A DNA stretch of 64,000 bases, from the NCBI GenBank assembly GCA_910575105.1, contig CAJTDK010000012.1, positions 1 to 64,000 of the forward strand, read 5' to 3'. Shown piece by piece: positions 1-64,000 of the stretch. Made by a program: the position numbers and the translations under genes. Source of the stretch: Lachnospiraceae bacterium. Lineage in GTDB: Bacteria > Bacillota > Clostridia > Lachnospirales > Lachnospiraceae. Below the pieces are notes generated by a model, which saw only the letters and a list, made by a program, of their open reading frames with translations, had not been told where the DNA came from and ran no database searches. How positions within the stretch are numbered: position 1 is the stretch's first letter; the number at the start of each line of letters is the position of its first letter.

Positions 1-228
1 ACTGTAAAAGGGATAGTGATTTGAAAATACATCTGTTAAATTTTATTGGATCGAGAAAAGAATTTTCTATATGTACTTAAAAAACCATTGACTTAATCAG
101 CAGTCACTATCTATGTTTCTGGTCATGGCGAGGACAGTAGCCGGTAAAATACTTCATCTTTACATCTTCTTCCATCCACTTTATAATAGTTACAGAAGCC
201 CACTATTTTCAGAAAGGAAGCAAAAATT
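1..228. other. Upstream region of the first DeoR gene, no gene seen
   Basis: AT-rich sequence with no convincing coding frame. A TTGACT at about 97-102 followed by a TA-rich stretch could be a weak promoter for the gene at 229, but the -10 is poor. I see no clear operator, terminator or RNA here. Confidence 0.4.
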
Positions 229-984
229 ATGCTGGCTGTAACCAGAAAAGGAAAAATCAAAGAAATTATTCTTGAAAAGAAAAGTATCACCGTCCTGGAA
301 TTATCAAAGTTTTTTTCCGTGACAGAGGAGACCATCCGCCGCGATCTTAAGCAGCTAGAAGATGAAGGATTCCTCACCCGCACCTACGGCGGAGCCTTTA
401 TACAGGATGGCGTGGGAAATAATGTCGACCTGACGATCCGTGAGACTGCCTATATAGAAAACAAGCAGAACATAGCAGAAAAATGCCGGGAGATTATTAA
501 AAATGGAGATTCTATATTTTTAGATTCCTCAACCACCGCTTATCAGATCGCAAAAGCAGTTAAGAATATGCGTCTTACCGTTGCAAGCAACTCGCTGCTC
601 ATTATTAATGAGCTGTGTGAAAAGGAAAATATCCACCTTGTCACTTTAGGCGGCGCATATCTTCCCGATGACAAGGCATTCTGCGGCAATGTTACACTGA
701 AAAACCTTGAACAATATTACTTTGACAAGGTTTTCATGTCCTGCCGCTCTTTATCCATGGAACACGGCATTACCGATTCCCACGAACCAACCGCATCCAT
801 CCGGCAGAGCCTGATAAAAAGAAGCCAAAAAGTATACATTGTGGCGGACTTTTCAAAATTCGACAAAACCTCTTTCCTTACCATTTCAGACTTCGCCCCT
901 GTCACGGGGCTTGTCACAGATAAACCATTAAACCAAAAATGGCTGGATTTTCTTTCTGAACAAAATGTGGAAATATTTATATAA
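229..984 (+). CDS. DeoR-family sugar-responsive transcriptional regulator
   Basis: 251 aa, the normal length for the DeoR/GlpR family. An N-terminal winged helix-turn-helix (about residues 5-60, with ETIRRDLKQLEDEG as recognition region) is followed by a DeoR C-terminal sensor domain of the ribose-isomerase-like fold, with the phosphosugar-site segments DSSTTAYQIA and TLGGAY. An AAAGGAAG ribosome site lies 8 bases before the ATG. It converges with, and overlaps by 8 bases, the second DeoR gene. It is one of two likely regulators of the neighbouring sugar and microcompartment operons, acting as a phosphosugar-relieved repressor by family analogy. Which operon it controls is not shown by sequence. 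Confidence 0.9.
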   Translation: MLAVTRKGKIKEIILEKKSITVLELSKFFSVTEETIRRDLKQLEDEGFLTRTYGGAFIQDGVGNNVDLTIRETAYIENKQNIAEKCREIIKNGDSIFLDSSTTAYQIAKAVKNMRLTVASNSLLIINELCEKENIHLVTLGGAYLPDDKAFCGNVTLKNLEQYYFDKVFMSCRSLSMEHGITDSHEPTASIRQSLIKRSQKVYIVADFSKFDKTSFLTISDFAPVTGLVTDKPLNQKWLDFLSEQNVEIFI

Positions 985-1750
985 GAATTTTAATATTATT
1001 TTTCTCATAATAATCAATGTACTTCTGCGGCACCCCTTTGTCTGACACAACAGTATCTGACAAAGTGAGCCGCCCCAGGCTTAAAAAGGTTTTCTTATCA
1101 AACTTAAAGGAATCAAGAACGATAACCAGCTTGTCTGCGATCTCCCTGATGGTGCGGTATACAATGAGCTCTGTCGAATAGTTCACCGTATATCCCGCAG
1201 ACAAATCCGCGCCCCCTACTCCCATAAATGCCTGGGAGATATGAAGATTGTCCAGATTCCGCATAAACATCTCTCCCGCCACATACAGATGGCTGTGTAC
1301 CAGATTTCCACCGGTGAGGATAACGTTCGCCTCCGTATTTTTTGCCAGCGCCTGTGCAGCCAGAAGATTATTTGTCAGCACATTCACTTTACTGAATTTT
1401 GCCAGTTCCCTGGCTACATAATAGCAGGTTGTCCCCTGTCCGATAAAAAGCCACCCGGTATCCGTTACCAGAGAGGCTGCAAGACGTCCTATTTCTTCTT
1501 TTCTGCTGTCATATTCGATGTGCATCCCCAGATACTCCTCCTGGACAGGAGAAAGCTCCGTAACCTCTTTCACCGGCAGCGCCGCACCATAAATCCGCTT
1601 TAGGCACTTGCGCTCTTCAAGAACATCCAAATCCTTTCGGATAGTAACCTCCGATACGCCAAAAATCTCGCTTAAATCATTGACCTCTATGCGTCCCTGC
1701 TGCTCCACCATCCGCTTAATCTCTGCAAGTCTTTTTGTTTTATTCATCAT
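977..1750 (-). CDS. DeoR-family sugar-responsive transcriptional regulator
   Basis: About 257 aa from the chosen ATG; an upstream ATG at 1768 has no clear ribosome site. It has an N-terminal winged helix (VSEVTIRKDLDVLEERK) and the DeoR sensor domain with GQGTTCYYVA and LTGGNL segments. It is the last gene of a short unit behind the inositol-monophosphatase-like gene, at the distal end of the sugar-catabolism cluster. The family usually represses a neighbouring operon until a phosphorylated pathway intermediate binds. Repeats around the promoters at 9.5 kb and 15.3 kb are plausible targets of this protein and of the one at 229. Confidence 0.9.
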   Translation of the reverse strand: MMNKTKRLAEIKRMVEQQGRIEVNDLSEIFGVSEVTIRKDLDVLEERKCLKRIYGAALPVKEVTELSPVQEEYLGMHIEYDSRKEEIGRLAASLVTDTGWLFIGQGTTCYYVARELAKFSKVNVLTNNLLAAQALAKNTEANVILTGGNLVHSHLYVAGEMFMRNLDNLHISQAFMGVGGADLSAGYTVNYSTELIVYRTIREIADKLVIVLDSFKFDKKTFLSLGRLTLSDTVVSDKGVPQKYIDYYEKNNIKILI

Positions 1751-1790
1751 TTTTCCGTCTTTTTCCATCCTACAATAAACTCCCGTTATC

Positions 1791-2570
1791 CTAAAAATCT
1801 TTCAGAAGTTCCTTCACCAGAATCTCCCCGATATATCCGTTTCCCGCTGCGATCTGCGACGGAGCTGTAATGTCGATCTCTCCGCCTCTATAGTCCGTCA
1901 CCGTCCCTTTCGCTTCCTTTACAAGCAAAAGTCCCGCCGCAAAATCCCAGGGCTTTAGATCATGCTCGACAAATGCTTCTGTCCTCCCGCACGCAACGTA
2001 CGCAAGGTCAAGCGCCGCAGACCCCGTTCTTCGTATGTCGGAACAACGTAAAAAAATCTGTTTAAACAATTCAAAATTTCTATCTGCAAGCTCATGCTTC
2101 CACGGACTTGTACCAACCGTAACCAGACTTCTTTCAAGCTCTCTTGTGCTGCTTACGCAGATCCGTTCTTCATTCAGCCAGGCTCCCTTTCCTTCCAGCG
2201 CCCAGAACAACTCTTCTGTATAAGGCTGATATACGATCCCCATCACAATTTTTCTGTTATCACAAAGAGCCAAAGACAGCGTACTGTGACAATAATCATG
2301 AATAAAATTCGTCGTACCATCTATCGGGTCAAGAATCCATACCGGCTTTCCAAAATCGATATCACAGTTATCCTTTTCTTCACCCATGAACTGAATATCC
2401 GGATAAAGCTCTTTTAACCCCGTCTGTACAGTCTCCTGCACCATGATATCTATCTGAGTCACAAAATCCGCCGTACCTTTTTCCTTTACGTCAACCTTTT
2501 CATGACTGACAAAGAGCGGCCTTACATCCCTGACCAGTTTTTTGACCTTTTCTATATCTATTTCTACCAT
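1791..2570 (-). CDS. Inositol monophosphatase family phosphatase
   Basis: 259 aa from the chosen start. The metal-binding motifs of the lithium-sensitive phosphatase superfamily are present: GEEKDN, then DPIDGTTNF (motif A) and KPWDFAAG (motif B). The family hydrolyses inositol-1-phosphate, but also other sugar phosphates or PAP. I set the start at 2570 because GGAGGTA lies just upstream and because an extended -10 promoter at 2611-2619 lies downstream of the longer in-frame start at 2630. It sits between a terminator and a DeoR gene in a sugar-catabolism island, so a sugar-phosphate-detoxifying role is possible but unproven. Confidence 0.85.
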   Translation of the reverse strand: MVEIDIEKVKKLVRDVRPLFVSHEKVDVKEKGTADFVTQIDIMVQETVQTGLKELYPDIQFMGEEKDNCDIDFGKPVWILDPIDGTTNFIHDYCHSTLSLALCDNRKIVMGIVYQPYTEELFWALEGKGAWLNEERICVSSTRELERSLVTVGTSPWKHELADRNFELFKQIFLRCSDIRRTGSAALDLAYVACGRTEAFVEHDLKPWDFAAGLLLVKEAKGTVTDYRGGEIDITAPSQIAAGNGYIGEILVKELLKDF

Positions 2571-2610
2571 CATTACCTCCTGTCCGAAATGCCCCGACCA
2601 AGCAATGCCC

Positions 2611-2619
2611 ATTATACCA
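2611..2619 (-). promoter_or_regulatory. Extended -10 promoter for the IMPase-DeoR unit
   Basis: The minus strand reads TGGTATAAT, a perfect -10 hexamer with an extended TG. There is no good -35 at 17 bases. Transcription would begin about 34 bases before the IMPase start codon, and it makes this pair independently transcribable from the sugar operon. Confidence 0.6.
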
Positions 2620-2651
2620 TTTATTTCCATAAAATACCAGTATAACCCAAA

Positions 2652-2688
2652 GCCCGGACTCTCTCTAAAGACAGTATAGAGTCCGGGC
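2652..2688 (-). terminator. Hairpin terminator after the sugar operon
   Basis: A perfect 11-bp stem (GCCCGGACTCT with AGAGTCCGGGC) lies 14 bases downstream of the aldolase stop codon. It is followed on the minus strand by TTTGGGTT, a short imperfect U-tract, so it may be leaky. It separates the kinase-aldolase operon from the IMPase gene. Confidence 0.75.
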
Positions 2689-2701
2689 AGTCCGTCTTTA
2701 T

Positions 2702-3355
2702 TTATGTTATCTCGTGACCATATTTATTAAGAAAGCGATATCGTTCAGATTCTACAAATCTAGCCGGAATTTCTTTTATCAGCCGGTTATTTGCAGACAG
2801 GTAAATGGAACATGCCTTTTCAATTACTTCAACACATAGCGCTGCTTCTTTCAAGTCTCTTCCGCAGGCTACCGGTCCGTGATTTCTTAAGATCACCCCG
2901 TTTTTATCATCGATGCACTCTGCCGCCATACGCCCTAATTCAAAATGATTTTCCGCGCAGACATACTGCCTGGTCAGCGGAATCTTCCCTCCTAAGAGCT
3001 GAGACATCTCTTCTACCATACACGGAACTGCATTTACCGGAAGCGCGGAAACTGCCATAGCCTTTGCCGTATGAGCATGGATAATCGCCTTTACGTCTTC
3101 TCTTTTCAGATAGATCTGTCTATGAACTTCCTTTTCAGAAGTAGGCGTCCGCTCCCCGCAGGCAATCGTTCCATCCAGATTCAGAACAACAAAATCCTCC
3201 AGGCACATTGCATCATATTCAATTTTGCTAGGCGTAAGTATAATATGGTCTCCAATCCGTACACTCACATTTCCCCATGTTCCCAGGAAAAACCCTTTTT
3301 CAACCATCTGTCTGCAAATGTTCAAGATCTCCTGTCTCGCTTCTGTATACAGCAT
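2702..3355 (-). CDS. Class II aldolase (fuculose-phosphate aldolase-like)
   Basis: 217 aa, the length of free FucA-type aldolases. These zinc enzymes cleave ketose-1-phosphates to DHAP and an aldehyde. The zinc ligands are visible as HAHT and NHGPV, and the acid region as TSEKEVHRQIY. The start at 3355 has GGAG 8 bases upstream and follows the kinase stop by 5 bases, so the two are translationally linked. Unlike the aldolase at 14206 it has no C-terminal extension, so it is probably cytosolic. It may split the phosphorylated sugar before the aldehyde enters the compartment, or act on a different epimer. The substrate is not determined. Confidence 0.85.
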   Translation of the reverse strand: MLYTEARQEILNICRQMVEKGFFLGTWGNVSVRIGDHIILTPSKIEYDAMCLEDFVVLNLDGTIACGERTPTSEKEVHRQIYLKREDVKAIIHAHTAKAMAVSALPVNAVPCMVEEMSQLLGGKIPLTRQYVCAENHFELGRMAAECIDDKNGVILRNHGPVACGRDLKEAALCVEVIEKACSIYLSANNRLIKEIPARFVESERYRFLNKYGHEIT

Positions 3356-3360
3356 AGTAC

Positions 3361-4890
3361 TTACTCCTTCATGATTTTTGCCCGGATCTTCCACATCTTC
3401 TGCATATGACTATAGCCTGCGGTATACAGTTCATAGAACTTCATATACTTTTCATGATTTTCCATATCCGGCTCATATACCTTCTTTATCTTCACGATCT
3501 TTTCAACTGCGTCCTGATAGCTTGGGAAAATTCCCTGCACAACCGCATTGTTAATTGCAACGCCTCTGGCTCCAAGCTCTTCCCCTTCTACAGTTACAAT
3601 CCTGCTTCCCAGCGCGTCCGCAAACATCTGGCACCATGCACTGCTGTTGGCGCCGCCGCCGCATATTGTGATCTGCCCGATAGGAAGCGGCATATGCTGA
3701 TAACAGTCAAGCATGGCAAATGCCACACCCTCATAGGTTGCACGCACAATATCCGCCAGTGTATTGCGCACATTCAGTCCCGTGTAGCTTGCGCGGGCTC
3801 TGGAATCCGTAAAGGGCGCTCTCTCGCCTCCGGCCAGAAGATAGGGATGATACATCACTCCATTGGAACCGATCGGAACATCTTTGATCATATCTTCCAT
3901 ATAGGCATAAACATCCTTACCCGTTGCCGCCGCGTCTTCCTTCACCTGCAGGCCGAGGGTTTTCAGGCACCATTCCAGATTCGGCGTACCCGCAAAGGAA
4001 GACATCAGCCTGAGCCATCTTCCCTCCATCACATGGGCAACCGTCATTCCGGACGGAATATCATCCATTAGCGGTTCATCGATCACCATCTCGTGAAGCG
4101 CCGCCGTTCCCATAATCGAACAGCAGTGGCCCTTTTCAATCACGCCGCTTCCAAGAGCGCACGCGCCCACATCCATAGGCCCTGACGTTACAAGCACATC
4201 GCCGGTAAGCCCCATGCTTTCCGCCACCTGCGGAAGAATCTTAAATGCATTGTCCTTCGCGTTCTTTATCGGCGGATATTTATCTCTGTATTTGCCGATC
4301 CCACACAGGGAAAACGCTTCGTCAAGATAGTCTCTTTTTTTCTGGTCTAACAGGATCAATGACTGGTCTGTCGCATCTGATGTGATCTCCCCTGTAAATT
4401 TAAAGAAAAGATAATCTTTCAGATGGAGAAGCCACCTGCTCTTGTCAAGAGACTCTTTCTCATATTTCTCCATCCACCGCACGATCCCATTCTGGTTTCC
4501 CGTGCAGACCCAGGTTCCGCACGCTTTAAACAGCTTTTCGCATGTTCCGTCCTCTACCCATTCGTCTACAAATTCTGCCGCTCTTCCGTCACAGAAGCAG
4601 CACCCTCTTCTAACCGGCTCGCCATCTTCGTCTACCATCCAAAGACCGTCTCCCTGGGCGGTGATCCCAAGGCCGATGATGTCAGAGGCGTCTACCCTTC
4701 CGGCTACATCCTTTACGCACTCTACCGCACTGTCCCAGATCTCCAGCATATCCTCTTCATACTGGTTCTCCTCCGGGAAATACCCTTTAAGGGGAATCCC
4801 CTTTTTGGCAATCTCTTTTCCCTGTGTATCAAACAGCACAGCTTTGATCCCTGTCGTACCTGAGTCGATGCCAATGATATATTTTTCCAT
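3361..4890 (-). CDS. FGGY-family carbohydrate kinase
   Basis: 509 aa, full length for the FGGY sugar kinases. The N-terminal phosphate loop GIDSGTTGIKAVLFD, the sugar-domain segment GLGITAQGDGLWM and the C-terminal adenosine-site GGGANSSAWCQ are all present. The AQGDG segment recalls the xylulose/erythritol kinase branch (LyxK, EryA) more than glycerol kinase. It phosphorylates an open-chain ketose or polyol with ATP in the cytosol. Operon neighbours are a ketose 3-epimerase-like protein upstream and a class II aldolase 5 bases downstream, which fits formation of a ketose-1-phosphate for aldol cleavage. The exact substrate is an inference I cannot fix. Confidence 0.85.
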   Translation of the reverse strand: MEKYIIGIDSGTTGIKAVLFDTQGKEIAKKGIPLKGYFPEENQYEEDMLEIWDSAVECVKDVAGRVDASDIIGLGITAQGDGLWMVDEDGEPVRRGCCFCDGRAAEFVDEWVEDGTCEKLFKACGTWVCTGNQNGIVRWMEKYEKESLDKSRWLLHLKDYLFFKFTGEITSDATDQSLILLDQKKRDYLDEAFSLCGIGKYRDKYPPIKNAKDNAFKILPQVAESMGLTGDVLVTSGPMDVGACALGSGVIEKGHCCSIMGTAALHEMVIDEPLMDDIPSGMTVAHVMEGRWLRLMSSFAGTPNLEWCLKTLGLQVKEDAAATGKDVYAYMEDMIKDVPIGSNGVMYHPYLLAGGERAPFTDSRARASYTGLNVRNTLADIVRATYEGVAFAMLDCYQHMPLPIGQITICGGGANSSAWCQMFADALGSRIVTVEGEELGARGVAINNAVVQGIFPSYQDAVEKIVKIKKVYEPDMENHEKYMKFYELYTAGYSHMQKMWKIRAKIMKE

Positions 4891-4906
4891 ATTAAACCCT
4901 CACATT

Positions 4907-5776
4907 CTAAAACAGGCCTTTGATAAATGCCAGTGACTCCATGATCAGTTTGTCAAGGTATGCGTCATCCGCATCCTTTGGAAGCATGTCCCTCCATACA
5001 TTTCCGCCTTCTAAGGCAACCGAACCTCCGGTTCTTACCAGCGGCTCAAAGGAAATGCAGCGGTCATAATTGATTTCTTTCAGGGCGTTTACAATCTCCT
5101 GCCACGGAAGGAATCCCGGTCTTGGCGGACGGCGGTTATTTGTTCCCATATGGTAATGTCCCAATTTATTTCCAGCGATGCGGACAGCCTCCGCCAGATC
5201 GTCTTCCTCAATCATCCCATGGAAAATATCAAGAAGGATATTGATGTTCGGGTGATCCACCATATCCGCAAGTCTTCTTGCTTCCTCGGCAGTATTTAAC
5301 ATATAACTTTCGAAGCGGTTTACCACCTCCATATTCCAGCTAATGTCGTAATCAGCCGCACATTTCCCGACTTCCTTTAACGATTTTGCCGCCTGCTCAA
5401 AGCTTCTTTCCTTATCGATGGGCCGGTCAAATTTGCACCATGCGCCATAATTGATTCCTGAGAAATTGTGAGCGCCAAGCTTTCCCCATGCCTCGATCAG
5501 CCGCTTTGATTTCTCTACCGCGGCGAGCCTTCCTGCTTCATCTGTCTGAGAAAGATCCTCCTCGCGCCCAAAACCGCCGGAAACATAAAGCTCCACATCA
5601 TTAGCCTTGCTTGCCGCCACGATCTCGTCAATCTCCTTCTGCGGCATGGTAAGGGTCCTGCCCCAGAAAATCTCCAGTCCGTCAAACCCGCACTTTCTGG
5701 CGCGCTCGATCATCTGCGGATAATCTGTTCCCTCCCAGTTCTTGCTCCAGTAACAATAACAGATACCAAATTTCAT
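4907..5776 (-). CDS. Sugar phosphate isomerase/epimerase, ketose 3-epimerase-like
   Basis: 289 aa TIM barrel from the ATG at 5776, which has AGGAGGAA upstream. It follows the D-tagatose/D-psicose 3-epimerase family almost segment by segment: MEVVNRFES with the first metal Glu, LLDIFHG with the Asp, GHYHMG with the His, and FEPLVRTGG with the last Glu. A VWRDM motif near the C-terminus also matches. Family members epimerise free ketoses at C3 with Mn or Co. The gene lies between the sugar ABC permease and the FGGY kinase, so it probably converts an imported ketose to the kinase's epimer. Distant IolE- or xylose-isomerase-like activity is the alternative. Confidence 0.8.
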   Translation of the reverse strand: MKFGICYCYWSKNWEGTDYPQMIERARKCGFDGLEIFWGRTLTMPQKEIDEIVAASKANDVELYVSGGFGREEDLSQTDEAGRLAAVEKSKRLIEAWGKLGAHNFSGINYGAWCKFDRPIDKERSFEQAAKSLKEVGKCAADYDISWNMEVVNRFESYMLNTAEEARRLADMVDHPNINILLDIFHGMIEEDDLAEAVRIAGNKLGHYHMGTNNRRPPRPGFLPWQEIVNALKEINYDRCISFEPLVRTGGSVALEGGNVWRDMLPKDADDAYLDKLIMESLAFIKGLF

Positions 5777-5789
5777 CGTTCCTTCCTCC

Positions 5790-6746
5790 TTATGCTTTAC
5801 TATTTCTTCTTCTGATTGCGTCGATTGAAACAGCAATAAGTACAACAATACCTGTCACAATCTGATCCCAATAAGAAGAGATTCCCAAAAGACTGATACT
5901 AAATGATATAACGCTCATCAGCAGACCGCCGATGATCGTTCCGCCGATCCCGCCGATTCCGCCGTTCATCGAGGTGCCGCCAAGTACGGCTGCGGTAATG
6001 GACGGCATCGCCCAGTTCTCACCGATATTTACCTGTGAAGAGGCAAGTCTTAACACCATAAGCACGCCTGCGAGCGAAGAGATAAATCCGGTAAGCGCAT
6101 AGACGCCCATCTTCGTCTTACTGCTCTGGATACCGACGATCCTTGCCGCGCTTTCATTTCCTCCTACTGCGTAAATATGACGTCCGAAGGAGGTATACCT
6201 GAGCATATACATAAGAACTACCGCAAGCACCAGCATGATCACCGCCGGATACGGAACAACCCCGAATAGCGAACCCTGACCGATCACCGTTACAGACGCC
6301 GGGATTCCCGTAAGCGGAATACCCTTTGTGGCAACATAAATGATTCCTTTATAAAGCGCGCTTGTCGCAAGGGTGACGATAAACGGAGTAAGATTCAAGG
6401 AACAGATAAAGATTCCGTTAATCGCTCCCAATACAGCCCCTGCCGCCAGTGCGATCACAATGGCTAAAAAGGGATTTACCCCTCCCACTGTCGTAAGCAT
6501 AGCAAAGATCATACTGCAAAGCCCTGCGATACTGGCAACCGACAGATCAATGCCGCCAAGCAGAAGCACCAGCGTCTGCGCGAAGCCGATGATAATCGTA
6601 AACGACGCGGAACGGATAAATGTAGAGAGATTGTATGCCGTATAGAAATGTCCCGTCAGTATCTGAACGACGATCGTCATCAGAATCGTCACGATAAATA
6701 CGGCGCCCGCCGTTGTCTTAATTGAATTTAACAGTTTATTTTTCAT
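5790..6746 (-). CDS. Sugar ABC transporter permease (RbsC-like)
   Basis: 318 aa with about eight to ten hydrophobic segments and the conserved BPD-transp-2 region ending in GGTSMNGGIGGIGGT, typical of the RbsC/AraH/XylH family. It forms the membrane channel for the ATPase at 6768 and the binding protein at 8340. It lies 21 bases downstream of the ATPase and just upstream of the epimerase, in one operon. Pentose, hexose or deoxyhexose import is the family norm. Confidence 0.92.
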   Translation of the reverse strand: MKNKLLNSIKTTAGAVFIVTILMTIVVQILTGHFYTAYNLSTFIRSASFTIIIGFAQTLVLLLGGIDLSVASIAGLCSMIFAMLTTVGGVNPFLAIVIALAAGAVLGAINGIFICSLNLTPFIVTLATSALYKGIIYVATKGIPLTGIPASVTVIGQGSLFGVVPYPAVIMLVLAVVLMYMLRYTSFGRHIYAVGGNESAARIVGIQSSKTKMGVYALTGFISSLAGVLMVLRLASSQVNIGENWAMPSITAAVLGGTSMNGGIGGIGGTIIGGLLMSVISFSISLLGISSYWDQIVTGIVVLIAVSIDAIRRRNSKA

Positions 6747-6767
6747 ATCGTATCTACCCCATCCTTT

Positions 6768-8252
6768 CTAGTTCAGCGCAACCTTCAGCAGATCTTCCCT
6801 GGCCATATCCTCATCCGGCATAAGAACTCCTTTCAGGCTTCCCGCATTCATGATCATAATTCTGTCCGCAATCGTAAGCAGCTCATCCATCTCTGAAGAT
6901 ATCACGATAATCGTAATCCCCATATCCGCCATCTCACGGACAAGCTTATAGATCTCTCCTTTTGCGCGGACATCGATTCCCCTTGTAGGCTCGTCTAAAA
7001 TAAGAAGCTTTACATTCTTTTCCATCCACCTTCCAAGGATTACCTTCTGTTGATTTCCGCCGCTTAAATTTTTAATGAGCGTATCCGCGCCCGGCGTCTT
7101 AATACGGAGCGCTTCGATATGATGATCCGCAATTTCTTTTGCTTTGGAGAAATTAATCTTCCCTTTGCTTTTTACCTTGTCATAGTTCAGCATCATGATA
7201 TTTTCACAGATAGAAAGCACCGGAAACATTCCCTGTTTTCTTCGTTCCTCCGGAACAAGACCGATTCCATGGGCGATCGCCTCCGCGGGAGAATGGATCG
7301 TAATCTCTGTCCCGTTAAAAAAAAGCTGCCCCGAATCCTTCTGGGTAAGTCCGTATATGCAGGAGAAAAGCTCCGTCCTGCCTGCTCCTACAAGGCCCGC
7401 TACGCCATAGATCTCTCCTTTTTTTACTTCAAAATTAATATCTTTAAATTCCCGTCCTCTTGAAAAATTCTTTACTTCAAGAAAAATCTCATCGGAAACC
7501 TTTCTTTCTACTCTCTGGTTTTTCTCAACCTTCTGGTTCGCCATATGATAAATCATTTCATCTATCGAAATATCCTTCGTATCACATGCCTTTACAAATT
7601 TTCCATCCCTCATGATCGTCACGCGGTCTGAAATTTCCTGCACCTCATCCAGATGATGGGTAATGATGATAATCGCTTTTCCTTCTTCCTTAAGCTTTCT
7701 TACATTCCGGAATAAATGCTCTGTCTCATTTAATGTAAGAGAAGCGGTCGGTTCATCGAGAATAATAATATTGGAACCAAATACAAGTGTTCTTGCGATC
7801 GAAACAAGCTGCTGATATGCTGCGCTTACTTCCGAAACCTTAATTCCCGGATCAATATCCACCTCCAGCTTTTCCATCATTTCCTTCGCTTTCACCGTAG
7901 TCTGTCTCCAGTCCATCCGTCTTCCTTTTTTCTGGTGAAGGCCAAGGAATATATTTTCCGCAATGGACAGCTCCGGAACCAGATTTAACTCCTGGGGCAC
8001 CATACCGATTTTCTTTTGCAGCGCCTCGTAGGGCGATTTATTTTCAATCTTTTCCCCATTCAAGATAATCTCCCCGGAGTCCGGCTGCAAAATCCCCATC
8101 AGTACGTTCATCAAAGTGCTTTTTCCGGCGCCATTCTCACCAATCAGAGCCATCACTTCTCCAGCTTTGAGATTAAAGTCTACATGATCAAGCGCAAGTG
8201 TTCCTGGAAACTGCTTGACGATCTGATTCATGCTTAATAGATACTCTGTCAT
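6768..8252 (-). CDS. Sugar ABC transporter ATP-binding protein (RbsA-like)
   Basis: 494 aa with two ABC domains in tandem, as in RbsA, XylG and MglA. The first has Walker A GENGAGKST and Walker B IIILDEPTA. The second has LSGGNQQK and LLILDEPTRGID but the usual divergent Walker A (GLVGAGRTE). The start at 8252 is preceded by AGGAGGAA; an upstream in-frame start would lie within the intergenic hairpin region. It energises sugar import with the permease downstream and the binding protein upstream. Confidence 0.93.
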   Translation of the reverse strand: MTEYLLSMNQIVKQFPGTLALDHVDFNLKAGEVMALIGENGAGKSTLMNVLMGILQPDSGEIILNGEKIENKSPYEALQKKIGMVPQELNLVPELSIAENIFLGLHQKKGRRMDWRQTTVKAKEMMEKLEVDIDPGIKVSEVSAAYQQLVSIARTLVFGSNIIILDEPTASLTLNETEHLFRNVRKLKEEGKAIIIITHHLDEVQEISDRVTIMRDGKFVKACDTKDISIDEMIYHMANQKVEKNQRVERKVSDEIFLEVKNFSRGREFKDINFEVKKGEIYGVAGLVGAGRTELFSCIYGLTQKDSGQLFFNGTEITIHSPAEAIAHGIGLVPEERRKQGMFPVLSICENIMMLNYDKVKSKGKINFSKAKEIADHHIEALRIKTPGADTLIKNLSGGNQQKVILGRWMEKNVKLLILDEPTRGIDVRAKGEIYKLVREMADMGITIIVISSEMDELLTIADRIMIMNAGSLKGVLMPDEDMAREDLLKVALN

Positions 8253-8274
8253 GAACTTCCTCCTTTTTTTGAAA

Positions 8275-8296
8275 TTCCCCGCCAAATGGCGGGGAA
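8275..8296 (-). other. Intercistronic hairpin between binding-protein and ATPase genes
   Basis: A perfect 9-bp stem (TTCCCCGCC with GGCGGGGAA, loop of four) lies between the binding-protein gene and the ATPase ribosome site. It has no proper U-tract on the minus strand. By analogy with other binding-protein operons it may protect the upstream mRNA or cause partial termination, giving more binding protein than transporter. Confidence 0.65.
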
Positions 8297-8339
8297 CTGG
8301 TCACGGCATTATAATCATTTTCTTTTAAAATTTACCTTT

Positions 8340-9428
8340 TTAATATAATTTATCAAGATATTCCTGGGCATTCTCCGGATATACGATCACTGTCTGCTCT
8401 TCTGTCTGCTCCGGATACGTATCCTCTCCGACCTCTTTTCCGTCAGCGATCATAATCGCAACCTGAATGGTGTCGAATCCCATCTTAAAGCAGTCCTGAA
8501 CGCCAAGCGCCTGAATAACTCCGTCTCTTAAATACTCAAGAGCACGTTTGTCATGGTCCATTCCAACTAATACGATATCGCCCTCTTTACCTGCGTCAAC
8601 AACTGCCTGTGCCGCTCCGATCGGATTGCTCATGTTGTTGCAGAAAATTCCCTTAAGGTCAGGATATTTCTGAAGGAAGCCTTCGGTAAAAGTCAGAGAA
8701 TTCTCTACAGAATCATTGTCATTCTGGATCTCTACTACTTCTATATCCGGATATTTTTTCATTACATCCTTAAAGCCTGCGATACGATCCTCATGACATG
8801 GCGCGCCGATCGTTCCTGCAAGCGCTGCTACCTGTCCTTTGTATTCAATCTTCTCCGCAAGAATCTCCGCAAGGTCTGCCCCGTCCTGATAATTGTGCGT
8901 ATTGCCTACATACGCGATACGCTTGCAGCCATCCTCTTTTGTGGCGTCAGAGCTTGAGAATGTCATAATCTTATGACCCTGGTCGATCAGGTTGTTAATG
9001 GTCGGTGTTACGATCTCAATATCATTTACATCTACGCCGATTACATCAAAGTCACGTCCTGCTGCTTCTTCAAGTCTGTTTACCTGATCGATAGCATCAG
9101 GCGCCGGCGGAGCAACATACTCATAGTTAATCGTGATACCCTTGTCCGCATACTGCTTCTGCGCTTCTTCAAGTCCCAGACCAACTGCGTCCCACCATGC
9201 GTGAACCAGCTTATAGGTAAAATAGAAATTGTATTCCTTCTTTTCCGGTGCATAATCGCCTAACACCAGTTCAGAACCGTTCTCTTCCTTCAGCTCAATG
9301 GCTCCTTCCGTACTCTCCTTCTTCTCTTCCTTCTCACCTTCACCGGAACCCCCGGAGCTTGCGCAGCCTACTGCAAGGCCTGCAATCATTGCCGCACATA
9401 ATAACACGCTAATGAATTTCCTCTTCAT
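8340..9428 (-). CDS. Sugar ABC transporter substrate-binding lipoprotein
   Basis: 362 aa, with a lipoprotein signal peptide ending in the lipobox LAVGCASS and then an acidic, low-complexity linker of about 25 residues. The rest is a periplasmic-binding-protein type 1 fold of the RbsB/Peripla_BP_4 kind (segments VIGVDVND, AYVGNTHNYQDG, GIFCNNMSNPIGAA). It is anchored outside the membrane and delivers the sugar to the RbsAC-like transporter encoded downstream. A GGAGGG ribosome site and a strong promoter precede it, so it is the first gene of the operon. The ligand cannot be read from sequence. Confidence 0.92.
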   Translation of the reverse strand: MKRKFISVLLCAAMIAGLAVGCASSGGSGEGEKEEKKESTEGAIELKEENGSELVLGDYAPEKKEYNFYFTYKLVHAWWDAVGLGLEEAQKQYADKGITINYEYVAPPAPDAIDQVNRLEEAAGRDFDVIGVDVNDIEIVTPTINNLIDQGHKIMTFSSSDATKEDGCKRIAYVGNTHNYQDGADLAEILAEKIEYKGQVAALAGTIGAPCHEDRIAGFKDVMKKYPDIEVVEIQNDNDSVENSLTFTEGFLQKYPDLKGIFCNNMSNPIGAAQAVVDAGKEGDIVLVGMDHDKRALEYLRDGVIQALGVQDCFKMGFDTIQVAIMIADGKEVGEDTYPEQTEEQTVIVYPENAQEYLDKLY

Positions 9429-9475
9429 CTTTTTACCCTCCTTACTCTTTTGTTTTCAAACGCTGCCGTTACGTT

Positions 9476-9499
9476 CGAAACAAAACATTTTTGTTTTCG
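9476..9499. promoter_or_regulatory. Operator-like inverted repeat in the sugar operon leader
   Basis: CGAAACAAAAC facing GTTTTCG around a T-rich centre, just downstream of the predicted transcription start. The CGAAA/TTTCG words match the type of site bound by DeoR-family repressors. Confidence 0.5.
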
Positions 9500-9513
9500 T
9501 GTTTTGTAGTTTT

Positions 9514-9542
9514 ATTTTAACTTTTATTGTTTTGATTGTCAA
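9514..9542 (-). promoter_or_regulatory. Promoter of the sugar ABC-epimerase-kinase-aldolase operon
   Basis: On the minus strand TTGACA (9537-9542) and TAAAAT (9514-9519) are separated by exactly 17 bases. It is nearly identical to the promoter of the microcompartment operon at 15266-15294. Confidence 0.8.
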
Positions 9543-9549
9543 TATATTA

Positions 9550-9592
9550 TTTCGTTGTTTCAAAATTATTATTTCGTTTATGTTTCGTTTTA
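9550..9592. promoter_or_regulatory. TTTCG operator-like repeats upstream of the promoter
   Basis: Two adjacent direct repeats, TTTCGTTTATG and TTTCGTTTTA, at 9572-9592, and a third copy TTTCGTTGTTTC at 9550-9561. They flank the -35 element on its upstream side. TTTCG direct repeats are the classic operator word of DeoR-family regulators; two such regulators are encoded at 229 and 977. Confidence 0.55.
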
Positions 9593-9610
9593 ATCTTCAG
9601 AAAATACAGA

Positions 9611-9678
9611 CAGGGTGATCAAACCCAGGAACGAAAGTTTTCCTTAAAGACTCCGTTCCCGGTTGTTCGATCACCCTG
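9611..9678 (-). terminator. Long hairpin terminator after the microcompartment operon
   Basis: CAGGGTGATCAAACC and a GGAACG block pair with CGTTCC and a GGTTGTTCGATCACCCTG block. The stem exceeds 20 bp with small bulges. It lies 10 bases beyond the alcohol dehydrogenase stop and is followed by TCTGTATTTTCTG on the minus strand. It separates the two catabolic operons. Confidence 0.75.
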
Positions 9679-9688
9679 TTTCCAGTCG

Positions 9689-10855
9689 TTATTCCTTACA
9701 TTCGTAAGCTCTTTGATATACTTCGATAACCTGACGCTTTGCCGGCATAAAATAGTTATCCGCCATGCACGCGTCCTTCATCGCCATATCCGCCATAGCC
9801 TCAAAATCCGGCTTCTCCAAAGCAAGCTCTTTAAGGCTTTTCGGCAGGGACAGTCTGCGCGACAGTTTTCTTATATGCTCTGTGCACATATAGACTACCT
9901 CTTCATCCTTCACATCTTCTTCGAAGGAAATTCCCAGCGCATGCGCCACCTTCCTAAACCGTCCCGAAACCCCGGAAAAGCCCCCGGAAAATTCCATAAC
10001 ATAAGGCAGAAGCACCGCATTGCATACTCCATGGGGCAGATTCATCATCCCTCCCAGCGCATGCGCCATCGCATGGACCATGCCAAGACCCGCGTTTGAA
10101 AATGCCATTCCGGCCGTGTACTCTGCATAAGCCATCATTTCCCTTGCCTCTACGTCAGATCCGTTTTCAAATGCCCGCGGAAGATAGTCCTTAATAACCA
10201 TGACCGCCCACAATGCATCCTTATCTGTGATCGGAACTGCCTTTTTGGAAAGAACAGCTTCGATAGCATGGGTCATGGCATCCATCCCGGTAGCCGCAGT
10301 GAGCTTAGGCGGCATGGTCATCATAAAATCTACATCATTTACCGCAATACTTACCATGCAGTTTGGGTCTACCATACACATCTTTGAGCGGCGTCTGGGA
10401 TCTGTAACAATATAAAAGGCTGTAACCTCAGATCCGGTGCCTGCGGTTGTGTTTACCGCAACAATAGGGATCCCCTTCCTTCCGGACCGGTTCACGCCCT
10501 CATAGTCCTCCACTTTCCCGCCGTTTTCCAGCACTATGCTGACTGCTTTCGCTGTATCTATGGCCGATCCGCCCCCGACTGCCACGAGAAAATCTACCTG
10601 CAGTGTCCTCGCCGCATCCAGGCATTCATTTACGATTTCAACCGTCGGGTTTGGCTGCACAAGATAATAGATGGCATATTCGGCGCCGGCCTCCAAAAGC
10701 CGTTCTCCAACCTTATCCGCCGCGCCGCTCTTGTATAGGAAGCCATCTGTAATGACCAGACCTCTTTTCACGCCTCTTTTTCTTAATTCCTGCGGCAGAA
10801 GGGAAATAGATCCTCTGCCAAAAAAGCTGACTCCTACCGCATTACTTCTTTCCAC
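9689..10855 (-). CDS. Iron-containing alcohol dehydrogenase, lactaldehyde reductase (FucO)-like
   Basis: 388 aa group III alcohol dehydrogenase. NAD site GGGSAIDTAK; iron ligands in GMDAMTHAIE, MVHAMAHALGG and NLPHGVCNA. It resembles E. coli FucO along its length (FFGRGS start, QPNPT, AGMAFSNAGLGMVH), so reduction of a 2-hydroxyaldehyde to a diol (lactaldehyde to 1,2-propanediol, or glycolaldehyde to ethylene glycol) is likely. In the compartment operon such an enzyme regenerates NAD for the aldehyde dehydrogenase. I see no terminal encapsulation helix, so whether it is lumenal or cytosolic is open. Confidence 0.88.
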   Translation of the reverse strand: MERSNAVGVSFFGRGSISLLPQELRKRGVKRGLVITDGFLYKSGAADKVGERLLEAGAEYAIYYLVQPNPTVEIVNECLDAARTLQVDFLVAVGGGSAIDTAKAVSIVLENGGKVEDYEGVNRSGRKGIPIVAVNTTAGTGSEVTAFYIVTDPRRRSKMCMVDPNCMVSIAVNDVDFMMTMPPKLTAATGMDAMTHAIEAVLSKKAVPITDKDALWAVMVIKDYLPRAFENGSDVEAREMMAYAEYTAGMAFSNAGLGMVHAMAHALGGMMNLPHGVCNAVLLPYVMEFSGGFSGVSGRFRKVAHALGISFEEDVKDEEVVYMCTEHIRKLSRRLSLPKSLKELALEKPDFEAMADMAMKDACMADNYFMPAKRQVIEVYQRAYECKE

Positions 10856-10888
10856 TTTTCCTTCACCTCACTTTAACTCATCCTGCAT

Positions 10889-11149
10889 TTACCTGCCTAT
10901 CTGGGGAGGTGAATCTACAATTCCCACAATATATGCATCAACCGGCGCCGCCCGGTCCAGAGCATGCTGTGTCGTCTCATCTGTAGTAATAAGCACCAGT
11001 TCTCCGATCCCGGCACCGATAGAATCTGCCGCTACGATTATCTCTTTTTTATTTCCATAAAACGGCTCCACAAGTAAAAGCTTAAAGCCTACCAGATTAC
11101 TGCATTTCCGTGTAGAAACTACAGTTCCCTTTACCGTCCCTAAAATCAT
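10889..11149 (-). CDS. BMC vertex protein, EutN/CcmL family
   Basis: 86 aa from the ATG at 11149, which overlaps the PduL stop by four bases (ATGA). It is a single Pfam EutN/CcmL domain: MILGTVKGTVVST at the start, then LLVEP and AADSIGAGIGELVLI, ending in GIVDS. These proteins form pentamers that cap the icosahedral vertices of microcompartments. It is the only vertex gene in the operon. Confidence 0.93.
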   Translation of the reverse strand: MILGTVKGTVVSTRKCSNLVGFKLLLVEPFYGNKKEIIVAADSIGAGIGELVLITTDETTQHALDRAAPVDAYIVGIVDSPPQIGR

Positions 11150-11802
11150 ATGGTTCCTTCCTTTCTCACACTTACCCACTGACCCTGGGAAAGCAAAAAC
11201 GCGTTGGCATCGTCAGTATCTACATGAAAATCCAGTCTTGCGCTTTCACTTACTCTTATCACCACGTTATTCATCACTCCGCCTTTCGGACCTTTGATAC
11301 AGACCTTTACCCTCTCCTTGTCTGAAACCCCGAACCATCTGGCGTCTTCCGGTGTCATATGGATATGACGGTCAGCAATGATAACCCCGTTCTTAAGTAT
11401 CGCCTCACCCCCCGGTCCTCTGATAATAAGTCCCGGTGTTCCTGCCACATCGCCGGAGGTTCTTACCGGAGGCGAGAGGCCGAGTCTCCGGCTGTCTCCG
11501 GCCGATAGCTCTACCTGAGTATCTTTCCTTTCAGGCCCAAGGATTCTCACCTTTTCAAGTTTTCCCTTTGGCCCGATCAGGGTCACCTGCTCCACACACG
11601 CAAACTGATTTTTCTGACTCAGATTTTTGAGAGGCGTCAGCTCATATCCTTTGCCAAACAAAAGCTCCACATGTTCTCTTGTGAGATGGACATGCCTCGC
11701 CGAGATACCGACCGGAACCTGAAGGGGATCTTCGCTCAGCCTTTTTAAATTGTCTACGACCCGGGCCGTTATTATTTCAATCAGTTCCTCTCTGTCCACC
11801 AT
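11146..11802 (-). CDS. PduL-type phosphate acyltransferase (microcompartment)
   Basis: 218 aa. Residues 1-20 (MVDREELIEIITARVVDNLK) form an amphipathic helix of the encapsulation-peptide type, as in known compartment PduL enzymes. The two PduL beta-barrel domains follow, with zinc-binding histidines in SARHVHLT, ADRHIHM and DFHVDTDDANA. The enzyme converts acyl-CoA and phosphate to acyl-phosphate, recycling CoA inside the compartment for the aldehyde dehydrogenase at 12791. The acyl-phosphate would yield ATP through an acyl kinase not present in this window. Confidence 0.93.
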   Translation of the reverse strand: MVDREELIEIITARVVDNLKRLSEDPLQVPVGISARHVHLTREHVELLFGKGYELTPLKNLSQKNQFACVEQVTLIGPKGKLEKVRILGPERKDTQVELSAGDSRRLGLSPPVRTSGDVAGTPGLIIRGPGGEAILKNGVIIADRHIHMTPEDARWFGVSDKERVKVCIKGPKGGVMNNVVIRVSESARLDFHVDTDDANAFLLSQGQWVSVRKEGTI

Positions 11803-11834
11803 CTTAAGCTCCTTATCTGTCTCTTATCTGTCTC

Positions 11835-12137
11835 TTATTTGATATAGGGAAGGATCTCTCCAACAGAGCTGTGAGGCCTTGGGATTACATGTGCCGCCAC
11901 AAGCTCGCCGATTCTCGATGCCGCCTCCTGACCTGCTTCTGTAGCTGCCTTTACCGCGCCTACGTCTCCTTGTACCATAACCGTTACTAATCCGGAACCG
12001 ATCTTTTCTGTTCCTACAAGCTCTACATCCGCTGATTTTAACATTGCATCAGCCGCCTCGATTGATGCCGTAAGGCCTCTCGTTTCAATCATCCCTAACG
12101 CAAGCATACCTCTCTTTGTTCCTGTTGTTTCTGCCAT
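11835..12137 (-). CDS. BMC-H hexameric shell protein
   Basis: 100 aa with one BMC domain ([19 protein letters not shown], then [17 protein letters not shown]). The KIGSG pore loop is of the PduA/CcmK type that lines a polar central pore. It builds the hexagonal facets. It is the only BMC-H gene here, so either one hexamer tiles the whole facet with the BMC-T, or other shell genes lie elsewhere in the genome. Confidence 0.95.
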
Positions 12138-12160
12138 GTTCCTGTTCCTCCTTGTGATCT

Positions 12161-12772
12161 TTATTTATTCATATTTAATATTTTTTTAATTTCCGGATGC
12201 GGATTGCAGATGACAACCGCAGTTTTTATGTTCTCTGCGCCGATAAGCCGCCCGGCTTCCTTTACCGCCTCTACGGCCGCCTGTACCTCGGATGTCATTC
12301 CCGCCAGCACGGTATGGCACATTTTTCCGCCAAGCTTTTTATGACAGCTTACAATTCTCACATCCGCCGTTTTTAATGCCTGGTCAACCGCTACTACTGT
12401 ATTGGAAAAATAGCTGATTTCCAAAACGCCTACAGCAGTCAGATTTTTCTTATCTTTTGTTTTCCTTAGCTCTGTTTTTGTTATCTGTGATAATCTTTTT
12501 GTTCCTTCAAAGGGACGTTCAATGATCTCCGTCAGCACATCCTCAGGTCCGGCAAGGTCCAATGCCGCCCTTCTTGCATATTCGCACGCCTCCTTCACAT
12601 CATCCGTCCCGCCTTCAAATTTTGCCTGTGCCGTGAGCGGGATGAAGGCGCCTGCGTCTTTGGGGTTAATGGTGTCTATGCCGATGATCCTTACTTCCGC
12701 TGCCTTACACGCCTTATCCATGGCATACAGCACCGTCCCATAGCCGGCACACTCCAAAAAACCTATTGCCAC
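12161..12772 (-). CDS. BMC-T tandem-domain shell protein
   Basis: 203 aa with two BMC domains (about residues 3-90 and 110-195; [16 protein letters not shown] and [16 protein letters not shown] open them). Such proteins trimerise into pseudohexamers. The second-domain loop [11 protein letters not shown] has two cysteines and two histidines near the expected pore position, which could allow metal or Fe-S binding as in PduT, but this is inference. It sits directly between the aldehyde dehydrogenase and BMC-H genes. Confidence 0.93.
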
Positions 12773-12790
12773 TTAAACCTTCCACCTCTC

Positions 12791-14209
12791 TTATATGATC
12801 CTGAGTCCGCCCTCCGAAAGCATACATCTTCGTCTTCTTGTAAAGCTTCTTGCACAGGTAAGTCCTTCACCTGTGGGTCCGGCGATGGTCATCGTCGTGT
12901 GGCCTTCACCTCCGATTCCTATCCCTCTTAGGGTCGCGCCGTTTTTTGTATAGATGGTAGTCTCGATCTCTTTTCCAAATACCGTCATATGATCTACATT
13001 TTTTGAAAAAATGGAAGATGTATGCCGGTTTCCGCCTTCTGCCGAAACCGCAAGACTTACGCACTCTTCAAAAGTACGGCACTTTACAATGGGAAGTACC
13101 GGCATAAGCTGTTCTACCTGGACAAACGGATGTCCGGGTTCTGTCTCACAGATCAAAAGCCGTGTGTCTTTATGACCATGAATCCCGATTTCCTCAAGAA
13201 AAAGCGCCGCATCTTTTCCGACCCATTTCTTGTTCACCTGATATCTTCCGTCCTTGTTTATCATCGCAAACGCGGTGACCGCTTCCAGCTGTCCCGAATC
13301 AAGCAGATAAGCGCCTTCCTTCTGCAGCGCGTCTATCAGCCGGCCAGCCGCAGATTCCATAACAAATATTTCTTTTTCCGCCAGACACAAAAGATTATTA
13401 TCAAAAGAAGCGCCTCTGTAGATTTCCTTTGCCGCATATGCGATATCTGCCGTATCGTCCACAACTACCGGTGGATTCCCCGCGCCGGCTCCTATGGTCT
13501 TCTTGCCGGAACGAAGGAGGGCGTTTACCATTCCCATGCCGCCTGTTCCTGCCATCAGACGGATTCTCGGACTTGCCGTGATCTGATTTACTGATTCCAT
13601 CGAAGGCTCCCTCTGCATCGTAATGAGATTTGCCGGGCCGCCATTTTCTACAATGGTTTTATGTAATAACCTGAGACAATAGGCGCAGCACTTTTTTGCG
13701 CCGGGATGTACATTAAACACGACCGCATTTCCGCCCGCGATCATGCTGATCGTATTATTGATGATTGTTTCTGTCGGGTTTGTTGACGGAGTGACAGCGC
13801 CGATTACGCCAAAGGGAGCGCATTCCTCGATCATTAAGCCCTCGTCTCCTGAAACAGCATCTGTCGTAAGGCATTCTACTCCAGGCGTTTTTCGGATAAC
13901 CGCCAGATGCTTCTGTACCTTATCCTCATAACGGCCCATACCAGTTTCTTCCCGCACCATCTTTGCCAGATCTTCTGCGTGCTCCTCCGACACTGCGCGG
14001 ATCGCCGCGATAATGCGTTTTCTGTCTTCAAGATTATAGTCCTTCACCCATTTGCGCTGTGCCTGATATGACGCTTCTATAGCTTCTTCCACACATTCAA
14101 ACACACCGTCCTCCCCGCCGCAGGCCTTCGGGGAGCTTAAGGACTTTACGTCTATATTTTCCAACACTTGCTGTACAATAAGTTCGATTTCCTTTGCACC
14201 TATGTTCAT
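12791..14209 (-). CDS. CoA-acylating aldehyde dehydrogenase (EutE/PduP-like)
   Basis: 472 aa. Residues 1-22 (GAKEIELIVQQVLENID) make an amphipathic encapsulation helix followed by a Gly/Ser-rich linker. The dehydrogenase domain has the NAD-site PSTNPTETIINNT, GNAVVFNVHP, and the catalytic cysteine in NNLLCLAEKE. It oxidises a lumenal aldehyde with NAD and CoA to acyl-CoA. Its start overlaps the aldolase stop by four bases, linking supply and consumption of the aldehyde. The acyl product could be lactoyl-CoA or glycolyl-CoA if the aldolase releases lactaldehyde or glycolaldehyde. It is the signature enzyme of the compartment. Confidence 0.92.
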   Translation of the reverse strand: MNIGAKEIELIVQQVLENIDVKSLSSPKACGGEDGVFECVEEAIEASYQAQRKWVKDYNLEDRKRIIAAIRAVSEEHAEDLAKMVREETGMGRYEDKVQKHLAVIRKTPGVECLTTDAVSGDEGLMIEECAPFGVIGAVTPSTNPTETIINNTISMIAGGNAVVFNVHPGAKKCCAYCLRLLHKTIVENGGPANLITMQREPSMESVNQITASPRIRLMAGTGGMGMVNALLRSGKKTIGAGAGNPPVVVDDTADIAYAAKEIYRGASFDNNLLCLAEKEIFVMESAAGRLIDALQKEGAYLLDSGQLEAVTAFAMINKDGRYQVNKKWVGKDAALFLEEIGIHGHKDTRLLICETEPGHPFVQVEQLMPVLPIVKCRTFEECVSLAVSAEGGNRHTSSIFSKNVDHMTVFGKEIETTIYTKNGATLRGIGIGGEGHTTMTIAGPTGEGLTCARSFTRRRRCMLSEGGLRII

Positions 14210-15195
14210 ACTGTTCCTCCTGCTTTCAGTTCTTCCATTACCCTGCGCGCCACCTCTGCAATAATCTCTTCCTTCGCCCTGCCGCCTGTCCCGGCGTTAG
14301 CGTGCGCTCCGGCACCGGCGCCATCCCGGACAGGAATCTGATCTCCGGGTCTTACAAGGGATGTTACACCTTTTGGCATACAGGGTGTCTGCCTTTTGTC
14401 AGGAGACATATTTCCTTCAGAATCCGACAGCCGTCTTTCAGGAATGCTGCCGGCCCTTAAAAGCTCTACCGTTTCGAGGGGTCTGATATCGTCTGATGTC
14501 ACGATATCCCTGTCATTAGTCTCGCAGGCTGCGCAGGGCGGAATCCCCCCGCTTGTGATGCCAAGCTTTTTCCGGATATCCAGAAGCTTGTTTACCTGGC
14601 TGCAGGACAGGACATTCTGTCTGCCGATGATATTTCCCGTATACATAAGGATCGTGGCGTAATATTCAACAGACTCCAGCCTGTAAAATGCCTGGTAAAT
14701 GTCGCTTCCCCAGGTAAGCGCTCCGTGATTCGCAAGCAGCACACCGTTATGGGTATTTACGAAGGGAGCTATGGAATCCGGCACCTCCTGGGTTCCCGGA
14801 GTGGCGTATTTTGCAATAGGAATAGAGCCAAGTCCCATGACCGCCTCTGTAAGAATCGCGCTGTCCAGGCTGATGCCTGCAATCGCAAAGCTTGTCGCCA
14901 CCGGCGGATGTGCATGGACCGCCGCCTTAAGTCCCGGATTTTCCTCGTATACCCGAAGATGCATCTTCACCTCTGATGAGGGCTTCATCCTTCCCATTAA
15001 AACCTTCCCGTCCAGATCCATCTTCACAAGCATATCTTGGGTCATAAATCCCTTCGATACGCCTGTGGGCGTTGTCCAGATCGTGCGCGGACCGGTCTTA
15101 CAGCTTATGTTTCCGTCATTTGCAGCTACAAATCCTTTGTCATACATCCGCTTTCCTATATCAAGTATCGCCTTTTTTGCCTCAAAATCTGTCAT
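14206..15195 (-). CDS. Microcompartment class II aldolase with C-terminal encapsulation helix
   Basis: 329 aa from the ATG at 15195, about 110 residues longer than ordinary fuculose-phosphate aldolases. The aldolase domain fills roughly the first 215 residues, with zinc histidines in VHAHPPVATSF and ANHGALTWG. A linker with a Cys pair, then a Gly/Ala-rich stretch (DGAGAGAHANAG), leads to a terminal amphipathic helix (KEEIIAEVARRVMEELK) of encapsulation-peptide type. It should cleave a ketose-1-phosphate to DHAP plus an aldehyde at or in the compartment. An in-frame GTG at 15222 with a perfect AGGAGGTG is an alternative start; the ATG has AAGGAG 8 bases upstream. Confidence 0.88.
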   Translation of the reverse strand: MTDFEAKKAILDIGKRMYDKGFVAANDGNISCKTGPRTIWTTPTGVSKGFMTQDMLVKMDLDGKVLMGRMKPSSEVKMHLRVYEENPGLKAAVHAHPPVATSFAIAGISLDSAILTEAVMGLGSIPIAKYATPGTQEVPDSIAPFVNTHNGVLLANHGALTWGSDIYQAFYRLESVEYYATILMYTGNIIGRQNVLSCSQVNKLLDIRKKLGITSGGIPPCAACETNDRDIVTSDDIRPLETVELLRAGSIPERRLSDSEGNMSPDKRQTPCMPKGVTSLVRPGDQIPVRDGAGAGAHANAGTGGRAKEEIIAEVARRVMEELKAGGTV

Positions 15196-15251
15196 ATATT
15201 TCTCTCCTTGAAGCGTAACCACGTACTTTCACCTCCTTTTATTGTATCATT

Positions 15252-15332
15252 TTTGTTTATACATTATTTTATTTGTTTTATATTGTTTTGTCAATATTTT
15301 ATGTTGTTTTATTTTTATTTATTTTGTTTTAT
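15252..15332. promoter_or_regulatory. Phased TTGTTTTAT operator-like repeats at the BMC promoter
   Basis: TTGTTTTAT occurs at 15273-15281, 15304-15312 and 15324-15332, with a related TTTGTTTAT near 15253. Start-to-start spacings of 31 and 20 bases are close to three and two helical turns, so the copies face the same side. They cover the -35/-10 and the upstream region of the microcompartment promoter, as expected for a repressor site. Confidence 0.5.
15266..15294 (-). promoter_or_regulatory. Promoter of the microcompartment operon
   Basis: Minus-strand TTGACA (15289-15294), a 17-base spacer and TAAAAT (15266-15271). The predicted start lies about 35-65 bases before either aldolase start codon. 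Both boxes and the spacer length equal those of the sugar operon promoter at 9514-9542. Confidence 0.8.
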
Positions 15333-15400
15333 ATTTTTCATGATTGCCTGCATCAGCCTTTACCGCCTGAGATTGAACAGAAAAATTCCGTTTATCAAAA

Positions 15401-15432
15401 TAAAAAAGAGCTGCCCGTCAAATGAGCAACTC
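15401..15432 (-). terminator. Rho-independent terminator after the nucleoside hydrolase
   Basis: On the minus strand GAGTTGC and GCAGCTC pair (one G-U) around an 11-base loop and run straight into TTTTTTATTTTG. It begins 9 bases after the nucleoside hydrolase stop codon. Confidence 0.85.
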
Positions 15433-15440
15433 ATAAAAAA

Positions 15441-16325
15441 TCATTCGCCTTCCGCCAGAATATGTACCTTCATCCAGGTGTCATAAATATTCCTTTTAAA
15501 CGCTCTCTCATCCCCGATCTCCGGGAGATTACACTGCCACGGTCCGTCGGCTGCCTTCCTCAGATATCCGGTGCGCAGATCCTCCTCAGAAAAAGAAAAT
15601 CTTCCCTTGCAGTCTGTAAATAATTCAGGATGCATCAAATACACCGCCGCCGTCACATCCCAGTTATAGAATCCCTTGATCCCATAATCCTCTTCATTAT
15701 AGCCGAACCAGTAATCCGTGCGCTCCCGGATATATCTGGCAATGGCCTCCTTCCTTGTAAACAGCTCCCTTTTGTACTCCTCTTTTGTGAACAGCACCTT
15801 AAGGCAGTTATTTCCTGTAATTACCGATACATTTTTCCCGTACTTCAACACATTGCAGGAAGCGTGCGGGTCGCAGGAAAAATTAAGCTCATCCATGACT
15901 TTCTTTTCAAATACCAGCGGCTCTGTGATCCCGCCCATCAGCACGATTTCCTTTATCTTTTCAAAAAACCGGCTGTCCTTTTCATACGCGCCCTGCAGGT
16001 TCGTCAGAGAACCGGTAGCCAAGACAGACAGCTCACCCAGATATCTGTCTGCCATCTTTACAAGATAATCTGCTGCTTCGCTGTCATAATCCGCTGCTTC
16101 GCTCCCGCCGCGTTTGACGGTTATATCCTCTCTTCCCAGATCCTTTAGCATGCCGCAGGTCGTGTCGTAGACTACCTCCAGCCGGTTATTTCCATATGTC
16201 GTCGTAATTCCGTGAAGATTCGCCTCTTTTTCACATCCCAGCAGATATAACAGAGCAAGCCCGTCATCTACGTCACAATTCTTCACCCCGAAAGTATTAT
16301 CACAATCAAATACGATCTGTTTCAT
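15441..16325 (-). CDS. Inosine/uridine-preferring nucleoside hydrolase family protein
   Basis: 294 aa. The family cleaves N-ribosides to base and ribose using a calcium-binding Asp cluster. Here the cluster is FDCDNTFGVKNCDVDDG, longer than the usual DxDxGxDD by an insertion, with the second-site ATGSLTNL and a late NWDVTAAVY that supplies the last metal Asp. The core looks intact but atypical at the N-terminus. It is the last gene of an operon with a YnjB-like ABC transporter 21 bases upstream, suggesting that the imported solute, or something made from it, is a riboside. A 21-bp tandem duplication lies inside it. Confidence 0.85.
   Translation of the reverse strand: MKQIVFDCDNTFGVKNCDVDDGLALLYLLGCEKEANLHGITTTYGNNRLEVVYDTTCGMLKDLGREDITVKRGGSEAADYDSEAADYLVKMADRYLGELSVLATGSLTNLQGAYEKDSRFFEKIKEIVLMGGITEPLVFEKKVMDELNFSCDPHASCNVLKYGKNVSVITGNNCLKVLFTKEEYKRELFTRKEAIARYIRERTDYWFGYNEEDYGIKGFYNWDVTAAVYLMHPELFTDCKGRFSFSEEDLRTGYLRKAADGPWQCNLPEIGDERAFKRNIYDTWMKVHILAEGE
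16065..16106. repeat. 21-bp tandem duplication inside the nucleoside hydrolase gene
   Basis: Two adjacent 21-bp units with three differences (ATAATCTGCTGCTTCGCTGTC-type) encode SEAADYD followed by SEAADYL. The repeat is in frame, so it lengthens a surface loop by seven residues rather than breaking the gene. Confidence 0.85.
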
Positions 16326-16345
16326 CTTTATCCACTCTCCTCTCT

Positions 16346-17314
16346 CTATTCCTCAGTCTTTGCCATTCCGACACAGACATTTCTGAGGATCTCTATCCCT
16401 ACGCGGTCTCCGACCGACATGTCCATAGCTTCTAACTCGCTGCTCATCAGCATACAGAATACCTCGCCCTTTGGCGTATCAACCCGAATTTCCGCCGTCT
16501 CACCCATGAACACGATATCCTTCACCATACCGTCATTCCCCGACGGGACGATCCGGATATCAAAGGGACGCACCCCGATTTCCTGTCCCTTTTCCCGGAT
16601 ATAATTCATCCTTCCGAAATACTCCGCCACCTCTCTGTTCACTGGATACTTAAAGATCCGCTGAGGCGTATCGTACTGGAGCATCCGCCCGCCGCTCATC
16701 AGCGCAATACGGTCGGAAAACTTCAGCGCTTCCTGCTTATCATGTGTCACCAGCACTGTCGTCAGTCCATTTTCAAGGTGAAGCTTTCTCACCAGTTCAC
16801 CCATCTCCGCCCTCAGTCTCTCATCCAGACCCGAGAAAGGCTCGTCCAAAAGCAAAAGCCTTGGATTTGCCGCAAGAGCCCTGGCGAGGGCAACCCGCTG
16901 CATCTGTCCTCCAGACATTTCCCGGATCTTCCGGTTTTCATATCCGGTAAGCTGAACCTGCCCGAGAAGGCGCTCCACCGTCTCCTTCTGCCGTTCTTTA
17001 GGAATCCCCTGAATACTCATGGGAAATGCGATATTCTTTCCGGCCGTCATATGGGGAAATAGACGCAGGTCCTGGAACACGATCACCGTCCCCCGCTTTT
17101 CCGGCAAAACACCGTTCATTTCCCTTCCGTCAATCTGGATTTTTCCCGTCCTTGCTTCCAAAAGCCCGGCAATGCTTTTCAGAAGAGTGCTCTTCCCGCA
17201 GCCCGAAGCTCCCAGAAGCGAAACAAATTCCCCATCCGCTATATCCAGACTGATCTCATGGAGAACCTCCGTCTTTCCAAAGGCCACATTTAACTGTTCA
17301 ATTCTTAAGCTCAT
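16346..17314 (-). CDS. ABC transporter ATP-binding protein (PotA/FbpC type)
   Basis: 322 aa from the ATG at 17314, which has GGAG upstream and starts 9 bases after the permease stop. The ABC domain has GASGCGKSTLL, the signature MSGGQMQR and LLLLDEPFSGLD, and the C-terminus (about residues 235-322) is a TOBE-like domain. It powers the two permeases and YnjB-like binding protein encoded upstream. Iron, polyamine or thiamine-type importers share this architecture. Confidence 0.9.
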   Translation of the reverse strand: MSLRIEQLNVAFGKTEVLHEISLDIADGEFVSLLGASGCGKSTLLKSIAGLLEARTGKIQIDGREMNGVLPEKRGTVIVFQDLRLFPHMTAGKNIAFPMSIQGIPKERQKETVERLLGQVQLTGYENRKIREMSGGQMQRVALARALAANPRLLLLDEPFSGLDERLRAEMGELVRKLHLENGLTTVLVTHDKQEALKFSDRIALMSGGRMLQYDTPQRIFKYPVNREVAEYFGRMNYIREKGQEIGVRPFDIRIVPSGNDGMVKDIVFMGETAEIRVDTPKGEVFCMLMSSELEAMDMSVGDRVGIEILRNVCVGMAKTEE

Positions 17315-17322
17315 CTCTGCTC

Positions 17323-18147
17323 CTATGTATAAAATTCTGTATCGGTATTTTTCCCCCATCTGCCGGCTATCTTTTCAAACAGGGCAAATACGGCCAAAGT
17401 GATCCCAAGGAAGATCACACTGTAGGCGCAGGCAATATTCCTGTCCCCGCCCTGCAGATAAGGCACCATGACAATGGTAAAGGTCTTCACCTGCCCGCCG
17501 CCGATCAGCAGCGTCAGGAAATACTGGCTGAAGGAGACGATATAAGCCATGCTGAAGGATGACAGGATGACAGGGACAAGGAGCGGAAACGTCACCCGGA
17601 AGAACGCCTGCCCCATCGATGCCCCCAGGACCCGCGCCTGCTCCTCAAGCCTGTCTCCCACCGCCGCGGTCCCATCCATCATCAGCCGCACCGCATAAGG
17701 GAGGGAACAGATCAGATGGGAGAGCACCACACCTGCCACCGTATTATTCAGCCCAAGCTTAATAAAGGAAATCTGGACACCCATGGCAAACACTGTCGCA
17801 GGAACCATAAAAGGAAGTACGGTAAAAAAATACATCATTCTCTTCCCCCAGAATTCGTACAGCACCAGCGCTCTTGCCGTCAGCGTTCCGATCACCACAG
17901 ACGCCATGGCGACTGCGGCAGAGATCATGATGCTGGAGGCAAACAGCTTCGCAAGCGCCTCGCTGCGCCGGAATATTTCGCTGAGCGCCCTCAAGGAAAG
18001 TACCTGAGGAACCAGATCCGGCCACGCCCACCGTTCTGTCACTGTCCAGACAATCATCACCGCAATCGGCAGGACGACGGTCAATACAAACAATGCCAGG
18101 ATCATATTTGTGATCGCAAATCTTTTTTTCTTCATTGCATACCTCAT
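17323..18147 (-). CDS. ABC transporter permease (binding-protein-dependent)
   Basis: 274 aa with six predicted membrane segments and the EAA-loop region EEQARVLGASMGQAFFRV, which contacts the ATPase. It overlaps the preceding permease stop by four bases (ATGA). It is the second inner-membrane subunit of the YnjBCD-like importer; E. coli YnjC carries both halves in one chain. Confidence 0.9.
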   Translation of the reverse strand: MRYAMKKKRFAITNMILALFVLTVVLPIAVMIVWTVTERWAWPDLVPQVLSLRALSEIFRRSEALAKLFASSIMISAAVAMASVVIGTLTARALVLYEFWGKRMMYFFTVLPFMVPATVFAMGVQISFIKLGLNNTVAGVVLSHLICSLPYAVRLMMDGTAAVGDRLEEQARVLGASMGQAFFRVTFPLLVPVILSSFSMAYIVSFSQYFLTLLIGGGQVKTFTIVMVPYLQGGDRNIACAYSVIFLGITLAVFALFEKIAGRWGKNTDTEFYT

Positions 18148-19013
18148 TTATTACCGGCCAGCTTTTTCTGGCTCCTTCTCATCAGGGCAAGATAAACGCA
18201 CGCACTAAGCAGCGATATAGCCATGATCAGGCCGTTCAGCGCCATCGCATAGGGCCTGTTCCTAAGATCCGGGTGCGTATACTGGATATAGGCCTGCACA
18301 GGCAACGCCTTAGGCGTCGTCGCCCCCAGAATAAAAGGAAGCTCATAGGCGCCAAGCGCGAACACAAAAATAATCAAAAAGCCGCTGTATATGGTATTCG
18401 CACACAGAGGAAGCGTCACCCGGAAAAAAGCCTGCACCTTGCCGGCCCCAAGATTTACCGCCGCTTCTCCCAGTTTCCCGTCAATATTCGCCATCAGCGC
18501 GATGACAAAGTAGACGATAAACGGTATCTCCTTCCACAGATAGGCCAGAATAATCCCAAACCCTCCTGCATCGTAGATCAGCGCAGGAAACTCCTGTTGT
18601 TCCCCGATAAGCCCGAAAGCATAAATTACTCTTGCAAGAAGCCCGTTCTGCGAACAGATATTGATAACAAAAAGAGCCACAACAACATGGGGGACGACAA
18701 TAGGAAGCTGAACGATCCTCATCATTCTCCCCTTTGTCCTGCGGCTCATTACAAGCACTGCGCATAGCAAAACTCCCGCCGCCGTAGAAAACAGCGCCGA
18801 GAAAAATGCAATCCTGAGACTATATAAAACCGACCTTACCATATCCGGCTTTGTCAGTATCTCTTTATAATAAAACAATGTCGGCTCCGTCAGTCCAAAA
18901 GCCGGAATCACCCCAAGACTCTGGGCGATTCCGGTAATCAATCCAATCAGGAAGAAAATGGTCAATATAATCTGAGGAACCAGCAGTATATACGGTGTCA
19001 GCTTTTTACGCAT
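18144..19013 (-). CDS. ABC transporter permease (binding-protein-dependent)
   Basis: 289 aa with six membrane segments. The EAA loop reads GEAAVNLGAGKVQAFFRVTL. It starts at a TAATG junction overlapping the binding-protein stop by one base, so expression is coupled. It pairs with the permease at 17323. Confidence 0.9.
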   Translation of the reverse strand: MRKKLTPYILLVPQIILTIFFLIGLITGIAQSLGVIPAFGLTEPTLFYYKEILTKPDMVRSVLYSLRIAFFSALFSTAAGVLLCAVLVMSRRTKGRMMRIVQLPIVVPHVVVALFVINICSQNGLLARVIYAFGLIGEQQEFPALIYDAGGFGIILAYLWKEIPFIVYFVIALMANIDGKLGEAAVNLGAGKVQAFFRVTLPLCANTIYSGFLIIFVFALGAYELPFILGATTPKALPVQAYIQYTHPDLRNRPYAMALNGLIMAISLLSACVYLALMRRSQKKLAGNK

Positions 19014-20281
19014 TATTTCCCTACAACCTCTTCCAGCCAGATCTCCTCAATAACCGGTACAAGCTGTGCCGGCATCTCCGGAAGACGCTTGGATAACAGC
19101 TCGTCCTGCGGGATATTCCCCTTGCCAAGGTCTACCTTGTCAAATGCTTCCTTCTGCTCATCTGACAGCTTGTTGTAATCTACGACCGGAAGAACCTTCA
19201 TCTTGTCATAGCGGTCCGCCTGGATCTCCGGAGACATCATCTCATTGATCGCCACCATCGCACCCGCCTTATTTCCGGAATTCGCTGCAATAGCCATGAA
19301 ATTCGTATTCCCGATCGTTCCTTTGTCGAATTGGAAGGACTGGGTCGTCTCGGTATAGGTTCCGTCCGCGATCTTTACCGAAGTCCCGAACGCGTCATAG
19401 GTCATATTCAGAACAAGCTCGCCGTCTGCGAACATATTATCCACTGTCGTAGAAGAATCCGGGAATGTCTTTCCCTCATTCCAAAGATACGGATTCAGCT
19501 TTCTCAAATATTCCAGCGCAGGTTCGACTGCCTTTTTCACTGTCTCCTTGTCCGCTTCCATATCAAGGAACTGTTCATACCCGCAGATCTCGTAGATCAC
19601 ATTTCTCACAAATACACTTCCGGTAAAATCTGGAAGAGCCGGGTAGGTTACTTTTCCCTTATTGTTCTTTGCGAACTCCAGCAGCTCATCCGTATTCTTC
19701 GGCATATCCGGCGTCACAGCCGTATCCGCAATCATGACCATCTGTGCCTTTCCGTAGGGTGCCTCATACCCGTCGATAGGATAAGCAAAATCCAGCGTAA
19801 CATCCTCCGACTCGGTATCGATATATTCCTCAAAGTTCGGAAGCTTCTCTACAAACGGGCCATACAGCATATTATTTTCTTTGGCGGACTGAAAATTCTC
19901 ACCATTGATCCAGATCATATCTATGCTTCCGTCTTCCTCTCCTGCCTGTATCTCACCAGAGAGCTGGCTTAACACCTGGTCGATATCCATCGGAACCCGT
20001 TCCATCGTGATATCATACTTTTCCTTCATATTCGGAGCAAACACGTCATCCAGCCATTGGTTCAAAACCTCGTCCCCGCCCCATCCATAGAAGGTCACGG
20101 TACTTCCTTTTGCAGCTTCCTTAAGCTCGTCGAAGGTCATATCCTCTGCGCCTTCGCTGCTCGACTCCCCGGAAACCTTCTCATCACTTTTTTTCCCATC
20201 ATTGTGCCCGCTGCTTGCGCACGCAGCAAGTCCAAGGACCATGGCCGCGGCAAGCAATAATGCAAATATTCTTTTTCTCAT
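19013..20281 (-). CDS. ABC transporter substrate-binding lipoprotein, YnjB-like
   Basis: 422 aa. A lipobox (GLAACASS) ends the signal peptide, and a Ser/Glu/Lys-rich linker follows. The mature protein shows the hallmarks of the YnjB family rather than general sugar or iron binders: INGENFQSAKENN, LYGPFVEKLPN, YEAPYGKAQMVMI and TYPALPDFTGSVF. The ligand of YnjB is not established. It is the first gene of an operon ending in a nucleoside hydrolase. Confidence 0.85.
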   Translation of the reverse strand: MRKRIFALLLAAAMVLGLAACASSGHNDGKKSDEKVSGESSSEGAEDMTFDELKEAAKGSTVTFYGWGGDEVLNQWLDDVFAPNMKEKYDITMERVPMDIDQVLSQLSGEIQAGEEDGSIDMIWINGENFQSAKENNMLYGPFVEKLPNFEEYIDTESEDVTLDFAYPIDGYEAPYGKAQMVMIADTAVTPDMPKNTDELLEFAKNNKGKVTYPALPDFTGSVFVRNVIYEICGYEQFLDMEADKETVKKAVEPALEYLRKLNPYLWNEGKTFPDSSTTVDNMFADGELVLNMTYDAFGTSVKIADGTYTETTQSFQFDKGTIGNTNFMAIAANSGNKAGAMVAINEMMSPEIQADRYDKMKVLPVVDYNKLSDEQKEAFDKVDLGKGNIPQDELLSKRLPEMPAQLVPVIEEIWLEEVVGK

Positions 20282-20328
20282 CCTTTTCTCCTGTTCTGTT
20301 CTTTACTCATTCTTCCACTTGATTTTTA

Positions 20329-20357
20329 ATAATAGCATATAGCAGAAGCAATGTCTA
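20329..20357 (-). promoter_or_regulatory. Promoter of the YnjB-like ABC/nucleoside hydrolase operon
   Basis: Minus-strand TAGACA (20352-20357), a 17-base spacer and TATTAT (20329-20334), about 45 bases before the start codon. One mismatch to consensus in each box. Confidence 0.6.
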
Positions 20358-20475
20358 ATTGATATTGATTATATCTGTCATGATTTATAAAGTTTTTAAA
20401 TAGTTCGAAGCGCGCAGACGCACATATCTGCCGTCATACTTTTTGCAAAGGGCGCTGCGGGGACATCGTTTTCCC

Positions 20476-20514
20476 AAAGACAAAAGGCAGAGTATGCCTC
20501 TTCCATACTTTGCC
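20476..20514 (-). terminator. Terminator at the end of the histidine cluster
   Basis: An 11-bp stem (GGCAAAGTATG with CATACTCTGCC on the minus strand, one G-U) and 7-base loop, followed by TTTTGTCTTT. It lies about 40 bases after the small membrane protein gene. Confidence 0.8.
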
Positions 20515-20552
20515 TCCTGTCTCCTGAGCTTCATCATATATGTACAAACTTA

Positions 20553-20864
20553 TTACAGATTCTTCCACACCTTAGCCACATCCAGATCTGTCGTAATCTC
20601 CCTGACAATCCTCTGGCTGTCCACATGAAAGACCTCCTGCTTTTTCATATCCATGGTCACAAAGGCGGCGAACAAAAGCAGACATAAGAACACTCTCGCT
20701 CCGAAGGTGCTCTCGCTCCTCTCCGCCTCTTCTCCGTAGAGATGGTTATAGGAACCGCTGTACCTTGGATGGACTGCCGGCGGATTCCAGTGGTCACTGT
20801 AGCGCTGCCTTGTCTGCTCTAAAAGCTCCCTTCTGCGCCTTTCCGAATCATTTCTATCTGTCAT
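20553..20864 (-). CDS. Small membrane protein of unknown function
   Basis: 103 aa from the ATG at 20864, chosen for the GGAGGAAG ahead of it. A charged, Arg-rich N-terminal half (DSERRRRELLEQTRQRY) is followed by one hydrophobic segment (VFLCLLLFAAFVTM) and a charged tail, giving a single-pass membrane protein. I recognise no family. It lies about 125 bases after the hisIE stop and ahead of the shared terminator, so it may be read through from the his operon. Confidence 0.65.
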   Translation of the reverse strand: MTDRNDSERRRRELLEQTRQRYSDHWNPPAVHPRYSGSYNHLYGEEAERSESTFGARVFLCLLLFAAFVTMDMKKQEVFHVDSQRIVREITTDLDVAKVWKNL

Positions 20865-20990
20865 ACGATCTTCCTCCATTCACTGCTTTTCCTATCTTCT
20901 ATACTGTATGCAGGAATTTCAGAAAATATATCCTTCCGCCTGGCGGGATTTCTCCCCGTTACTGTTCACTCCGTGGTCAGCGGCCTTACC

Positions 20991-22274
20991 TTACCTGCCC
21001 GCCAGTTCCTGAATGATATCCTCCCACTTCACACCCTTTTCCACCATAAGCACCATGGCGTGGTAGAGGAAATCCGCCAGCTCATACTTAACCTCCTCGG
21101 GATTTTTATTCTTGGCGGCGATGACGACCTCTGTGGCCTCCTCGCCCACCTTTTTCAGTATCTTATCCAGTCCCTTGTCGAAAAGATAATTGGTATAAGA
21201 GCCTTCCTTGGGATGCTCTCTCCGGTCTACAATCGTGTCATAGACCTTTTCGAATATCTGCAGAGGATTTTTCGTGTTATAATCCATCCCCACCAGCGGC
21301 TGGAAAAAGCAGGTAGGATTTCCCGTGTGACAGGCCGGCCCGATCTGATCCACCTTGGCAAGGAGCGTGTCCTTATCGCAGTCGATGGTAAGGGACTTGA
21401 CAAACTGGTAATGCCCGCTTGTCTCTCCCTTCACCCACAGCCCCTTGCGGCTCCTGCTGTAGTAGGTCATGCGTCCTGACTTCACGGTGCGGTCAAATGC
21501 CTCCTCATTCATATAAGCCAGCATCAGCACCTCCTGAGTCTTATAGTGCTGCACCACCACCGGAATCAGCCCGTCCGGATTCACCTTGAACTCCGAAAAA
21601 TCCATGATGCTCTCAAAGGAAGTGATCTTGATGCCCTCTATGCCGCATCTGTCTTTGAAATCGGCAAAGTCAAGCTCCGGCTGGCTGACATACCTGCCGG
21701 AGAGTCCTTTGACCCCTGGACATTTCAGGATCTTAAAAAGCTCCGGCTCCTCCATCGTATCCGTCACGATGACCGACGGGATATCTGTTACATTCATCAC
21801 CGAATTCAGATCCAGCCTGTGCATGAAAATGATCTCGCTGCAGCACTCCTGGATAAGGCGCTTACGTTTGAACAGGGCGTCAAAATCGTTAAGAGACACC
21901 GCGATCTTCTCTTTTCCGAAGCGCATCTTTGCGTCTTCCATCATCTCCACACTGTCATATTTTGAAAAATTGATGATCGCCCGCTTCGCCCCGGCGTACA
22001 AGATCTTTTTTACATCCTCCTGGCGCCGGATATTTCCGCCGGCCACCATGGGGATACGGATCACACGGTTCATCCTGCGCATCAGGTCAATGGAAGCCTC
22101 ATGCTCATCGTCTGTCTCGGATAAATCGAAGATGATCAGCTCGTCGGCGCCCAGATCACTGTAGGATTTGGCAAGGCCGATGACATCCTCGGAAATTATC
22201 TCATCATCATGAAACCAGCGGACAGCCTTTCCGCCGGCAATAAAGATACAAGGTATCAATCGTTTGTAACTCAT
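20991..22274 (-). CDS. hisIE: HisF-like domain fused to HisIE (PRA cyclohydrolase/PRATP pyrophosphatase)
   Basis: 427 aa from the ATG at 22274 (AGGAGG 8 bases upstream). Residues 1 to about 220 resemble a HisF/HisA barrel, but the catalytic Asp expected in CLDV is Phe ([12 protein letters not shown]), and the SxDRDG loop and ASGGAG phosphate site are not recognisable. Residues about 225-325 are HisI ([19 protein letters not shown], zinc motif GPACHTG), and about 335-427 are HisE ([12 protein letters not shown]). HisIE performs steps 2 and 3 of histidine synthesis. The barrel is probably non-catalytic here. It is the last his gene. Confidence 0.88.
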
Positions 22275-22287
22275 ATCTGTCCCTCCT

Positions 22288-22875
22288 TTATAAGCTTCCC
22301 TTTGTGGTCCACGCCTCATCAAGGCGCGGCTCACTGACCGTCGCCATGTCAAGGGCTTTCCCAAACGCTTTGAACAGGGCTTCGGCCATATGGTGGCTGT
22401 TCTCTCCGTCAAGTATCTTAAGATGTATATTCATCATGGCGCTGTAGGACAGCGCGTAAAAAAACTCCCGGACCATCTCCGTGTCCATGTCCCCGATGCG
22501 GTCATTCTGAAACGCTGCCTGAAAGTTAAGGTACGGCCTTCCGGACAGATCCACCGCGCAGAGAGCCAGCGTCTCATCCATGGGAAGGATCATATGTCCG
22601 TACCGCTTTATCCCCTTTTTCTCCCCCACGGCCTCCAGAACCGCCTGTCCCAGTACGATTCCCGTATCTTCGACCGTATGATGACAGTCCAAAAAAAGAT
22701 CGCCCTCTGCCTCCACAGTCAGGTCAAAAAGCCCGTGCCTTGCGAAGCCGTCAAGCATATGGTCAAAAAAACCGATCCCGGTGTGGATCTTATTATTCCC
22801 TGTCCCGTCAAGATTGATGGTGACTGAGATGTTTGTCTCTTTCGTCTTTCTCTTACCTATCCCGATCCGGCTCAT
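22288..22875 (-). CDS. hisB: Imidazoleglycerol-phosphate dehydratase
   Basis: 195 aa, the monofunctional HisB length. The two manganese-binding repeats show as [10 protein letters not shown] with [10 protein letters not shown], and [10 protein letters not shown] with [15 protein letters not shown]. It dehydrates imidazoleglycerol phosphate to imidazoleacetol phosphate, step 6 of histidine synthesis. The ATG at 22875 follows AAGGAGG; a GTG one codon earlier is possible. It lies 15 bases after hisD. Confidence 0.95.
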
Positions 22876-22890
22876 CACTTCTTGTCCTCC

Positions 22891-24186
22891 TTATCTTTCC
22901 TCGAACCTTACTCTGATCGAATTGGCGTGGGCCGTTAACTGCTCCGCCTCTGCAAAGTATTCGATATCCCGGTGTATCTTCTCAAGCGCGTCTCTTGAGT
23001 AAGCGATGATACTCGATTTCTTAATAAAATCATCCACGGAAAGCGGAGAAAAGAACTTCGCAGTCCCGTTAGTCGGAAGGACATGGTTAGGCCCTGCAAA
23101 ATAATCTCCTAAAGGCTCGCTTGAGTATTCCCCGATAAAGATGGCTCCTGCATTACGAATCTTCGTCATCACATCATAGGGATCCTTTGTCTGGATCTCC
23201 AGATGCTCTGAGGCGATCTCATTGGCCGTCTCTATCGCTTCCTCCATCGTATCTGCCACGAGAATATAGCCGTAGTTATCCAGTGATCTTTTTATGATCT
23301 CCGACCGGCTAAGCTTTCCGGCAAACCGGTCAGCCTCCTCTGACACTTCCCTGGCAAGCTTCGCGCTTGTAGTGATAAGAATTGCCGATGCAAGCTCATC
23401 GTGCTCCGCCTGCGACAGAAGATCCGCCGCCACATAGCGGGGATTGGCCGTCTCGTCCGCAATGACCAGAATCTCGCTGGGGCCTGCGATAGCATCTATG
23501 CTCACATGGCCGTATACTGCCTTTTTCGCCAGCGCCACATAGATATTGCCCGGCCCTACGATCTTATCCACCTTCGGGATGCTCTCCGTCCCGTAAGCCA
23601 GCGCGCCGATGGCCTGTGCGCCGCCAGCCTTGCAGATCATATCCGCTCCCGCCTCATTGGCGGCAACAAGAGTCGTAGGCGTCACTTTGCCGTCCTTTCC
23701 CGGCGGGGTCGTCATGATGATCTCCTCCACCCCTGCCACTTTAGCCGGGATGATATTCATCAGTACAGAGGAGGGGTAGGCCGCCTTCCCCCCCGGGACA
23801 TACACCCCCACCCGCTTAAGGGGCGTCACTTTCTGCCCAAGCACCGTCCCGTCAGGCCTGCTGTCAAACCAGCTTGTCTGTCTCTGCTTTTCATGGTACG
23901 TGCGGATATTATGTAAAGCCTTCCGGATGACCGCAACCAGCGAATCGTCCGTCAGGCGGTAAGCCTCCTCGATCTCTTCTTTTGTCACGCGAATATTCGA
24001 ACTGTCGATCTGCGCCCCGTCGAATCTTTTCGTGTAGTCAAATACCGCCGCGTCCTTACGGAGCCTTACGTCTTTTAATATCCGGCCAACACTCTCTTCA
24101 TACTGCCCGTAATGATCCGGGCTCCTTTTCAGCAGCTCCTCCAGGAGACTGCGCCTGGTATCCTTGTCTAAATGCAGGATTCTCAA
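22891..24186 (-). CDS. hisD: Histidinol dehydrogenase
   Basis: 431 aa, full length. GPGNIYVALAKK, AGPSEILVIAD, the zinc/catalytic region QAEHDELA and the late GPNHVLPTNG are all present. It oxidises histidinol to histidine in two NAD-dependent steps. Encoded about 50 bases after hisG and 15 bases before hisB. Confidence 0.96.
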   Translation of the reverse strand: MRILHLDKDTRRSLLEELLKRSPDHYGQYEESVGRILKDVRLRKDAAVFDYTKRFDGAQIDSSNIRVTKEEIEEAYRLTDDSLVAVIRKALHNIRTYHEKQRQTSWFDSRPDGTVLGQKVTPLKRVGVYVPGGKAAYPSSVLMNIIPAKVAGVEEIIMTTPPGKDGKVTPTTLVAANEAGADMICKAGGAQAIGALAYGTESIPKVDKIVGPGNIYVALAKKAVYGHVSIDAIAGPSEILVIADETANPRYVAADLLSQAEHDELASAILITTSAKLAREVSEEADRFAGKLSRSEIIKRSLDNYGYILVADTMEEAIETANEIASEHLEIQTKDPYDVMTKIRNAGAIFIGEYSSEPLGDYFAGPNHVLPTNGTAKFFSPLSVDDFIKKSSIIAYSRDALEKIHRDIEYFAEAEQLTAHANSIRVRFEER

Positions 24187-24235
24187 TCTTATCCATCCCT
24201 TCTATCATTAATCTACGATACATGATTGCATTGAT

Positions 24236-24874
24236 TTAACCTATCTTCTCCCGGAGCTTCATCAGGAGAGGCCGTATCCGTTCGCTCTCCATACGCATGC
24301 TGACCGGGTTCACGATCATCCGTGCCGACAACGGGCATACCTCTTCTAACACTTCAAGGCCGTTCTCCCTAAGGGTAGAGCCCGTCTCCACAATATCCAC
24401 GATCACCTCCGAAAGCCCCACGATGGGCGCCAGCTCGATAGAGCCGTTCAGCTTGATGATCTCCACGGTCTGGTGCTTCGTATTATAAAAGTAGTCCTTG
24501 GCGATATTCGGATATTTGGTGGCGACACGGATCAGCTCGTGGTTCGTCAGATACTGCTTCGCCTCCCGGTAGCCGCATACGCACATCCGGCATTTCCCAT
24601 AACCAAGATCAAGCACCTCATGAACCTTCCGGCCTTCTTCAAGAATCGTATCCTTCCCCACCACACCGATATCCGCCGCGCCGTACTCCACATAGGTAGG
24701 GACATCCGGCCCCTTAGCCAGGAAAAACTTAAGCTTTTGCTCCTCGTTGGTAAAAATCAGTTTCCGGGAATCCTTATCCTTCATCTCCTCACAGGTAATC
24801 CCAATCTGTTCAAGCAGCTCCAGTGTCTGCATTGCCAGCCGCCCTTTGCCAAGGGCAAATGTAAGATATCTCAT
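24236..24874 (-). CDS. hisG: ATP phosphoribosyltransferase catalytic subunit, short form
   Basis: 212 aa: the short HisG, which lacks the C-terminal regulatory domain and needs HisZ. LTFALGKGRL at the start and the PRPP-binding DIVETGSTLRENGLE are visible. It condenses ATP and PRPP, the first and feedback-controlled step of histidine synthesis. hisZ lies immediately upstream, 18 bases away, as expected for the obligate pair. Confidence 0.96.
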   Translation of the reverse strand: MRYLTFALGKGRLAMQTLELLEQIGITCEEMKDKDSRKLIFTNEEQKLKFFLAKGPDVPTYVEYGAADIGVVGKDTILEEGRKVHEVLDLGYGKCRMCVCGYREAKQYLTNHELIRVATKYPNIAKDYFYNTKHQTVEIIKLNGSIELAPIVGLSEVIVDIVETGSTLRENGLEVLEEVCPLSARMIVNPVSMRMESERIRPLLMKLREKIG

Positions 24875-24892
24875 ATCACGCTACCGTCCTTA

Positions 24893-26137
24893 CTATTCAT
24901 TTATCACCTTATGCTCGCCGCTGACCAGATTGATCATCGTGATCTCGCCGCTCGTCCTGATATAGATCAGGTTACCCGCATAGTATCTCTTCCCGTATTC
25001 GATATAATCCTCTAAGAGCTTCTTTTTGTCCTTCTTAAGAAGCTCCACGTTCTTGGCCTTGTACCGGAGATCCTTCGCCAGCGAGACAGCCTCCTGTATC
25101 TTCCCGTCATCGTAAAGGATCATGGTGTTTTTGCGGGTATAGACGATCCTTAGCTTCTGACGGCTCATGGCATTCATCAGCTCGTCCACCACGATGGCAA
25201 AGCCGATGGAAGGCGACTCCTTCCCGAACTTCTCTAAAAGCCTGTCATATCTCCCGCCCTTCACGATGGCATCGCCCGTCCCGAAGGTATATCCCCTGAA
25301 AATGATGCCGGTATAATAGCCGTAGGTTCCGCCGGTCATACTAAGATCAAAAGTAATGAACTGCTCCAGGCCGTACATCTTAAGGATGTTATAGATCTTT
25401 TCCAGGCGCTTGACGGCCATAACTCCCGCCGAGTCAGGCGCGGTCTCCTTCGCCGCCTTCAGCACCTCAAGACCGCCCACCAGGCCGCCCAGCGCCGCCA
25501 GCGCTTCCCTGGAGCTGCGCTTGACGCTGATCTTATCAAGATAATCCGCCGCCCCAAAATAATTCCGGTTGTTGATCAGGTGAATCACCCGCTCTCTGGC
25601 CTCCTCATCAAGCTTCGCATCCTCGATCAGGCTGGAAAAATAGTCCACATTTCCCACGCTCAGCTGAAACTCCTTAAGCCCCACCGACATGAGCGCCTCG
25701 ATGACAAGAGCCAGCATCTCTGCGTCTGCCTCTGCTGTGCCGTCGCCGATAAACTCCACGCCCATCTGTGTCACCTCACGGAGACGTCCCTGGTAGCTGG
25801 AGTGATTGATAAATGTATTGCCAGTATAGCACAGCCGGATAGGAAGCTCCTCATCCCCGAACAGCGTTGCGGCAGCCCTTGCCACCGACGGAGTGATATC
25901 CGGGCGCAGGGCAAGCGTGTTGCCTTCCTTATCAAAAAGCTTATAGAGATCCTTCGACGGAACCGTTCCGATCTCCTTCCTAAACACATCAAAATATTCA
26001 AACATAGGCGTCTGGATATCGTGATACCCGTACTGGTGGAAGATCTTTAAGATCTGATTCTCCAGCGTCAGCTTTCTGCCGCATTCGATATTATAGATAT
26101 CCCTGACTCCCTCTGGGGTATGCAGTAATTTCTTCAT
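24893..26137 (-). CDS. hisZ: ATP phosphoribosyltransferase regulatory subunit
   Basis: 414 aa histidyl-tRNA-synthetase-like paralogue. It keeps the class II motifs (TPMFEYFDVF, RPDITPSVARAA, GGRYDRLLEKFG) but aligns with HisZ rather than HisS: the gene heads a his operon next to a short HisG. It confers activity and histidine feedback on HisG. It is the first gene after a strong promoter. Confidence 0.93.
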   Translation of the reverse strand: MKKLLHTPEGVRDIYNIECGRKLTLENQILKIFHQYGYHDIQTPMFEYFDVFRKEIGTVPSKDLYKLFDKEGNTLALRPDITPSVARAAATLFGDEELPIRLCYTGNTFINHSSYQGRLREVTQMGVEFIGDGTAEADAEMLALVIEALMSVGLKEFQLSVGNVDYFSSLIEDAKLDEEARERVIHLINNRNYFGAADYLDKISVKRSSREALAALGGLVGGLEVLKAAKETAPDSAGVMAVKRLEKIYNILKMYGLEQFITFDLSMTGGTYGYYTGIIFRGYTFGTGDAIVKGGRYDRLLEKFGKESPSIGFAIVVDELMNAMSRQKLRIVYTRKNTMILYDDGKIQEAVSLAKDLRYKAKNVELLKKDKKKLLEDYIEYGKRYYAGNLIYIRTSGEITMINLVSGEHKVINE

Positions 26138-26158
26138 GCTGATTCCTCCTACCGCACT

Positions 26159-26173
26159 TTAGCGTGCTACCAT
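26159..26173 (-). other. Possible four-codon leader ORF before hisZ
   Basis: AAGGAG, then 7 bases, then ATG GTA GCA CGC TAA (Met-Val-Ala-Arg-stop), between the his promoter and the hisZ ribosome site. It contains no histidine codons, so it is not a classical attenuator peptide. It may be chance. Confidence 0.25.
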
Positions 26174-26189
26174 GATAAAACTCCTTAGC

Positions 26190-26218
26190 ATTATACGCAC
26201 ATTCGCATTACTTGTCAA
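26190..26218 (-). promoter_or_regulatory. Promoter of the histidine operon
   Basis: Minus-strand TTGACA (26213-26218), 17-base spacer and TATAAT (26190-26195): a perfect consensus promoter. It overlaps the last codons of recU, so the his operon starts within the preceding gene's end. Confidence 0.9.
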
Positions 26219-26753
26219 GCGTTTCCCTCAGCTCAAGATCACGGTTCATCCCATCCAGGTACGGAACATAACAGCCGTTTTTCAGCTCCAGGAAAAAGGA
26301 AGGGTCAAGCTCCTCGAAGCGGAAACTCTTTCTCCCGCCCTCCTTCGCCCTGTTCCAGAAGACCAGGATCTCCGCAAAACGCATATAATACAGCCTGTTC
26401 TTTCCCGTATAATAAATGAGCACAAATGAGATCCCGCCCTGCCGCTCGAAGGCTTCCATGAACCGCACCTGGTGCTCGTGGATATTCTGCAGGGGAAATG
26501 TATCCGCCACGCATTCCTTCGCGTCAAAGCAGACAGGAATCCCCTGGACCGCTCCGATATAGTCCACGGTACTGCGCTGCTCAAAGTAGGCAAGGATGAT
26601 CCGTCTATGCTCCTTATCCATCTTAACCGGAGTGATCGGCGTCGGTATCTTCTGAATCAGTGCCAGTCCCTTCTCCTGATACCGCTCGTTCGTCCGGTTT
26701 ACCATCTCTTCTAATGCAGAACCCCTAAGGCCTCTTGAATTCCATGTTCCCAT
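26208..26753 (-). CDS. recU: Holliday junction resolvase RecU
   Basis: 181 aa. NSRG at the start, the PTPITPV segment, and the nuclease core STVDYIGAVQGIPVCFDAKE (the D-x-E-x-K-type metal site) match RecU of Firmicutes. It resolves four-way DNA junctions in recombination and chromosome segregation. Its start lies inside the 3' end of the RluA-type gene (43-base overlap), and it lacks the long disordered N-terminus of Bacillus RecU. Confidence 0.88.
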   Translation of the reverse strand: MGTWNSRGLRGSALEEMVNRTNERYQEKGLALIQKIPTPITPVKMDKEHRRIILAYFEQRSTVDYIGAVQGIPVCFDAKECVADTFPLQNIHEHQVRFMEAFERQGGISFVLIYYTGKNRLYYMRFAEILVFWNRAKEGGRKSFRFEELDPSFFLELKNGCYVPYLDGMNRDLELRETLDK

Positions 26754-27763
26754 GCTGTCTCCTTAATCACCTTCCAAAATACCGGCGGGACCTTCGCCGT
26801 CACCGTCTTTCCCAAGATCTCCTCAAGAGGGCTGCCAGAGGCAGGCATCCGAAGCTCATAGGCATGTAAAAGCTGCGCCCTGATCTGGTACCGCTTCCTA
26901 TAGATCTCGTTAAACTGACTGTCCCCGTACTTGTAATCACCTAAGATCGAATGCCCTAACGAAGCCAGATGCGCCCTGATCTGGTGGGTGCGTCCGGTGA
27001 TGAGATGAACCTTAAGAAGCGTTGCCTGCCGGTTCGACGCCACCGGCATATATTCCGTCTCAATGGGGATACACGCCTCATCCTGCCGATCTTGCAGGAT
27101 GCTCACCTTATTGGACGCACTGTCCTTTTTCAGATACCCTTTCACGTAAGCCTTCTGCCCCACCTGCCCTTTTACGATACACAGATAATATTTCTTAAGA
27201 GTGCGGCTGCGGAAAAGCTCCGACAGCCCCTGCAAGCCTGCCAGCGTCTTTCCCGCACAGATGATCCCGCTGGTATTGCGGTCTAAGCGGTTGCAGACGG
27301 AAGGCCTGAAAGTCTGAAGCTGTGCTTCTGTGATCTGCCCGCCCTCCAGCAGATAGGCCACGACATACTCTGCCATGGACACATCCGTCCGGCTGGCCTT
27401 CTGGGAGAGGATGCCGGAGGGTTTATTGAAAAAGACCACCTGGGAATCTTCATATATCACCTCCGGATGCACCGGCGCGCCGTGATCCCCGGTAAGGGAA
27501 AGTACGCTGCGCCTGTCTTCCTTCCCCGCATGTTCAAAGGCTTCCCCCGTGAACTTCTCTATAGTCTCGTCAGACAAAAAAAGCCTGACTCTGTCGCCCG
27601 CCAACAGATGCTCGCTGCCATCCGCCTTCTTTTGATTCAATACGATATTCTTTTTCCGGAGCATCTTATAGATAAAGCTCCCGGGCGCCTTGCTAAGATA
27701 TTTTTTCAAATATTTGTCAAACCGCTGCCCCGCCTCATTGCTGTTGATTTCCAGTTCCTTCAT
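26711..27763 (-). CDS. RluA-family pseudouridine synthase (RluC-like)
   Basis: 350 aa. An N-terminal S4 RNA-binding domain (about 12-75, RFDKYLKKYLSKAP) precedes the RluA catalytic domain with the active-site Asp in CNRLDRNTSGI and the RTHQIRAHLASLGH motif. It isomerises uridine in large-subunit rRNA; RluC-type targets are most likely. It overlaps recU by 43 bases, so the two are expressed together. Confidence 0.9.
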   Translation of the reverse strand: MKELEINSNEAGQRFDKYLKKYLSKAPGSFIYKMLRKKNIVLNQKKADGSEHLLAGDRVRLFLSDETIEKFTGEAFEHAGKEDRRSVLSLTGDHGAPVHPEVIYEDSQVVFFNKPSGILSQKASRTDVSMAEYVVAYLLEGGQITEAQLQTFRPSVCNRLDRNTSGIICAGKTLAGLQGLSELFRSRTLKKYYLCIVKGQVGQKAYVKGYLKKDSASNKVSILQDRQDEACIPIETEYMPVASNRQATLLKVHLITGRTHQIRAHLASLGHSILGDYKYGDSQFNEIYRKRYQIRAQLLHAYELRMPASGSPLEEILGKTVTAKVPPVFWKVIKETAWEHGIQEALGVLH

Positions 27764-27877
27764 CTTTTTATAGACACTTTCTGTATGTTATCGTCTGCGG
27801 ACATCTTAGGCTGTGCCTGTCCTTATCCGCGCACTGCCGTATCCGGCTCCTGAAATGGACACTTCTGTATCCGACTT

Positions 27878-28453
27878 CTACATGGACACCGCCAGAAACA
27901 GCTGCCGGATCGTATTCTCCCGCTCTCTTCCTGCAGGCCTGTCCACGGTCATGATGTTGTTCATCCCTTCCGCCCTGGCGAGAAATGCCGTATAATCATG
28001 AAACACCTTCACCGTAACCTTCTCCACATGGTTATTCTTAAGCATCTCTTTCAGATAAGCCGATAATTTCGCCCCGTCCGTTCTCTGGCTGCTGGCAAAG
28101 CCGCACACCGTATGGCCAGAGATCACAAAGGCATCCACCGGCATCACCTTATCATTGCCCGTGATCACAAGGTCATAAGCCTTCGTAAGCAAAGGCGCCT
28201 TCTCCTCGATCTCCTGATAAATATCCGGCCGGATACTGCAGTGGGGCCATATCGTGATCAGCTCCACCAGCATCTTCGCAGCAGGAAGGCAGCCCACCAC
28301 TGCGATCACCGTAAACAGATTAAGCCTTGACCCTGTCTGTATATACCCCAGAACAACAAGAGCAATGACGATGGCAAATTCTGCAATCGTCCATATCAGG
28401 TATTTTGTTTTCTGAGCCTTGATATAACCCGGCTCTCCCTTTTGTATACCCAT
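27878..28453 (-). CDS. Conserved membrane protein of unknown function
   Basis: 191 aa. Two hydrophobic segments near the N-terminus (about 20-37 and 45-66) are followed by a soluble cytosolic-type domain with ELITIWPH, AYDLVITG and VFHDYTAFLARAEGM. I recognise no enzyme motif. It lies 46 bases downstream of the YgiQ-like gene. Confidence 0.65.
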   Translation of the reverse strand: MGIQKGEPGYIKAQKTKYLIWTIAEFAIVIALVVLGYIQTGSRLNLFTVIAVVGCLPAAKMLVELITIWPHCSIRPDIYQEIEEKAPLLTKAYDLVITGNDKVMPVDAFVISGHTVCGFASSQRTDGAKLSAYLKEMLKNNHVEKVTVKVFHDYTAFLARAEGMNNIMTVDRPAGRERENTIRQLFLAVSM

Positions 28454-28499
28454 GGTTCATACTCCCTTATACATTTTCCTCTATACTTTTTGTTCCCCG

Positions 28500-30440
28500 T
28501 TATTTCTTCCGGTGGACATTGCGGATAGTCTTCTTTTTTCCAGTCCTTGTCTTTTCGGCCTTTTTATCCCCGGCGGCAGATCTTGTCCCACGTCCTGCCT
28601 TCCGGCCTTCTGCTTGTTCCGGTTCCCGCTCCCTTTGCTGATCTTTCCTGGGCCGGATCAGGCAGTTCCTGCCGTATCCGATGAGATCCGTCCGCCCGGC
28701 TTTTCTCAAAGCCTCCGCCACAAGGGCATGGTTCTTCGGATCCCGGTACTGGATCAGCGCCCGCTGCATTGCCTTCTCATGAGGGTTCTTCGGGACATAT
28801 ACCTCTGACATATCCCGCGGGTCCACTCCTGTATAATACATACAGGTGGATATGGTAGAGGGCGTCGGATAGAAATCCTGCACCTGCTCCGGCATATGTC
28901 CCGTTTTATTCAGATACTCTGCAAGCTTTACCGCCTCCTTAAGGGTAGAGCCGGGATGGGAAGACATCAGATAAGGCACAAGATACTGATCCTTGTGAAG
29001 CCTTCTGTTCATCTGCCCATACTTTTCCAAAAAAGTTTCGTAGACCCTGTGCTCCGGTTTCCCCATCCTTGAGAGCACCCGGTCCGATACATGTTCCGGC
29101 GCCACCTTAAGCTGGCCGCTGATGTGAAATTCACACAGCTCCCGGAAAAATGTCTCTTCCTTGTCCGCCAGCAGATAATCAAAACGGATCCCCGAGCGGA
29201 TAAACACCTTCTTAATGCCAGGCAGACTCCTTAGCTTTCTTAGCAACTCCACATAATCTCTGTGGTCCGCCCTAAGGTTCTTACAGGGCTTCGGGTACAG
29301 GCACTGCCTGTCCTTGCATACGCCCGCTTTCCGCTGCTTTTCACAGGATGGATACCGGAAATTGGCAGTCGGGCCGCCCACGTCGTGAATATACCCCTTA
29401 AAATCCTTATCCCGGATAAAGCCTTCCGCTTCTTTGATCAGTGAATCATGGCTCCTGGTCTGTATGATCCGTCCCTGATGGAAGGTAAGGGCGCAGAAAT
29501 TGCAGCCGCCAAAGCACCCTCTGTTGCTGGCAAGGCTGTACTTCACCTCCGAGATCGCCGGCACGCCGCCAAGCTTCTCATACGAGGGGTGATAGGTCCG
29601 CATGTAAGGGTAGCCGTAGACCTCATCCATTTCCTCCTGGGACAACGGAAGAGAGGGCGGGTTCTGTACCACATACAGGTGTCCGCTGTAAGGTTCCACA
29701 AGCCGTTTTCCCGAAAACGGATCTGTATTGCAGTATTGGGTGTAAAAGCTTCTGGCATATAAACGCTTATCCTCCTTCATTTGCCCGAAGGAAGGAAGCA
29801 CAGCCGCGTCATAGACACTGTCCAAGTCTTTTACCTTGCACACGGTTCCCGGGATATAAGTGATATCTTTCACATCGATTCCTGCATCAAGGGCCTCCGC
29901 GATCTCCACAATGGAGCGCTCTCCCATGCCGTAGGAGATCAGATCCGCCCCCGAATCCAGAAGTACCGAACGCTTCAATCTATCCGACCAGTAGTCGTAA
30001 TGAGCCATCCGCCGCAGGCTGGCCTCTATCCCGCCGAGGATCACCGGCGTCTTTTTATATACCCGACGAATCAGGTTGCCGTACACCACCACAGCATAAT
30101 CCGGCCTCTTCCCGGTCACTCCCCCAGGCGTATATGAATCCGCCCTCCTGGGCTTCTTCGACACACTGTAGTGATTCACCATAGAATCCATATTTCCAGC
30201 AGAGATCAAAAAGCCAAGCTTCGGCTCGCCATACTCCGTGATACTTTTTTCATCCCGCCAGTCCGGCTGTGCGATGATCCCCACCCGGTATCCGTAAGCC
30301 TCAAGCCTGCGTGTGATAATGGCAACCCCGAAAGAAGGGTGGTCAACATACGCGTCGCCGCAGACATAGACAAAGTCCACACTGTCCCATCCGCGCCTGA
30401 TCATATCCTCCCGGCATACCGGCAAAAATCCTTCTGTCAT
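28500..30440 (-). CDS. YgiQ family radical SAM protein
   Basis: 646 aa from the ATG at 30440, which overlaps the HAD gene stop by four bases. YgiQ N-terminal domain (residues about 5-290, DSVDFVYVCGDAYVDHPSFG), then the radical SAM core with the 4Fe-4S motif CFGGCNFCALTFHQGR, then a basic low-complexity C-terminus. The family's reaction is unknown. The neighbourhood of rRNA-modifying enzymes gives a weak hint toward RNA or protein modification. The C-terminal 60 residues are Arg/Lys/Glu-rich and probably unstructured. Confidence 0.93.
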   Translation of the reverse strand: MTEGFLPVCREDMIRRGWDSVDFVYVCGDAYVDHPSFGVAIITRRLEAYGYRVGIIAQPDWRDEKSITEYGEPKLGFLISAGNMDSMVNHYSVSKKPRRADSYTPGGVTGKRPDYAVVVYGNLIRRVYKKTPVILGGIEASLRRMAHYDYWSDRLKRSVLLDSGADLISYGMGERSIVEIAEALDAGIDVKDITYIPGTVCKVKDLDSVYDAAVLPSFGQMKEDKRLYARSFYTQYCNTDPFSGKRLVEPYSGHLYVVQNPPSLPLSQEEMDEVYGYPYMRTYHPSYEKLGGVPAISEVKYSLASNRGCFGGCNFCALTFHQGRIIQTRSHDSLIKEAEGFIRDKDFKGYIHDVGGPTANFRYPSCEKQRKAGVCKDRQCLYPKPCKNLRADHRDYVELLRKLRSLPGIKKVFIRSGIRFDYLLADKEETFFRELCEFHISGQLKVAPEHVSDRVLSRMGKPEHRVYETFLEKYGQMNRRLHKDQYLVPYLMSSHPGSTLKEAVKLAEYLNKTGHMPEQVQDFYPTPSTISTCMYYTGVDPRDMSEVYVPKNPHEKAMQRALIQYRDPKNHALVAEALRKAGRTDLIGYGRNCLIRPRKDQQREREPEQAEGRKAGRGTRSAAGDKKAEKTRTGKKKTIRNVHRKK

Positions 30441-31120
30441 CCGCAAAGCACCTCGTAAGTCCCGTTTTTAATATCGTCATAATCCTGTATGTAATAATCC
30501 GCAAGCTCCCTCTTCCTGTCTGCCTGCTCCCGAGAAAATTCATCCTCCACCGCACATGTCCGCATACCCGCATTCTTCCCCGCAAGAATCCCCATAGGCA
30601 CATCCTCAAAGATCAGGCATCTGTCCGGAGAGACGCCCAGATCCTCTGCCGCCACAAGATAGACATCCGGGGACGGCTTCCCCGCAGACACCTCACAGGC
30701 GCTCCTCACCGAATCAAAAAGCTCCCCTATCCCGAGAGCCTCCAGCGTGTCCGTCACCATCTCCCTGGAATTGCTTGTAGCGATCCCGATCTTTTTCCCC
30801 TGGGCCTTAAGGGTAAGAAGGAACTCCTTCACACCCTTTTTTAAGGGAACCTCCGTCATATATTTCTCATGAGCCATCAGCGTCCACTCTTCCATGATCT
30901 CCTCTCTCGTAAGAGGAAGCGTCGGAAAGCAGTCCAGAAAATACTGGGCAGTCTCCGTGTAGCTCATCCCCTCCATACCGGCATGAAAGTTATCCGGCTT
31001 TCGGAGGTTATATTTCCGGATATATTCTTCATCCACCGACACCCACACCCACATAGAATCCACCAGTGTCCCGTCAAGGTCGAAGATGCACGCATCTATT
31101 CCTTTAAGCATATCTGTCAT
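30437..31120 (-). CDS. HAD-family hydrolase (beta-phosphoglucomutase-like phosphatase)
   Basis: 227 aa. The nucleophile motif DLDGTLVDS, motif II IATSNS, motif III lysine in SAGKPSPDVY and motif IV IFEDVPMGI are all present with a helical cap. It probably dephosphorylates a small phosphometabolite in the cytosol. ATGA overlaps join it to the pseudouridine synthase before it and to the radical SAM gene after it. Confidence 0.88.
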   Translation of the reverse strand: MTDMLKGIDACIFDLDGTLVDSMWVWVSVDEEYIRKYNLRKPDNFHAGMEGMSYTETAQYFLDCFPTLPLTREEIMEEWTLMAHEKYMTEVPLKKGVKEFLLTLKAQGKKIGIATSNSREMVTDTLEALGIGELFDSVRSACEVSAGKPSPDVYLVAAEDLGVSPDRCLIFEDVPMGILAGKNAGMRTCAVEDEFSREQADRKRELADYYIQDYDDIKNGTYEVLCG

Positions 31121-31836
31121 AAATCTCTTAACTCCTCATCAGTAAGTCTTCTGTACTCTCCAGGCTTTAGCTTTTTATCCAACACAAGGCTTCCCATGCT
31201 CTCCCGCCGCAAGTATACTACCTTTTTTTTCACAGCCTCAAACATCCGCTTCACCTGATGGTACTTTCCCTCCTGGATCGTAAGCCGGATCTCTGATATA
31301 CCGCTGCCCTCGTCCACCCCAAGAATCTCGAGCCTTCCCGGAGATGTCCACTCTTCCTTCTCTGCCGTGCCGATATTAACGCCCAGCGAGAAGCGCCTCA
31401 CATCCTCCCCGGTCACTATGCCCTGGATCCTGGCGTAATAACACTTGTCCACATGGCGCCTCGGCGACAGCAGGCGGTGTGCCAGCGCGCCGTCATTGGT
31501 AATGAGCAGAAGCCCTTCTGTATCCTTATCAAGCCTACCTGCCGGAAACAGATCCTTACGCCCCCGGTCCGCGATCAGCGCGACCACTGTCTGCTCAGCC
31601 CCATCCTCCGTAGCGGATACGACCCCCGCCGGCTTATTCAGCATATAATACTCAAAACGGCAGTACCGGATCTTACGCCCGTCAAGCTCAACCTGCTGCC
31701 TATCCTCATCCACCTTATGCTCCGGCTTTTTCACCGGCACTCCGTCCACAAGGACGCGCCCCTGGCGGATATACTTTTTCACTTCCTGTCTGGTACCCCC
31801 GCCCATGTCAGCCACATATTTGTCCAGTCTGATCAT
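31117..31836 (-). CDS. RsuA-family pseudouridine synthase (16S rRNA)
   Basis: 239 aa from the ATG at 31836. S4 domain (RLDKYVADMG, IRQGRVLVDG), then the RsuA/RluB catalytic domain with the nucleophile in GRLDKDTEGLL. It probably makes the pseudouridine of helix 18 in 16S rRNA. Its start codon shares a base with the methyltransferase stop (TGATG), with a GGAGG inside the preceding gene. Confidence 0.9.
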   Translation of the reverse strand: MIRLDKYVADMGGGTRQEVKKYIRQGRVLVDGVPVKKPEHKVDEDRQQVELDGRKIRYCRFEYYMLNKPAGVVSATEDGAEQTVVALIADRGRKDLFPAGRLDKDTEGLLLITNDGALAHRLLSPRRHVDKCYYARIQGIVTGEDVRRFSLGVNIGTAEKEEWTSPGRLEILGVDEGSGISEIRLTIQEGKYHQVKRMFEAVKKKVVYLRRESMGSLVLDKKLKPGEYRRLTDEELRDL

Positions 31837-33221
31837 CAGCACAGCCTCCATCCCGGAAGATATTTGTTCTTGAGCGTTCCTTTGGAAAGCTTCCCCCATC
31901 CCAGGGGGTAGGAATCCACACAGACCAGATACCACCCTTTCTCAGCCTTTCCCGCAAGATCGGATACTTCCAGCGTCTCCCCTTTCAGATATCGGAAAAT
32001 GCGTTCATCGGCAGCGCCAAAGTCTATGGTTTTTCTATATTCTTCCTTTTTTAAATACATCGCAAGAGCCTGGCTTGGCTCAAACCGCTTCTTCTTCAGC
32101 TCGCCCAGGAGCAGTCCCGTCCGAAGGAACCGGATGCCCCGGACATCCGGCAGTTCCTGCGGCATATAGTATACCCGCTCTCCCCGGATATCCATACGCC
32201 CGCTGTCAAAGGAAACCGATACCTCCTCCAGAAATTCCTTAAGCTCCTCCGGAAGCTTCTCCTTGCCTCTGCCGCTTCTTTCCCGGGCAGGCACAGGCTT
32301 ACCGGCCGTCCCCTTCTTCTTTAGCAGAGCCAGATAATGGCCTTCCCCGTCCATCCGGTGAGGGAAGATGCGGACGGTTTCCTTAAGCCCTCTGCACACC
32401 GGATCTGAAAGCTCCGGGCGGCCTTCCAAAAAACCTTCATACCCCTCCATGGGCATGACGCAAAATTCCGGACATGCGGCTAAAAGATATCCGATCACCT
32501 GTTCGTTCTCCCTGGCATCAAAGGTGCATGTAGAATACAAAAGCATGCCGCCGGGCTTGAGCATACGGGCGGCCTTTAGAATAATGCCCCGCTGTATATT
32601 GGAGAAAAATTCCGGGCCGTGCTCCTCCCACGCTTTTACCATCTTCTTATCCTTGCGGAACATCCCTTCTCCGGAACAGGGCGCGTCGATCAGGATCTTA
32701 TCAAAATACTCTGGGAAGTGATCACACAGCTTCCCCGGCTCCTCGCTGAGCACCAGCACATTGCCGATGCCAAACACCTCAATATTCTTAAGAAGACCCT
32801 TCGCCCGGGAGCTGCTTAAGTCATTAGCCACAAGAAGCCCCTCTCTTCCAAGCCTGGCTCCCAGCTCCGTAGCCTTCCCTCCCGGTGCGGCACACACATC
32901 AAGGACCTTGTCACCCGGCTCAACCGGCAGCCGGCTGGCAGGCGTCATGGCGCTTGGCTCCTGCAGGTAGTAAAGCCCTGCATAGTAATAGGGGTGCTTC
33001 GATGGCGTAACCGACTCCCCGTCATAGTAATAGCCGTTCCCAATCCACGGAACAGGATGTATGGGAAACGGACAGATCCTCTCGAATTCCTCTGCCGTGA
33101 TCTTGCCCGTATTCACCCTGAGTCCGTAAAATCGCGGCTTGCCATAACATGCCATATAGTCCGGAAACTCTTCCTTTAAAAGCTCCCTCATCTTCTCTTC
33201 AAACTCCTTTGGCAGTCTCAT
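31836..33221 (-). CDS. RsmB/RsmF-family rRNA (cytosine-C5-)methyltransferase
   Basis: 461 aa from the ATG at 33221 (GGAGGAAGG upstream). NOL1/NOP2/Sun fold: SAM motif VLDVCAAPGGKATELG, DAPCSGEGMFRKD with the PCS cysteine, and the catalytic STCTFDARENEQ. The C-terminal RsmF-like extension (GYYMPQELPDV-type region, residues about 330-460) supports RsmF over RsmB. It methylates cytosine in 16S rRNA with SAM. It heads a run of coupled genes down to 28500. Confidence 0.9.
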   Translation of the reverse strand: MRLPKEFEEKMRELLKEEFPDYMACYGKPRFYGLRVNTGKITAEEFERICPFPIHPVPWIGNGYYYDGESVTPSKHPYYYAGLYYLQEPSAMTPASRLPVEPGDKVLDVCAAPGGKATELGARLGREGLLVANDLSSSRAKGLLKNIEVFGIGNVLVLSEEPGKLCDHFPEYFDKILIDAPCSGEGMFRKDKKMVKAWEEHGPEFFSNIQRGIILKAARMLKPGGMLLYSTCTFDARENEQVIGYLLAACPEFCVMPMEGYEGFLEGRPELSDPVCRGLKETVRIFPHRMDGEGHYLALLKKKGTAGKPVPARERSGRGKEKLPEELKEFLEEVSVSFDSGRMDIRGERVYYMPQELPDVRGIRFLRTGLLLGELKKKRFEPSQALAMYLKKEEYRKTIDFGAADERIFRYLKGETLEVSDLAGKAEKGWYLVCVDSYPLGWGKLSKGTLKNKYLPGWRLC

Positions 33222-33295
33222 GCCCTTCCTCCATCCGTCAGCAGATTGTACATTTGCGCATATATTTTTAGTATAGCACATTCTCTTATATAACT

Positions 33296-34090
33296 CTAGG
33301 AATAAGCGTATTTTAATTTATTATTTTCGAGAAATTTTAAAAGATGATAGGGATTCACGCTGATCTCTTCCCCGTCCTGGTAAAAATAGATCCCCAGATG
33401 GAGATGCACGTCGAACTGCCCCGTAGTTCCCTCCGGCCCATATCCGGAATCGCCCATGTAGCCTAAAAGCTCTCCCGCTTTCACCGGGCTTCCCTCCTTT
33501 ATATTGGCATAAGAATCCAGGTGGGCATAATAATAATAAGTGCCGTCTCCTGTCGTGATGCCGATGCGGTAGCCTCCTTTGTCAAGCCATCCCAGATTGC
33601 TGATCACGCCGTCCGTGATGCTGACCACCGGATAAAGCCCTCTCGTATTTTTATCCGCCATAATATCCGTCCCCTCATGCCCCCGCTTCCCGGCATAGGT
33701 CCGCTCCCCCATCCAACTGTCCACATAGGAAGTTCCGAGGGAGGAATCAAGCGTTGACTCCGGTACAGGGAAATAGACCGCCTCATTTTTTACCTGCTTA
33801 AGATACTGACGGCACTGGGACGGAAGATCTTCTTCCTTCTCCCACATCCCGTCGGAGAAAAATTCATTGCGGAAGTCCTCGTCCGAAAGCTCACGCTTCT
33901 TTTCCGTGTTCCCGGCGCCCTGATGCGAAAGCCAATCCGTTTCCAGCACAGTGAACAGCGCCAGAAGTAAGATCACAAAAAGGAGCTTACCGCTGTCCAT
34001 ATATTTTCTTCTACAACGTCCGCGATACATACTGCTTATGCTTTCTATCCTTTTTTGCACTATATGAAAAAGAACCCGCCCCATATTCAT
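33296..34090 (-). CDS. M23-family (LytM) membrane-anchored metallopeptidase
   Basis: 264 aa. A membrane anchor (KLLFVILLLALFTVL, residues about 34-49) is followed by an extracellular region and an M23 domain: zinc ligands in RGHEGTDIMA and the HLHLGIY motif. It probably cuts peptidoglycan cross-bridges in the wall, or scaffolds if inactive. No ribosome site is strong, so the start could be one of two later in-frame ATGs; all keep the anchor. A hairpin repeat lies just upstream. Confidence 0.85.
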   Translation of the reverse strand: MNMGRVLFHIVQKRIESISSMYRGRCRRKYMDSGKLLFVILLLALFTVLETDWLSHQGAGNTEKKRELSDEDFRNEFFSDGMWEKEEDLPSQCRQYLKQVKNEAVYFPVPESTLDSSLGTSYVDSWMGERTYAGKRGHEGTDIMADKNTRGLYPVVSITDGVISNLGWLDKGGYRIGITTGDGTYYYYAHLDSYANIKEGSPVKAGELLGYMGDSGYGPEGTTGQFDVHLHLGIYFYQDGEEISVNPYHLLKFLENNKLKYAYS

Positions 34091-34113
34091 AGGACAGGCT
34101 CTTTTCTTTCTTA

Positions 34114-34278
34114 CTAGTACATTGAAAAATAAGTATCTGGCTATATCACGCAGGATAATTTTTCAGATACAAGACAGATTTTCGACGGCGCAGCGGCGGC
34201 TGCAGCTAGAAAATCTAACACAGTAGCCGGAAAATCAGACAAGTGATATGGCTAGTTACTTATTATTTGATGTACTAG
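34114..34278. repeat. 165-bp near-palindromic repeat element
   Basis: Outer arms CTAGTACATTGAAAAATAAG (left) and the complementary right arm ending TGTACTAG pair over about 36 bp, with most differences conservative. An inner AGATTTTC/GAAAATCT stem and a GCAGC/GCTGC tip continue the fold, so almost the whole element is one long imperfect hairpin. It sits between two co-directional genes and has no coding frame. It looks like a MITE- or REP-type element; I see no second copy in this window. Confidence 0.8.
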
Positions 34279-34281
34279 ACT

Positions 34282-35730
34282 TTATTTCAGGGCTGCCAGC
34301 ACTGCTTTCAGGTAATTCCATACGCGCTCCGTGGAAGCGATATCAAGTCTCTCGTTAAAGGAATGGATATCGAACATATTCGGTCCCATAGACACACAGT
34401 CGAGATCCGGCTTCTTCCCGAGGAACAGCCCGCACTCAAGACCTGCATGGATAGCGAATACCACCGGATCTTTGCCGTACATCTCCTGATACGTGCTTTC
34501 CATTATCTTGCGAAGCTCTGAATCCGGATTATACTGCCATGCCGGATACTCGCTGTCAACGGTTGCCTTTGCGCCGATGAGCTTCGCGAACTCCTCAAGC
34601 TGGATACGCATATACTGCTTTAAGCTCTCCACGGAGCTTCTCATCAGATATGCCGTCTCCACTGTATCCTCTTTCGTCTCCACCACACCGATATTCAGCG
34701 AACTCTCGGTGAGATTCTCAAGCTTGCGGCTTACGCCCTGCACACCGTAAGGATTGACGATCAGATACGCTACAACCCGCTGCGTGCTTGCCTGATCAAA
34801 TGCCTGATAGCTTCCTTCGCCGGTCACCTCTGCCGTAACGGCAAGTCCCGGCTCATCTCCCATGAACTCATTGTCAAACACAGCCTTCATCTCTGCCGCG
34901 ATGGCAACCGCCTTGTCCGCATCCGCCCCGGCTGTGATGATATTCGCCGTATTCTCCATAGCGATGACATTCTCTTTCGCGCCTCCCTGTATATCAACAA
35001 GATTAAACGCTGTCTCTTCGGAAATACGGCGGAGAAGCCGTCCCATCAGCTTGTGGGCATTCCCCCGCTGCTCGTGGATCTCCTCGCCGGAGTGGCCTCC
35101 TCTTAATCCTTTGATCATAAGCTTAACGGCCGTCCCGCTCTTCTCTTCCCTGGTCACAGGGATCTCCGTAGTCATCCGGATGCCGCCTGCACAGCCGGTC
35201 GTCAGGACACCTTCTGTAGCAGAGTCGATATTGATCAGCTTGCGGCCCTTCAGCACAGACAGGTCGATGCCGTTGGCCCCGCCCATGCCGGTCTCTTCGT
35301 CAACAGTGAATACAGCCTCGATAGGCGGATGCGGGATATCGTCGCTGTCAAGAAGCGCCATAGCCATGGCAAGGGCGATACCGTCGTCAGCGCCAAGCGT
35401 AGTATTCCTTGCTTTTATGTAACCGTCCTCCACGTAAAGGTCAAGAGGATCCTTCTTAAAATCGTGATCCGAATCCGGCGTCTTCTCGCACACCATATCC
35501 ATATGCCCCTGTATGATCACCGGCTCGCTGTTCTCGTAGCCTTCGGTTCCGGGCTTGAAGATCAGCACATTCTTCACCTCATCCTGGATATACTTAAGAT
35601 TGCGCTTCTTTGCAAATTCCACACAGTAATCGCTCATACGGTCAATATCAAAGGTACCGTGGGGAATCTGGCAAAGCTCCTCAAAAAACTGGAATACTTT
35701 CTTTGGTTCAAGATTTTCTAATACTGCCAT
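34282..35730 (-). CDS. pepD: Aminoacyl-histidine dipeptidase (PepD, M20C)
   Basis: 482 aa. Zinc-site motifs VIIQGHMDMVCEK, NTTLGADDGIALAM (metal Asp) and DEETGMGG (catalytic Glu and metal), with the lid domain GLRGGHSGEEIHEQRGNA. It hydrolyses Xaa-His and other dipeptides such as carnosine in the cytosol. Start 35730 is chosen because GAGG lies 8 bases upstream; 35736 is the alternative. Confidence 0.93.
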   Translation of the reverse strand: MAVLENLEPKKVFQFFEELCQIPHGTFDIDRMSDYCVEFAKKRNLKYIQDEVKNVLIFKPGTEGYENSEPVIIQGHMDMVCEKTPDSDHDFKKDPLDLYVEDGYIKARNTTLGADDGIALAMAMALLDSDDIPHPPIEAVFTVDEETGMGGANGIDLSVLKGRKLINIDSATEGVLTTGCAGGIRMTTEIPVTREEKSGTAVKLMIKGLRGGHSGEEIHEQRGNAHKLMGRLLRRISEETAFNLVDIQGGAKENVIAMENTANIITAGADADKAVAIAAEMKAVFDNEFMGDEPGLAVTAEVTGEGSYQAFDQASTQRVVAYLIVNPYGVQGVSRKLENLTESSLNIGVVETKEDTVETAYLMRSSVESLKQYMRIQLEEFAKLIGAKATVDSEYPAWQYNPDSELRKIMESTYQEMYGKDPVVFAIHAGLECGLFLGKKPDLDCVSMGPNMFDIHSFNERLDIASTERVWNYLKAVLAALK

Positions 35731-35830
35731 TATCATTACCTCTCCTTTTCGACATTTAATGTATTCATTATAGTACAGTTTTTACAAAAAACAAACAGAT
35801 TTCGCAAAAATTTTTAAATAATCCGGCAAG

Positions 35831-36700
35831 CTATCCATTTTTCCTGCTCTGAAAGAATTCCACAAGAAATTCATAGAACTCCGTCACGTTGCGGCTGTCG
35901 ATCTTGTTCATATTATAGGTGATGATAATGTCCCTCTGGCACACCGGCTCCTCGATCTCCAGAAGCTTTACGTGCTCGTTCTCAATACTGCCCCACGTAA
36001 ATTCCGGCCAGAAACCGATCCCCATATTGGCCGCGATCATATTCTTGACCGCCGCCGGGTTATCGCTCTCAAAGATGACCCTGGGCGTGAATCCTGCATG
36101 CTGGCAGAAGCGGTCGCAGATATAGCGGAACTCCCTAGAACCCAGAAGACTTACAAAGCCTTCTTCGGCCACTTCCTCAAGGCAGACCGAAGTCCTTGCA
36201 CCGTATTTCCCATCCTTTGGCACAGCCAGATAGATCTTCTCTGCGCAGGCGAAGCTGTTCTTCTCGCTAAGGCCCTGGTAAAAAAGCTTGGTGGTCACGG
36301 CGATATCATAAAGGTCGCTCTCCGAATTCTGCTGAAGCTGGAACAGGATTCCCTCATGGGTCCGTTTATATTCGATGATCGCCTCCATCACAAGACCCGA
36401 TGCCGCCAGCACGTTCATGTGGATCGTCTCACCCTCAAGCTTCACCATCATATTGAGCTGTTCCGGGATCTGATCTAGCTGCTCCATCAGGGGAACAAGC
36501 TTTTTCTGGAGATATTTCCCGTACTCGGTCAGCGTAATATTGCGCCCCTTTGCCGCGAACAAAGGCACGCCCAGATCCTCCTCCAGCCGGCGGATCGCCT
36601 GGGTCAGCGCCGGCTGCGTGATGTGAAGGTTCTTCGCGCTGTTGGTCATATGCTTCGTATCCGCCACCTCAAGAAAATAACGGATCTGTGTCAGTTCCAT
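35831..36700 (-). CDS. LysR-family transcriptional regulator
   Basis: 289 aa from the ATG at 36700, giving the canonical LysR N-terminus MELTQIRYFLEVADTKHM. The HTH ITQPALTQAIRRLEEDLG is followed by an effector domain (residues about 90-289). It is divergent from the SemiSWEET-SGNH gene, with a palindrome and promoter between them, so it probably controls that gene and itself. The effector is unknown. Confidence 0.93.
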   Translation of the reverse strand: MELTQIRYFLEVADTKHMTNSAKNLHITQPALTQAIRRLEEDLGVPLFAAKGRNITLTEYGKYLQKKLVPLMEQLDQIPEQLNMMVKLEGETIHMNVLAASGLVMEAIIEYKRTHEGILFQLQQNSESDLYDIAVTTKLFYQGLSEKNSFACAEKIYLAVPKDGKYGARTSVCLEEVAEEGFVSLLGSREFRYICDRFCQHAGFTPRVIFESDNPAAVKNMIAANMGIGFWPEFTWGSIENEHVKLLEIEEPVCQRDIIITYNMNKIDSRNVTEFYEFLVEFFQSRKNG

Positions 36701-36820
36701 ATCTTTCTTTCCCCCACCCGTCATAAAATCTGCAAAGCTCATTTTCGGCAGGCAGAAAGGAACGCACATCCTTTTTTCCACAGTGTACATCCTCCGTACC
36801 TGTCTGCACGATGCCTTTTA

Positions 36821-36842
36821 TTCATAATGTTAATATTATGAA
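36821..36842. promoter_or_regulatory. Palindromic LysR-type binding site
   Basis: TTCATAAT-6 bases-ATTATGAA, a perfect 8-bp inverted repeat in the divergent intergenic region between the LysR gene and its neighbour. Size and place suit a LysR recognition site. Confidence 0.65.
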
Positions 36843-36843
36843 T

Positions 36844-36871
36844 TTGATAATTATTATATATTAGACATAAT
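36844..36871 (+). promoter_or_regulatory. Promoter for the SemiSWEET-SGNH gene
   Basis: TTGATA (36844-36849), 16-base spacer, CATAAT (36866-36871), directly beside the palindrome. The leader downstream holds a short GCCGGCACAG/CTGTACCGGC hairpin near 36915-36947. Confidence 0.5.
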
Positions 36872-36969
36872 CATAAGTCAATGCTACACTTAACCCGAAG
36901 CAAAAACAATACCCGCCGGCACAGCATATACTAAACTGTACCGGCAAAAGAAAGAGAGGAATCTTAACT

Positions 36970-37992
36970 ATGGCTGAACTTCTTGAATCTACCATGCTGA
37001 TCTGCTTTGGTCTGTCCTGGCCCATGAATCTTGCCAAGAACATCAAGGCAAAATCAGCAAAAACAATGAGTCTCCAGTTTATCCTGCTGATCATCGCCGG
37101 ATACATCGCCGGGATCTGCGCAAAATTTTACGATCACAAATTCAACTACGTGCTTGTAGTTTATCTGCTGAATCTGGCCGTCGTATCCGCCAATCTGGCC
37201 GTCTACTTTATCAACCGCCATTACGACAGGCAGGCACAGACAGCAAATGCAGCGCTTTGCCATGAGCTTTCAGGCAATACAGACCAGAATCCCAATACTG
37301 CCCGGGCTTTGCAGCCGGCAGAGACAAAAGCACCCATTAACCCATTCGGCAGCAGCCAAGGAGAAGATGAAATGGAAAAATATCGTGAATTAAACAGTAT
37401 TACAGAAGCAGGCGGCGTTGTGCTCTTCGGCTCCAACACCTTTGCGTCGCTCCCCGTCGGAGAGCTGACACAGGCTTTCCGCATTACAGAACCGATCTAT
37501 AACCGCAGCGTAAAGGACATCCGATTAAGCCAGATTGAAAGCTACCTGAAGGTATGTCTATACGACTTAAATCCCCGCAAGATCTTCGTGAATATGGGGG
37601 ATGTGGATATTCTGGACGAGAAGGTCAACACCGACGACTTTATCTCCAAATACGAATGGCTGCTCTACATGATCCATACAAAGACACAGGCCGCCATCTA
37701 TATCGTCTCTATCGTATCCGAAAGCCCAACCGCACAGCGGATCAACGAGAAGCTGAAAACACTTGCCAGTCAGACCGGCTGCAAATACGTGGACGCCGTC
37801 AGCGCCCTGGAGTCAAAGCGCCCGACCTTAAGGCTGTTCGAGCTTTTAAAGGTACATATGAGAAATCATCCGATCAACTTCGCGGACGCCATGGAAGCAG
37901 GAGCCCTCAGCAACCACAAGAAAGCCAACGTGCCAAGCGACAGACTGCCGTCGCCCAAGCCGGATATGGACGCCGTATACGCGAAGCATTAA
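36970..37992 (+). CDS. SemiSWEET/PQ-loop membrane domain fused to SGNH-like hydrolase domain
   Basis: 340 aa. Residues 1-85 are a three-helix SemiSWEET-type unit (CFGLSWPMNLAKNIKAKSAK, a PQ-loop variant with PM for PQ). A polar linker (about 88-134) leads to a soluble alpha/beta domain (about 135-320) that resembles SGNH/GDSL hydrolases: VVLFGSNTF at the first block and FVNMGDVDI at the GxND block, but the usual GDS and C-terminal DxxH are not conserved, so activity is doubtful. An internal AAGGAG eight bases before ATG 37372 could also yield a separate 206-aa SGNH protein. One of very few plus-strand genes; divergent from LysR. Confidence 0.75.
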   Translation: MAELLESTMLICFGLSWPMNLAKNIKAKSAKTMSLQFILLIIAGYIAGICAKFYDHKFNYVLVVYLLNLAVVSANLAVYFINRHYDRQAQTANAALCHELSGNTDQNPNTARALQPAETKAPINPFGSSQGEDEMEKYRELNSITEAGGVVLFGSNTFASLPVGELTQAFRITEPIYNRSVKDIRLSQIESYLKVCLYDLNPRKIFVNMGDVDILDEKVNTDDFISKYEWLLYMIHTKTQAAIYIVSIVSESPTAQRINEKLKTLASQTGCKYVDAVSALESKRPTLRLFELLKVHMRNHPINFADAMEAGALSNHKKANVPSDRLPSPKPDMDAVYAKH

Positions 37993-38124
37993 CAGCCGGA
38001 TACCAGCGCCCACAAGGATTGATACCGCCGGCAAGATCATATAATACACCCGCAGCTCCCTGTGAAGGATGCCTTTAAGATAATTTTTCAGCGATGCCGT
38101 GCCGCTCCTTAAAGGCATTCAGCA
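37993..38124 (-). pseudogene. Remnant of an FtsX/BceB-like permease C-terminus
   Basis: The minus strand encodes LKGILHRELRVYYMILPAVS and a hydrophobic continuation, close to GLIRKELLCYYYLLPVT of the permease at 38903. It follows the ATPase stop directly, has no start of its own, and runs into the convergent gene at 37992. This suggests a second permease once followed the ATPase and has been lost. The match is short, so I hold it loosely. Confidence 0.35.
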
Positions 38125-38129
38125 CAGGA

Positions 38130-38909
38130 TTACAGATCCTTCATCTTCTCAATAATCTTTCCATAGAACTCATCTTCGCTCCCCGTGCGTTTAAGATCCT
38201 CCAGTATCACGCCGTCCTTCAAAAAGATGATCCTCTTGCAGCGACTTGCCACTTGCGGGTCATGAGTGACCATGATGATCGTCTTTTTCATCTTCTCATT
38301 GATCCGCTCCAGCGCGTCTATAACAGTCTTTCCGGATTTTGAGTCCAGATTCCCGGTAGGCTCGTCCGCCAGGATCAGATCCGGATCGTTGATCAACGCT
38401 CTGCTGATCGCCACTCTCTGCTTCTCCCCGCCGGAAAGCTCGTAAGGATATTTTTTCATCAGATGGGACAGGCCAAACTGCCCGGCGTACGCCTTCCCCT
38501 TCTCCATGCAGCTGCAGGCGTCCTTTTTATCCAGCACCATGGGCAGCATGATATTCTCGCTGACAGACAGGCTGTCCATGAGATAAAAATCCTGGAACAC
38601 GAAACCGATCTTTCGCCGGCGGATGTCTGCCAACTCGTCATTCCACAATTTCCTCGTATCCCTTCCACAGAAATAAAGCGTCCCTTTCGTAGGCTTGTCG
38701 ATCAGCCCGAGTGTCTTAAGAAGCGTCGTCTTTCCGCAGCCGGATTTGCCCATAATCCCGACAAATTCCTGCTCCTTTACTGCAAAATCAAGCCCCTTAA
38801 GTACCTTGATACTTTCCGTCTCCCCGTCTCTCTGACTCAATTTCGCATATTCCCGGTAAAGCTCCTCCACCTTGATGACCGGCTTTCTTTCTTTCATCTT
38901 ACTCACCAT
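38130..38909 (-). CDS. ABC transporter ATP-binding protein (BceA-like)
   Basis: 259 aa from the ATG at 38909 (GAGGAG upstream), overlapping the permease end by 7 bases. Walker [12 protein letters not shown], signature ELSGGEKQR, Walker [13 protein letters not shown]: the MacB/BceA/LolD class, which works with FtsX-type permeases. Such pairs sense or remove cell-envelope-active peptides such as bacitracin and lantibiotics. Confidence 0.9.
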
Positions 38910-41602
38910 TCTTTTCTCCTCTCTGCCTTCTGCACATACATTTCTGTCATCACGAAAGCCGCCGCTCCCGTAACCGCGAGGCTCACCGCCCATACCAGAG
39001 CCATCAGCCTAAGATAAGCAAGTATATCTTCTCCTGTATACTGCCTTGCATAGAATACCGCCGCCGTATAGACTGCCGCAGAGCCAGCCGCAACCGTCAC
39101 GGGCAACAGATAATAATAACACAGCAGCTCCTTCCGGATAAGCCCTCCTCTCTCCTTTTGGCGCATTCCCATGCAGTTAAGAAATACTGCACGCTTAATC
39201 ACCATATCTGCTTCTGTCGCCATCTTTACACTCAGCAGTACGAGGTAGACAAACAGCGACACAATCAGCAGCGACAGATTCATGGTGATCTTCATCACCC
39301 GCTCGGTTCTTAATCTCCGGATTGCCTCCTGCTTTGTATAATAACAGGGTACTGTAAGATCATACTTTTCATCTTCCCTATGCCTCTCTTTAAATTCTGC
39401 CAGTTCGCTTTCCAGGCCCGATATATCCTTCTCCTCTGTATGGATTAGGACCAGCCTTGACGGACCCTGGCGGATATCGACGCCCGGTATCTTCTCCGTG
39501 TCCTCTGAAAGCTGCCTTCCCGAAGTCATATCCGTCGTCTTCCACAGTTCCTTCGCCTGTTCAAAATATTCATCCGAAAAAACCACCAGATTGTCCTTAA
39601 GTCCCTGCCGGAAGGCCCCCGTAAGACTGCCGATCTCTTCCCCTGCAATATCCTTAAAATAGTAGCCATTCTCTTCGATGTTCCCGCCCACTGCACTGGC
39701 ATTGATGCAGGGCGTCCCTGCGTGGAGCAGCGGATGAGCCCGCGACATGAAAAAATCAATAGGCTGAGCTTTCACCGACTTATCCTGCTGGTGGACGATA
39801 TATATCCTCTTCCCTTCTGCGTCAAGATGAAGGTCTGTTCTTTGGTAATCCGCATCAAGCTGCGCCTTCAGCTCATGATAGGTGCTCTCCGAGATCCCGA
39901 TATGCTGGCCCTGGGGCGGTTTCACATCCAGAGCACCCTCCGGCTTCTCCGTAGAATCATAGTTGGAGACCCGGATCATCGGATACTCCCTGCGCGTAAT
40001 CTTCTCCTTCTTTTCCATCCTCTGGAAGATGTCCTCATCCTCATCATTGGCCATACATACGATATCGTAGGGATACAGCATGTCCCCATCCTCCGCGATC
40101 ATGACAGAGATCATCTGGGAAGAAAAATAGAATAAAGCGCAGAACTGGATCACCGCCATGGCAAAGATATACCGGGTATTTGTCTTCGACTTATGGAAAA
40201 GCTGGTTATGCACCATCAGCCTGCCAAGATAGCCTGCATTTTTCCTCTCTCCCTCAAGCCACCGTGCAATCCCGCAGCGCAGCGTGATATAGATACCAGC
40301 AAAGAACAGGAGCAGAAGATAGGCGCTTTCAAAGTTCTTAAGCCTGCGGTATCTTAAGATGCTTATGAGGCAGAAGGATAGCCCAAGGACAAGAAATCCC
40401 GTCTGCCGTCGCTTCGGCATCTCCTCCCGGACTGCATTCAAGTCCGTCCCCCTCCCCATATTAAAGTCATAAAATATATCCCTCGCCGCCATAAACGCGG
40501 TCAGGTAGATCAAAAGAAGCCCCGCCGCCGCAGAAAAATACGTGCCCGCTCCCAAAACAGACAGCCCTGTATGCTCTCCCATAAGCATCTCAGACTTTGC
40601 CGAAAACAGACACAAAATTCCTGTTCCCAGTATGCCGCCCACAACAAAAGTGAGGAGAATAAGGGCGAAAAACTCCACTACAACAAAATACTGCAAAGTC
40701 ATCTTCCTCATGCCCAGCGTAAAGAAGATCCCGTAGTTTTTCGCCCGGCAGCGCAGGTAATAAAAAGTCAGGATAACGATGATGATCACCGAGATGATCC
40801 CCAGCGGAATGACCGTGTTTATCAGCACCCCATTCAATCCGCCCAGGATCTGGTCCATCCCCTCATACCTGCTCTTGGCGCCTAAGATACGGTTAAGCCC
40901 GAAACCAGTAACGATAAAAGTGAACACCAGGATACTGCAAAGGAGCAGCAGAATATAATCTTTCCAGTTACCCTTAAAATTTTTCCAGACAAACCGGTAG
41001 AACAGCTCACTGTACCTTCCGTAAAATCTAAGCCGCTCCTGCTTTTCTTTCTTTTCCCGCAGATCCTTCTTCCGTGACTCCTCCGAAAGCCTCTTCGTCT
41101 CCTTCCATATTCCCATGATCTTGACTGTCATCAGCTCCAGGCCGCTGAGCAAAGTCATCATTCCCGGGAACACTCCTCCAAGCGTCCGGTCGGTAGTAAT
41201 GTCCCAGATGGCATACCCGGACATAGTCATATGCAGATAGTAGGCGGCGAAAGATGTGCCGAAAGCAGCTATATTAAGCTTACGCCCTTTTCCTGACAGC
41301 ACTGCTGCCAGGTAGAAAATACTGCACAGAAAAAATGCGCCGAAGAATACAAGCTCGATCAGGATCCCCGCCTTCACCGCCGCCAGGTTCTCCATATCCG
41401 CATACGTCTTTACTCCGGCGATCAGCTCTTCAAGACCGTTATCTTTCATAACAAGCGCCAACTGGAACAAATTGTACTGGTCATCCCCGATGACGATCCA
41501 CGGGAAAAAGGACAGCAGGATATCCGCCCCGTAAAGCCCAAAGGATACTGCCGCCTGCAATCTCTGCATATGTTTTCCTTCTCCGTCCGTCTTTCTTTTC
41601 AT
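38903..41602 (-). CDS. FtsX-like ABC permease (BceB-like) with extra N-terminal membrane domain
   Basis: 899 aa, larger than a typical BceB of about 650. The N-terminal ~180 residues add about four membrane segments and a short polar loop not normal for BceB. Then come an FtsX membrane block (YILLLLCSILVFTFIVTGF, IITVILTFYYLRCR), a large extracellular domain between later helices (about 530-770) and C-terminal helices ending in a charged tail. It should act with the ATPase at 38130 in envelope-peptide resistance or sensing. GTG one codon earlier is also possible. Confidence 0.85.
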   Translation of the reverse strand: MKRKTDGEGKHMQRLQAAVSFGLYGADILLSFFPWIVIGDDQYNLFQLALVMKDNGLEELIAGVKTYADMENLAAVKAGILIELVFFGAFFLCSIFYLAAVLSGKGRKLNIAAFGTSFAAYYLHMTMSGYAIWDITTDRTLGGVFPGMMTLLSGLELMTVKIMGIWKETKRLSEESRKKDLREKKEKQERLRFYGRYSELFYRFVWKNFKGNWKDYILLLLCSILVFTFIVTGFGLNRILGAKSRYEGMDQILGGLNGVLINTVIPLGIISVIIIVILTFYYLRCRAKNYGIFFTLGMRKMTLQYFVVVEFFALILLTFVVGGILGTGILCLFSAKSEMLMGEHTGLSVLGAGTYFSAAAGLLLIYLTAFMAARDIFYDFNMGRGTDLNAVREEMPKRRQTGFLVLGLSFCLISILRYRRLKNFESAYLLLLFFAGIYITLRCGIARWLEGERKNAGYLGRLMVHNQLFHKSKTNTRYIFAMAVIQFCALFYFSSQMISVMIAEDGDMLYPYDIVCMANDEDEDIFQRMEKKEKITRREYPMIRVSNYDSTEKPEGALDVKPPQGQHIGISESTYHELKAQLDADYQRTDLHLDAEGKRIYIVHQQDKSVKAQPIDFFMSRAHPLLHAGTPCINASAVGGNIEENGYYFKDIAGEEIGSLTGAFRQGLKDNLVVFSDEYFEQAKELWKTTDMTSGRQLSEDTEKIPGVDIRQGPSRLVLIHTEEKDISGLESELAEFKERHREDEKYDLTVPCYYTKQEAIRRLRTERVMKITMNLSLLIVSLFVYLVLLSVKMATEADMVIKRAVFLNCMGMRQKERGGLIRKELLCYYYLLPVTVAAGSAAVYTAAVFYARQYTGEDILAYLRLMALVWAVSLAVTGAAAFVMTEMYVQKAERRKEW

Positions 41603-41654
41603 CACTTTCTCCTTTCACCACCGCTCGTTGTCCTCCACGCTCCCAAGCCGTCTC

Positions 41655-42245
41655 TTACCTGCGCAGCATCAGCATCAGGCCGATTACAGCCATGGTCACA
41701 AACATGATGAATTTGTAAACTATAGACTGCAGCGCAGCGCAGGTCAGGATAGCACTCTGCCGCTTTTTCTTCGCATTCAGCAGATAGATGGCCTCTCCGG
41801 CCAGGAAATACAGGGTTATTCCCATATTAAGCGGATTCCCCATATTGGTATATATATCAATCCACATACTCTCCTCCCGCCCCAGCTTGGCAATCTGCTC
41901 ATAGGTGTACAGATAGAGCTGATCTGCATCGTACTTGAGCATTGCGAATATCCCGAATATAAATACGATGATGTTCAAAGGGATATCCATCCAGATGATA
42001 TTTTCCAGATAATCCTCCCGCACCTCGGTCTTTATGACCTCCTTCCCAGTCTTTAGAAGCTCTTCTTCCAAAAGATTATGGTGCCTTTCCTCCATACCGA
42101 TCACAAGCTCCTGCGCCATCTCGCCCAGAAGCTTACGGCAGGATTCGCACGTTTCAACATGCTCCTCTACAAGCTCCCTGCTCCCGCCGCTGCAGCAGTC
42201 GTCCAGATATAAAGGCATCAGATCCCTGATGATCTCACATTTCAT
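41655..42245 (-). CDS. Anti-sigma factor, zinc-finger (zf-HC2) type with membrane segments
   Basis: 196 aa. The N-terminus has the ZAS zinc-binding pattern HVETCESC, preceded by DLMPLYLDDCCSGG, then a linker and about three membrane segments. It would hold the ECF sigma factor encoded immediately upstream and release it on an envelope signal. It overlaps the sigma gene by 11 bases. Confidence 0.85.
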   Translation of the reverse strand: MKCEIIRDLMPLYLDDCCSGGSRELVEEHVETCESCRKLLGEMAQELVIGMEERHHNLLEEELLKTGKEVIKTEVREDYLENIIWMDIPLNIIVFIFGIFAMLKYDADQLYLYTYEQIAKLGREESMWIDIYTNMGNPLNMGITLYFLAGEAIYLLNAKKKRQSAILTCAALQSIVYKFIMFVTMAVIGLMLMLRR

Positions 42246-42741
42246 TGTCCCCGCTCCTTTCCAGCCGCTTGATGATCATGCATTTCGCACGGTAATACGT
42301 CACTCTCGCCCACGACTCCGATTTTCCAAAGAGACGGCTGATATCCCTGTAGGAAAGCTCCGCCATGACACGTAAGGTAAAGACCTCTTTATAAGGTTCC
42401 GGAAGTGCCTGCAGAATCTCCTGGATCTGAAGCTGCTCTGCACGGGCGATAAACTTATCCTCCGGGCTCTCCTCCCACGGCTCGTCCTTTACCGCCTCCA
42501 CTCCTACAAGGGGCTTTCGCTTCCTTAAATACGCAAAATACTCATGCTTCGCGATCTGACACAGCCAGACGGACATCTTGCATGTCCCGCGGAATTTTCC
42601 CAGATTTTCAAAAGCGATGGAAAACGTGGACTGGGTCAGCTCCTCGGCAATGTCTTCACTGCCGCTTAATTTCAGCAAAAAATTATAGACATCCCGCAGG
42701 TATTCTACATAGACCTTCTCAAAATCCTGCACCCATTCCAC
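42235..42741 (-). CDS. ECF RNA polymerase sigma factor
   Basis: 168 aa with region 2 (VYNFLLKLSGSEDIAEELTQ, then FENLGKFRG and WLCQIAKHEY) and region 4 (LPEPYKEVFTLRVMAELSYR). GGGGAGGTGG precedes the ATG. The operon sigma, anti-sigma, permease, ATPase suggests the sigma factor senses envelope stress and drives its own transporter. A TGTAAC upstream on the minus strand at about 42775-42785 could be its own -35. Confidence 0.92.
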   Translation of the reverse strand: MEWVQDFEKVYVEYLRDVYNFLLKLSGSEDIAEELTQSTFSIAFENLGKFRGTCKMSVWLCQIAKHEYFAYLRKRKPLVGVEAVKDEPWEESPEDKFIARAEQLQIQEILQALPEPYKEVFTLRVMAELSYRDISRLFGKSESWARVTYYRAKCMIIKRLERSGDNEM

Positions 42742-42801
42742 CTCCCCTACTTATATGAGTAAGAATCTTTAGATTTGTTACAAAAAAATACAAAACAGGA
42801 T

Positions 42802-42840
42802 AAAAAAACTACCAATCAAATCCTTGATCCGTAGTTTTTT
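42802..42840 (-). terminator. Rho-independent terminator of alaS
   Basis: AAAAAACTAC pairs with GTAGTTTTTT, extended by an inner ATCAA/TTGAT stem, with runs of A and T on both sides so it works in either direction. It lies about 125 bases beyond the alaS stop and just ahead of the sigma operon. The rest of 42742-42964 holds no gene. Confidence 0.85.
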
Positions 42841-42964
42841 CACTATACAGGTTCAGCATACTCCCTGCCGTCTGTATATCTCCATATATTTTTCGATACT
42901 TCTTTCGATATATCTTTCTGCATATATGCAATATCATGCCAAGGTATATATCCAGTATATCCTT

Positions 42965-45601
42965 CTATATCTGTCCCTCCAGCACTTCCTTTACCTTAGC
43001 CACAGCCGCGTCGATGCCATCCGGGTTCTTGCCGCCTGCCTGCGCCATATTCGGCCGTCCGCCGCCGCCGCCGCCGACCAGTGAAGCGATCGCTTTGATC
43101 AGATTGCCGGCATGTGCGCCCTTCTCTACTGCTTCTTTCGTCGCCATAGCCATCAGGTTCACCTTGCCGCCTGAAGATGACGCCAGTATTACGACGCCCT
43201 CACCCAGCTTACTCTTAAGCTGGTCGCCTAAGTCGCGCAGTCCGTTCATATCCACTCCCTCCACTTTCGCGGCAAGAAGCTTCACGCCCTTTACTTCCGT
43301 CACCTGGTCCATCACATCACCCATGGCATCCTTAGCCAGCCTGCCCTTAAGGCTCTCTACCTCGCTGTTTAACGCCTTGTTCTCCGCAACCAGGTTCTTT
43401 ATCTTCTCCGAAAGCATATCCGGCTTCGCCTTGATCAGCTTCGCCGCTTCCAGAAGCCTTTGCTCAAGCTCATCATAATAGTCCAGAAGCCCTTTAGACG
43501 TCAGCGCCTCGATACGCCTTACCCCGGCCGCCACGCCGGTCTCGGAAATGATCTTAAATGCCGTGATCGCGCCGGTGTTCTCCACATGAGTGCCTCCGCA
43601 GAATTCCTTTGAAAATTCTCCCATGCTCACCACCCGGACGATATCGCCGTATTTCTCACCGAAGAGCGCAGCCGCACCGGTCTTTTTTGCCTCCTCGATG
43701 GGCATATTCTCAGCCTTTACCGAAAGCCGGTTCATGATCTGCTCGTTGACAATACCTTCAACCTTGCGGATCTCCTCTTGGGTCATGGCAGAAAAATGCG
43801 TGAAGTCAAAGCGCAGCCGGTCTGCATTGACCGAGGAACCTGCCTGCTCCACATGATTGCCAAGCACCATCTTGAGCGCTTTCTGCAGAAGGTGGGTGGC
43901 GCTGTGATTATTGGCAGAGAGCGCCCGCTTCCTGGTGTCGATTTCAAGGATCACCCTGTCACCGTTCTTTACCATGCCCTTTCTGACGCATCCCTTATGC
44001 CCGATCTTGCCACCTGGCAGTTTTACCGTATCTGTAACCACAAATTCAAAATCCGCCGTGCGGATAATCCCCGTGTCTGCCTCCTGGCCGCCGCTTGTGG
44101 CATAAAACGGAGTCTCCTCCACAAAGACCGTACCCTCCTCTCCGTCGGACAATGCCTCCACAATCTCTGTCTTTGTCGTAAGCACAGTGACCCTGGACTC
44201 ACAGGATGCCTTTTCATATCCCACAAATGTACTGGTGACCGACGCATCTATGGCATCATAAATACTGGCTTCCCTCCCGCTGTAGCTATGCTCGCCAAAG
44301 GTTCCCTTCGCTTTTGCCTTCTGCTCCTCCACAGCCTTTTTGAAGCCCTCATCATCGATGGAAAGTCCTTTTTCCCCTAAGATCTCGATGGTCAGGTCAA
44401 CCGGGAATCCGTAGGTATCATAAAGGCGGAAGGCTTCCCCGCCGGACAGTACCTTCTGGCCCTTCTTTACCATCTCCTCCTCCATCCCCGCAAGGATAGA
44501 AAGTCCCTGGTCGATGGTCTTGTTAAACTGCTCCTCCTCCTTAGTGATCACCTTGAAGATAAATTCCTTCTTCTCCTCAAGCTCCGGATACCCATCCCTG
44601 GATCCTTCAATCACCGTTCCTGCAAGCTCCACAAGGAACTCCCGGTCAATCCCAAGAAGCCTTCCATGACGGCTGGCACGCCTGAGAAGCCGCCGCAGCA
44701 CATAACCGCGCCCGCTGTTAGACGGCAGTATCCCGTCGGAGATCATAAAGGTCACGGAACGGATATGGTCAGTAATGACACGCACGGACACATCCGTCTC
44801 CCCGCCCTTTCCATACACAACGCCCGCCATCCTGCACACATGCTCCCGCAGGGCAAAGAGGGTGTCGATATCAAACATGGAATCCACGTCCTGCACCACG
44901 CAGGCCAGACGCTCTAAGCCCATGCCTGTATCGATATTCTTCTGCTCAAGCTCCGTATAATGATTATGCCCGTCATTGTCAAACTGGGTGAATACGTTGT
45001 TCCAGATCTCCATGTAGCGGTCGCAGTCACAGCCCACCGTACAGTCTGGCTTCCCGCAGCCGTACCCCTCACCCCGGTCGTAGTAGACCTCCGAACAGGG
45101 GCCGCACGGGCCTGAACCGTGCTCCCAGAAATTATCCTCCTTGCCAAAGCGGAAGATCCGCTCCGCCGGGATCCCGATCTTCTTATTCCAGATTTCAAAG
45201 GCTTCGTCGTCATCCAGATATATGGACGGATAAAGCCTGTCCGCATCAAGACCGACCATCTCGGTCAGAAACTCCCACGTCCAGTGGATGGACTCATCCT
45301 TAAAGTAATCGCCGAAGGAAAAATTTCCCAGCATCTCAAAAAACGTCCCATGCCGGGCAGTCTTTCCCACATTCTCAATATCGCCTGTTCGGATACACTT
45401 CTGGCAGGTCGTCACCCGTCTCTTCGGCGGGATCTCCTCCCCGGTAAAATATGGTTTTAACGGCGCCATACCAGAATTGATGAGCAAAAGGCTCTTGTCA
45501 TTATGGGGCACCAGAGAAAAGCTCTTCATGGCAAGATGATCCTTGCTCTCAAAGAACTCAAGGAACATCTTTCTTAATTCATTTACTCCGTATTTTTTCA
45601 T
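42965..45601 (-). CDS. alaS: Alanyl-tRNA synthetase
   Basis: 878 aa, full length. Catalytic class II domain (FEFFESKDH, GPCGPCSEVYYDRG, GMGLERLACVVQ), tRNA-recognition region, editing domain with NNHSATHLLQ and CGGTHVENTG zinc motifs, and the C-Ala domain ending in a Gly-rich stretch. It charges tRNA-Ala and clears mischarged Ser and Gly. I see no T-box leader upstream; a consensus promoter and a short leader precede it. Confidence 0.98.
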   Translation of the reverse strand: MKKYGVNELRKMFLEFFESKDHLAMKSFSLVPHNDKSLLLINSGMAPLKPYFTGEEIPPKRRVTTCQKCIRTGDIENVGKTARHGTFFEMLGNFSFGDYFKDESIHWTWEFLTEMVGLDADRLYPSIYLDDDEAFEIWNKKIGIPAERIFRFGKEDNFWEHGSGPCGPCSEVYYDRGEGYGCGKPDCTVGCDCDRYMEIWNNVFTQFDNDGHNHYTELEQKNIDTGMGLERLACVVQDVDSMFDIDTLFALREHVCRMAGVVYGKGGETDVSVRVITDHIRSVTFMISDGILPSNSGRGYVLRRLLRRASRHGRLLGIDREFLVELAGTVIEGSRDGYPELEEKKEFIFKVITKEEEQFNKTIDQGLSILAGMEEEMVKKGQKVLSGGEAFRLYDTYGFPVDLTIEILGEKGLSIDDEGFKKAVEEQKAKAKGTFGEHSYSGREASIYDAIDASVTSTFVGYEKASCESRVTVLTTKTEIVEALSDGEEGTVFVEETPFYATSGGQEADTGIIRTADFEFVVTDTVKLPGGKIGHKGCVRKGMVKNGDRVILEIDTRKRALSANNHSATHLLQKALKMVLGNHVEQAGSSVNADRLRFDFTHFSAMTQEEIRKVEGIVNEQIMNRLSVKAENMPIEEAKKTGAAALFGEKYGDIVRVVSMGEFSKEFCGGTHVENTGAITAFKIISETGVAAGVRRIEALTSKGLLDYYDELEQRLLEAAKLIKAKPDMLSEKIKNLVAENKALNSEVESLKGRLAKDAMGDVMDQVTEVKGVKLLAAKVEGVDMNGLRDLGDQLKSKLGEGVVILASSSGGKVNLMAMATKEAVEKGAHAGNLIKAIASLVGGGGGGRPNMAQAGGKNPDGIDAAVAKVKEVLEGQI

Positions 45602-45650
45602 CTTGTTCTCCTCAAATCTACTAATCTACTTATCAAATCACTATTTTCTA

Positions 45651-45679
45651 ATTATAATGACGGAGAAGGTATTTGTCAA
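45651..45679 (-). promoter_or_regulatory. Promoter of alaS
   Basis: Minus-strand TTGACA (45674-45679), 17-base spacer and TATAAT (45651-45656): both boxes match consensus. The leader to the start codon is about 45 bases, too short for a T-box. Confidence 0.9.
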
Positions 45680-45992
45680 CGACTGGTAGGATGGGAAATC
45701 TAAATCCCTGCTTGCCGTCTACGATCCAGGGGCCGCTCATCGCAGCCACTCCCTGACTGTCTCAAGACGGCAGCGCTCACTTCCGTTGAAAATAAGCGCA
45801 AAGTGCAGTAAAATAATCTGCAAAATATCGCCCCGTTTATTGCTGTGGCAAATGATGTCAAAAAATTCCGTTTCGTGCGCTGCCATTCAGGGTATCTGCT
45901 TAGTCTTGTTCTATGTGAAGCGGATGGAAAAGCTGGATATTATTCTGACTACCGGCAAGATAGTTCCTTTGTCCGGAATCTGAGCGACTTCT
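45680..45992. other. Gene-free stretch upstream of alaS with permease debris
   Basis: Overlapping short plus-strand frames (for example 45845-46081) have no recognisable ribosome site or family and run into the permease remnant that follows. A GCCGTCT/AGACGGC inverted repeat and a piece of the dispersed repeat lie at 45714-45775. I see no functional gene. Confidence 0.5.
45726..45746 (+). repeat. Fragment of the dispersed structured repeat
   Basis: CCAGGGGCCGCTCATCGCAGC matches the left arm of the element at 47865-48010 (CCAGGAGCCGCTCATAGCAAC) with three differences. Too short to be certain. Confidence 0.4.
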
Positions 45993-46352
45993 GTGCCTCA
46001 GACCTGTTTGCTGATATCAGGGGCTATGCGCCGGATGTGGCGCAGGCAATACCGGATGCTGTTACGGCACAACAATGTTGACCGCATCCTGCCGGTTACT
46101 TCACGCACAACAATGATAGAACAATATGAATCCGAAACACGGTCTTCTGCGGTTATGGGGAACACGTTCAGCGTAGTGACCGCATTAGTCGGTATTCTTA
46201 ACTTCGTGAATAGTATGGTAACGGCTATTGTAAGTCGTCAGAAAGAATTTGCGATGATACACTTGATTACTTTTGCAATTCTCATTCCATACCTCTGCTT
46301 TAAGAATCTGGAGAAACAGCGTATAATCGAGCGCTTAAGAGCCACGGACTAA
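45993..46352 (+). pseudogene. Truncated FtsX-like ABC permease, internally deleted
   Basis: The frame gives SRTTMIEQYESETRSSAVMG, then the FtsX signature VVTALVGILNFVNSMVTAIV and SRQKEFAMI, and then jumps straight to a C-terminal end, LCFKNLEKQRIIERL. In intact MacB/FtsX permeases these are separated by two more membrane segments, so an internal deletion has joined them, and everything N-terminal is missing. No ABC ATPase accompanies it. It is not functional as a permease. Confidence 0.75.
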
Positions 46353-46370
46353 TTCAGATCTATAGACAGT

Positions 46371-46403
46371 GATAGGCGGCAGACTCAAGTACTGCCGCCT
46401 ATC
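46371..46403. terminator. Hairpin terminator between convergent sequences
   Basis: A perfect 12-bp stem GATAGGCGGCAG/CTGCCGCCTATC with a 9-base loop, between the permease remnant (plus) and the Mrp gene (minus). U-tracts are poor on both sides. Confidence 0.65.
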
Positions 46404-46442
46404 GCTGTTTAGAAAAGGGAAAATCGTCAGGCATCTCATATC

Positions 46443-47279
46443 TTACAGTTGGTTATCCGCCCCGGAAAGATACTCATGGTCAACCTCAAAAAAACGCTCC
46501 TTCTCCACAGCCTCTGCAAGCGCCGCGTCTACGGGCATCTTTCCAAGTACCGGAATGTCAAGTTCTGCGGCCACTTCCTCCACCTTGCTCTCCCCAAATA
46601 CAGAAATCTTCTTCCCGCAGTCCGGGCACACAAGGTAGCTGTAGTTCTCCACGATCCCCAGCACCGGAATATTCATCTGCCGCGCCATACTGTATGCCTT
46701 TTTCACGATCATCTTCACCAGATCCTGAGGCGAAGACACGATCACCACGCCATTGACCGGCAGCGACTGGAACACCGTCAGCGGAACGTCCCCTGTGCCG
46801 GGAGGCATGTCCACCAGCAGATAGTCAAGTTCTCCCCACATCACATCCGTCCAGAACTGAGTCACCACATTGGCAATGACCGGGCCTCTCCAGATAACCG
46901 GATCCGACTCATGCTCCAGCAAGAGATTGATGGACATAATCTTTGTCCCGTCCGCCGCCTCACGTGGGAAAATGCCGCTCTCGTCGCCGAGAGCCTTCTC
47001 ATGGATCCCGTACATCTTCGGGATGGACGGCCCTGTGATATCCGCGTCCAAAATCCCTACCTTATAACCTTTCTTTCGCAGCATCCTTGCCAGAGACGCC
47101 GTTACCATCGACTTCCCTACGCCTCCCTTGCCGCTGACCACGCCGATGACCTTTTTGATATCCGAAAACTGGTTCGCAGGTTTCCGAAAATCCACCGGCT
47201 TGCTGCTGCATGAATCCGCATGGGCGCATCCTGCGCAGTCAGACGGAGAGCAGCCGCTTTGCTGTTGTTCCTCAGCCAT
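46443..47279 (-). CDS. Mrp/NBP35-family Fe-S cluster carrier P-loop ATPase
   Basis: 278 aa from the ATG at 47279 (AAGGTGG upstream). A cysteine-rich N-terminus (CSPSDCAGCAHADSC) of the Nbp35 type precedes the deviant Walker A GKGGVGKS, DMPPGTGD, and the CPDCG motif that binds the bridging 4Fe-4S cluster. It assembles or carries Fe-S clusters to apo-proteins. It is a single gene followed by a hairpin. Confidence 0.92.
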   Translation of the reverse strand: MAEEQQQSGCSPSDCAGCAHADSCSSKPVDFRKPANQFSDIKKVIGVVSGKGGVGKSMVTASLARMLRKKGYKVGILDADITGPSIPKMYGIHEKALGDESGIFPREAADGTKIMSINLLLEHESDPVIWRGPVIANVVTQFWTDVMWGELDYLLVDMPPGTGDVPLTVFQSLPVNGVVIVSSPQDLVKMIVKKAYSMARQMNIPVLGIVENYSYLVCPDCGKKISVFGESKVEEVAAELDIPVLGKMPVDAALAEAVEKERFFEVDHEYLSGADNQL

Positions 47280-47372
47280 AACATCCACCTTACCTTTCAA
47301 CATATACGGGGCAGACATGCTGCCCCAAACTTCATCCATAAAATAATTACCCGGCCAGATCCTTCCGGGCGC

Positions 47373-47747
47373 TTACTCAACGACAGCGATCACTTCCACC
47401 TCGCACAGCACATTCTTCGGCAGTGTCTTTACCGCCACGCAGCTCCTTGCCGGCTTGGAAGTGAAATACTTCCCATACACCTCATTGAACGCCGCAAAAT
47501 CACCCATATCCGACAGAAAGCATGTGGTCTTAAGAACTTTATCAAAGGAAGTTCCCGCAGCCGTAAGAATCTCGCCTATATTCTTGCATACCTGCTCCGT
47601 CTGCTCTGCAATCGTCTCTGCCTCGATCGCATCCGTCGCCGGGTTGATGGGAATCTGCCCCGCAGAATAGAAAATCCCATTGTGTACATACCCCTGTGAA
47701 TATGGTCCCAACGCCTTCGGCGCCTTGTCTGTCGCTACTACTTTCAT
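47373..47747 (-). CDS. RidA-family enamine/imine deaminase
   Basis: 124 aa, standard length. KAPKALGPYSQGYVHNG, FYSAGQIP and the active-site arginine in PARSCVAVKTLPK are present. It hydrolyses reactive 2-aminoacrylate and related enamines made by PLP enzymes in the cytosol. ATG 47747 or the adjacent 47750 may start it; AAGGAGAGG is upstream. Confidence 0.93.
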   Translation of the reverse strand: MKVVATDKAPKALGPYSQGYVHNGIFYSAGQIPINPATDAIEAETIAEQTEQVCKNIGEILTAAGTSFDKVLKTTCFLSDMGDFAAFNEVYGKYFTSKPARSCVAVKTLPKNVLCEVEVIAVVE

Positions 47748-47864
47748 CATAACCTCTCCTTTTCTTCAATAATATATAGCTACTGCTGTCTCCTATTGTA
47801 CTACCTTATCATTGCCATTATCAACCATTATTAACATCTTTTTTCAGATCTTCTGCTTATCTGT

Positions 47865-48010
47865 GTTGCTATTCACGGCCCAGGAGCCGCTCATAGCAAC
47901 GATTCATGACGGCATTCCAAGTTTTGCTGCGCAAAAGCCGTCCCTCACTCCCGGATCATGTTCTTACGGAATGCGCAGCCAGTGCGCATTCCTGACCCAT
48001 GAACAGCAAC
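47865..48010. repeat. 146-bp structured repeat element with inverted ends
   Basis: The ends are inverted: GTTGCTATTCACGGCCCAGG at the left and the complement of GTTGCTGTTCATGGGTCAGG at the right. Inside are a GACGGC/GCCGTC stem with a TTTTG/CAAAA extension (47908-47942) and a perfect GGAATGCGCA/TGCGCATTCC hairpin (47968-47992). Related pieces occur at 63781-63811 and perhaps 45726-45746. It lies between ridA and the DUF6440 gene; no coding frame is evident. Confidence 0.75.
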
Positions 48011-48112
48011 GCCCAACCTCAAACTTTTATTCCTAACATCAACAAACAGTTTCTCATAAAGAAAAAATGGTGTATAATAAATTTGGAAGAAATTAAGAAA
48101 GGAGTACTGAAT

Positions 48113-48304
48113 ATGGCTAAAGAACGATTTGTAGAAACTTATTCACAGGGAGTAGCCAATATCCGCAAAATCATCGTTGATGCTGAAACAGGAGTAAACT
48201 ATTTATTACTGTCATCTAACATGACAAGCGGCTGCGGAGTAACTGTTTTGGTAGACCAGGACGGCAAACCAATCGTTACCCCTGTCAACTCCACTAACCA
48301 GTAA
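48113..48304 (+). CDS. DUF6440 family small protein
   Basis: 63 aa. AAAGGAG lies 7 bases before the ATG. The sequence (RFVETYSQGVANIRKIIVDA, TGVNYLLLSSNMTSGCG, LVDQDGKPIV) follows the DUF6440 pattern: a TGVxYL core and a PLxDxxGKPI-type end. Function unknown; small cytosolic protein common in Clostridia. A TATAAT at about 48073 may be its -10. Confidence 0.85.
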   Translation: MAKERFVETYSQGVANIRKIIVDAETGVNYLLLSSNMTSGCGVTVLVDQDGKPIVTPVNSTNQ

Positions 48305-48321
48305 GTTACAAATGCCATACA

Positions 48322-48350
48322 GCCCCTCCGGCAGTATCATCCGGAGGGGC
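48322..48350. terminator. Bidirectional hairpin between convergent genes
   Basis: A perfect 10-bp GC-rich stem, GCCCCTCCGG/CCGGAGGGGC, with a 9-base loop, 17 bases after the DUF6440 stop and about 28 bases after the MATE stop. It has no long U-tract. Confidence 0.75.
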
Positions 48351-48378
48351 GTCCTGCCGGGGATCATCCTGCCCCCTT

Positions 48379-49764
48379 TTACATCTCCCGCGTCACATCA
48401 TTTAGCCACTTATATTTCCGGTACCGCCACCAGCAGACCGGCATCTTGATAATCTCATCGCTCATCAGGAGCATATACACCACCGGAACGCTTGCATGGA
48501 AATAAAATGCCGCCACGGCGCCCAAAAAAATGGAGCACCCCCACATAGACGCCACATCCATCACAAGCCCGAACTTCGTATCTCCGCCAGAGCGGAACAC
48601 TCCGCACACCATCGTCGTGTTGAAGGCCTGCCCCACCACAAAGTAAGACATCACAAAAAACATAAAGCCAAGATACCTTCTGGATACCTCCGACAGCGTC
48701 AGCACACTGCTCACCAGCGGGCCTAGGATCAGGATAAATGCCCCGCCCAGAATTCCAAGCACCAGCGACAGGATCACAAATTTCTTCGCATACGCCCTGG
48801 CGTGCTCAATCTTTTTCTCCCCCAGCGTCTTGCCAAGCCAGATCGCCGTAGCGCTGGAAATGCCGAACACCACCACCTGGGCCAACTGCCTTGCTACCTG
48901 CGCCACCGAATTTGCCGCCACCGCCTCGCTCCCCAGATGCCCGATGATCGCCGTGTTCGCAGAGGTGCCAAGCCCCCACAGAAGCTCATTGGCGATAACC
49001 GGCGTCGCATAACGGATGTAATCCGCCAGAAGCCGCGGATCGATATGGACCAGGTTCCTCGCGCGTATCTTTACGATCTTATTCTGGAACCGGGCATACA
49101 AAAGCACCAGCACCGTCTCCGTGATACGGGCGCACAGCGTCCCGATGGCCGCTCCCACGATCTCCAGCCTCGGCGCCCCGAAAAGCCCGAAGATGAGCAC
49201 CGCGTTGATGACGATATTCACAAGGAGCGACACAAAATAGACCACCGTCGCCACTACTACCCGCTCAATGCTGCGCATGATATTTAAGTAGACCTGGGTC
49301 ACCGCCATGAACACATAGGAAAGCCCGACGATCCGAAGGTACTTCGCGCCCTCAAAGATCACCGCATCATCCGAGGTGAATATCCCCACAAGCTGCTCTG
49401 GAAGCACGAGCGCCAACACCGTAAATACTGCCGCGATAGCGACGCCGCCGCTAAGGCCCATCCCCAGGATCTTCTCGATCGTCGCCGTATCCCTCTTTCC
49501 CCAATACTGGGCAGTCAGCACTGTTGCTCCCGCCGTGATGCCGAAAAACACCAGCATCATGATAAACTGGATCTGCCCCGCCAGGGACGAACCGGAGAGC
49601 ACCTTCTCTCCCACTCTCCCCAGCATAAACACATCCGTGGCCGTAACTCCTACATTGATCAGGTTCTGAACCGCCATGGGGAATACAAGGGCAAATACGC
49701 TCCGGTAAAACCCTTTCCAGTTAATATTCAGATCATTCGTGGTTTGCTGCCTGATAAATCTCAT
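48379..49764 (-). CDS. MATE family efflux transporter
   Basis: 461 aa with 12 membrane segments in two related halves; GRVGEKVLSGSSLAGQ and the second-half GHLGSEAVAANSVAQ are the paired MATE signatures. It exports cationic drugs or metabolites using a Na or H gradient. The start at 49764 lies inside the alcohol dehydrogenase end (32-base overlap), with AGGAG provided by that gene. A longer upstream frame has a non-MATE, Arg-rich start that I reject. Confidence 0.9.
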   Translation of the reverse strand: MRFIRQQTTNDLNINWKGFYRSVFALVFPMAVQNLINVGVTATDVFMLGRVGEKVLSGSSLAGQIQFIMMLVFFGITAGATVLTAQYWGKRDTATIEKILGMGLSGGVAIAAVFTVLALVLPEQLVGIFTSDDAVIFEGAKYLRIVGLSYVFMAVTQVYLNIMRSIERVVVATVVYFVSLLVNIVINAVLIFGLFGAPRLEIVGAAIGTLCARITETVLVLLYARFQNKIVKIRARNLVHIDPRLLADYIRYATPVIANELLWGLGTSANTAIIGHLGSEAVAANSVAQVARQLAQVVVFGISSATAIWLGKTLGEKKIEHARAYAKKFVILSLVLGILGGAFILILGPLVSSVLTLSEVSRRYLGFMFFVMSYFVVGQAFNTTMVCGVFRSGGDTKFGLVMDVASMWGCSIFLGAVAAFYFHASVPVVYMLLMSDEIIKMPVCWWRYRKYKWLNDVTREM

Positions 49765-50917
49765 ACATCTCCTGCGCGCCAAGCTTCTTAAAGCAGCCAA
49801 GCTTAACCGTATCGCCCTTCGTCGCGCTGTCCGCCATTTTCCGCAAAGCCTCATCCGGCAGCACGCCAGTCTTCATCTCCCCGATACAAGTCGGCATCTT
49901 CAGGAAACGGAAAAACTCCTCCGTCTCCTCGATCGCTAAGACCGCAGTCTCCTCCTCTCCTTTATCCTCAATCTTCCACACTTTTCTGCCGTAGCGGGCA
50001 AATCTCGCCACGTCAAGCTTATACACATATCTCGCCCAGCTTCCCCACACCGCCGAAAGGGTCGCCCCATGGGCTTCATCAAACATACCGCCGATCTCGT
50101 GCCCCAGCTTATGGCAGGCAAAATCCTTCGGACGGCCAAGCCCGGTAAGATTATTGTGGGACAGGCTTGCGCACCACATGATCTCACTCATGGCGTCGTA
50201 ATCCTCCTGATCGCCATAAGCAATCTTCCCCTTCTCGATGACCGTGCGCATCAGTCCCTCCGCGATCTCATCCGTAAGCTGATTTCCCGAAACAGGCGTG
50301 AAATACCGTTCCAGCGTGTGCATCAGGATATCCACGATCCCGCAGGAAAGCTGATACTTAGGCAGCGTATAAGTAAGCTCCGGATTCATCAGCGCGAATT
50401 TCGGGCGCACGATGTCAGAGTTAAAGCCAGCCTTCTTCCCCGTCTCTGCATTGGTGATCACCGCAGAATCACTCATCTCGCTGCCTGCCGCAGATATGGT
50501 CAGCACCGCGCCCACAGGCTTTGCCTCTGTCACAGATGCCTTCCCCATCCACACGTCCCAGATGTCAATATCCGGATTCGCCGCACCCACGGCAACTGCC
50601 TTCGCCGTGTCGATGACACTGCCACCGCCTACAGCCAGGATAAGCTCCGCCTGGAAAGAAACCGCCAGCTTAACGCCCTCCCTCGCCAGAGACAGGCGCG
50701 GATTGGGCTGCACGCCTGACAGCTCCTGATAAGAGATCCCCTCTTTTTTAAGAGATTCCCTGATCCTGTCCAGAAGCCCGCTCTTTACGACGCTTCCGCC
50801 CCCGTATACCAACAGCACCTTAGCGCTTCCGCATTCCTTAACAAGCTTTCCTGCATCCTTTTCAGCCTCCTTACCAAACACGATCTTTGTGGGCATGTAT
50901 TGTACAAATTTCTGCAT
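49733..50917 (-). CDS. Iron-containing alcohol dehydrogenase (BDH/YqhD-like)
   Basis: 394 aa group III dehydrogenase. GGGSVIDTAKAVAVG binds the nucleotide; the metal ligands lie in the segments CGIVDILMHTLE, CHKLGHEIGG and DEAHGATLSA. It resembles NADPH-dependent butanol dehydrogenases and YqhD. It reduces aldehydes in the cytosol. The ATG at 50917 follows GGAGGG. Coupled to the MATE gene. Confidence 0.93.
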   Translation of the reverse strand: MQKFVQYMPTKIVFGKEAEKDAGKLVKECGSAKVLLVYGGGSVVKSGLLDRIRESLKKEGISYQELSGVQPNPRLSLAREGVKLAVSFQAELILAVGGGSVIDTAKAVAVGAANPDIDIWDVWMGKASVTEAKPVGAVLTISAAGSEMSDSAVITNAETGKKAGFNSDIVRPKFALMNPELTYTLPKYQLSCGIVDILMHTLERYFTPVSGNQLTDEIAEGLMRTVIEKGKIAYGDQEDYDAMSEIMWCASLSHNNLTGLGRPKDFACHKLGHEIGGMFDEAHGATLSAVWGSWARYVYKLDVARFARYGRKVWKIEDKGEEETAVLAIEETEEFFRFLKMPTCIGEMKTGVLPDEALRKMADSATKGDTVKLGCFKKLGAQEMYEIYQAANHE

Positions 50918-50996
50918 ATCTTTCCCTCCATTCATAAAAACAATTCAAACAATTCTATATACAGCCTGACTCTGATTGTATCATAAAAACCACCAC

Positions 50997-52163
50997 TTAA
51001 GCAAACTGCTTCCTCAGATTTTCCAGCGCAAACTCCACATTCTTCCTCGGGCATGCCAAGTTAAACCGCACGAACCCCCTGCCCGCCCGGCCGAAAAACT
51101 CTCCGTCATTCACCAGGATACGGCACTTCTCGCAGAGATACTCCTTAATATTCTCCTGTGCAATCTCCGTCCCTGAAAAATCCACCCACACAAGGTAGGT
51201 CCCTTCCGGTTTTCGGACCTTAAGCGCCGGTATGTGCTCATGGATGTAATCCACAAAATAGTCAAGATTGCACTCCACATATTCATTCATCTGCGCCAGC
51301 CATTCCCCAGACTCCTCATAAGCCCCGATAAGGGCCTCCTCCGCAAACGCATTGCAGTCGTTCACATGGTGCGCGGCCAGGAACCCTTTAAACCTCTCCC
51401 GGATCTCCATATCCTCGATCAAACAGTTGGCCACATGGACGCTGGCCAGGTTAAAGGGCTTTGAGGGCGACGTACAGGTAATGCACTTTACTCCCTTCCG
51501 CCGACAGATTGGCGCGATCATCCTGTGCTCATGGTCTTTCGTCACAATATCACTATGTATGTCATCGGAAATCATGCAGATGTCATGCTCCGCGCAGATG
51601 GAAACCAGTCTTTCCAGCTCTTCTTCCTTCCATACTCTTCCCGACGGGTTGTGGGGATTACAGAAAAGCAGCGCCCGCGTCTTTTCCGTGATCTTCCTCT
51701 CAAGGTCTTCAAAATCCATCGTGTAATAGCCGTCCTCATTTTTAAGGGGACTCTCTACGAGAACGCGCCCGCTGTCATTGACCACCCTGAAAAACGGCCC
51801 GTACACCGGAGTCTGGACGATCACCTCATCCCCCTCCCCCGTCACCGACTGAAGACCAAAAAACAGTCCAAGAACAACGTTTGGAACATAGCAGATCCAA
51901 TCCCTCTCTACCGGATAACCATGTCTCTCGCCCATAAACCGGATTACCGCGTCATAATAACGGTCCGATAAAAGCTGATACCCGAAGGCGCCTTTCTTCG
52001 CGGCCCGCACAAGCCTCTCCGTGATGGCCGGCGCCACCTCAAAGTCCATATCTGCCACCCACATAGGCACGACCCCTTCCTTCACAAAAGGCGCGTCCCA
52101 CTTTTCACAATTCGTATGCTTTCTTTCAATTCCCTGTTCAAAACAATCCATGATCTCATCCAT
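50997..52163 (-). CDS. PatB/MalY-type PLP C-S lyase
   Basis: 388 aa fold-type I aminotransferase-like enzyme. PMWVADMDF near the start, NPHNPSGRVW, the PLP lysine in TSPSKPFNLAS and the C-terminal FVRFNLACPR fit PatB/MalY cystathionine beta-lyases, which split cysteine thioethers to pyruvate, ammonia and a thiol. It lies 108 bases after the cystine-type ABC operon on the same strand, so it probably uses the imported sulphur amino acid. Reaction products would include enamines that RidA clears. Confidence 0.9.
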   Translation of the reverse strand: MDEIMDCFEQGIERKHTNCEKWDAPFVKEGVVPMWVADMDFEVAPAITERLVRAAKKGAFGYQLLSDRYYDAVIRFMGERHGYPVERDWICYVPNVVLGLFFGLQSVTGEGDEVIVQTPVYGPFFRVVNDSGRVLVESPLKNEDGYYTMDFEDLERKITEKTRALLFCNPHNPSGRVWKEEELERLVSICAEHDICMISDDIHSDIVTKDHEHRMIAPICRRKGVKCITCTSPSKPFNLASVHVANCLIEDMEIRERFKGFLAAHHVNDCNAFAEEALIGAYEESGEWLAQMNEYVECNLDYFVDYIHEHIPALKVRKPEGTYLVWVDFSGTEIAQENIKEYLCEKCRILVNDGEFFGRAGRGFVRFNLACPRKNVEFALENLRKQFA

Positions 52164-52271
52164 CCTTTACCTGTATTTATCCCTGTTTCCAAAGAACGTC
52201 TTTACTTTCAGCGTCAAAAAGCCTCCTCATCAACGAGAAGACCTTTTGCTCTGTATGTCTCATATCACCAA

Positions 52272-53459
52272 TTATAATTCCAGCCGCATGATCTCAGAAT
52301 CACACCCATTATGAAACCGCGGGCAGGACGTACAGTCCGAGATCGGCGGTGCATCCTCCCTTGGAATGACCTCAAACCCGAGCTTTTTATAAAAGCCCGG
52401 CACCTTGGCCGTGAGCAAAAGACGCTTGGCATCCCACTCCTTCGCCTCTCCGATCATATACTCCAGCAGCTTCTTCCCAAGTCCTTTCCCCTGATATGCC
52501 TCCTCTACCGCCACCGAGCGGATCAGAAATTCGCCGTACGCCTTCGCCAGAGAACCTCCGCCGATGCGTCTTCCGCTCTCCTTATCCAACATCTCAAAAC
52601 AGACTAAGAGTCCTTCCGGGTCCGGGTCATCCGGCTTGAATTCAAGCCCTGCCTCGATAAACATCGGCAGCATGTCCTTAAAATTTCTGGATTTTTTGAT
52701 CACCACGGATTCCCCGTCTGCGCTCTTTCGTCCGGATATCTTAAGAAACTCCCTGGTCCTTTCCTCTTTTGGATTCTCCAGAACCTCCTTTGCAGGCCCT
52801 TCTTCTACAATTCTTCCACCATCCATAAATATTACCCTGTCGGCAACCTCCTTTGCAAACTGCATCTCATGGGTCACAATGATCATCGTAAAATGTGCCC
52901 TGGCAAGCTTCCGTATAACCTCCAGAACCTCCTGCACCCACTCTGGGTCAAGCGCAGATGTAGGTTCGTCAAAAAGCAGCACATTCGGCTCTGTCGCCAT
53001 AGAACGCGCGATAGCAACTCTCTGCTGCTGTCCGCCGGAAAGCGTAACCGGGTACTGGGTAAGCTTCTTTGCCATGCCTACCTTTTCCAGATACTGAACC
53101 GCTATCCTTTCCGCTTCATCCTTCTTCATCTTCTTCGCCGAAATCAGCGGCTCCATCACATTGTGTAGCACGTCCTTGTTGGAAAACAGGTTAAAGTTCT
53201 GAAAGATCATGGCAGAATGCTTTCTCAGCTCATGAATCTCCTTCTTAGACGCCTTTCCCGCCGTGACCGTGATCTCTCCTATGGTGATCCGGCCCTCGTC
53301 AGGAGTCTCCAGATAGTTCATGCATCTAAGCAGCGTAGACTTTCCCGTCCCGGAGGAGCCGATGACCGCCACCACTTCACCCTTTTCTATCTCAAGGTCG
53401 ATTCCCTTAAGCACCTCAAGGCTCCCGAAATGCTTATGTAAATTCTGTATCTTTATCAT
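52272..53459 (-). CDS. Polar amino acid ABC ATPase fused to a GNAT acetyltransferase domain
   Basis: 395 aa. Residues 1 to about 240 are a GlnQ/TcyC-type ATPase ([43 protein letters not shown]). Residues about 255-395 are a GNAT domain with the acetyl-CoA loop [20 protein letters not shown] and [17 protein letters not shown]. The end carries a [11 protein letters not shown] cluster that may bind metal. The ATPase serves the permease and binding protein encoded upstream. What the GNAT part acetylates is unknown. Start at 53459 gives the normal [12 protein letters not shown]. Confidence 0.88.
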
Positions 53460-53475
53460 CTGCCTGCCCCTTTGC

Positions 53476-54141
53476 CTATCTATTATACCCGACTGCGAGA
53501 CGTTTTTCAACCACCGCCTCCAGCCGTTCCAATATAAGAATGATCACCCAGTACAAAAGCATCAAAACCATATAAGCCTCAAAATAATTAAACGTCACCG
53601 ACGCCCGAAGGCTTGCCGTCGCCGTGATCTCGATAACCCCGATAGTAAATGCCATAGACGTGCCCTTCACAATATCCACCAGATTATTAAAAAGAGACGG
53701 AACCGCCACCCTTGTGGCCTGGGGCAGCACGATCCGGAACATGGTCTGCACCGGGGTCATCCCGTGAGCCAGCGCCGCCTCCTTCTGCCCTTCGGACACC
53801 GACAGCAGCGAGCCCCTTACCACTTCCTTCATATACGCCGCAGAATTCAGCGTAAGCCCTGCCACGCACACCGTAAACGCCGGGATATCCCTCAGCGAGG
53901 CGATAAAGGTCGGAATACCGAAATACAGCAAAAACAACTGCGGAATCAAAGGTGTTCCCCGAAAAAATGAAACATACACGGCGCAGACTTGCCTAAGCAC
54001 CGGCACCCGGAAATAATCGATCACCGCTATCGCTATGGCAAGCACAAGCGACGCCGCGAAAGACAGCGCAGTCAGAGACAGCGTCACCGGGAGAACCTTG
54101 AGCATCGCTCCCAAAGTATTTAAAGAAAATTCCAAACTCAA
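53476..54141 (-). CDS. Amino acid ABC transporter permease (His/Glu/Gln/Cys type)
   Basis: 221 aa with five to six membrane segments, [17 protein letters not shown] near the first half and the ATPase-contact [17 protein letters not shown]. These are HisM/TcyB-class signatures. It forms a homodimer channel with the ATPase encoded 16 bases downstream. Confidence 0.92.
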
Positions 54142-54159
54142 TTTTAAGGCCTCCTGAAA

Positions 54160-55017
54160 TTACTGCGCATCTGCCGGTTTCTCAGAAATATCGATGTCAA
54201 ACCATTTTTCAGACAAGGTCTTTAACGTCCCGTCCTCCCGCATCCCGTCAAGGGCTTCCGAAACCACTTTTGCAAGCTCCTCCCCGCGCTCTGTCTTCGC
54301 AAAAGGATAAGCATTGGTCTCCAGTATATCTGTCTTTCCCAGGATTTTTAAATTGTCCACTTCCTTCACCGTCGTGTTGCAGGAAGTCTCCGCTCTCGGC
54401 CAGAGATCGCACCTTCCAAGAGCCACATCCTGCACAGACATGCCGTCATAATACGTAGGCTCAAGCTCGATCCCATATTCTTTATTGATGGCATTTACAA
54501 TGATCTCATCACTTGTATTGCTCTCACAGGAGATCGTCATCCCAGTAGCAAGGTCCTCCATAGATTTCAGCTTTTCATTATCCTTAGCTGCCAGCAGGCA
54601 GTAAACATTGTATGCATAAGGCGTGGAAAATGTATACTTCTTTTCCCGCTCCTGCGTCACGGATATCTGCTCCCCAACAGAATCCAGGCGGTCAGATTCC
54701 AGCATCGGCCACATGGCGTCCCAGTCCATGACCTGATAGTCAATCTCATAGCCTGTACGCTTTCCAATCTCCTGCCACACATCGAAATCATAACCCTGAA
54801 GACTTCCGTCGTCGCCTGTCTGAATCCAGCCCGGCGTCGTCGCCTCGCACCCGATGCGGATCACCTTCCCGTCTTCTGAAGCTTCAGCAGACTCCTCTTT
54901 TGCAGTCCCTTCCTTTGTCTCCCCGCCGCTTTCTGCCGTTTCCTTAGCCCCGCATCCTACAAGCGCCGCCAGAGCCACACACAAAAGCATCCCTAAAATT
55001 CTTCCTCTCATTTTCAT
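54160..55017 (-). CDS. Amino acid (cystine-type) ABC substrate-binding lipoprotein
   Basis: 285 aa. Lipobox ALVGCGAK, a Glu/Ser/Lys linker, then a type 2 binding-protein fold (IRIGCEATTPGWIQ, GYDFDVWQEIGKRTGYEI, VQDVALGRCDLWPRA). The class imports polar amino acids. Cystine is the likely ligand given the neighbouring C-S lyase, but this is inference. It starts the operon. Confidence 0.9.
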   Translation of the reverse strand: MKMRGRILGMLLCVALAALVGCGAKETAESGGETKEGTAKEESAEASEDGKVIRIGCEATTPGWIQTGDDGSLQGYDFDVWQEIGKRTGYEIDYQVMDWDAMWPMLESDRLDSVGEQISVTQEREKKYTFSTPYAYNVYCLLAAKDNEKLKSMEDLATGMTISCESNTSDEIIVNAINKEYGIELEPTYYDGMSVQDVALGRCDLWPRAETSCNTTVKEVDNLKILGKTDILETNAYPFAKTERGEELAKVVSEALDGMREDGTLKTLSEKWFDIDISEKPADAQ

Positions 55018-55175
55018 TTGTCTTATGTCCTTTCATGAATAAAAAATTACTGGTTCAGATTTCATTGTACTAGACATAAGGCAAACACGCTAATTGTTTT
55101 ATCACATATCATCATAGATGCTTTCTATAAATATTCTCTGTATTCTCAACCAAGGCAGGCCGAGGCCCCTGATGA

Positions 55176-56366
55176 TCACTCATCAAAGGCCTCCTTCATC
55201 TTACCCATAAATCCTTTTCTCTTCTTGCCTGTTCCAGAACTTCCGCTGTTTCCTGTGCCCGCCGAATTCAGCGTGTTCCCTGACAGCTCGTCAAACCGCC
55301 TTAAGGCCTCTTTAGCCTCGGCGCTTAAGCGCTCCGGCGTCTGGATCACCAGCGTCACGTAGTGGTCGCCCCGCACCTGTGAATTTCTCACAGACGGAAC
55401 TCCCTTGCCCTTTAAGCGCACTTTCGTGTCCGTCTTCGTCCCCGGCTTAACTGTATATAATACCTCGCCGTCAACCGTCTTGATCTTCACATCCGCGCCA
55501 AGCGCCGCCTGGGCAAAGGAGATCGGTACGGTAGAAAAGATGTGCATATCCTGCCTCTGGAAGATCGGATGTCTGGACACGCTGACCTCCACAAGCAGAT
55601 CTCCTCTCGGCCCGCCGTTGGCCCCCGGCTCGCCCTTATCGCGGATCCGGATGCTCTGCCCGTTGTCGATACCCGCCGGAATGGTAACGGCGATCTTCTT
55701 CCGGTTGGACACATAACCCGTGCCCTGACAGTCCGGACATTTATCCCTGATGATCTTTCCTGTACCGCCGCAGTCCGGACAGGTCTGTACATTCTGCACC
55801 GTTCCAAAGAAGGACTGCTGGGTATAGACAACCTGCCCCTTGCCGCCGCACTTTTTACAAGTCTCCGGTGAGGTGCCCGGCTTCGCGCCTGTACCGCTAC
55901 ATTTCGGGCAGGAGTCCTTTAATACAACGTCAAGCTCCTTCTCACACCCGAATACCGCTTCCTCGAAGGTCACGCGCACGCTTTTTCGCACATTCATGCC
56001 TTTCATGGGACCCTGGCTGCGGCCTCTTCTGCCGCCGCCCCCGAACAGGTCCCCGAAGATATCTCCGAAGATATCGCTGAAATCCGCGCCGCTGAAATCA
56101 AAGCCTCCAAATCCGCCTGCGCCTCCGGCTCCGCCCTCAAATGCTGCATGGCCAAACTGGTCATACTGACGGCGTTTCTCCGGATCGCTAAGTACCGCAT
56201 AAGCCTCTGATGCCTCTTTAAACTTCTTCTCTGCCTCCGCATCCCCCGGGTTCATATCCGGATGGTACTTTTTGGCAACCTGCCGGTAGGCTTTCTTAAG
56301 GGCCGAATCGTCCGCATCCTTCCCGACGCCCAGCACTTCATAATAATCTCTTTTTGCTTCTGCCAT
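55176..56366 (-). CDS. dnaJ: Chaperone protein DnaJ
   Basis: 396 aa full-length type I J protein. J domain with HPD in [10 protein letters not shown], Gly/Phe-rich region to about residue 125, four zinc-finger repeats ([32 protein letters not shown]), and the substrate-binding C-terminal domains. It delivers unfolded proteins to DnaK and stimulates its ATPase. Last gene of the heat-shock operon. Confidence 0.97.
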
Positions 56367-56412
56367 GATTTATCCCTTTCTTAATCTCCGTCCTGCTACA
56401 TAACGCAAGGAA

Positions 56413-56456
56413 GTTCCGGGATACCGGACCTTATGAAAATCCAGATCTCCCGGAAC
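56413..56456 (-). other. Hairpin between dnaK and dnaJ
   Basis: A perfect 9-bp repeat GTTCCGGGA/TCCCGGAAC with a 26-base interior, in the 125-base gap. No U-run follows. It may lower dnaJ expression or mark an mRNA processing site. Confidence 0.5.
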
Positions 56457-56491
56457 AATTCCGCATTTAATTAAAAACAACCGCACAGGTC

Positions 56492-58435
<1,944 letters not shown>

Positions 58436-58473
58436 TTACTTGCTGTCATTCTGCCAATGCTGTGCCGGATCTA

Positions 58474-59169
58474 TCAGTTCGCCACCTTTACCATACTGTG
58501 CCGCACAACACTGTCCCGGTAAAGATAACCTTTCTGCAGTTCTTCTACGACGATATTCTCGCCAAGTTCTGCGTCGTCCACATGCATCACGGCGTTGTGG
58601 AACTCCGGATCAAATTCTTTGCCTGCTGCCTCGATGGCCTTCACGCCGATGCCCTCAAGCGCCGTCATCAGCTGCTTATACACCATCTCCATGCCCTGGA
58701 CGAAGGGATCGTCCTTCTCCCCGTCCTTCGCTGTACCAAGCCCTCTCTCAAAGTTATCCACAACCGGAAGGATCTTCTCGATGACATCCTTCGCCCCGAC
58801 CTCGTACATCTGTGACTTTTCCTTTTCTGTACGCTTGCGGAAATTGTCAAACTCCGCCATCTGGCGGGTGAGCCGGTCAGTAAGCTCCTCGATTTTTTCC
58901 TCTTTTTTGTCCTTTTTCTTTTTTCCGAATAATCTCTTTTTCTCTGTATCTTCACCGCTCTTTGCATCAGGATCTTCCGGTCTTTCCATCTCGGCGTCCC
59001 CTGATTCCGAACCCTCAGAAACCTCTGCTGCGTCCTCTTCTGATTCTGGAGCTTTAGCTTTTGCATCCTTGCCGCCGGCCTCTTCCTCTGCCTGCGCTGC
59101 AGCCTTCTTCGCTTCCTCCACTGCTTCCTTTACCATCTCTTCCTGGCTTTTCTCCTGCTGATTATCCAA
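58474..59169 (-). CDS. grpE: Nucleotide exchange factor GrpE
   Basis: 231 aa. A long acidic, Lys/Ala-rich, probably coiled N-terminus of about 95 residues comes first. The GrpE domain follows (YEVGAKDVIEKILPVVDNFE, VEEFDPEFHNAVMHVDDA-type region, ELQKGYLYRDSVVRHSMVKV). It releases ADP from DnaK. It sits between hrcA and dnaK as usual. Confidence 0.96.
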   Translation of the reverse strand: MDNQQEKSQEEMVKEAVEEAKKAAAQAEEEAGGKDAKAKAPESEEDAAEVSEGSESGDAEMERPEDPDAKSGEDTEKKRLFGKKKKDKKEEKIEELTDRLTRQMAEFDNFRKRTEKEKSQMYEVGAKDVIEKILPVVDNFERGLGTAKDGEKDDPFVQGMEMVYKQLMTALEGIGVKAIEAAGKEFDPEFHNAVMHVDDAELGENIVVEELQKGYLYRDSVVRHSMVKVAN

Positions 59170-59202
59170 GAGCTATTCCACCTTTCTACTCGTTCTCTTA
59201 TT

Positions 59203-60255
59203 CTACGAAGCTTTTCCGCCTCCATGAAACATCTGGTCTAATTCACTCTGCAGACGCTTCATGGATTTTAACACATGTTCATAATCCATTCTCTTCGGCC
59301 CGATAATCCCTATCGTTCCCTTCATCCCGTCACCTAATTCATAAGTAGCGGTAACAACACTGCAGTCCTTCATCGTCTGCACCGGCGCCTCATCGCCGAT
59401 ATAAACCTGAATCCCTGTATTATCCTCCTGCGATAAGGTCTGGGTCACCAGCTCAGTAAGCTGCTGCTTTTCCTCAAAGGCACTGATGATCTCCTGTGCG
59501 CTCTGCTTGTCGGAAAGCTCCGGATACTTGAAAATGTTCGTGGCGCCGCTGGTATATATCTGCATATCCTCATCCACCTGAATGGCGTCCGCCACCGCAT
59601 CCAGCACATTTCCAACCACCTCGCTGTGGATGCCTGCCTGCTCCTTAAGCCTTGCGATCAGCCCCAGATTGATCTCTTCGATGGGCATACCGTTCAGGGT
59701 CGTGTTAAGCAGCATATTCAGCTTCAGGAGATTCTCATTGCTCAAGGGCTCATCAACCCGGATGATCTTGTTCTTGAGCACATTGCCGCCGAGCATGATC
59801 ACTGCAATGATCTGCTCCTGATCCACCATCGTAAGCTGGATGAACTTAATCTTATTGCTGCTGCCCATAGGCGTGGAGACCATCGTGGCGTAATTGGTGC
59901 TGCTTGCCAGAACCTTCGCCGCCTGCTTGAGAAGCTGCTCCATCCTGTCAGCCTTCTCAAGCATCTGCTCCTCCTTTTCCAGAAGCTCCTGCTCCTTTTC
60001 ATCCATCAGCATATCCACATATAGCCGATAACCTTTATCTGAAGGGATACGTCCTGCCGACGTGTGAGGCTGCATGATAAACCCAAGCTCTTCCAGATCA
60101 GCCATCTCATTGCGGATCGTCGCAGAGCTTAAGTTCATATCCGTGTATTTGGAAATGGTCCTTGAACCCACCGGCTCTCCGGTCTCCAGATAGGTCTTGA
60201 TGATCGCATGGAGAATCTTGAGCTTTCTGTCGCTCAGTCCATGATCTGTTACCAT
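59203..60255 (-). CDS. hrcA: Heat-inducible transcription repressor HrcA
   Basis: 350 aa. N-terminal winged helix (VGSRTISKYTDMNLSSATIR), then the GAF-like domain of HrcA (TSAGRIPSDKGYRLYVD motif between them). It binds the CIRCE element just upstream and represses this operon; GroE feedback is the known control. First gene of hrcA-grpE-dnaK-dnaJ. Confidence 0.97.
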   Translation of the reverse strand: MVTDHGLSDRKLKILHAIIKTYLETGEPVGSRTISKYTDMNLSSATIRNEMADLEELGFIMQPHTSAGRIPSDKGYRLYVDMLMDEKEQELLEKEEQMLEKADRMEQLLKQAAKVLASSTNYATMVSTPMGSSNKIKFIQLTMVDQEQIIAVIMLGGNVLKNKIIRVDEPLSNENLLKLNMLLNTTLNGMPIEEINLGLIARLKEQAGIHSEVVGNVLDAVADAIQVDEDMQIYTSGATNIFKYPELSDKQSAQEIISAFEEKQQLTELVTQTLSQEDNTGIQVYIGDEAPVQTMKDCSVVTATYELGDGMKGTIGIIGPKRMDYEHVLKSMKRLQSELDQMFHGGGKAS

Positions 60256-60283
60256 CCATCCTCCTCCTTTCAGATTTTCCTTG

Positions 60284-60310
60284 TTAGCACTCGAAATTGA
60301 AGAGTGCTAA
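60284..60310. promoter_or_regulatory. CIRCE element (HrcA operator)
   Basis: TTAGCACTC-9 bases-GAGTGCTAA, an exact match to the CIRCE consensus, in the leader of hrcA downstream of the promoter. Confidence 0.97.
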
Positions 60311-60324
60311 CATCTTCGAATACT

Positions 60325-60353
60325 AATTTAACACTACGATTCCCGTTTGTCAA
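60325..60353 (-). promoter_or_regulatory. Promoter of the hrcA operon
   Basis: Minus-strand TTGACA (60348-60353), 17-base spacer and TAAATT (60325-60330). The transcription start would fall just before CIRCE, so HrcA binding blocks initiation. Confidence 0.85.
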
Positions 60354-60393
60354 CATAGTTTATGCAATTTTTATAAAACAATTTTTATCGGAC

Positions 60394-60434
60394 AAAAAAA
60401 GCGCAGCGCCCAAAAATCATTCAGACTCTGCACT
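60394..60434 (-). terminator. Rho-independent terminator after the D,D-carboxypeptidase
   Basis: On the minus strand AGTGCAG and CTGCGCT (one G-U) enclose a loop and are followed by TTTTTTTG. It starts 16 bases after the stop codon. Confidence 0.8.
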
Positions 60435-60449
60435 TTCCTTTATGTCCGG

Positions 60450-61757
60450 TTACAGCAGCATTTTTTTCACCACATCGCCCATGGCGCTTTTATAGCTTAC
60501 CTGCTTCACTGCTTCCTCTGTGACAATATCTATACTTCCAATCTTCTCCCCGCTCAGATAGTACGCTGCCTCTCCCACTTTCGTTCCCTTTTTCACCGGC
60601 GCCTTCAGGCTCTTTTTCACCGTGACCTTGCGCTCGATCGCATTTAAGTCGGCTCCTGTAGCATCCACATAGAAAAAAGGCTCTTTCTGTGCCACGGATA
60701 CCTTTTCACTGACGCCCCGCTTTACCTTCACCGGCTCTACAGGCTCAACCGTATTCTCTATGTATTTCTGGCATTTTCCGAAGCCGTAATTGAACAGGGT
60801 GATGGCATCTTTGTTGCGGATCTTGCTGTCATTTGCCGCCATGACCACCGCGATCAGCTCCATATCTTCTTTTTTCGCCGTTGCGGAGATACAGAACTTT
60901 GCCTTGCTCGTAGAGCCAGTCTTAAGCCCTGTGGCATGCTCGTAGTGGCGGATCAGTTTGTTCGTGTTGCTGAGTCCGAATTCCTTCTCTCCCTTTTTTG
61001 TCTTATGGGTGATGTTCTCCATCCAGATCATACAGTAATCGTGGATCTGCGGATATTTCGTAATCAGCTCTCTGGACATCAGGGCGATGTCCCTGGCCGT
61101 GGTAAGGTGGCCGTCCGTGTCGAGGCCGTTGCAGTTCTTAAAATGGGTGTTCTCCATACCGAGACCCTTGGCGCGCCCATTCATCCTCGCCACGAACTCC
61201 TCCTCGCTTCCGGCGATGAATTCTGCCATTGCCACACAGGCGTCATTGGCACTTGCCACGGAAATACACTTGATCATCGTGTCCACCGTCTGCGTCTCCC
61301 CAGGCTCCAAAAACACCTGGGAACCGCCCATGGACGCCGCATACTCCGAAGTCGTCACCTCATCCTCAAGCTTGATCTTTCCCTCATCCAACGCATCGAA
61401 AATCAGCAGCAGCGTCATGACCTTTGTGACACTGGCCGGCGGCCTCTTCTTATCCGGATCCTTCTCATAAATAATCTGTCCTGTTGTCGTTTCCATCAAA
61501 ATAGCAGAAGGGGCTGACACCGTATCTTTTCCGCCAGCCTTTTTCTCCTTCTGCTGTTCCTGATCTTCTTCCTTCTGCTGTTTTTCCTGTCCTTCTTCTG
61601 CCGTTTCCCCTGGTACTTCTTCTCCTGCCGCCTCTCCGTACTGAATCAGCCTTTCGTAATCATCCCCGATATCGGAGGCAGCCGCCGGAAACGGTACGCA
61701 CATTCCGAGAGCTGCACATAAGGACATACAGATTACCCTCTGCAGCAAATGCTTCAT
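60450..61757 (-). CDS. D-alanyl-D-alanine carboxypeptidase (DacF-like, S11)
   Basis: 435 aa. A signal peptide of about 27 residues leads to a Glu/Gln/Lys-rich linker (about 40-72). The penicillin-binding fold carries the serine nucleophile in PPASVTKVM, SAND and HATGLKTGSTSKA, the three active-site motifs. A PBP5-type C-terminal domain follows, ending in an amphipathic tail. It trims the terminal D-Ala of peptidoglycan stem peptides outside the membrane. A monocistronic gene with its own terminator. Confidence 0.93.
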   Translation of the reverse strand: MKHLLQRVICMSLCAALGMCVPFPAAASDIGDDYERLIQYGEAAGEEVPGETAEEGQEKQQKEEDQEQQKEKKAGGKDTVSAPSAILMETTTGQIIYEKDPDKKRPPASVTKVMTLLLIFDALDEGKIKLEDEVTTSEYAASMGGSQVFLEPGETQTVDTMIKCISVASANDACVAMAEFIAGSEEEFVARMNGRAKGLGMENTHFKNCNGLDTDGHLTTARDIALMSRELITKYPQIHDYCMIWMENITHKTKKGEKEFGLSNTNKLIRHYEHATGLKTGSTSKAKFCISATAKKEDMELIAVVMAANDSKIRNKDAITLFNYGFGKCQKYIENTVEPVEPVKVKRGVSEKVSVAQKEPFFYVDATGADLNAIERKVTVKKSLKAPVKKGTKVGEAAYYLSGEKIGSIDIVTEEAVKQVSYKSAMGDVVKKMLL

Positions 61758-61831
61758 TGATAACGCTCCATAATATACTATTATTATTAATGTAAGCGCA
61801 GATGATAGAAAATATGCCTGAAATTATTGAT

Positions 61832-62695
61832 TTAGAGCCTCGCTCTCTCCCTCTCCGGATGCTCCCCCGACCACCCGGCAGGCGGCATCGCACCGATCCG
61901 GTACATATCTTCCTCTGATAGCTCAAAGGAAAACAAATCCATGTTTTGTCTCATCCGCTCTGCGGACGACGATTTCGGAAGCGGAACCACTCCTCTCTGA
62001 AGTGCGTACCGCAAGCACACCTGTGCCGGAGTTACACCGTACTTCCCCGCAAGCTCCACGATCAGCTCATCCTCAAGAACCCTTCCCCGGCCGATCGGGC
62101 TCCACGCCTGCACCAGAATCCCATGCTCCTGACAATATCTGACGACGGTTTCCTGGGTATACCCCGGATGGAACTCAATCTGATCTACCATCGGCCGGAT
62201 CCAGCAGTTTTTCAGGAGATTATCCATATGGTGGGGCAGGAAATTGCTGAGTCCGACAGCCCGGACCTTCCCTGCCTCATAAAGCTCTTCAAGCGCCCGC
62301 CAGGTCTCGATGTCAAGTCTCTTCCAGTCTCTGTGATCCGGCGACGGCTGCGGCCAATGTATGAGGTAGAGATCCAGATAGTCCGTCCCAAGCCGTTCAA
62401 GACTATCTGCACATGCCGCCTTCGCCCCCTCGTATCCCATCTCGTCCTTCCACAGCTTTGATGTGATAAAAAATTCCTCCCTGGGTATCCCGCTCTCCTT
62501 CACCGCCTGTCCAAGATAGCTTTCCGTCCCATAGAAGGATGCCGTGTCGAAATAGCGGTAGCCGCTTGCAACCGCCTCTTTCAGAATCCCCACATTGTCC
62601 CCCGTAGCCGCCTTGTATGTGCCGAAGGCGACGCAAGGGATCTTTACGCCGTTATTCAAGGTATATGTATCCGAAATATGGTTAAGTCTCATCAT
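61832..62695 (-). CDS. Aldo/keto reductase
   Basis: 287 aa from the ATG at 62695 (AAGGA 7 bases upstream). Catalytic tetrad residues appear in RYFDTASFYGTE (Asp, Tyr), ITSKLWKDE (Lys) and YLIHWPQP (His); the NADPH site PKSSSAERMRQNMD is at the C-terminus. It reduces small aldehydes or ketones in the cytosol. Substrate not evident. Confidence 0.93.
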   Translation of the reverse strand: MMRLNHISDTYTLNNGVKIPCVAFGTYKAATGDNVGILKEAVASGYRYFDTASFYGTESYLGQAVKESGIPREEFFITSKLWKDEMGYEGAKAACADSLERLGTDYLDLYLIHWPQPSPDHRDWKRLDIETWRALEELYEAGKVRAVGLSNFLPHHMDNLLKNCWIRPMVDQIEFHPGYTQETVVRYCQEHGILVQAWSPIGRGRVLEDELIVELAGKYGVTPAQVCLRYALQRGVVPLPKSSSAERMRQNMDLFSFELSEEDMYRIGAMPPAGWSGEHPERERARL

Positions 62696-62768
62696 ATTCA
62701 TTCCTTTCTTTGGTAATAGAGAAAATTCGTATCCGTATTTCCTGCGCACTCTTCAATCTGCGTCTCAC

Positions 62769-63626
62769 TTAATATCTCAGCTTTATATTGGATAGCGACA
62801 CCTCCGCCTCATATCCTTTTGTGTACAACATGTACTCCATCCCGCTCTTGGCCAGGTCAATATGGTTCTGCGGCGCGATCATAATCTCCTCGACAGGAAG
62901 GTTTTTCTCACTCAGCAAAATCTCAATATAAGGAAGCATAAATCCGTCCTTGGCCCGGAAATACACCTTCGTATCCTTCTGCTTTTTAAAAATAAACCGG
63001 TACTCCTGTTCCTCTGCAAATCCCCCATGCTTAAAAAGCATGGCATAGACGTCCGCCGTCCGCTGAAATTTCCTGCAGGCTTTTTGATAAGTGCCGTCTT
63101 TGCGGTTCCTGCGCCCCATATCCAGCACTTCATCCAAGGGCATCCGAAAGAGATTGGGCAGATAATTGCAGATATTTTTCCGGATAAGCTGCTTCTGCTT
63201 CTTCCCGTCATAAACCACAAGCCCATGGTAGGCAATCTCCGCCGCCTCCTCAATCCTTGCTATGATCTCATCGCTGCGAAAGCCTATGTTATACCCAGTC
63301 TTGTTCCCGAACTCTGACCACATCGTAATGCTGTCCCGGCATTTTGAAAAAGAAAGGACAAAATACTCCCGGCTCTTCTCCCTCCCGGCATAGATGGAAT
63401 CCTTAAGAAACATCTCCTTAAGCGCCGTATCTTTGATATGCTCCCCGCACACCTCGTCGATGATCCCGTAAATATATGAAAACTCAGTGGGATCATTCAA
63501 AAAATCGCTCTTTGTGGCCCAAAAGCAGTTGTGGTTGATAATACCATTAATCCCGTTGCTCTTTGTATAATGATACAGAATGCTGCCCTTCTCTGCCTGT
63601 TCCAGCTTTACCTGTCTTCCTGACAT
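62769..63626 (-). CDS. DUF2971 domain protein
   Basis: 285 aa. ILYHYTKSNGINGI near the N-terminus, WATKSDFLNDPTEFSYIYG, and a central FVLSFSKCRDSITMWSEFG are the hallmarks of DUF2971. The family's activity is unknown. It is a soluble protein, on its own in this segment, 73 bases after the aldo/keto reductase start on the same strand. Nothing here makes it a defence gene. Confidence 0.85.
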   Translation of the reverse strand: MSGRQVKLEQAEKGSILYHYTKSNGINGIINHNCFWATKSDFLNDPTEFSYIYGIIDEVCGEHIKDTALKEMFLKDSIYAGREKSREYFVLSFSKCRDSITMWSEFGNKTGYNIGFRSDEIIARIEEAAEIAYHGLVVYDGKKQKQLIRKNICNYLPNLFRMPLDEVLDMGRRNRKDGTYQKACRKFQRTADVYAMLFKHGGFAEEQEYRFIFKKQKDTKVYFRAKDGFMLPYIEILLSEKNLPVEEIMIAPQNHIDLAKSGMEYMLYTKGYEAEVSLSNIKLRY

Positions 63627-63780
63627 GTTCTCCCCCTCTCCTGATCAAACATATGTTATTCCCTGTGTCAAATGAACGTCCATGTTCCGTCTTTTTCCTC
63701 TATTCTTATGATAACTGCTTTTGATGGATTTGTACACCAATTTCATCTGTTCTTTTATAAAATGCGTGACGGTACAATTA

Positions 63781-63811
63781 CTGTTCACGGCTCAGGAATG
63801 CGCACTGGCTG
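63781..63811 (-). repeat. Partial copy of the structured repeat
   Basis: CTGTTCACGGCTCAGGAATG and the following CGCACTGGCTG match the complement of the right end of the element at 47865-48010 with two differences. The sequence then diverges, so this is a truncated or degenerate copy. Confidence 0.7.
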
Positions 63812-63820
63812 ACACAAAAA

Positions 63821-63859
63821 AGCACACTGCCGGCTCACCCACAAGCCGGACAGTGTACT
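63821..63859 (-). terminator. Terminator of the heavy-metal-associated domain gene
   Basis: AGCACACTGCCGGCT pairs with AGCCGGACAGTGTACT (one bulge, one wobble), with T-runs on both sides. It lies about 25 bases after the partial gene's stop on the minus strand. Confidence 0.85.
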
Positions 63860-63884
63860 TTTTCAGCATTATCGTTTTTGTTTC

Positions 63885-64000
63885 CTACGCAATTCCAATC
63901 ACCTGATAATCCTGCTCTTCCACCGCCTTTTTCAGCACGTCATCGGAAATCTGTGCATTTAAGGTTACGACTGCCGTTCCTGCCTCGTGGCTCACTTCCG
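63885..64000 (-). CDS. Heavy-metal-associated (HMA) domain protein, 3' end only
   Basis: The last 38 codons read EVSHEAGTAVVTLNAQISDD and then VLKKAVEEQDYQVIGIA before a TAG. This is the second half of an HMA ferredoxin-like domain, as in CopZ-type copper chaperones or the end of a metal-binding protein. The metal-binding CxxC would lie outside the window. The hairpin beyond it ends the transcript. Confidence 0.7.
   Translation of the reverse strand, partial: EVSHEAGTAVVTLNAQISDDVLKKAVEEQDYQVIGIA

Follow-up and report, generated by a model that had tools for sequence, protein, structure and literature searches.

Gene Content of the Microcompartment Operon

The locus lies at positions 9689..15195 of the window (the whole 64,000-nucleotide stretch of a Lachnospiraceae contig that was analysed), where seven co-directional minus-strand genes with short or overlapping junctions form one operon. 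They encode a class II aldolase, an acylating aldehyde dehydrogenase (AldDH), BMC-T, BMC-H, PduL, EutN and a FucO-like reductase. Their order was confirmed, and the Pfam and NCBIfam calls agree with the names that a preliminary description had given to all seven, including a single BMC-H, BMC-T and EutN. The metabolosome gene set (signature enzyme, AldDH, PduL, alcohol dehydrogenase, BMC-H and BMC-P) is complete in this one locus, and its shell and reductase part consists of one BMC-P, one BMC-H, one BMC-T and an iron alcohol dehydrogenase. The gene calls also bear out that this Firmicute locus encodes a full aldolase metabolosome and contains no diol dehydratase.

The class II aldolase, Ald1 (14206..15222, minus strand; Pfam Aldolase_II 165.7 bits), belongs by alignment and tree to a group linked to MtnK and MtnA, and ends in a C-terminal helix of the encapsulation type. 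Its start is probably the GTG at 15222 rather than the ATG at 15195, because the GTG is accompanied by a ribosome-binding site and the extra N-terminal residues recur in most of the relatives aligned. The CoA-acylating AldDH (12791..14209, minus) reaches 643 bits against the PRK15398 subfamily (cut-off 403), and the phosphotransacylase PduL (11146..11802, minus) reaches 252 bits against PTAC; in both, an N-terminal encapsulation-type helix was recognised by inspection. BMC-H (11835..12137, minus) is a shell protein of 100 aa with one BMC domain (PF00936), and the EutN/BMC-P vertex protein (10889..11149, minus; EutN_CcmL 85 bits) likely starts at the ATG at 11149. The FucO-like iron alcohol dehydrogenase (9689..10855, minus; Pfam and NCBIfam) is the proposed regenerator of NAD+. 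Its top NCBIfam model is lactaldehyde reductase, below the cut-off of that model (401 vs 523), and it is 50-68% identical to the FucO of those relatives that possess one.

The BMC-T shell protein (12161..12772, minus; 203 aa) holds two BMC domains, which by profile, alignment and predicted structure correspond to Tn and Tc joined in one chain, whereas in most of the relatives examined each is a single-domain protein with a gene of its own. It is predicted as two unpermuted BMC folds (model pLDDT 79), with PduT and HO BMC-T among the matches, and this arrangement is that of a standard BMC-T (BMC-Ts), in which a single chain carries a pair of unpermuted PF00936 domains.

The Neighbouring Sugar Operon and the Shared Unit

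Next to the BMC operon lies a second minus-strand operon for the uptake and processing of a sugar. It begins with a sugar-binding lipoprotein (8340..9428, minus; Pfam and structure comparison), which among solved chains is nearest to CbpD of Clostridium thermocellum, a protein with a monosaccharide-sized pocket, followed by a sugar ABC ATPase with two ABC domains (6768..8285, minus; Pfam) and a permease (5790..6746, minus; Pfam). The next gene encodes a ketose 3-epimerase of the D-tagatose/D-psicose 3-epimerase family (4907..5779, minus; NCBIfam PsicseEpim 269 bits, cut-off 300), whose nearest solved chains are D-tagatose 3-epimerases. The FGGY sugar kinase (3361..4890, minus; Pfam and NCBIfam), XylB-like but below cut-off, is a proposed ketose 1-kinase, and has relatives of 54-69% identity on stretches without BMC genes. 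A second class II aldolase, Ald2 (2702..3394, minus; Pfam and alignment), has no C-terminal extension and retains the Glu and three His that it has in common with Ald1. An inositol-monophosphatase-family phosphatase (1791..2630, minus; Pfam Inositol_P 207 bits) scores below cut-off for each of the NCBIfam models listed. The operon ends with DeoR2 (977..1768, minus; Pfam), a second DeoR-type regulator, of which a 45% relative adjoins a BMC-free kinase/aldolase operon in locus L138. Comparisons of the binding protein, kinase and epimerase yielded no assignment of the substrate sugar. Epimerase and kinase both fall under their equivalog cut-offs and CbpD has no assigned ligand, which counts against the proposal of a C1 kinase and its sugar.

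Beyond DeoR2 stands DeoR1 (229..984, plus; Pfam DeoRC/HTH_DeoR), the ortholog of the DeoR that, in BMC loci linked to MtnK/MtnA, flanks the aldolase in divergent orientation (62-70% identity to the nearest relatives). Since this regulator lies on the side of the sugar operon away from the BMC core, the unit encloses that operon. The unit (211..15338) comprises the BMC core, ABC transporter, ketose 3-epimerase, FGGY kinase, Ald2, phosphatase and two DeoR genes, and is common to the sister species G393 as one piece at 94.96% identity, the other fetched flanks being unrelated. When 24 and 30 kb were compared, one 15,148-bp stretch aligned and nothing else, and G393 carries the unit in a different neighbourhood. 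The two species are close relatives. Between them dN/dS is 0 to 0.21 across all 16 unit genes, with the aldolase highest; the 16 genes are under purifying selection, and the locus is not a product of chance. The seven genes had earlier been taken as the whole set; all are present in one operon, but they are only part of a 15.1-kb unit that includes two DeoR genes and a further operon.

The candidate promoter/operator region of the BMC operon (15223..15435, minus) contains TTGACA-17-TAAAAT and four AAAACAA repeats without AACGAAA, and that of the sugar operon (9430..9600, minus) contains TTGACA-17-TAAAAT with three AACGAAA and three AAAACAA elements. AAAACAA is thus present in both promoters and AACGAAA only in the sugar promoter. 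A single operator shared by both operons was not accepted as established: the element sets differ, the regions are AT-rich, and the promoters of L055, L092, L054 and L042, four of the 12 compared from relatives, lack AAAACAA. A long terminator-like hairpin (9600..9690, minus; fold -42.3 kcal/mol, z -5.85) separates FucO from the binding protein. This strong hairpin, the operon's own regulator and the extra AACGAAA elements count against the idea that the sugar operon feeds Ald1. So does the occurrence of the operon, or large parts of it, with its own Ald2 on stretches without BMC genes (L140, L138, L141), from which it follows that the operon does not need the compartment. On the other side, the nucleoside hydrolase at 15441-16325 was excluded from the unit, because a promoter and a terminator-like hairpin (15408-15432, of the operon upstream of the BMC operon) intervene and the gene lies outside the stretch shared with G393.

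Searches across the Genome

The preliminary description had proposed searching the genome for further BMC or dehydratase genes. In the 99.96% complete genome, PF00936 matches only the BMC-T and BMC-H genes of the operon, and hidden BMC-domain genes elsewhere are ruled out by this search. The sole PFL-like glycyl-radical enzyme is the trans-4-hydroxyproline dehydratase HypD (1479 bits, cut-off 1100), so that a glycyl-radical diol dehydratase of the kind that defines GRM5 is ruled out as well. The large subunit of B12 diol dehydratase (PF02286) is absent from the operon proteins by profile search and had no genome match, in a search in which no positive control matched either. No genome match to the IF-2B/MtnA family of isomerases was obtained by a search that detected positive controls in 9 of 14 cases; MtnK likewise had no genome match, in a search run without a positive control, although the same query protein does find relatives in other loci.

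Relationships of the Aldolase

MtnK is methylthioribose kinase and MtnA is its isomerase; both are enzymes of the DHAP shunt, which salvages 5-deoxyribose and methylthioribose. Among the best 80 named aldolase loci, MtnA was found on the fetched stretch in 71 and MtnK in 40, and both were found there in 25 of the 29 BMC-bearing named relatives; the Hungatella and C. bolteae PVM-like loci (PMC8156839) fall outside these 80. In L035 the kinase and isomerase exceed the curated cut-offs (412 vs 275 and 406 vs 279). The core also occurs without an MtnA match in G080 (L040) and in the genome of L050, in both cases at a contig start.

In the aldolase tree, Ald1 of the window and of G393 forms a 9-row clade (support 100/95) with seven Lacrimispora-type BMC loci, six of which have MtnK and MtnA, while the seventh, L050, ends at the contig start. 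The aldolases from three BMC loci with a glycyl-radical enzyme, from one BMC locus with a B12 dehydratase and from a rhamnulokinase operon fall in a separate clade (100/100); in L182 the kinase is a rhamnulokinase and its 537-aa neighbour is not a fucose isomerase. The rows of the tree exclude L177 and contain no PVM and no C. phytofermentans sequence. This placement speaks against the fucose/rhamnose chemistry implied earlier.

The C-terminal tails of the aldolases have a median of 62 aa in loci with BMC genes (n = 49) and 17 aa in loci without (n = 55). At columns conserved among relatives, Ald1 differs at 1 of 100, AldDH at 4 of 152 (25 loci) and DeoR1 at 1 of 62 (16 loci), in a comparison with 12 to 25 other loci hand-picked from BMC loci. 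Across the analysis the rows are not all independent, since some named and unnamed loci are one and the same record (L037/L051, L042/L052, L175/L086).

Comparison with Known Systems

The Lacrimispora-type mtnK/mtnA BMC loci (L035, L036, L046, L048, L049) have the orthologous aldolase (69-78%), AldDH, BMC-H, PduL, EutN, FucO and DeoR1, in an identical core gene order. However, they alone contain MtnK, MtnA, an ABC transporter of their own, four shell genes with one domain each, a CoA-transferase pair, a CoA-disulfide reductase and DhaK, whereas the window unit has the single BMC-T chain and, as its front end, a ketose epimerase and an FGGY kinase. With fewer shell and accessory genes than its relatives, it is a reduced type, as had been suggested.

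Class II aldolase compartments had been held to be known only from Planctomycetes and GRM5, which must be corrected. Axen 2014 described 'PVM-like' loci with a class II aldolase in a range of Firmicutes, only one of them encoding an alcohol dehydrogenase; Sutter 2021 added about 50 more; a 2021 survey (PMC8156839) named Hungatella and C. bolteae; and Ravcheev 2019 counted such a BMC in 13 Firmicute genomes, of which 3 lack propanediol dehydratase and 7 lack this enzyme at the BMC locus. For the PVM-like loci, the published function is probably like that of PVM (fucose/rhamnose). In their published gene content (Axen 2014; Sutter 2021), they agree with the window in lying in Firmicutes and in encoding a class II aldolase, AldDH and, mostly, DeoR, and the window family is likely the catalogued PVM-like family.

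The PVM of Planctomycetes/Verrucomicrobia has the signature class II aldolase (PF00596) and the logic of aldehyde dismutation in common with the window. The GRM5 loci of the Clostridium phytofermentans type have in common a class II aldolase with C-terminal extension, AldDH and PduL, but they contain a glycyl-radical enzyme at the locus, which the window locus does not. In their stand-ins L179-L181 the large enzymes belong to the PFL-like group and carry a glycine-radical domain, and the aldolases are about 50% identical to Ald1 and fall in the other clade; Ald1 thus does not group with glycyl-radical BMC aldolases, as represented by these stand-ins and not by C. phytofermentans itself. The 5-deoxyribose disposal pathway (drdK-drdI-drdA) and the DHAP shunt use an aldolase family linked to MtnK-/MtnA-like enzymes, to which Ald1 belongs; the available descriptions mention no compartment, and the window genome has no match to the MtnA-type isomerase or the kinase. 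Among open-access papers, with supplements and catalogue locus diagrams outside the search, none was found to link a microcompartment to the DHAP shunt.

Proposed Function and Alternatives

On balance, the locus is best read as a DHAP-shunt-type metabolosome that has been re-plumbed to a putative ketose-1-phosphate substrate, and that dismutes the aldehyde to acyl-phosphate and alcohol. The gene neighbours suggest that the original job of the family was the DHAP shunt, in which MtnK and MtnA would convert methylthioribose or 5-deoxyribose to a ketose-1-phosphate, and the ancestral encapsulated aldolase would split it into DHAP and a small aldehyde. In the window species this front end appears to have been lost, and its role may have passed to the adjoining operon: the ABC importer would take up the sugar, the 3-epimerase would adjust C3, and phosphorylation at C1 by the FGGY kinase would yield a (3R,4R)-ketose-1-phosphate of the 5-deoxyribulose, ribulose or psicose type. 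Ald1, presumably held in an assembled shell through its C-terminal helix, would split this compound, with DHAP leaving for glycolysis. One part of the aldehyde would be oxidised by AldDH to acyl-CoA and converted by PduL to acyl-phosphate (ATP); an equal part would go to the alcohol through reduction by FucO, so that the NAD and CoA cycles close.

It is less probable, but deserves weight, that core and sugar operon lie side by side by chance or were joined only recently, the operon being a self-sufficient ketose pathway through Ald2, and the core being fed by another source of ketose-1-phosphate or being lost. The BMC-free occurrence of the operon, its separate promoter, hairpin and DeoR2, and the reduced shell and accessory genes fit this; they are set against purifying selection on every core gene, a unit common to two species with different flanks, the enclosure of the operon by DeoR1 and the AAAACAA elements in both promoters. 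That the compartment still salvages 5-deoxyribose or methylthioribose, through an unrecognised kinase and isomerase elsewhere, is improbable: the core enzymes and DeoR1 are almost unaltered at conserved sites, but the genome searches matched neither MtnA nor, lacking a control, MtnK. A compartment of the PVM type for fucose or rhamnose, in which Ald1 would yield lactaldehyde for dismutation to lactyl-phosphate and 1,2-propanediol, appears similarly doubtful. Class II aldolases are promiscuous, the aldolase stands with AldDH, PduL and a lactaldehyde-reductase-like FucO, and two fucose-isomerase-family proteins match above cut-off elsewhere in the genome. However, Ald1 falls in the MtnK/MtnA-linked clade, profile calls recognise no fucose or rhamnose isomerase in the 15.1-kb unit, the adjoining epimerase is of the ketose 3-epimerase family, and contig C14 carries a separate pair of genes, one for a rhamnulokinase (534 bits against a cut-off of 528) and one for the rhamnulose-1-phosphate aldolase RhaD (315 bits against 170).

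We tentatively extend the re-plumbing reading to the family. Many Firmicute PVM-like compartments may serve the salvage of S-adenosylmethionine by-products (DHAP shunt), confining acetaldehyde or methylthioacetaldehyde, rather than fucose/rhamnose use, and the window may represent a change of diet achieved by swapping only the upstream activation module (MtnK/MtnA for ketose epimerase/FGGY kinase), with enzymes and regulator nearly intact. If so, a compartment type whose function had only been guessed could be assigned a definite class of substrates and would be tied to how anaerobes get rid of radical-SAM and polyamine by-products, and the window would be a natural experiment in organelle re-plumbing and a minimal seven-gene metabolosome.

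As a further part of this tentative reading, the BMC-T fusion would imply that Tn and Tc normally share one mixed hexamer. The fusion tree covers 28 of 31 loci (L056, L058 and L092, whose third shell gene matches BMC-H better than Tc, were dropped), and similar Tn/Tc fusions occur elsewhere in the compartment family. With split and fused Tn/Tc genes both at hand, the origin of BMC-T from mixed hexamers becomes directly testable.

BMC operon and genome-wide content

The seven-gene operon of the bacterial microcompartment (BMC) on the (-) strand (9689..15195), which the preliminary description had read as encoding a class II aldolase (Ald1, 14206..15222 with its probable GTG start), a CoA-acylating aldehyde dehydrogenase (AldDH), PduL, a FucO-like reductase and one BMC-H, BMC-T and EutN each, was borne out in coordinates, strand and family assignments, and its junctions are short or overlapping. 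A promoter-like site with 11/12 consensus bases lies at 15294-15266, preceded by the terminator-like hairpin of the gene upstream. In the whole-genome search, the operon's two are the only BMC-domain proteins. The sole PFL-like enzyme of the genome is HypD, a hydroxyproline dehydratase encoded on a separate contig, and PF02286 (B12 diol dehydratase) had zero genome matches, control searches being equally silent. Upstream of the BMC operon come a nucleoside hydrolase and another, separate ABC transporter (15441-20281), neither of them in the part that the sister species G393 shares; a very stable hairpin at 9600-9690, between the BMC operon and the next one (-42 kcal/mol, z -5.85), exceeds usual terminator length.

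Link of the relatives to mtnK and mtnA

BMC-T relatives are found in 49/392 genomes of the order (E 1e-10 or better). Around the best of them, 10 of 11 stretches (L035-L044) carry aldolase, AldDH and BMC genes of the window's family, mostly with PduL, EutN and FucO too, L045 being the exception, a B12-diol-dehydratase locus. Both mtnK and mtnA, encoding the kinase and isomerase of the DHAP shunt, lie within 8 of these ten stretches; L041 (6.8 kb) has mtnA only, and L040, cut at a contig start, has neither. The pair in L035 scores above the curated cut-offs for S-methyl-5-thioribose kinase and S-methyl-5-thioribose-1-phosphate isomerase. When named genomes were scanned with the aldolase alignment and the best 80 loci were kept, 71 stretches carried MtnA and 40 MtnK, these 40 having both, and 9 had neither of the two. 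In 29 of the 80 the aldolase has BMC genes nearby, and 25 of these 29 have both MtnK and MtnA. As for the four BMC loci without the full pair, L050, L056 and L069 start at contig starts and L064 is bounded by the 10-kb flank; MtnA is just past the stretch end on contigs of matching length for L064 and L069, and on another contig for L056. MtnA was absent from searches of the genomes of L050, G080 (source of L040) and G393.

It has been reported that Bacillus thuringiensis turns 5-deoxyribose into DHAP and acetaldehyde by means of a kinase, an isomerase and a class II aldolase (Beaudoin and colleagues, PMC6079011), and that E. coli has a DHAP-shunt route for methylthioadenosine and 5'-deoxyadenosine (PMC12632272; PMC10986504). 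The mtnK/mtnA pair thus marks the DHAP shunt. A second BMC arrangement with the same aldolase family (L061, L065, L071, L079, L086, L175, L176 and L178) has the aldolase followed by PduL and EutN, together with BMC genes, MtnK and MtnA, AldDH in 6/8 loci, and a PduS-like protein (Complex1_51K, RnfC_N) in L175 and L178; enclosure of the DHAP shunt in a shell may have arisen more than once. The BMC operon of relatives, as in L036 (11879-15915), also encodes a solute-binding-like protein, a CoA-disulfide reductase and a CoA-transferase pair, all missing from the window unit.

PVM-like loci with a class II aldolase were described early in diverse Firmicutes, an alcohol dehydrogenase occurring in only one, and were interpreted as possible pieces of a GRM5-like locus (Axen 2014, PMC4207490). 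Later, 50 PVM-like members were added (Sutter 2021, PMC8217296), and a microbiome survey considered their substrate likely akin to that of PVM, recorded a class II aldolase in MIC compartments and named a Lachnospiraceae strain with MIC4 (PMC8156839). Ravcheev 2019 described the Pvm BMC in 13 Firmicute genomes, 10 of which have propanediol dehydratase, in 6 of them at the BMC locus, and favoured lactaldehyde dismutation (PMC6620236). The main text of Axen 2014 makes no mention of thioribose or PF01008, and in the open-access literature without supplements no publication was found joining microcompartments with methylthioribose/thioribose, 5-deoxyribose/DHAP shunt or methionine salvage. Both terms co-occur in PMC11046441, PMC7895386 and PMC10176493, which by their titles treat other subjects, and a methylthioribose kinase gene adjoining a BMC in A. 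woodii was called unrelated to BMC function (PMC7593272). The window locus is read as a variant of a known compartment kind, and the proposed functional reassignment at family level looks unpublished within the literature searched.

Proposed replacement by a sugar operon

An MtnA-family protein was not found in the window's genome (controls rang in 9/14), and MtnK gave zero matches there, in a search without a control. Instead, the BMC operon is followed on the same strand by a second operon, encoding a binding protein, ATPase, permease, ketose 3-epimerase, FGGY kinase, a second class II aldolase (Ald2, 2702..3394), an IMPase-family phosphatase and the regulator DeoR2 (977..1768, (-) strand), and at its far end is DeoR1 (229..984, (+) strand), ortholog of the regulator adjoining the BMC genes in relatives. 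The arrangement is the same in G393, in a single continuous 15,148-bp alignment of 94.96% identity (window 211-15338), beyond which nothing aligns within the 24 kb and 30 kb that were compared. Among six genus members searched, Ald1-type aldolase occurs in these two, three others have no more than a relative at 50-52%, and the sixth gave no match at E 1e-30. The dN/dS between window and G393 is 0 to 0.21 across 16 genes. Synonymous divergence is uneven, about 0.5 for DeoR1 and DeoR2, 0.21 for the phosphatase and 0.08-0.28 elsewhere in the unit (229-2630 versus 2702-15195), and may reflect a mosaic history of the unit. A transposase-like fragment left of DeoR1 in G393 (L137:1-237; HTH_Tnp_1, 23.9 bits, cut-off 24.1), together with the window contig starting at about the same place, may mean that a mobile element borders the unit.

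The sugar operon also occurs on stretches that lack BMC genes, fullest in L140 (binding protein 64%, epimerase 71%, kinase 65%, Ald2 60%) and partially in L138 and L141, and its FGGY kinase has matches at E 1e-100 in 6/397 family genomes, the window's among them. Ald2 may have come with the imported operon as its original, cytosolic aldolase.

Aldolase and proposed pathway

Aldolase matches at E 1e-50 occur in 131/397 family genomes, with identities from 78% to 41%, mostly near 41-53%. A tree built from Ald2 and 103 class II aldolases of the loci compared places Ald1 of the window and G393 with seven Lacrimispora-type loci (support 100/95). Those of the three BMC loci with a glycyl-radical enzyme (L179-L181), of the B12-dehydratase locus L045 and of L182, a BMC-free rhamnulokinase operon, make up a clade of their own (100/100). 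Over the columns that relatives conserve, the window's proteins differ at 1/100 in Ald1, 4/152 in AldDH, 1/45 in PduL, 1/62 in DeoR1 and 5/118 in FucO, one of the latter being at the alignment end; this near-constancy of sequence argues that aldolase substrate and regulator ligand are still close to ancestral. Ald1 and DeoR1 orthologs without BMC genes adjoin a galactitol-type PTS in L174 (660-10414) and, by inspection, L183 (695-10678), possibly another front end for the same aldolase; L174 also has RuBisCO-large-like, TIM and RpiB family genes.

In the alignment, Ald1 and Ald2 keep a Glu and three His, which in FucA serve as catalytic base and metal ligands. AraD-type epimerases have Asp in place of the Glu; Ald2, having Glu there, is therefore read as an aldolase. 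The substrates of such class II aldolases are ketose-1-phosphates, and C1 phosphorylation is therefore proposed for the FGGY kinase. The free ketose would be epimerised at C3 and then phosphorylated at C1, which would make MtnK and MtnA unnecessary. As candidates, 5-deoxyribulose, ribulose and psicose have the C3/C4 configuration required and would yield acetaldehyde, glycolaldehyde or glyceraldehyde. Inside the shell, the aldehyde would be dismuted by AldDH-PduL and FucO, a scheme proposed for PVM compartments (summarised in PMC6620236).

Shell genes and encapsulation

In a survey of 31 loci, some of them duplicate records, the usual shell order is Tn, H, Tc, H as separate single-domain genes, Tn and Tc being the counterparts of the N- and C-terminal domains of the window's BMC-T (12161..12772) and H being BMC-H; several Bacillus and Paenibacillus loci have one or more extra H genes. 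Five loci (window, G393, L039, L069 and L038) have Tn and Tc as a single chain, and L038:85-981, from a genome of the same order, encodes a 298-aa chain of three BMC domains (Tn-Tc-H). The tree of 28 loci (5 fused, 23 split) requires at least three state changes, most simply three separate fusions, the tree having no direction and the fused L069 sequence sitting on a long branch; one gain of fusion with two losses is also possible. On the reading of three fusions, one and the same gene pair was brought together several times in an unchanged order, which suggests a partnership of Tn and Tc within one tile. In the predicted BMC-T structure (pLDDT 79, four sequences) both BMC folds are unpermuted, and structural matches include PduT, HO BMC-T and designed tandem fusions; by sequence, the best solved match is an engineered BMC-H tandem fusion. 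Mixed hexamers are known from CcmK proteins (PMC6788708).

By inspection, short amphipathic helices of the shell-targeting kind appear at the N-termini of PduL and AldDH and the C-terminus of Ald1. Across 104 loci, the median length of the Ald1-type tail past the conserved core is 62 residues with BMC genes (n=49) versus 17 without (n=55), long tails of up to 95 residues also occurring in some BMC-free loci, and the terminal helix is near-identical between the window and Lacrimispora Ald1 tails.
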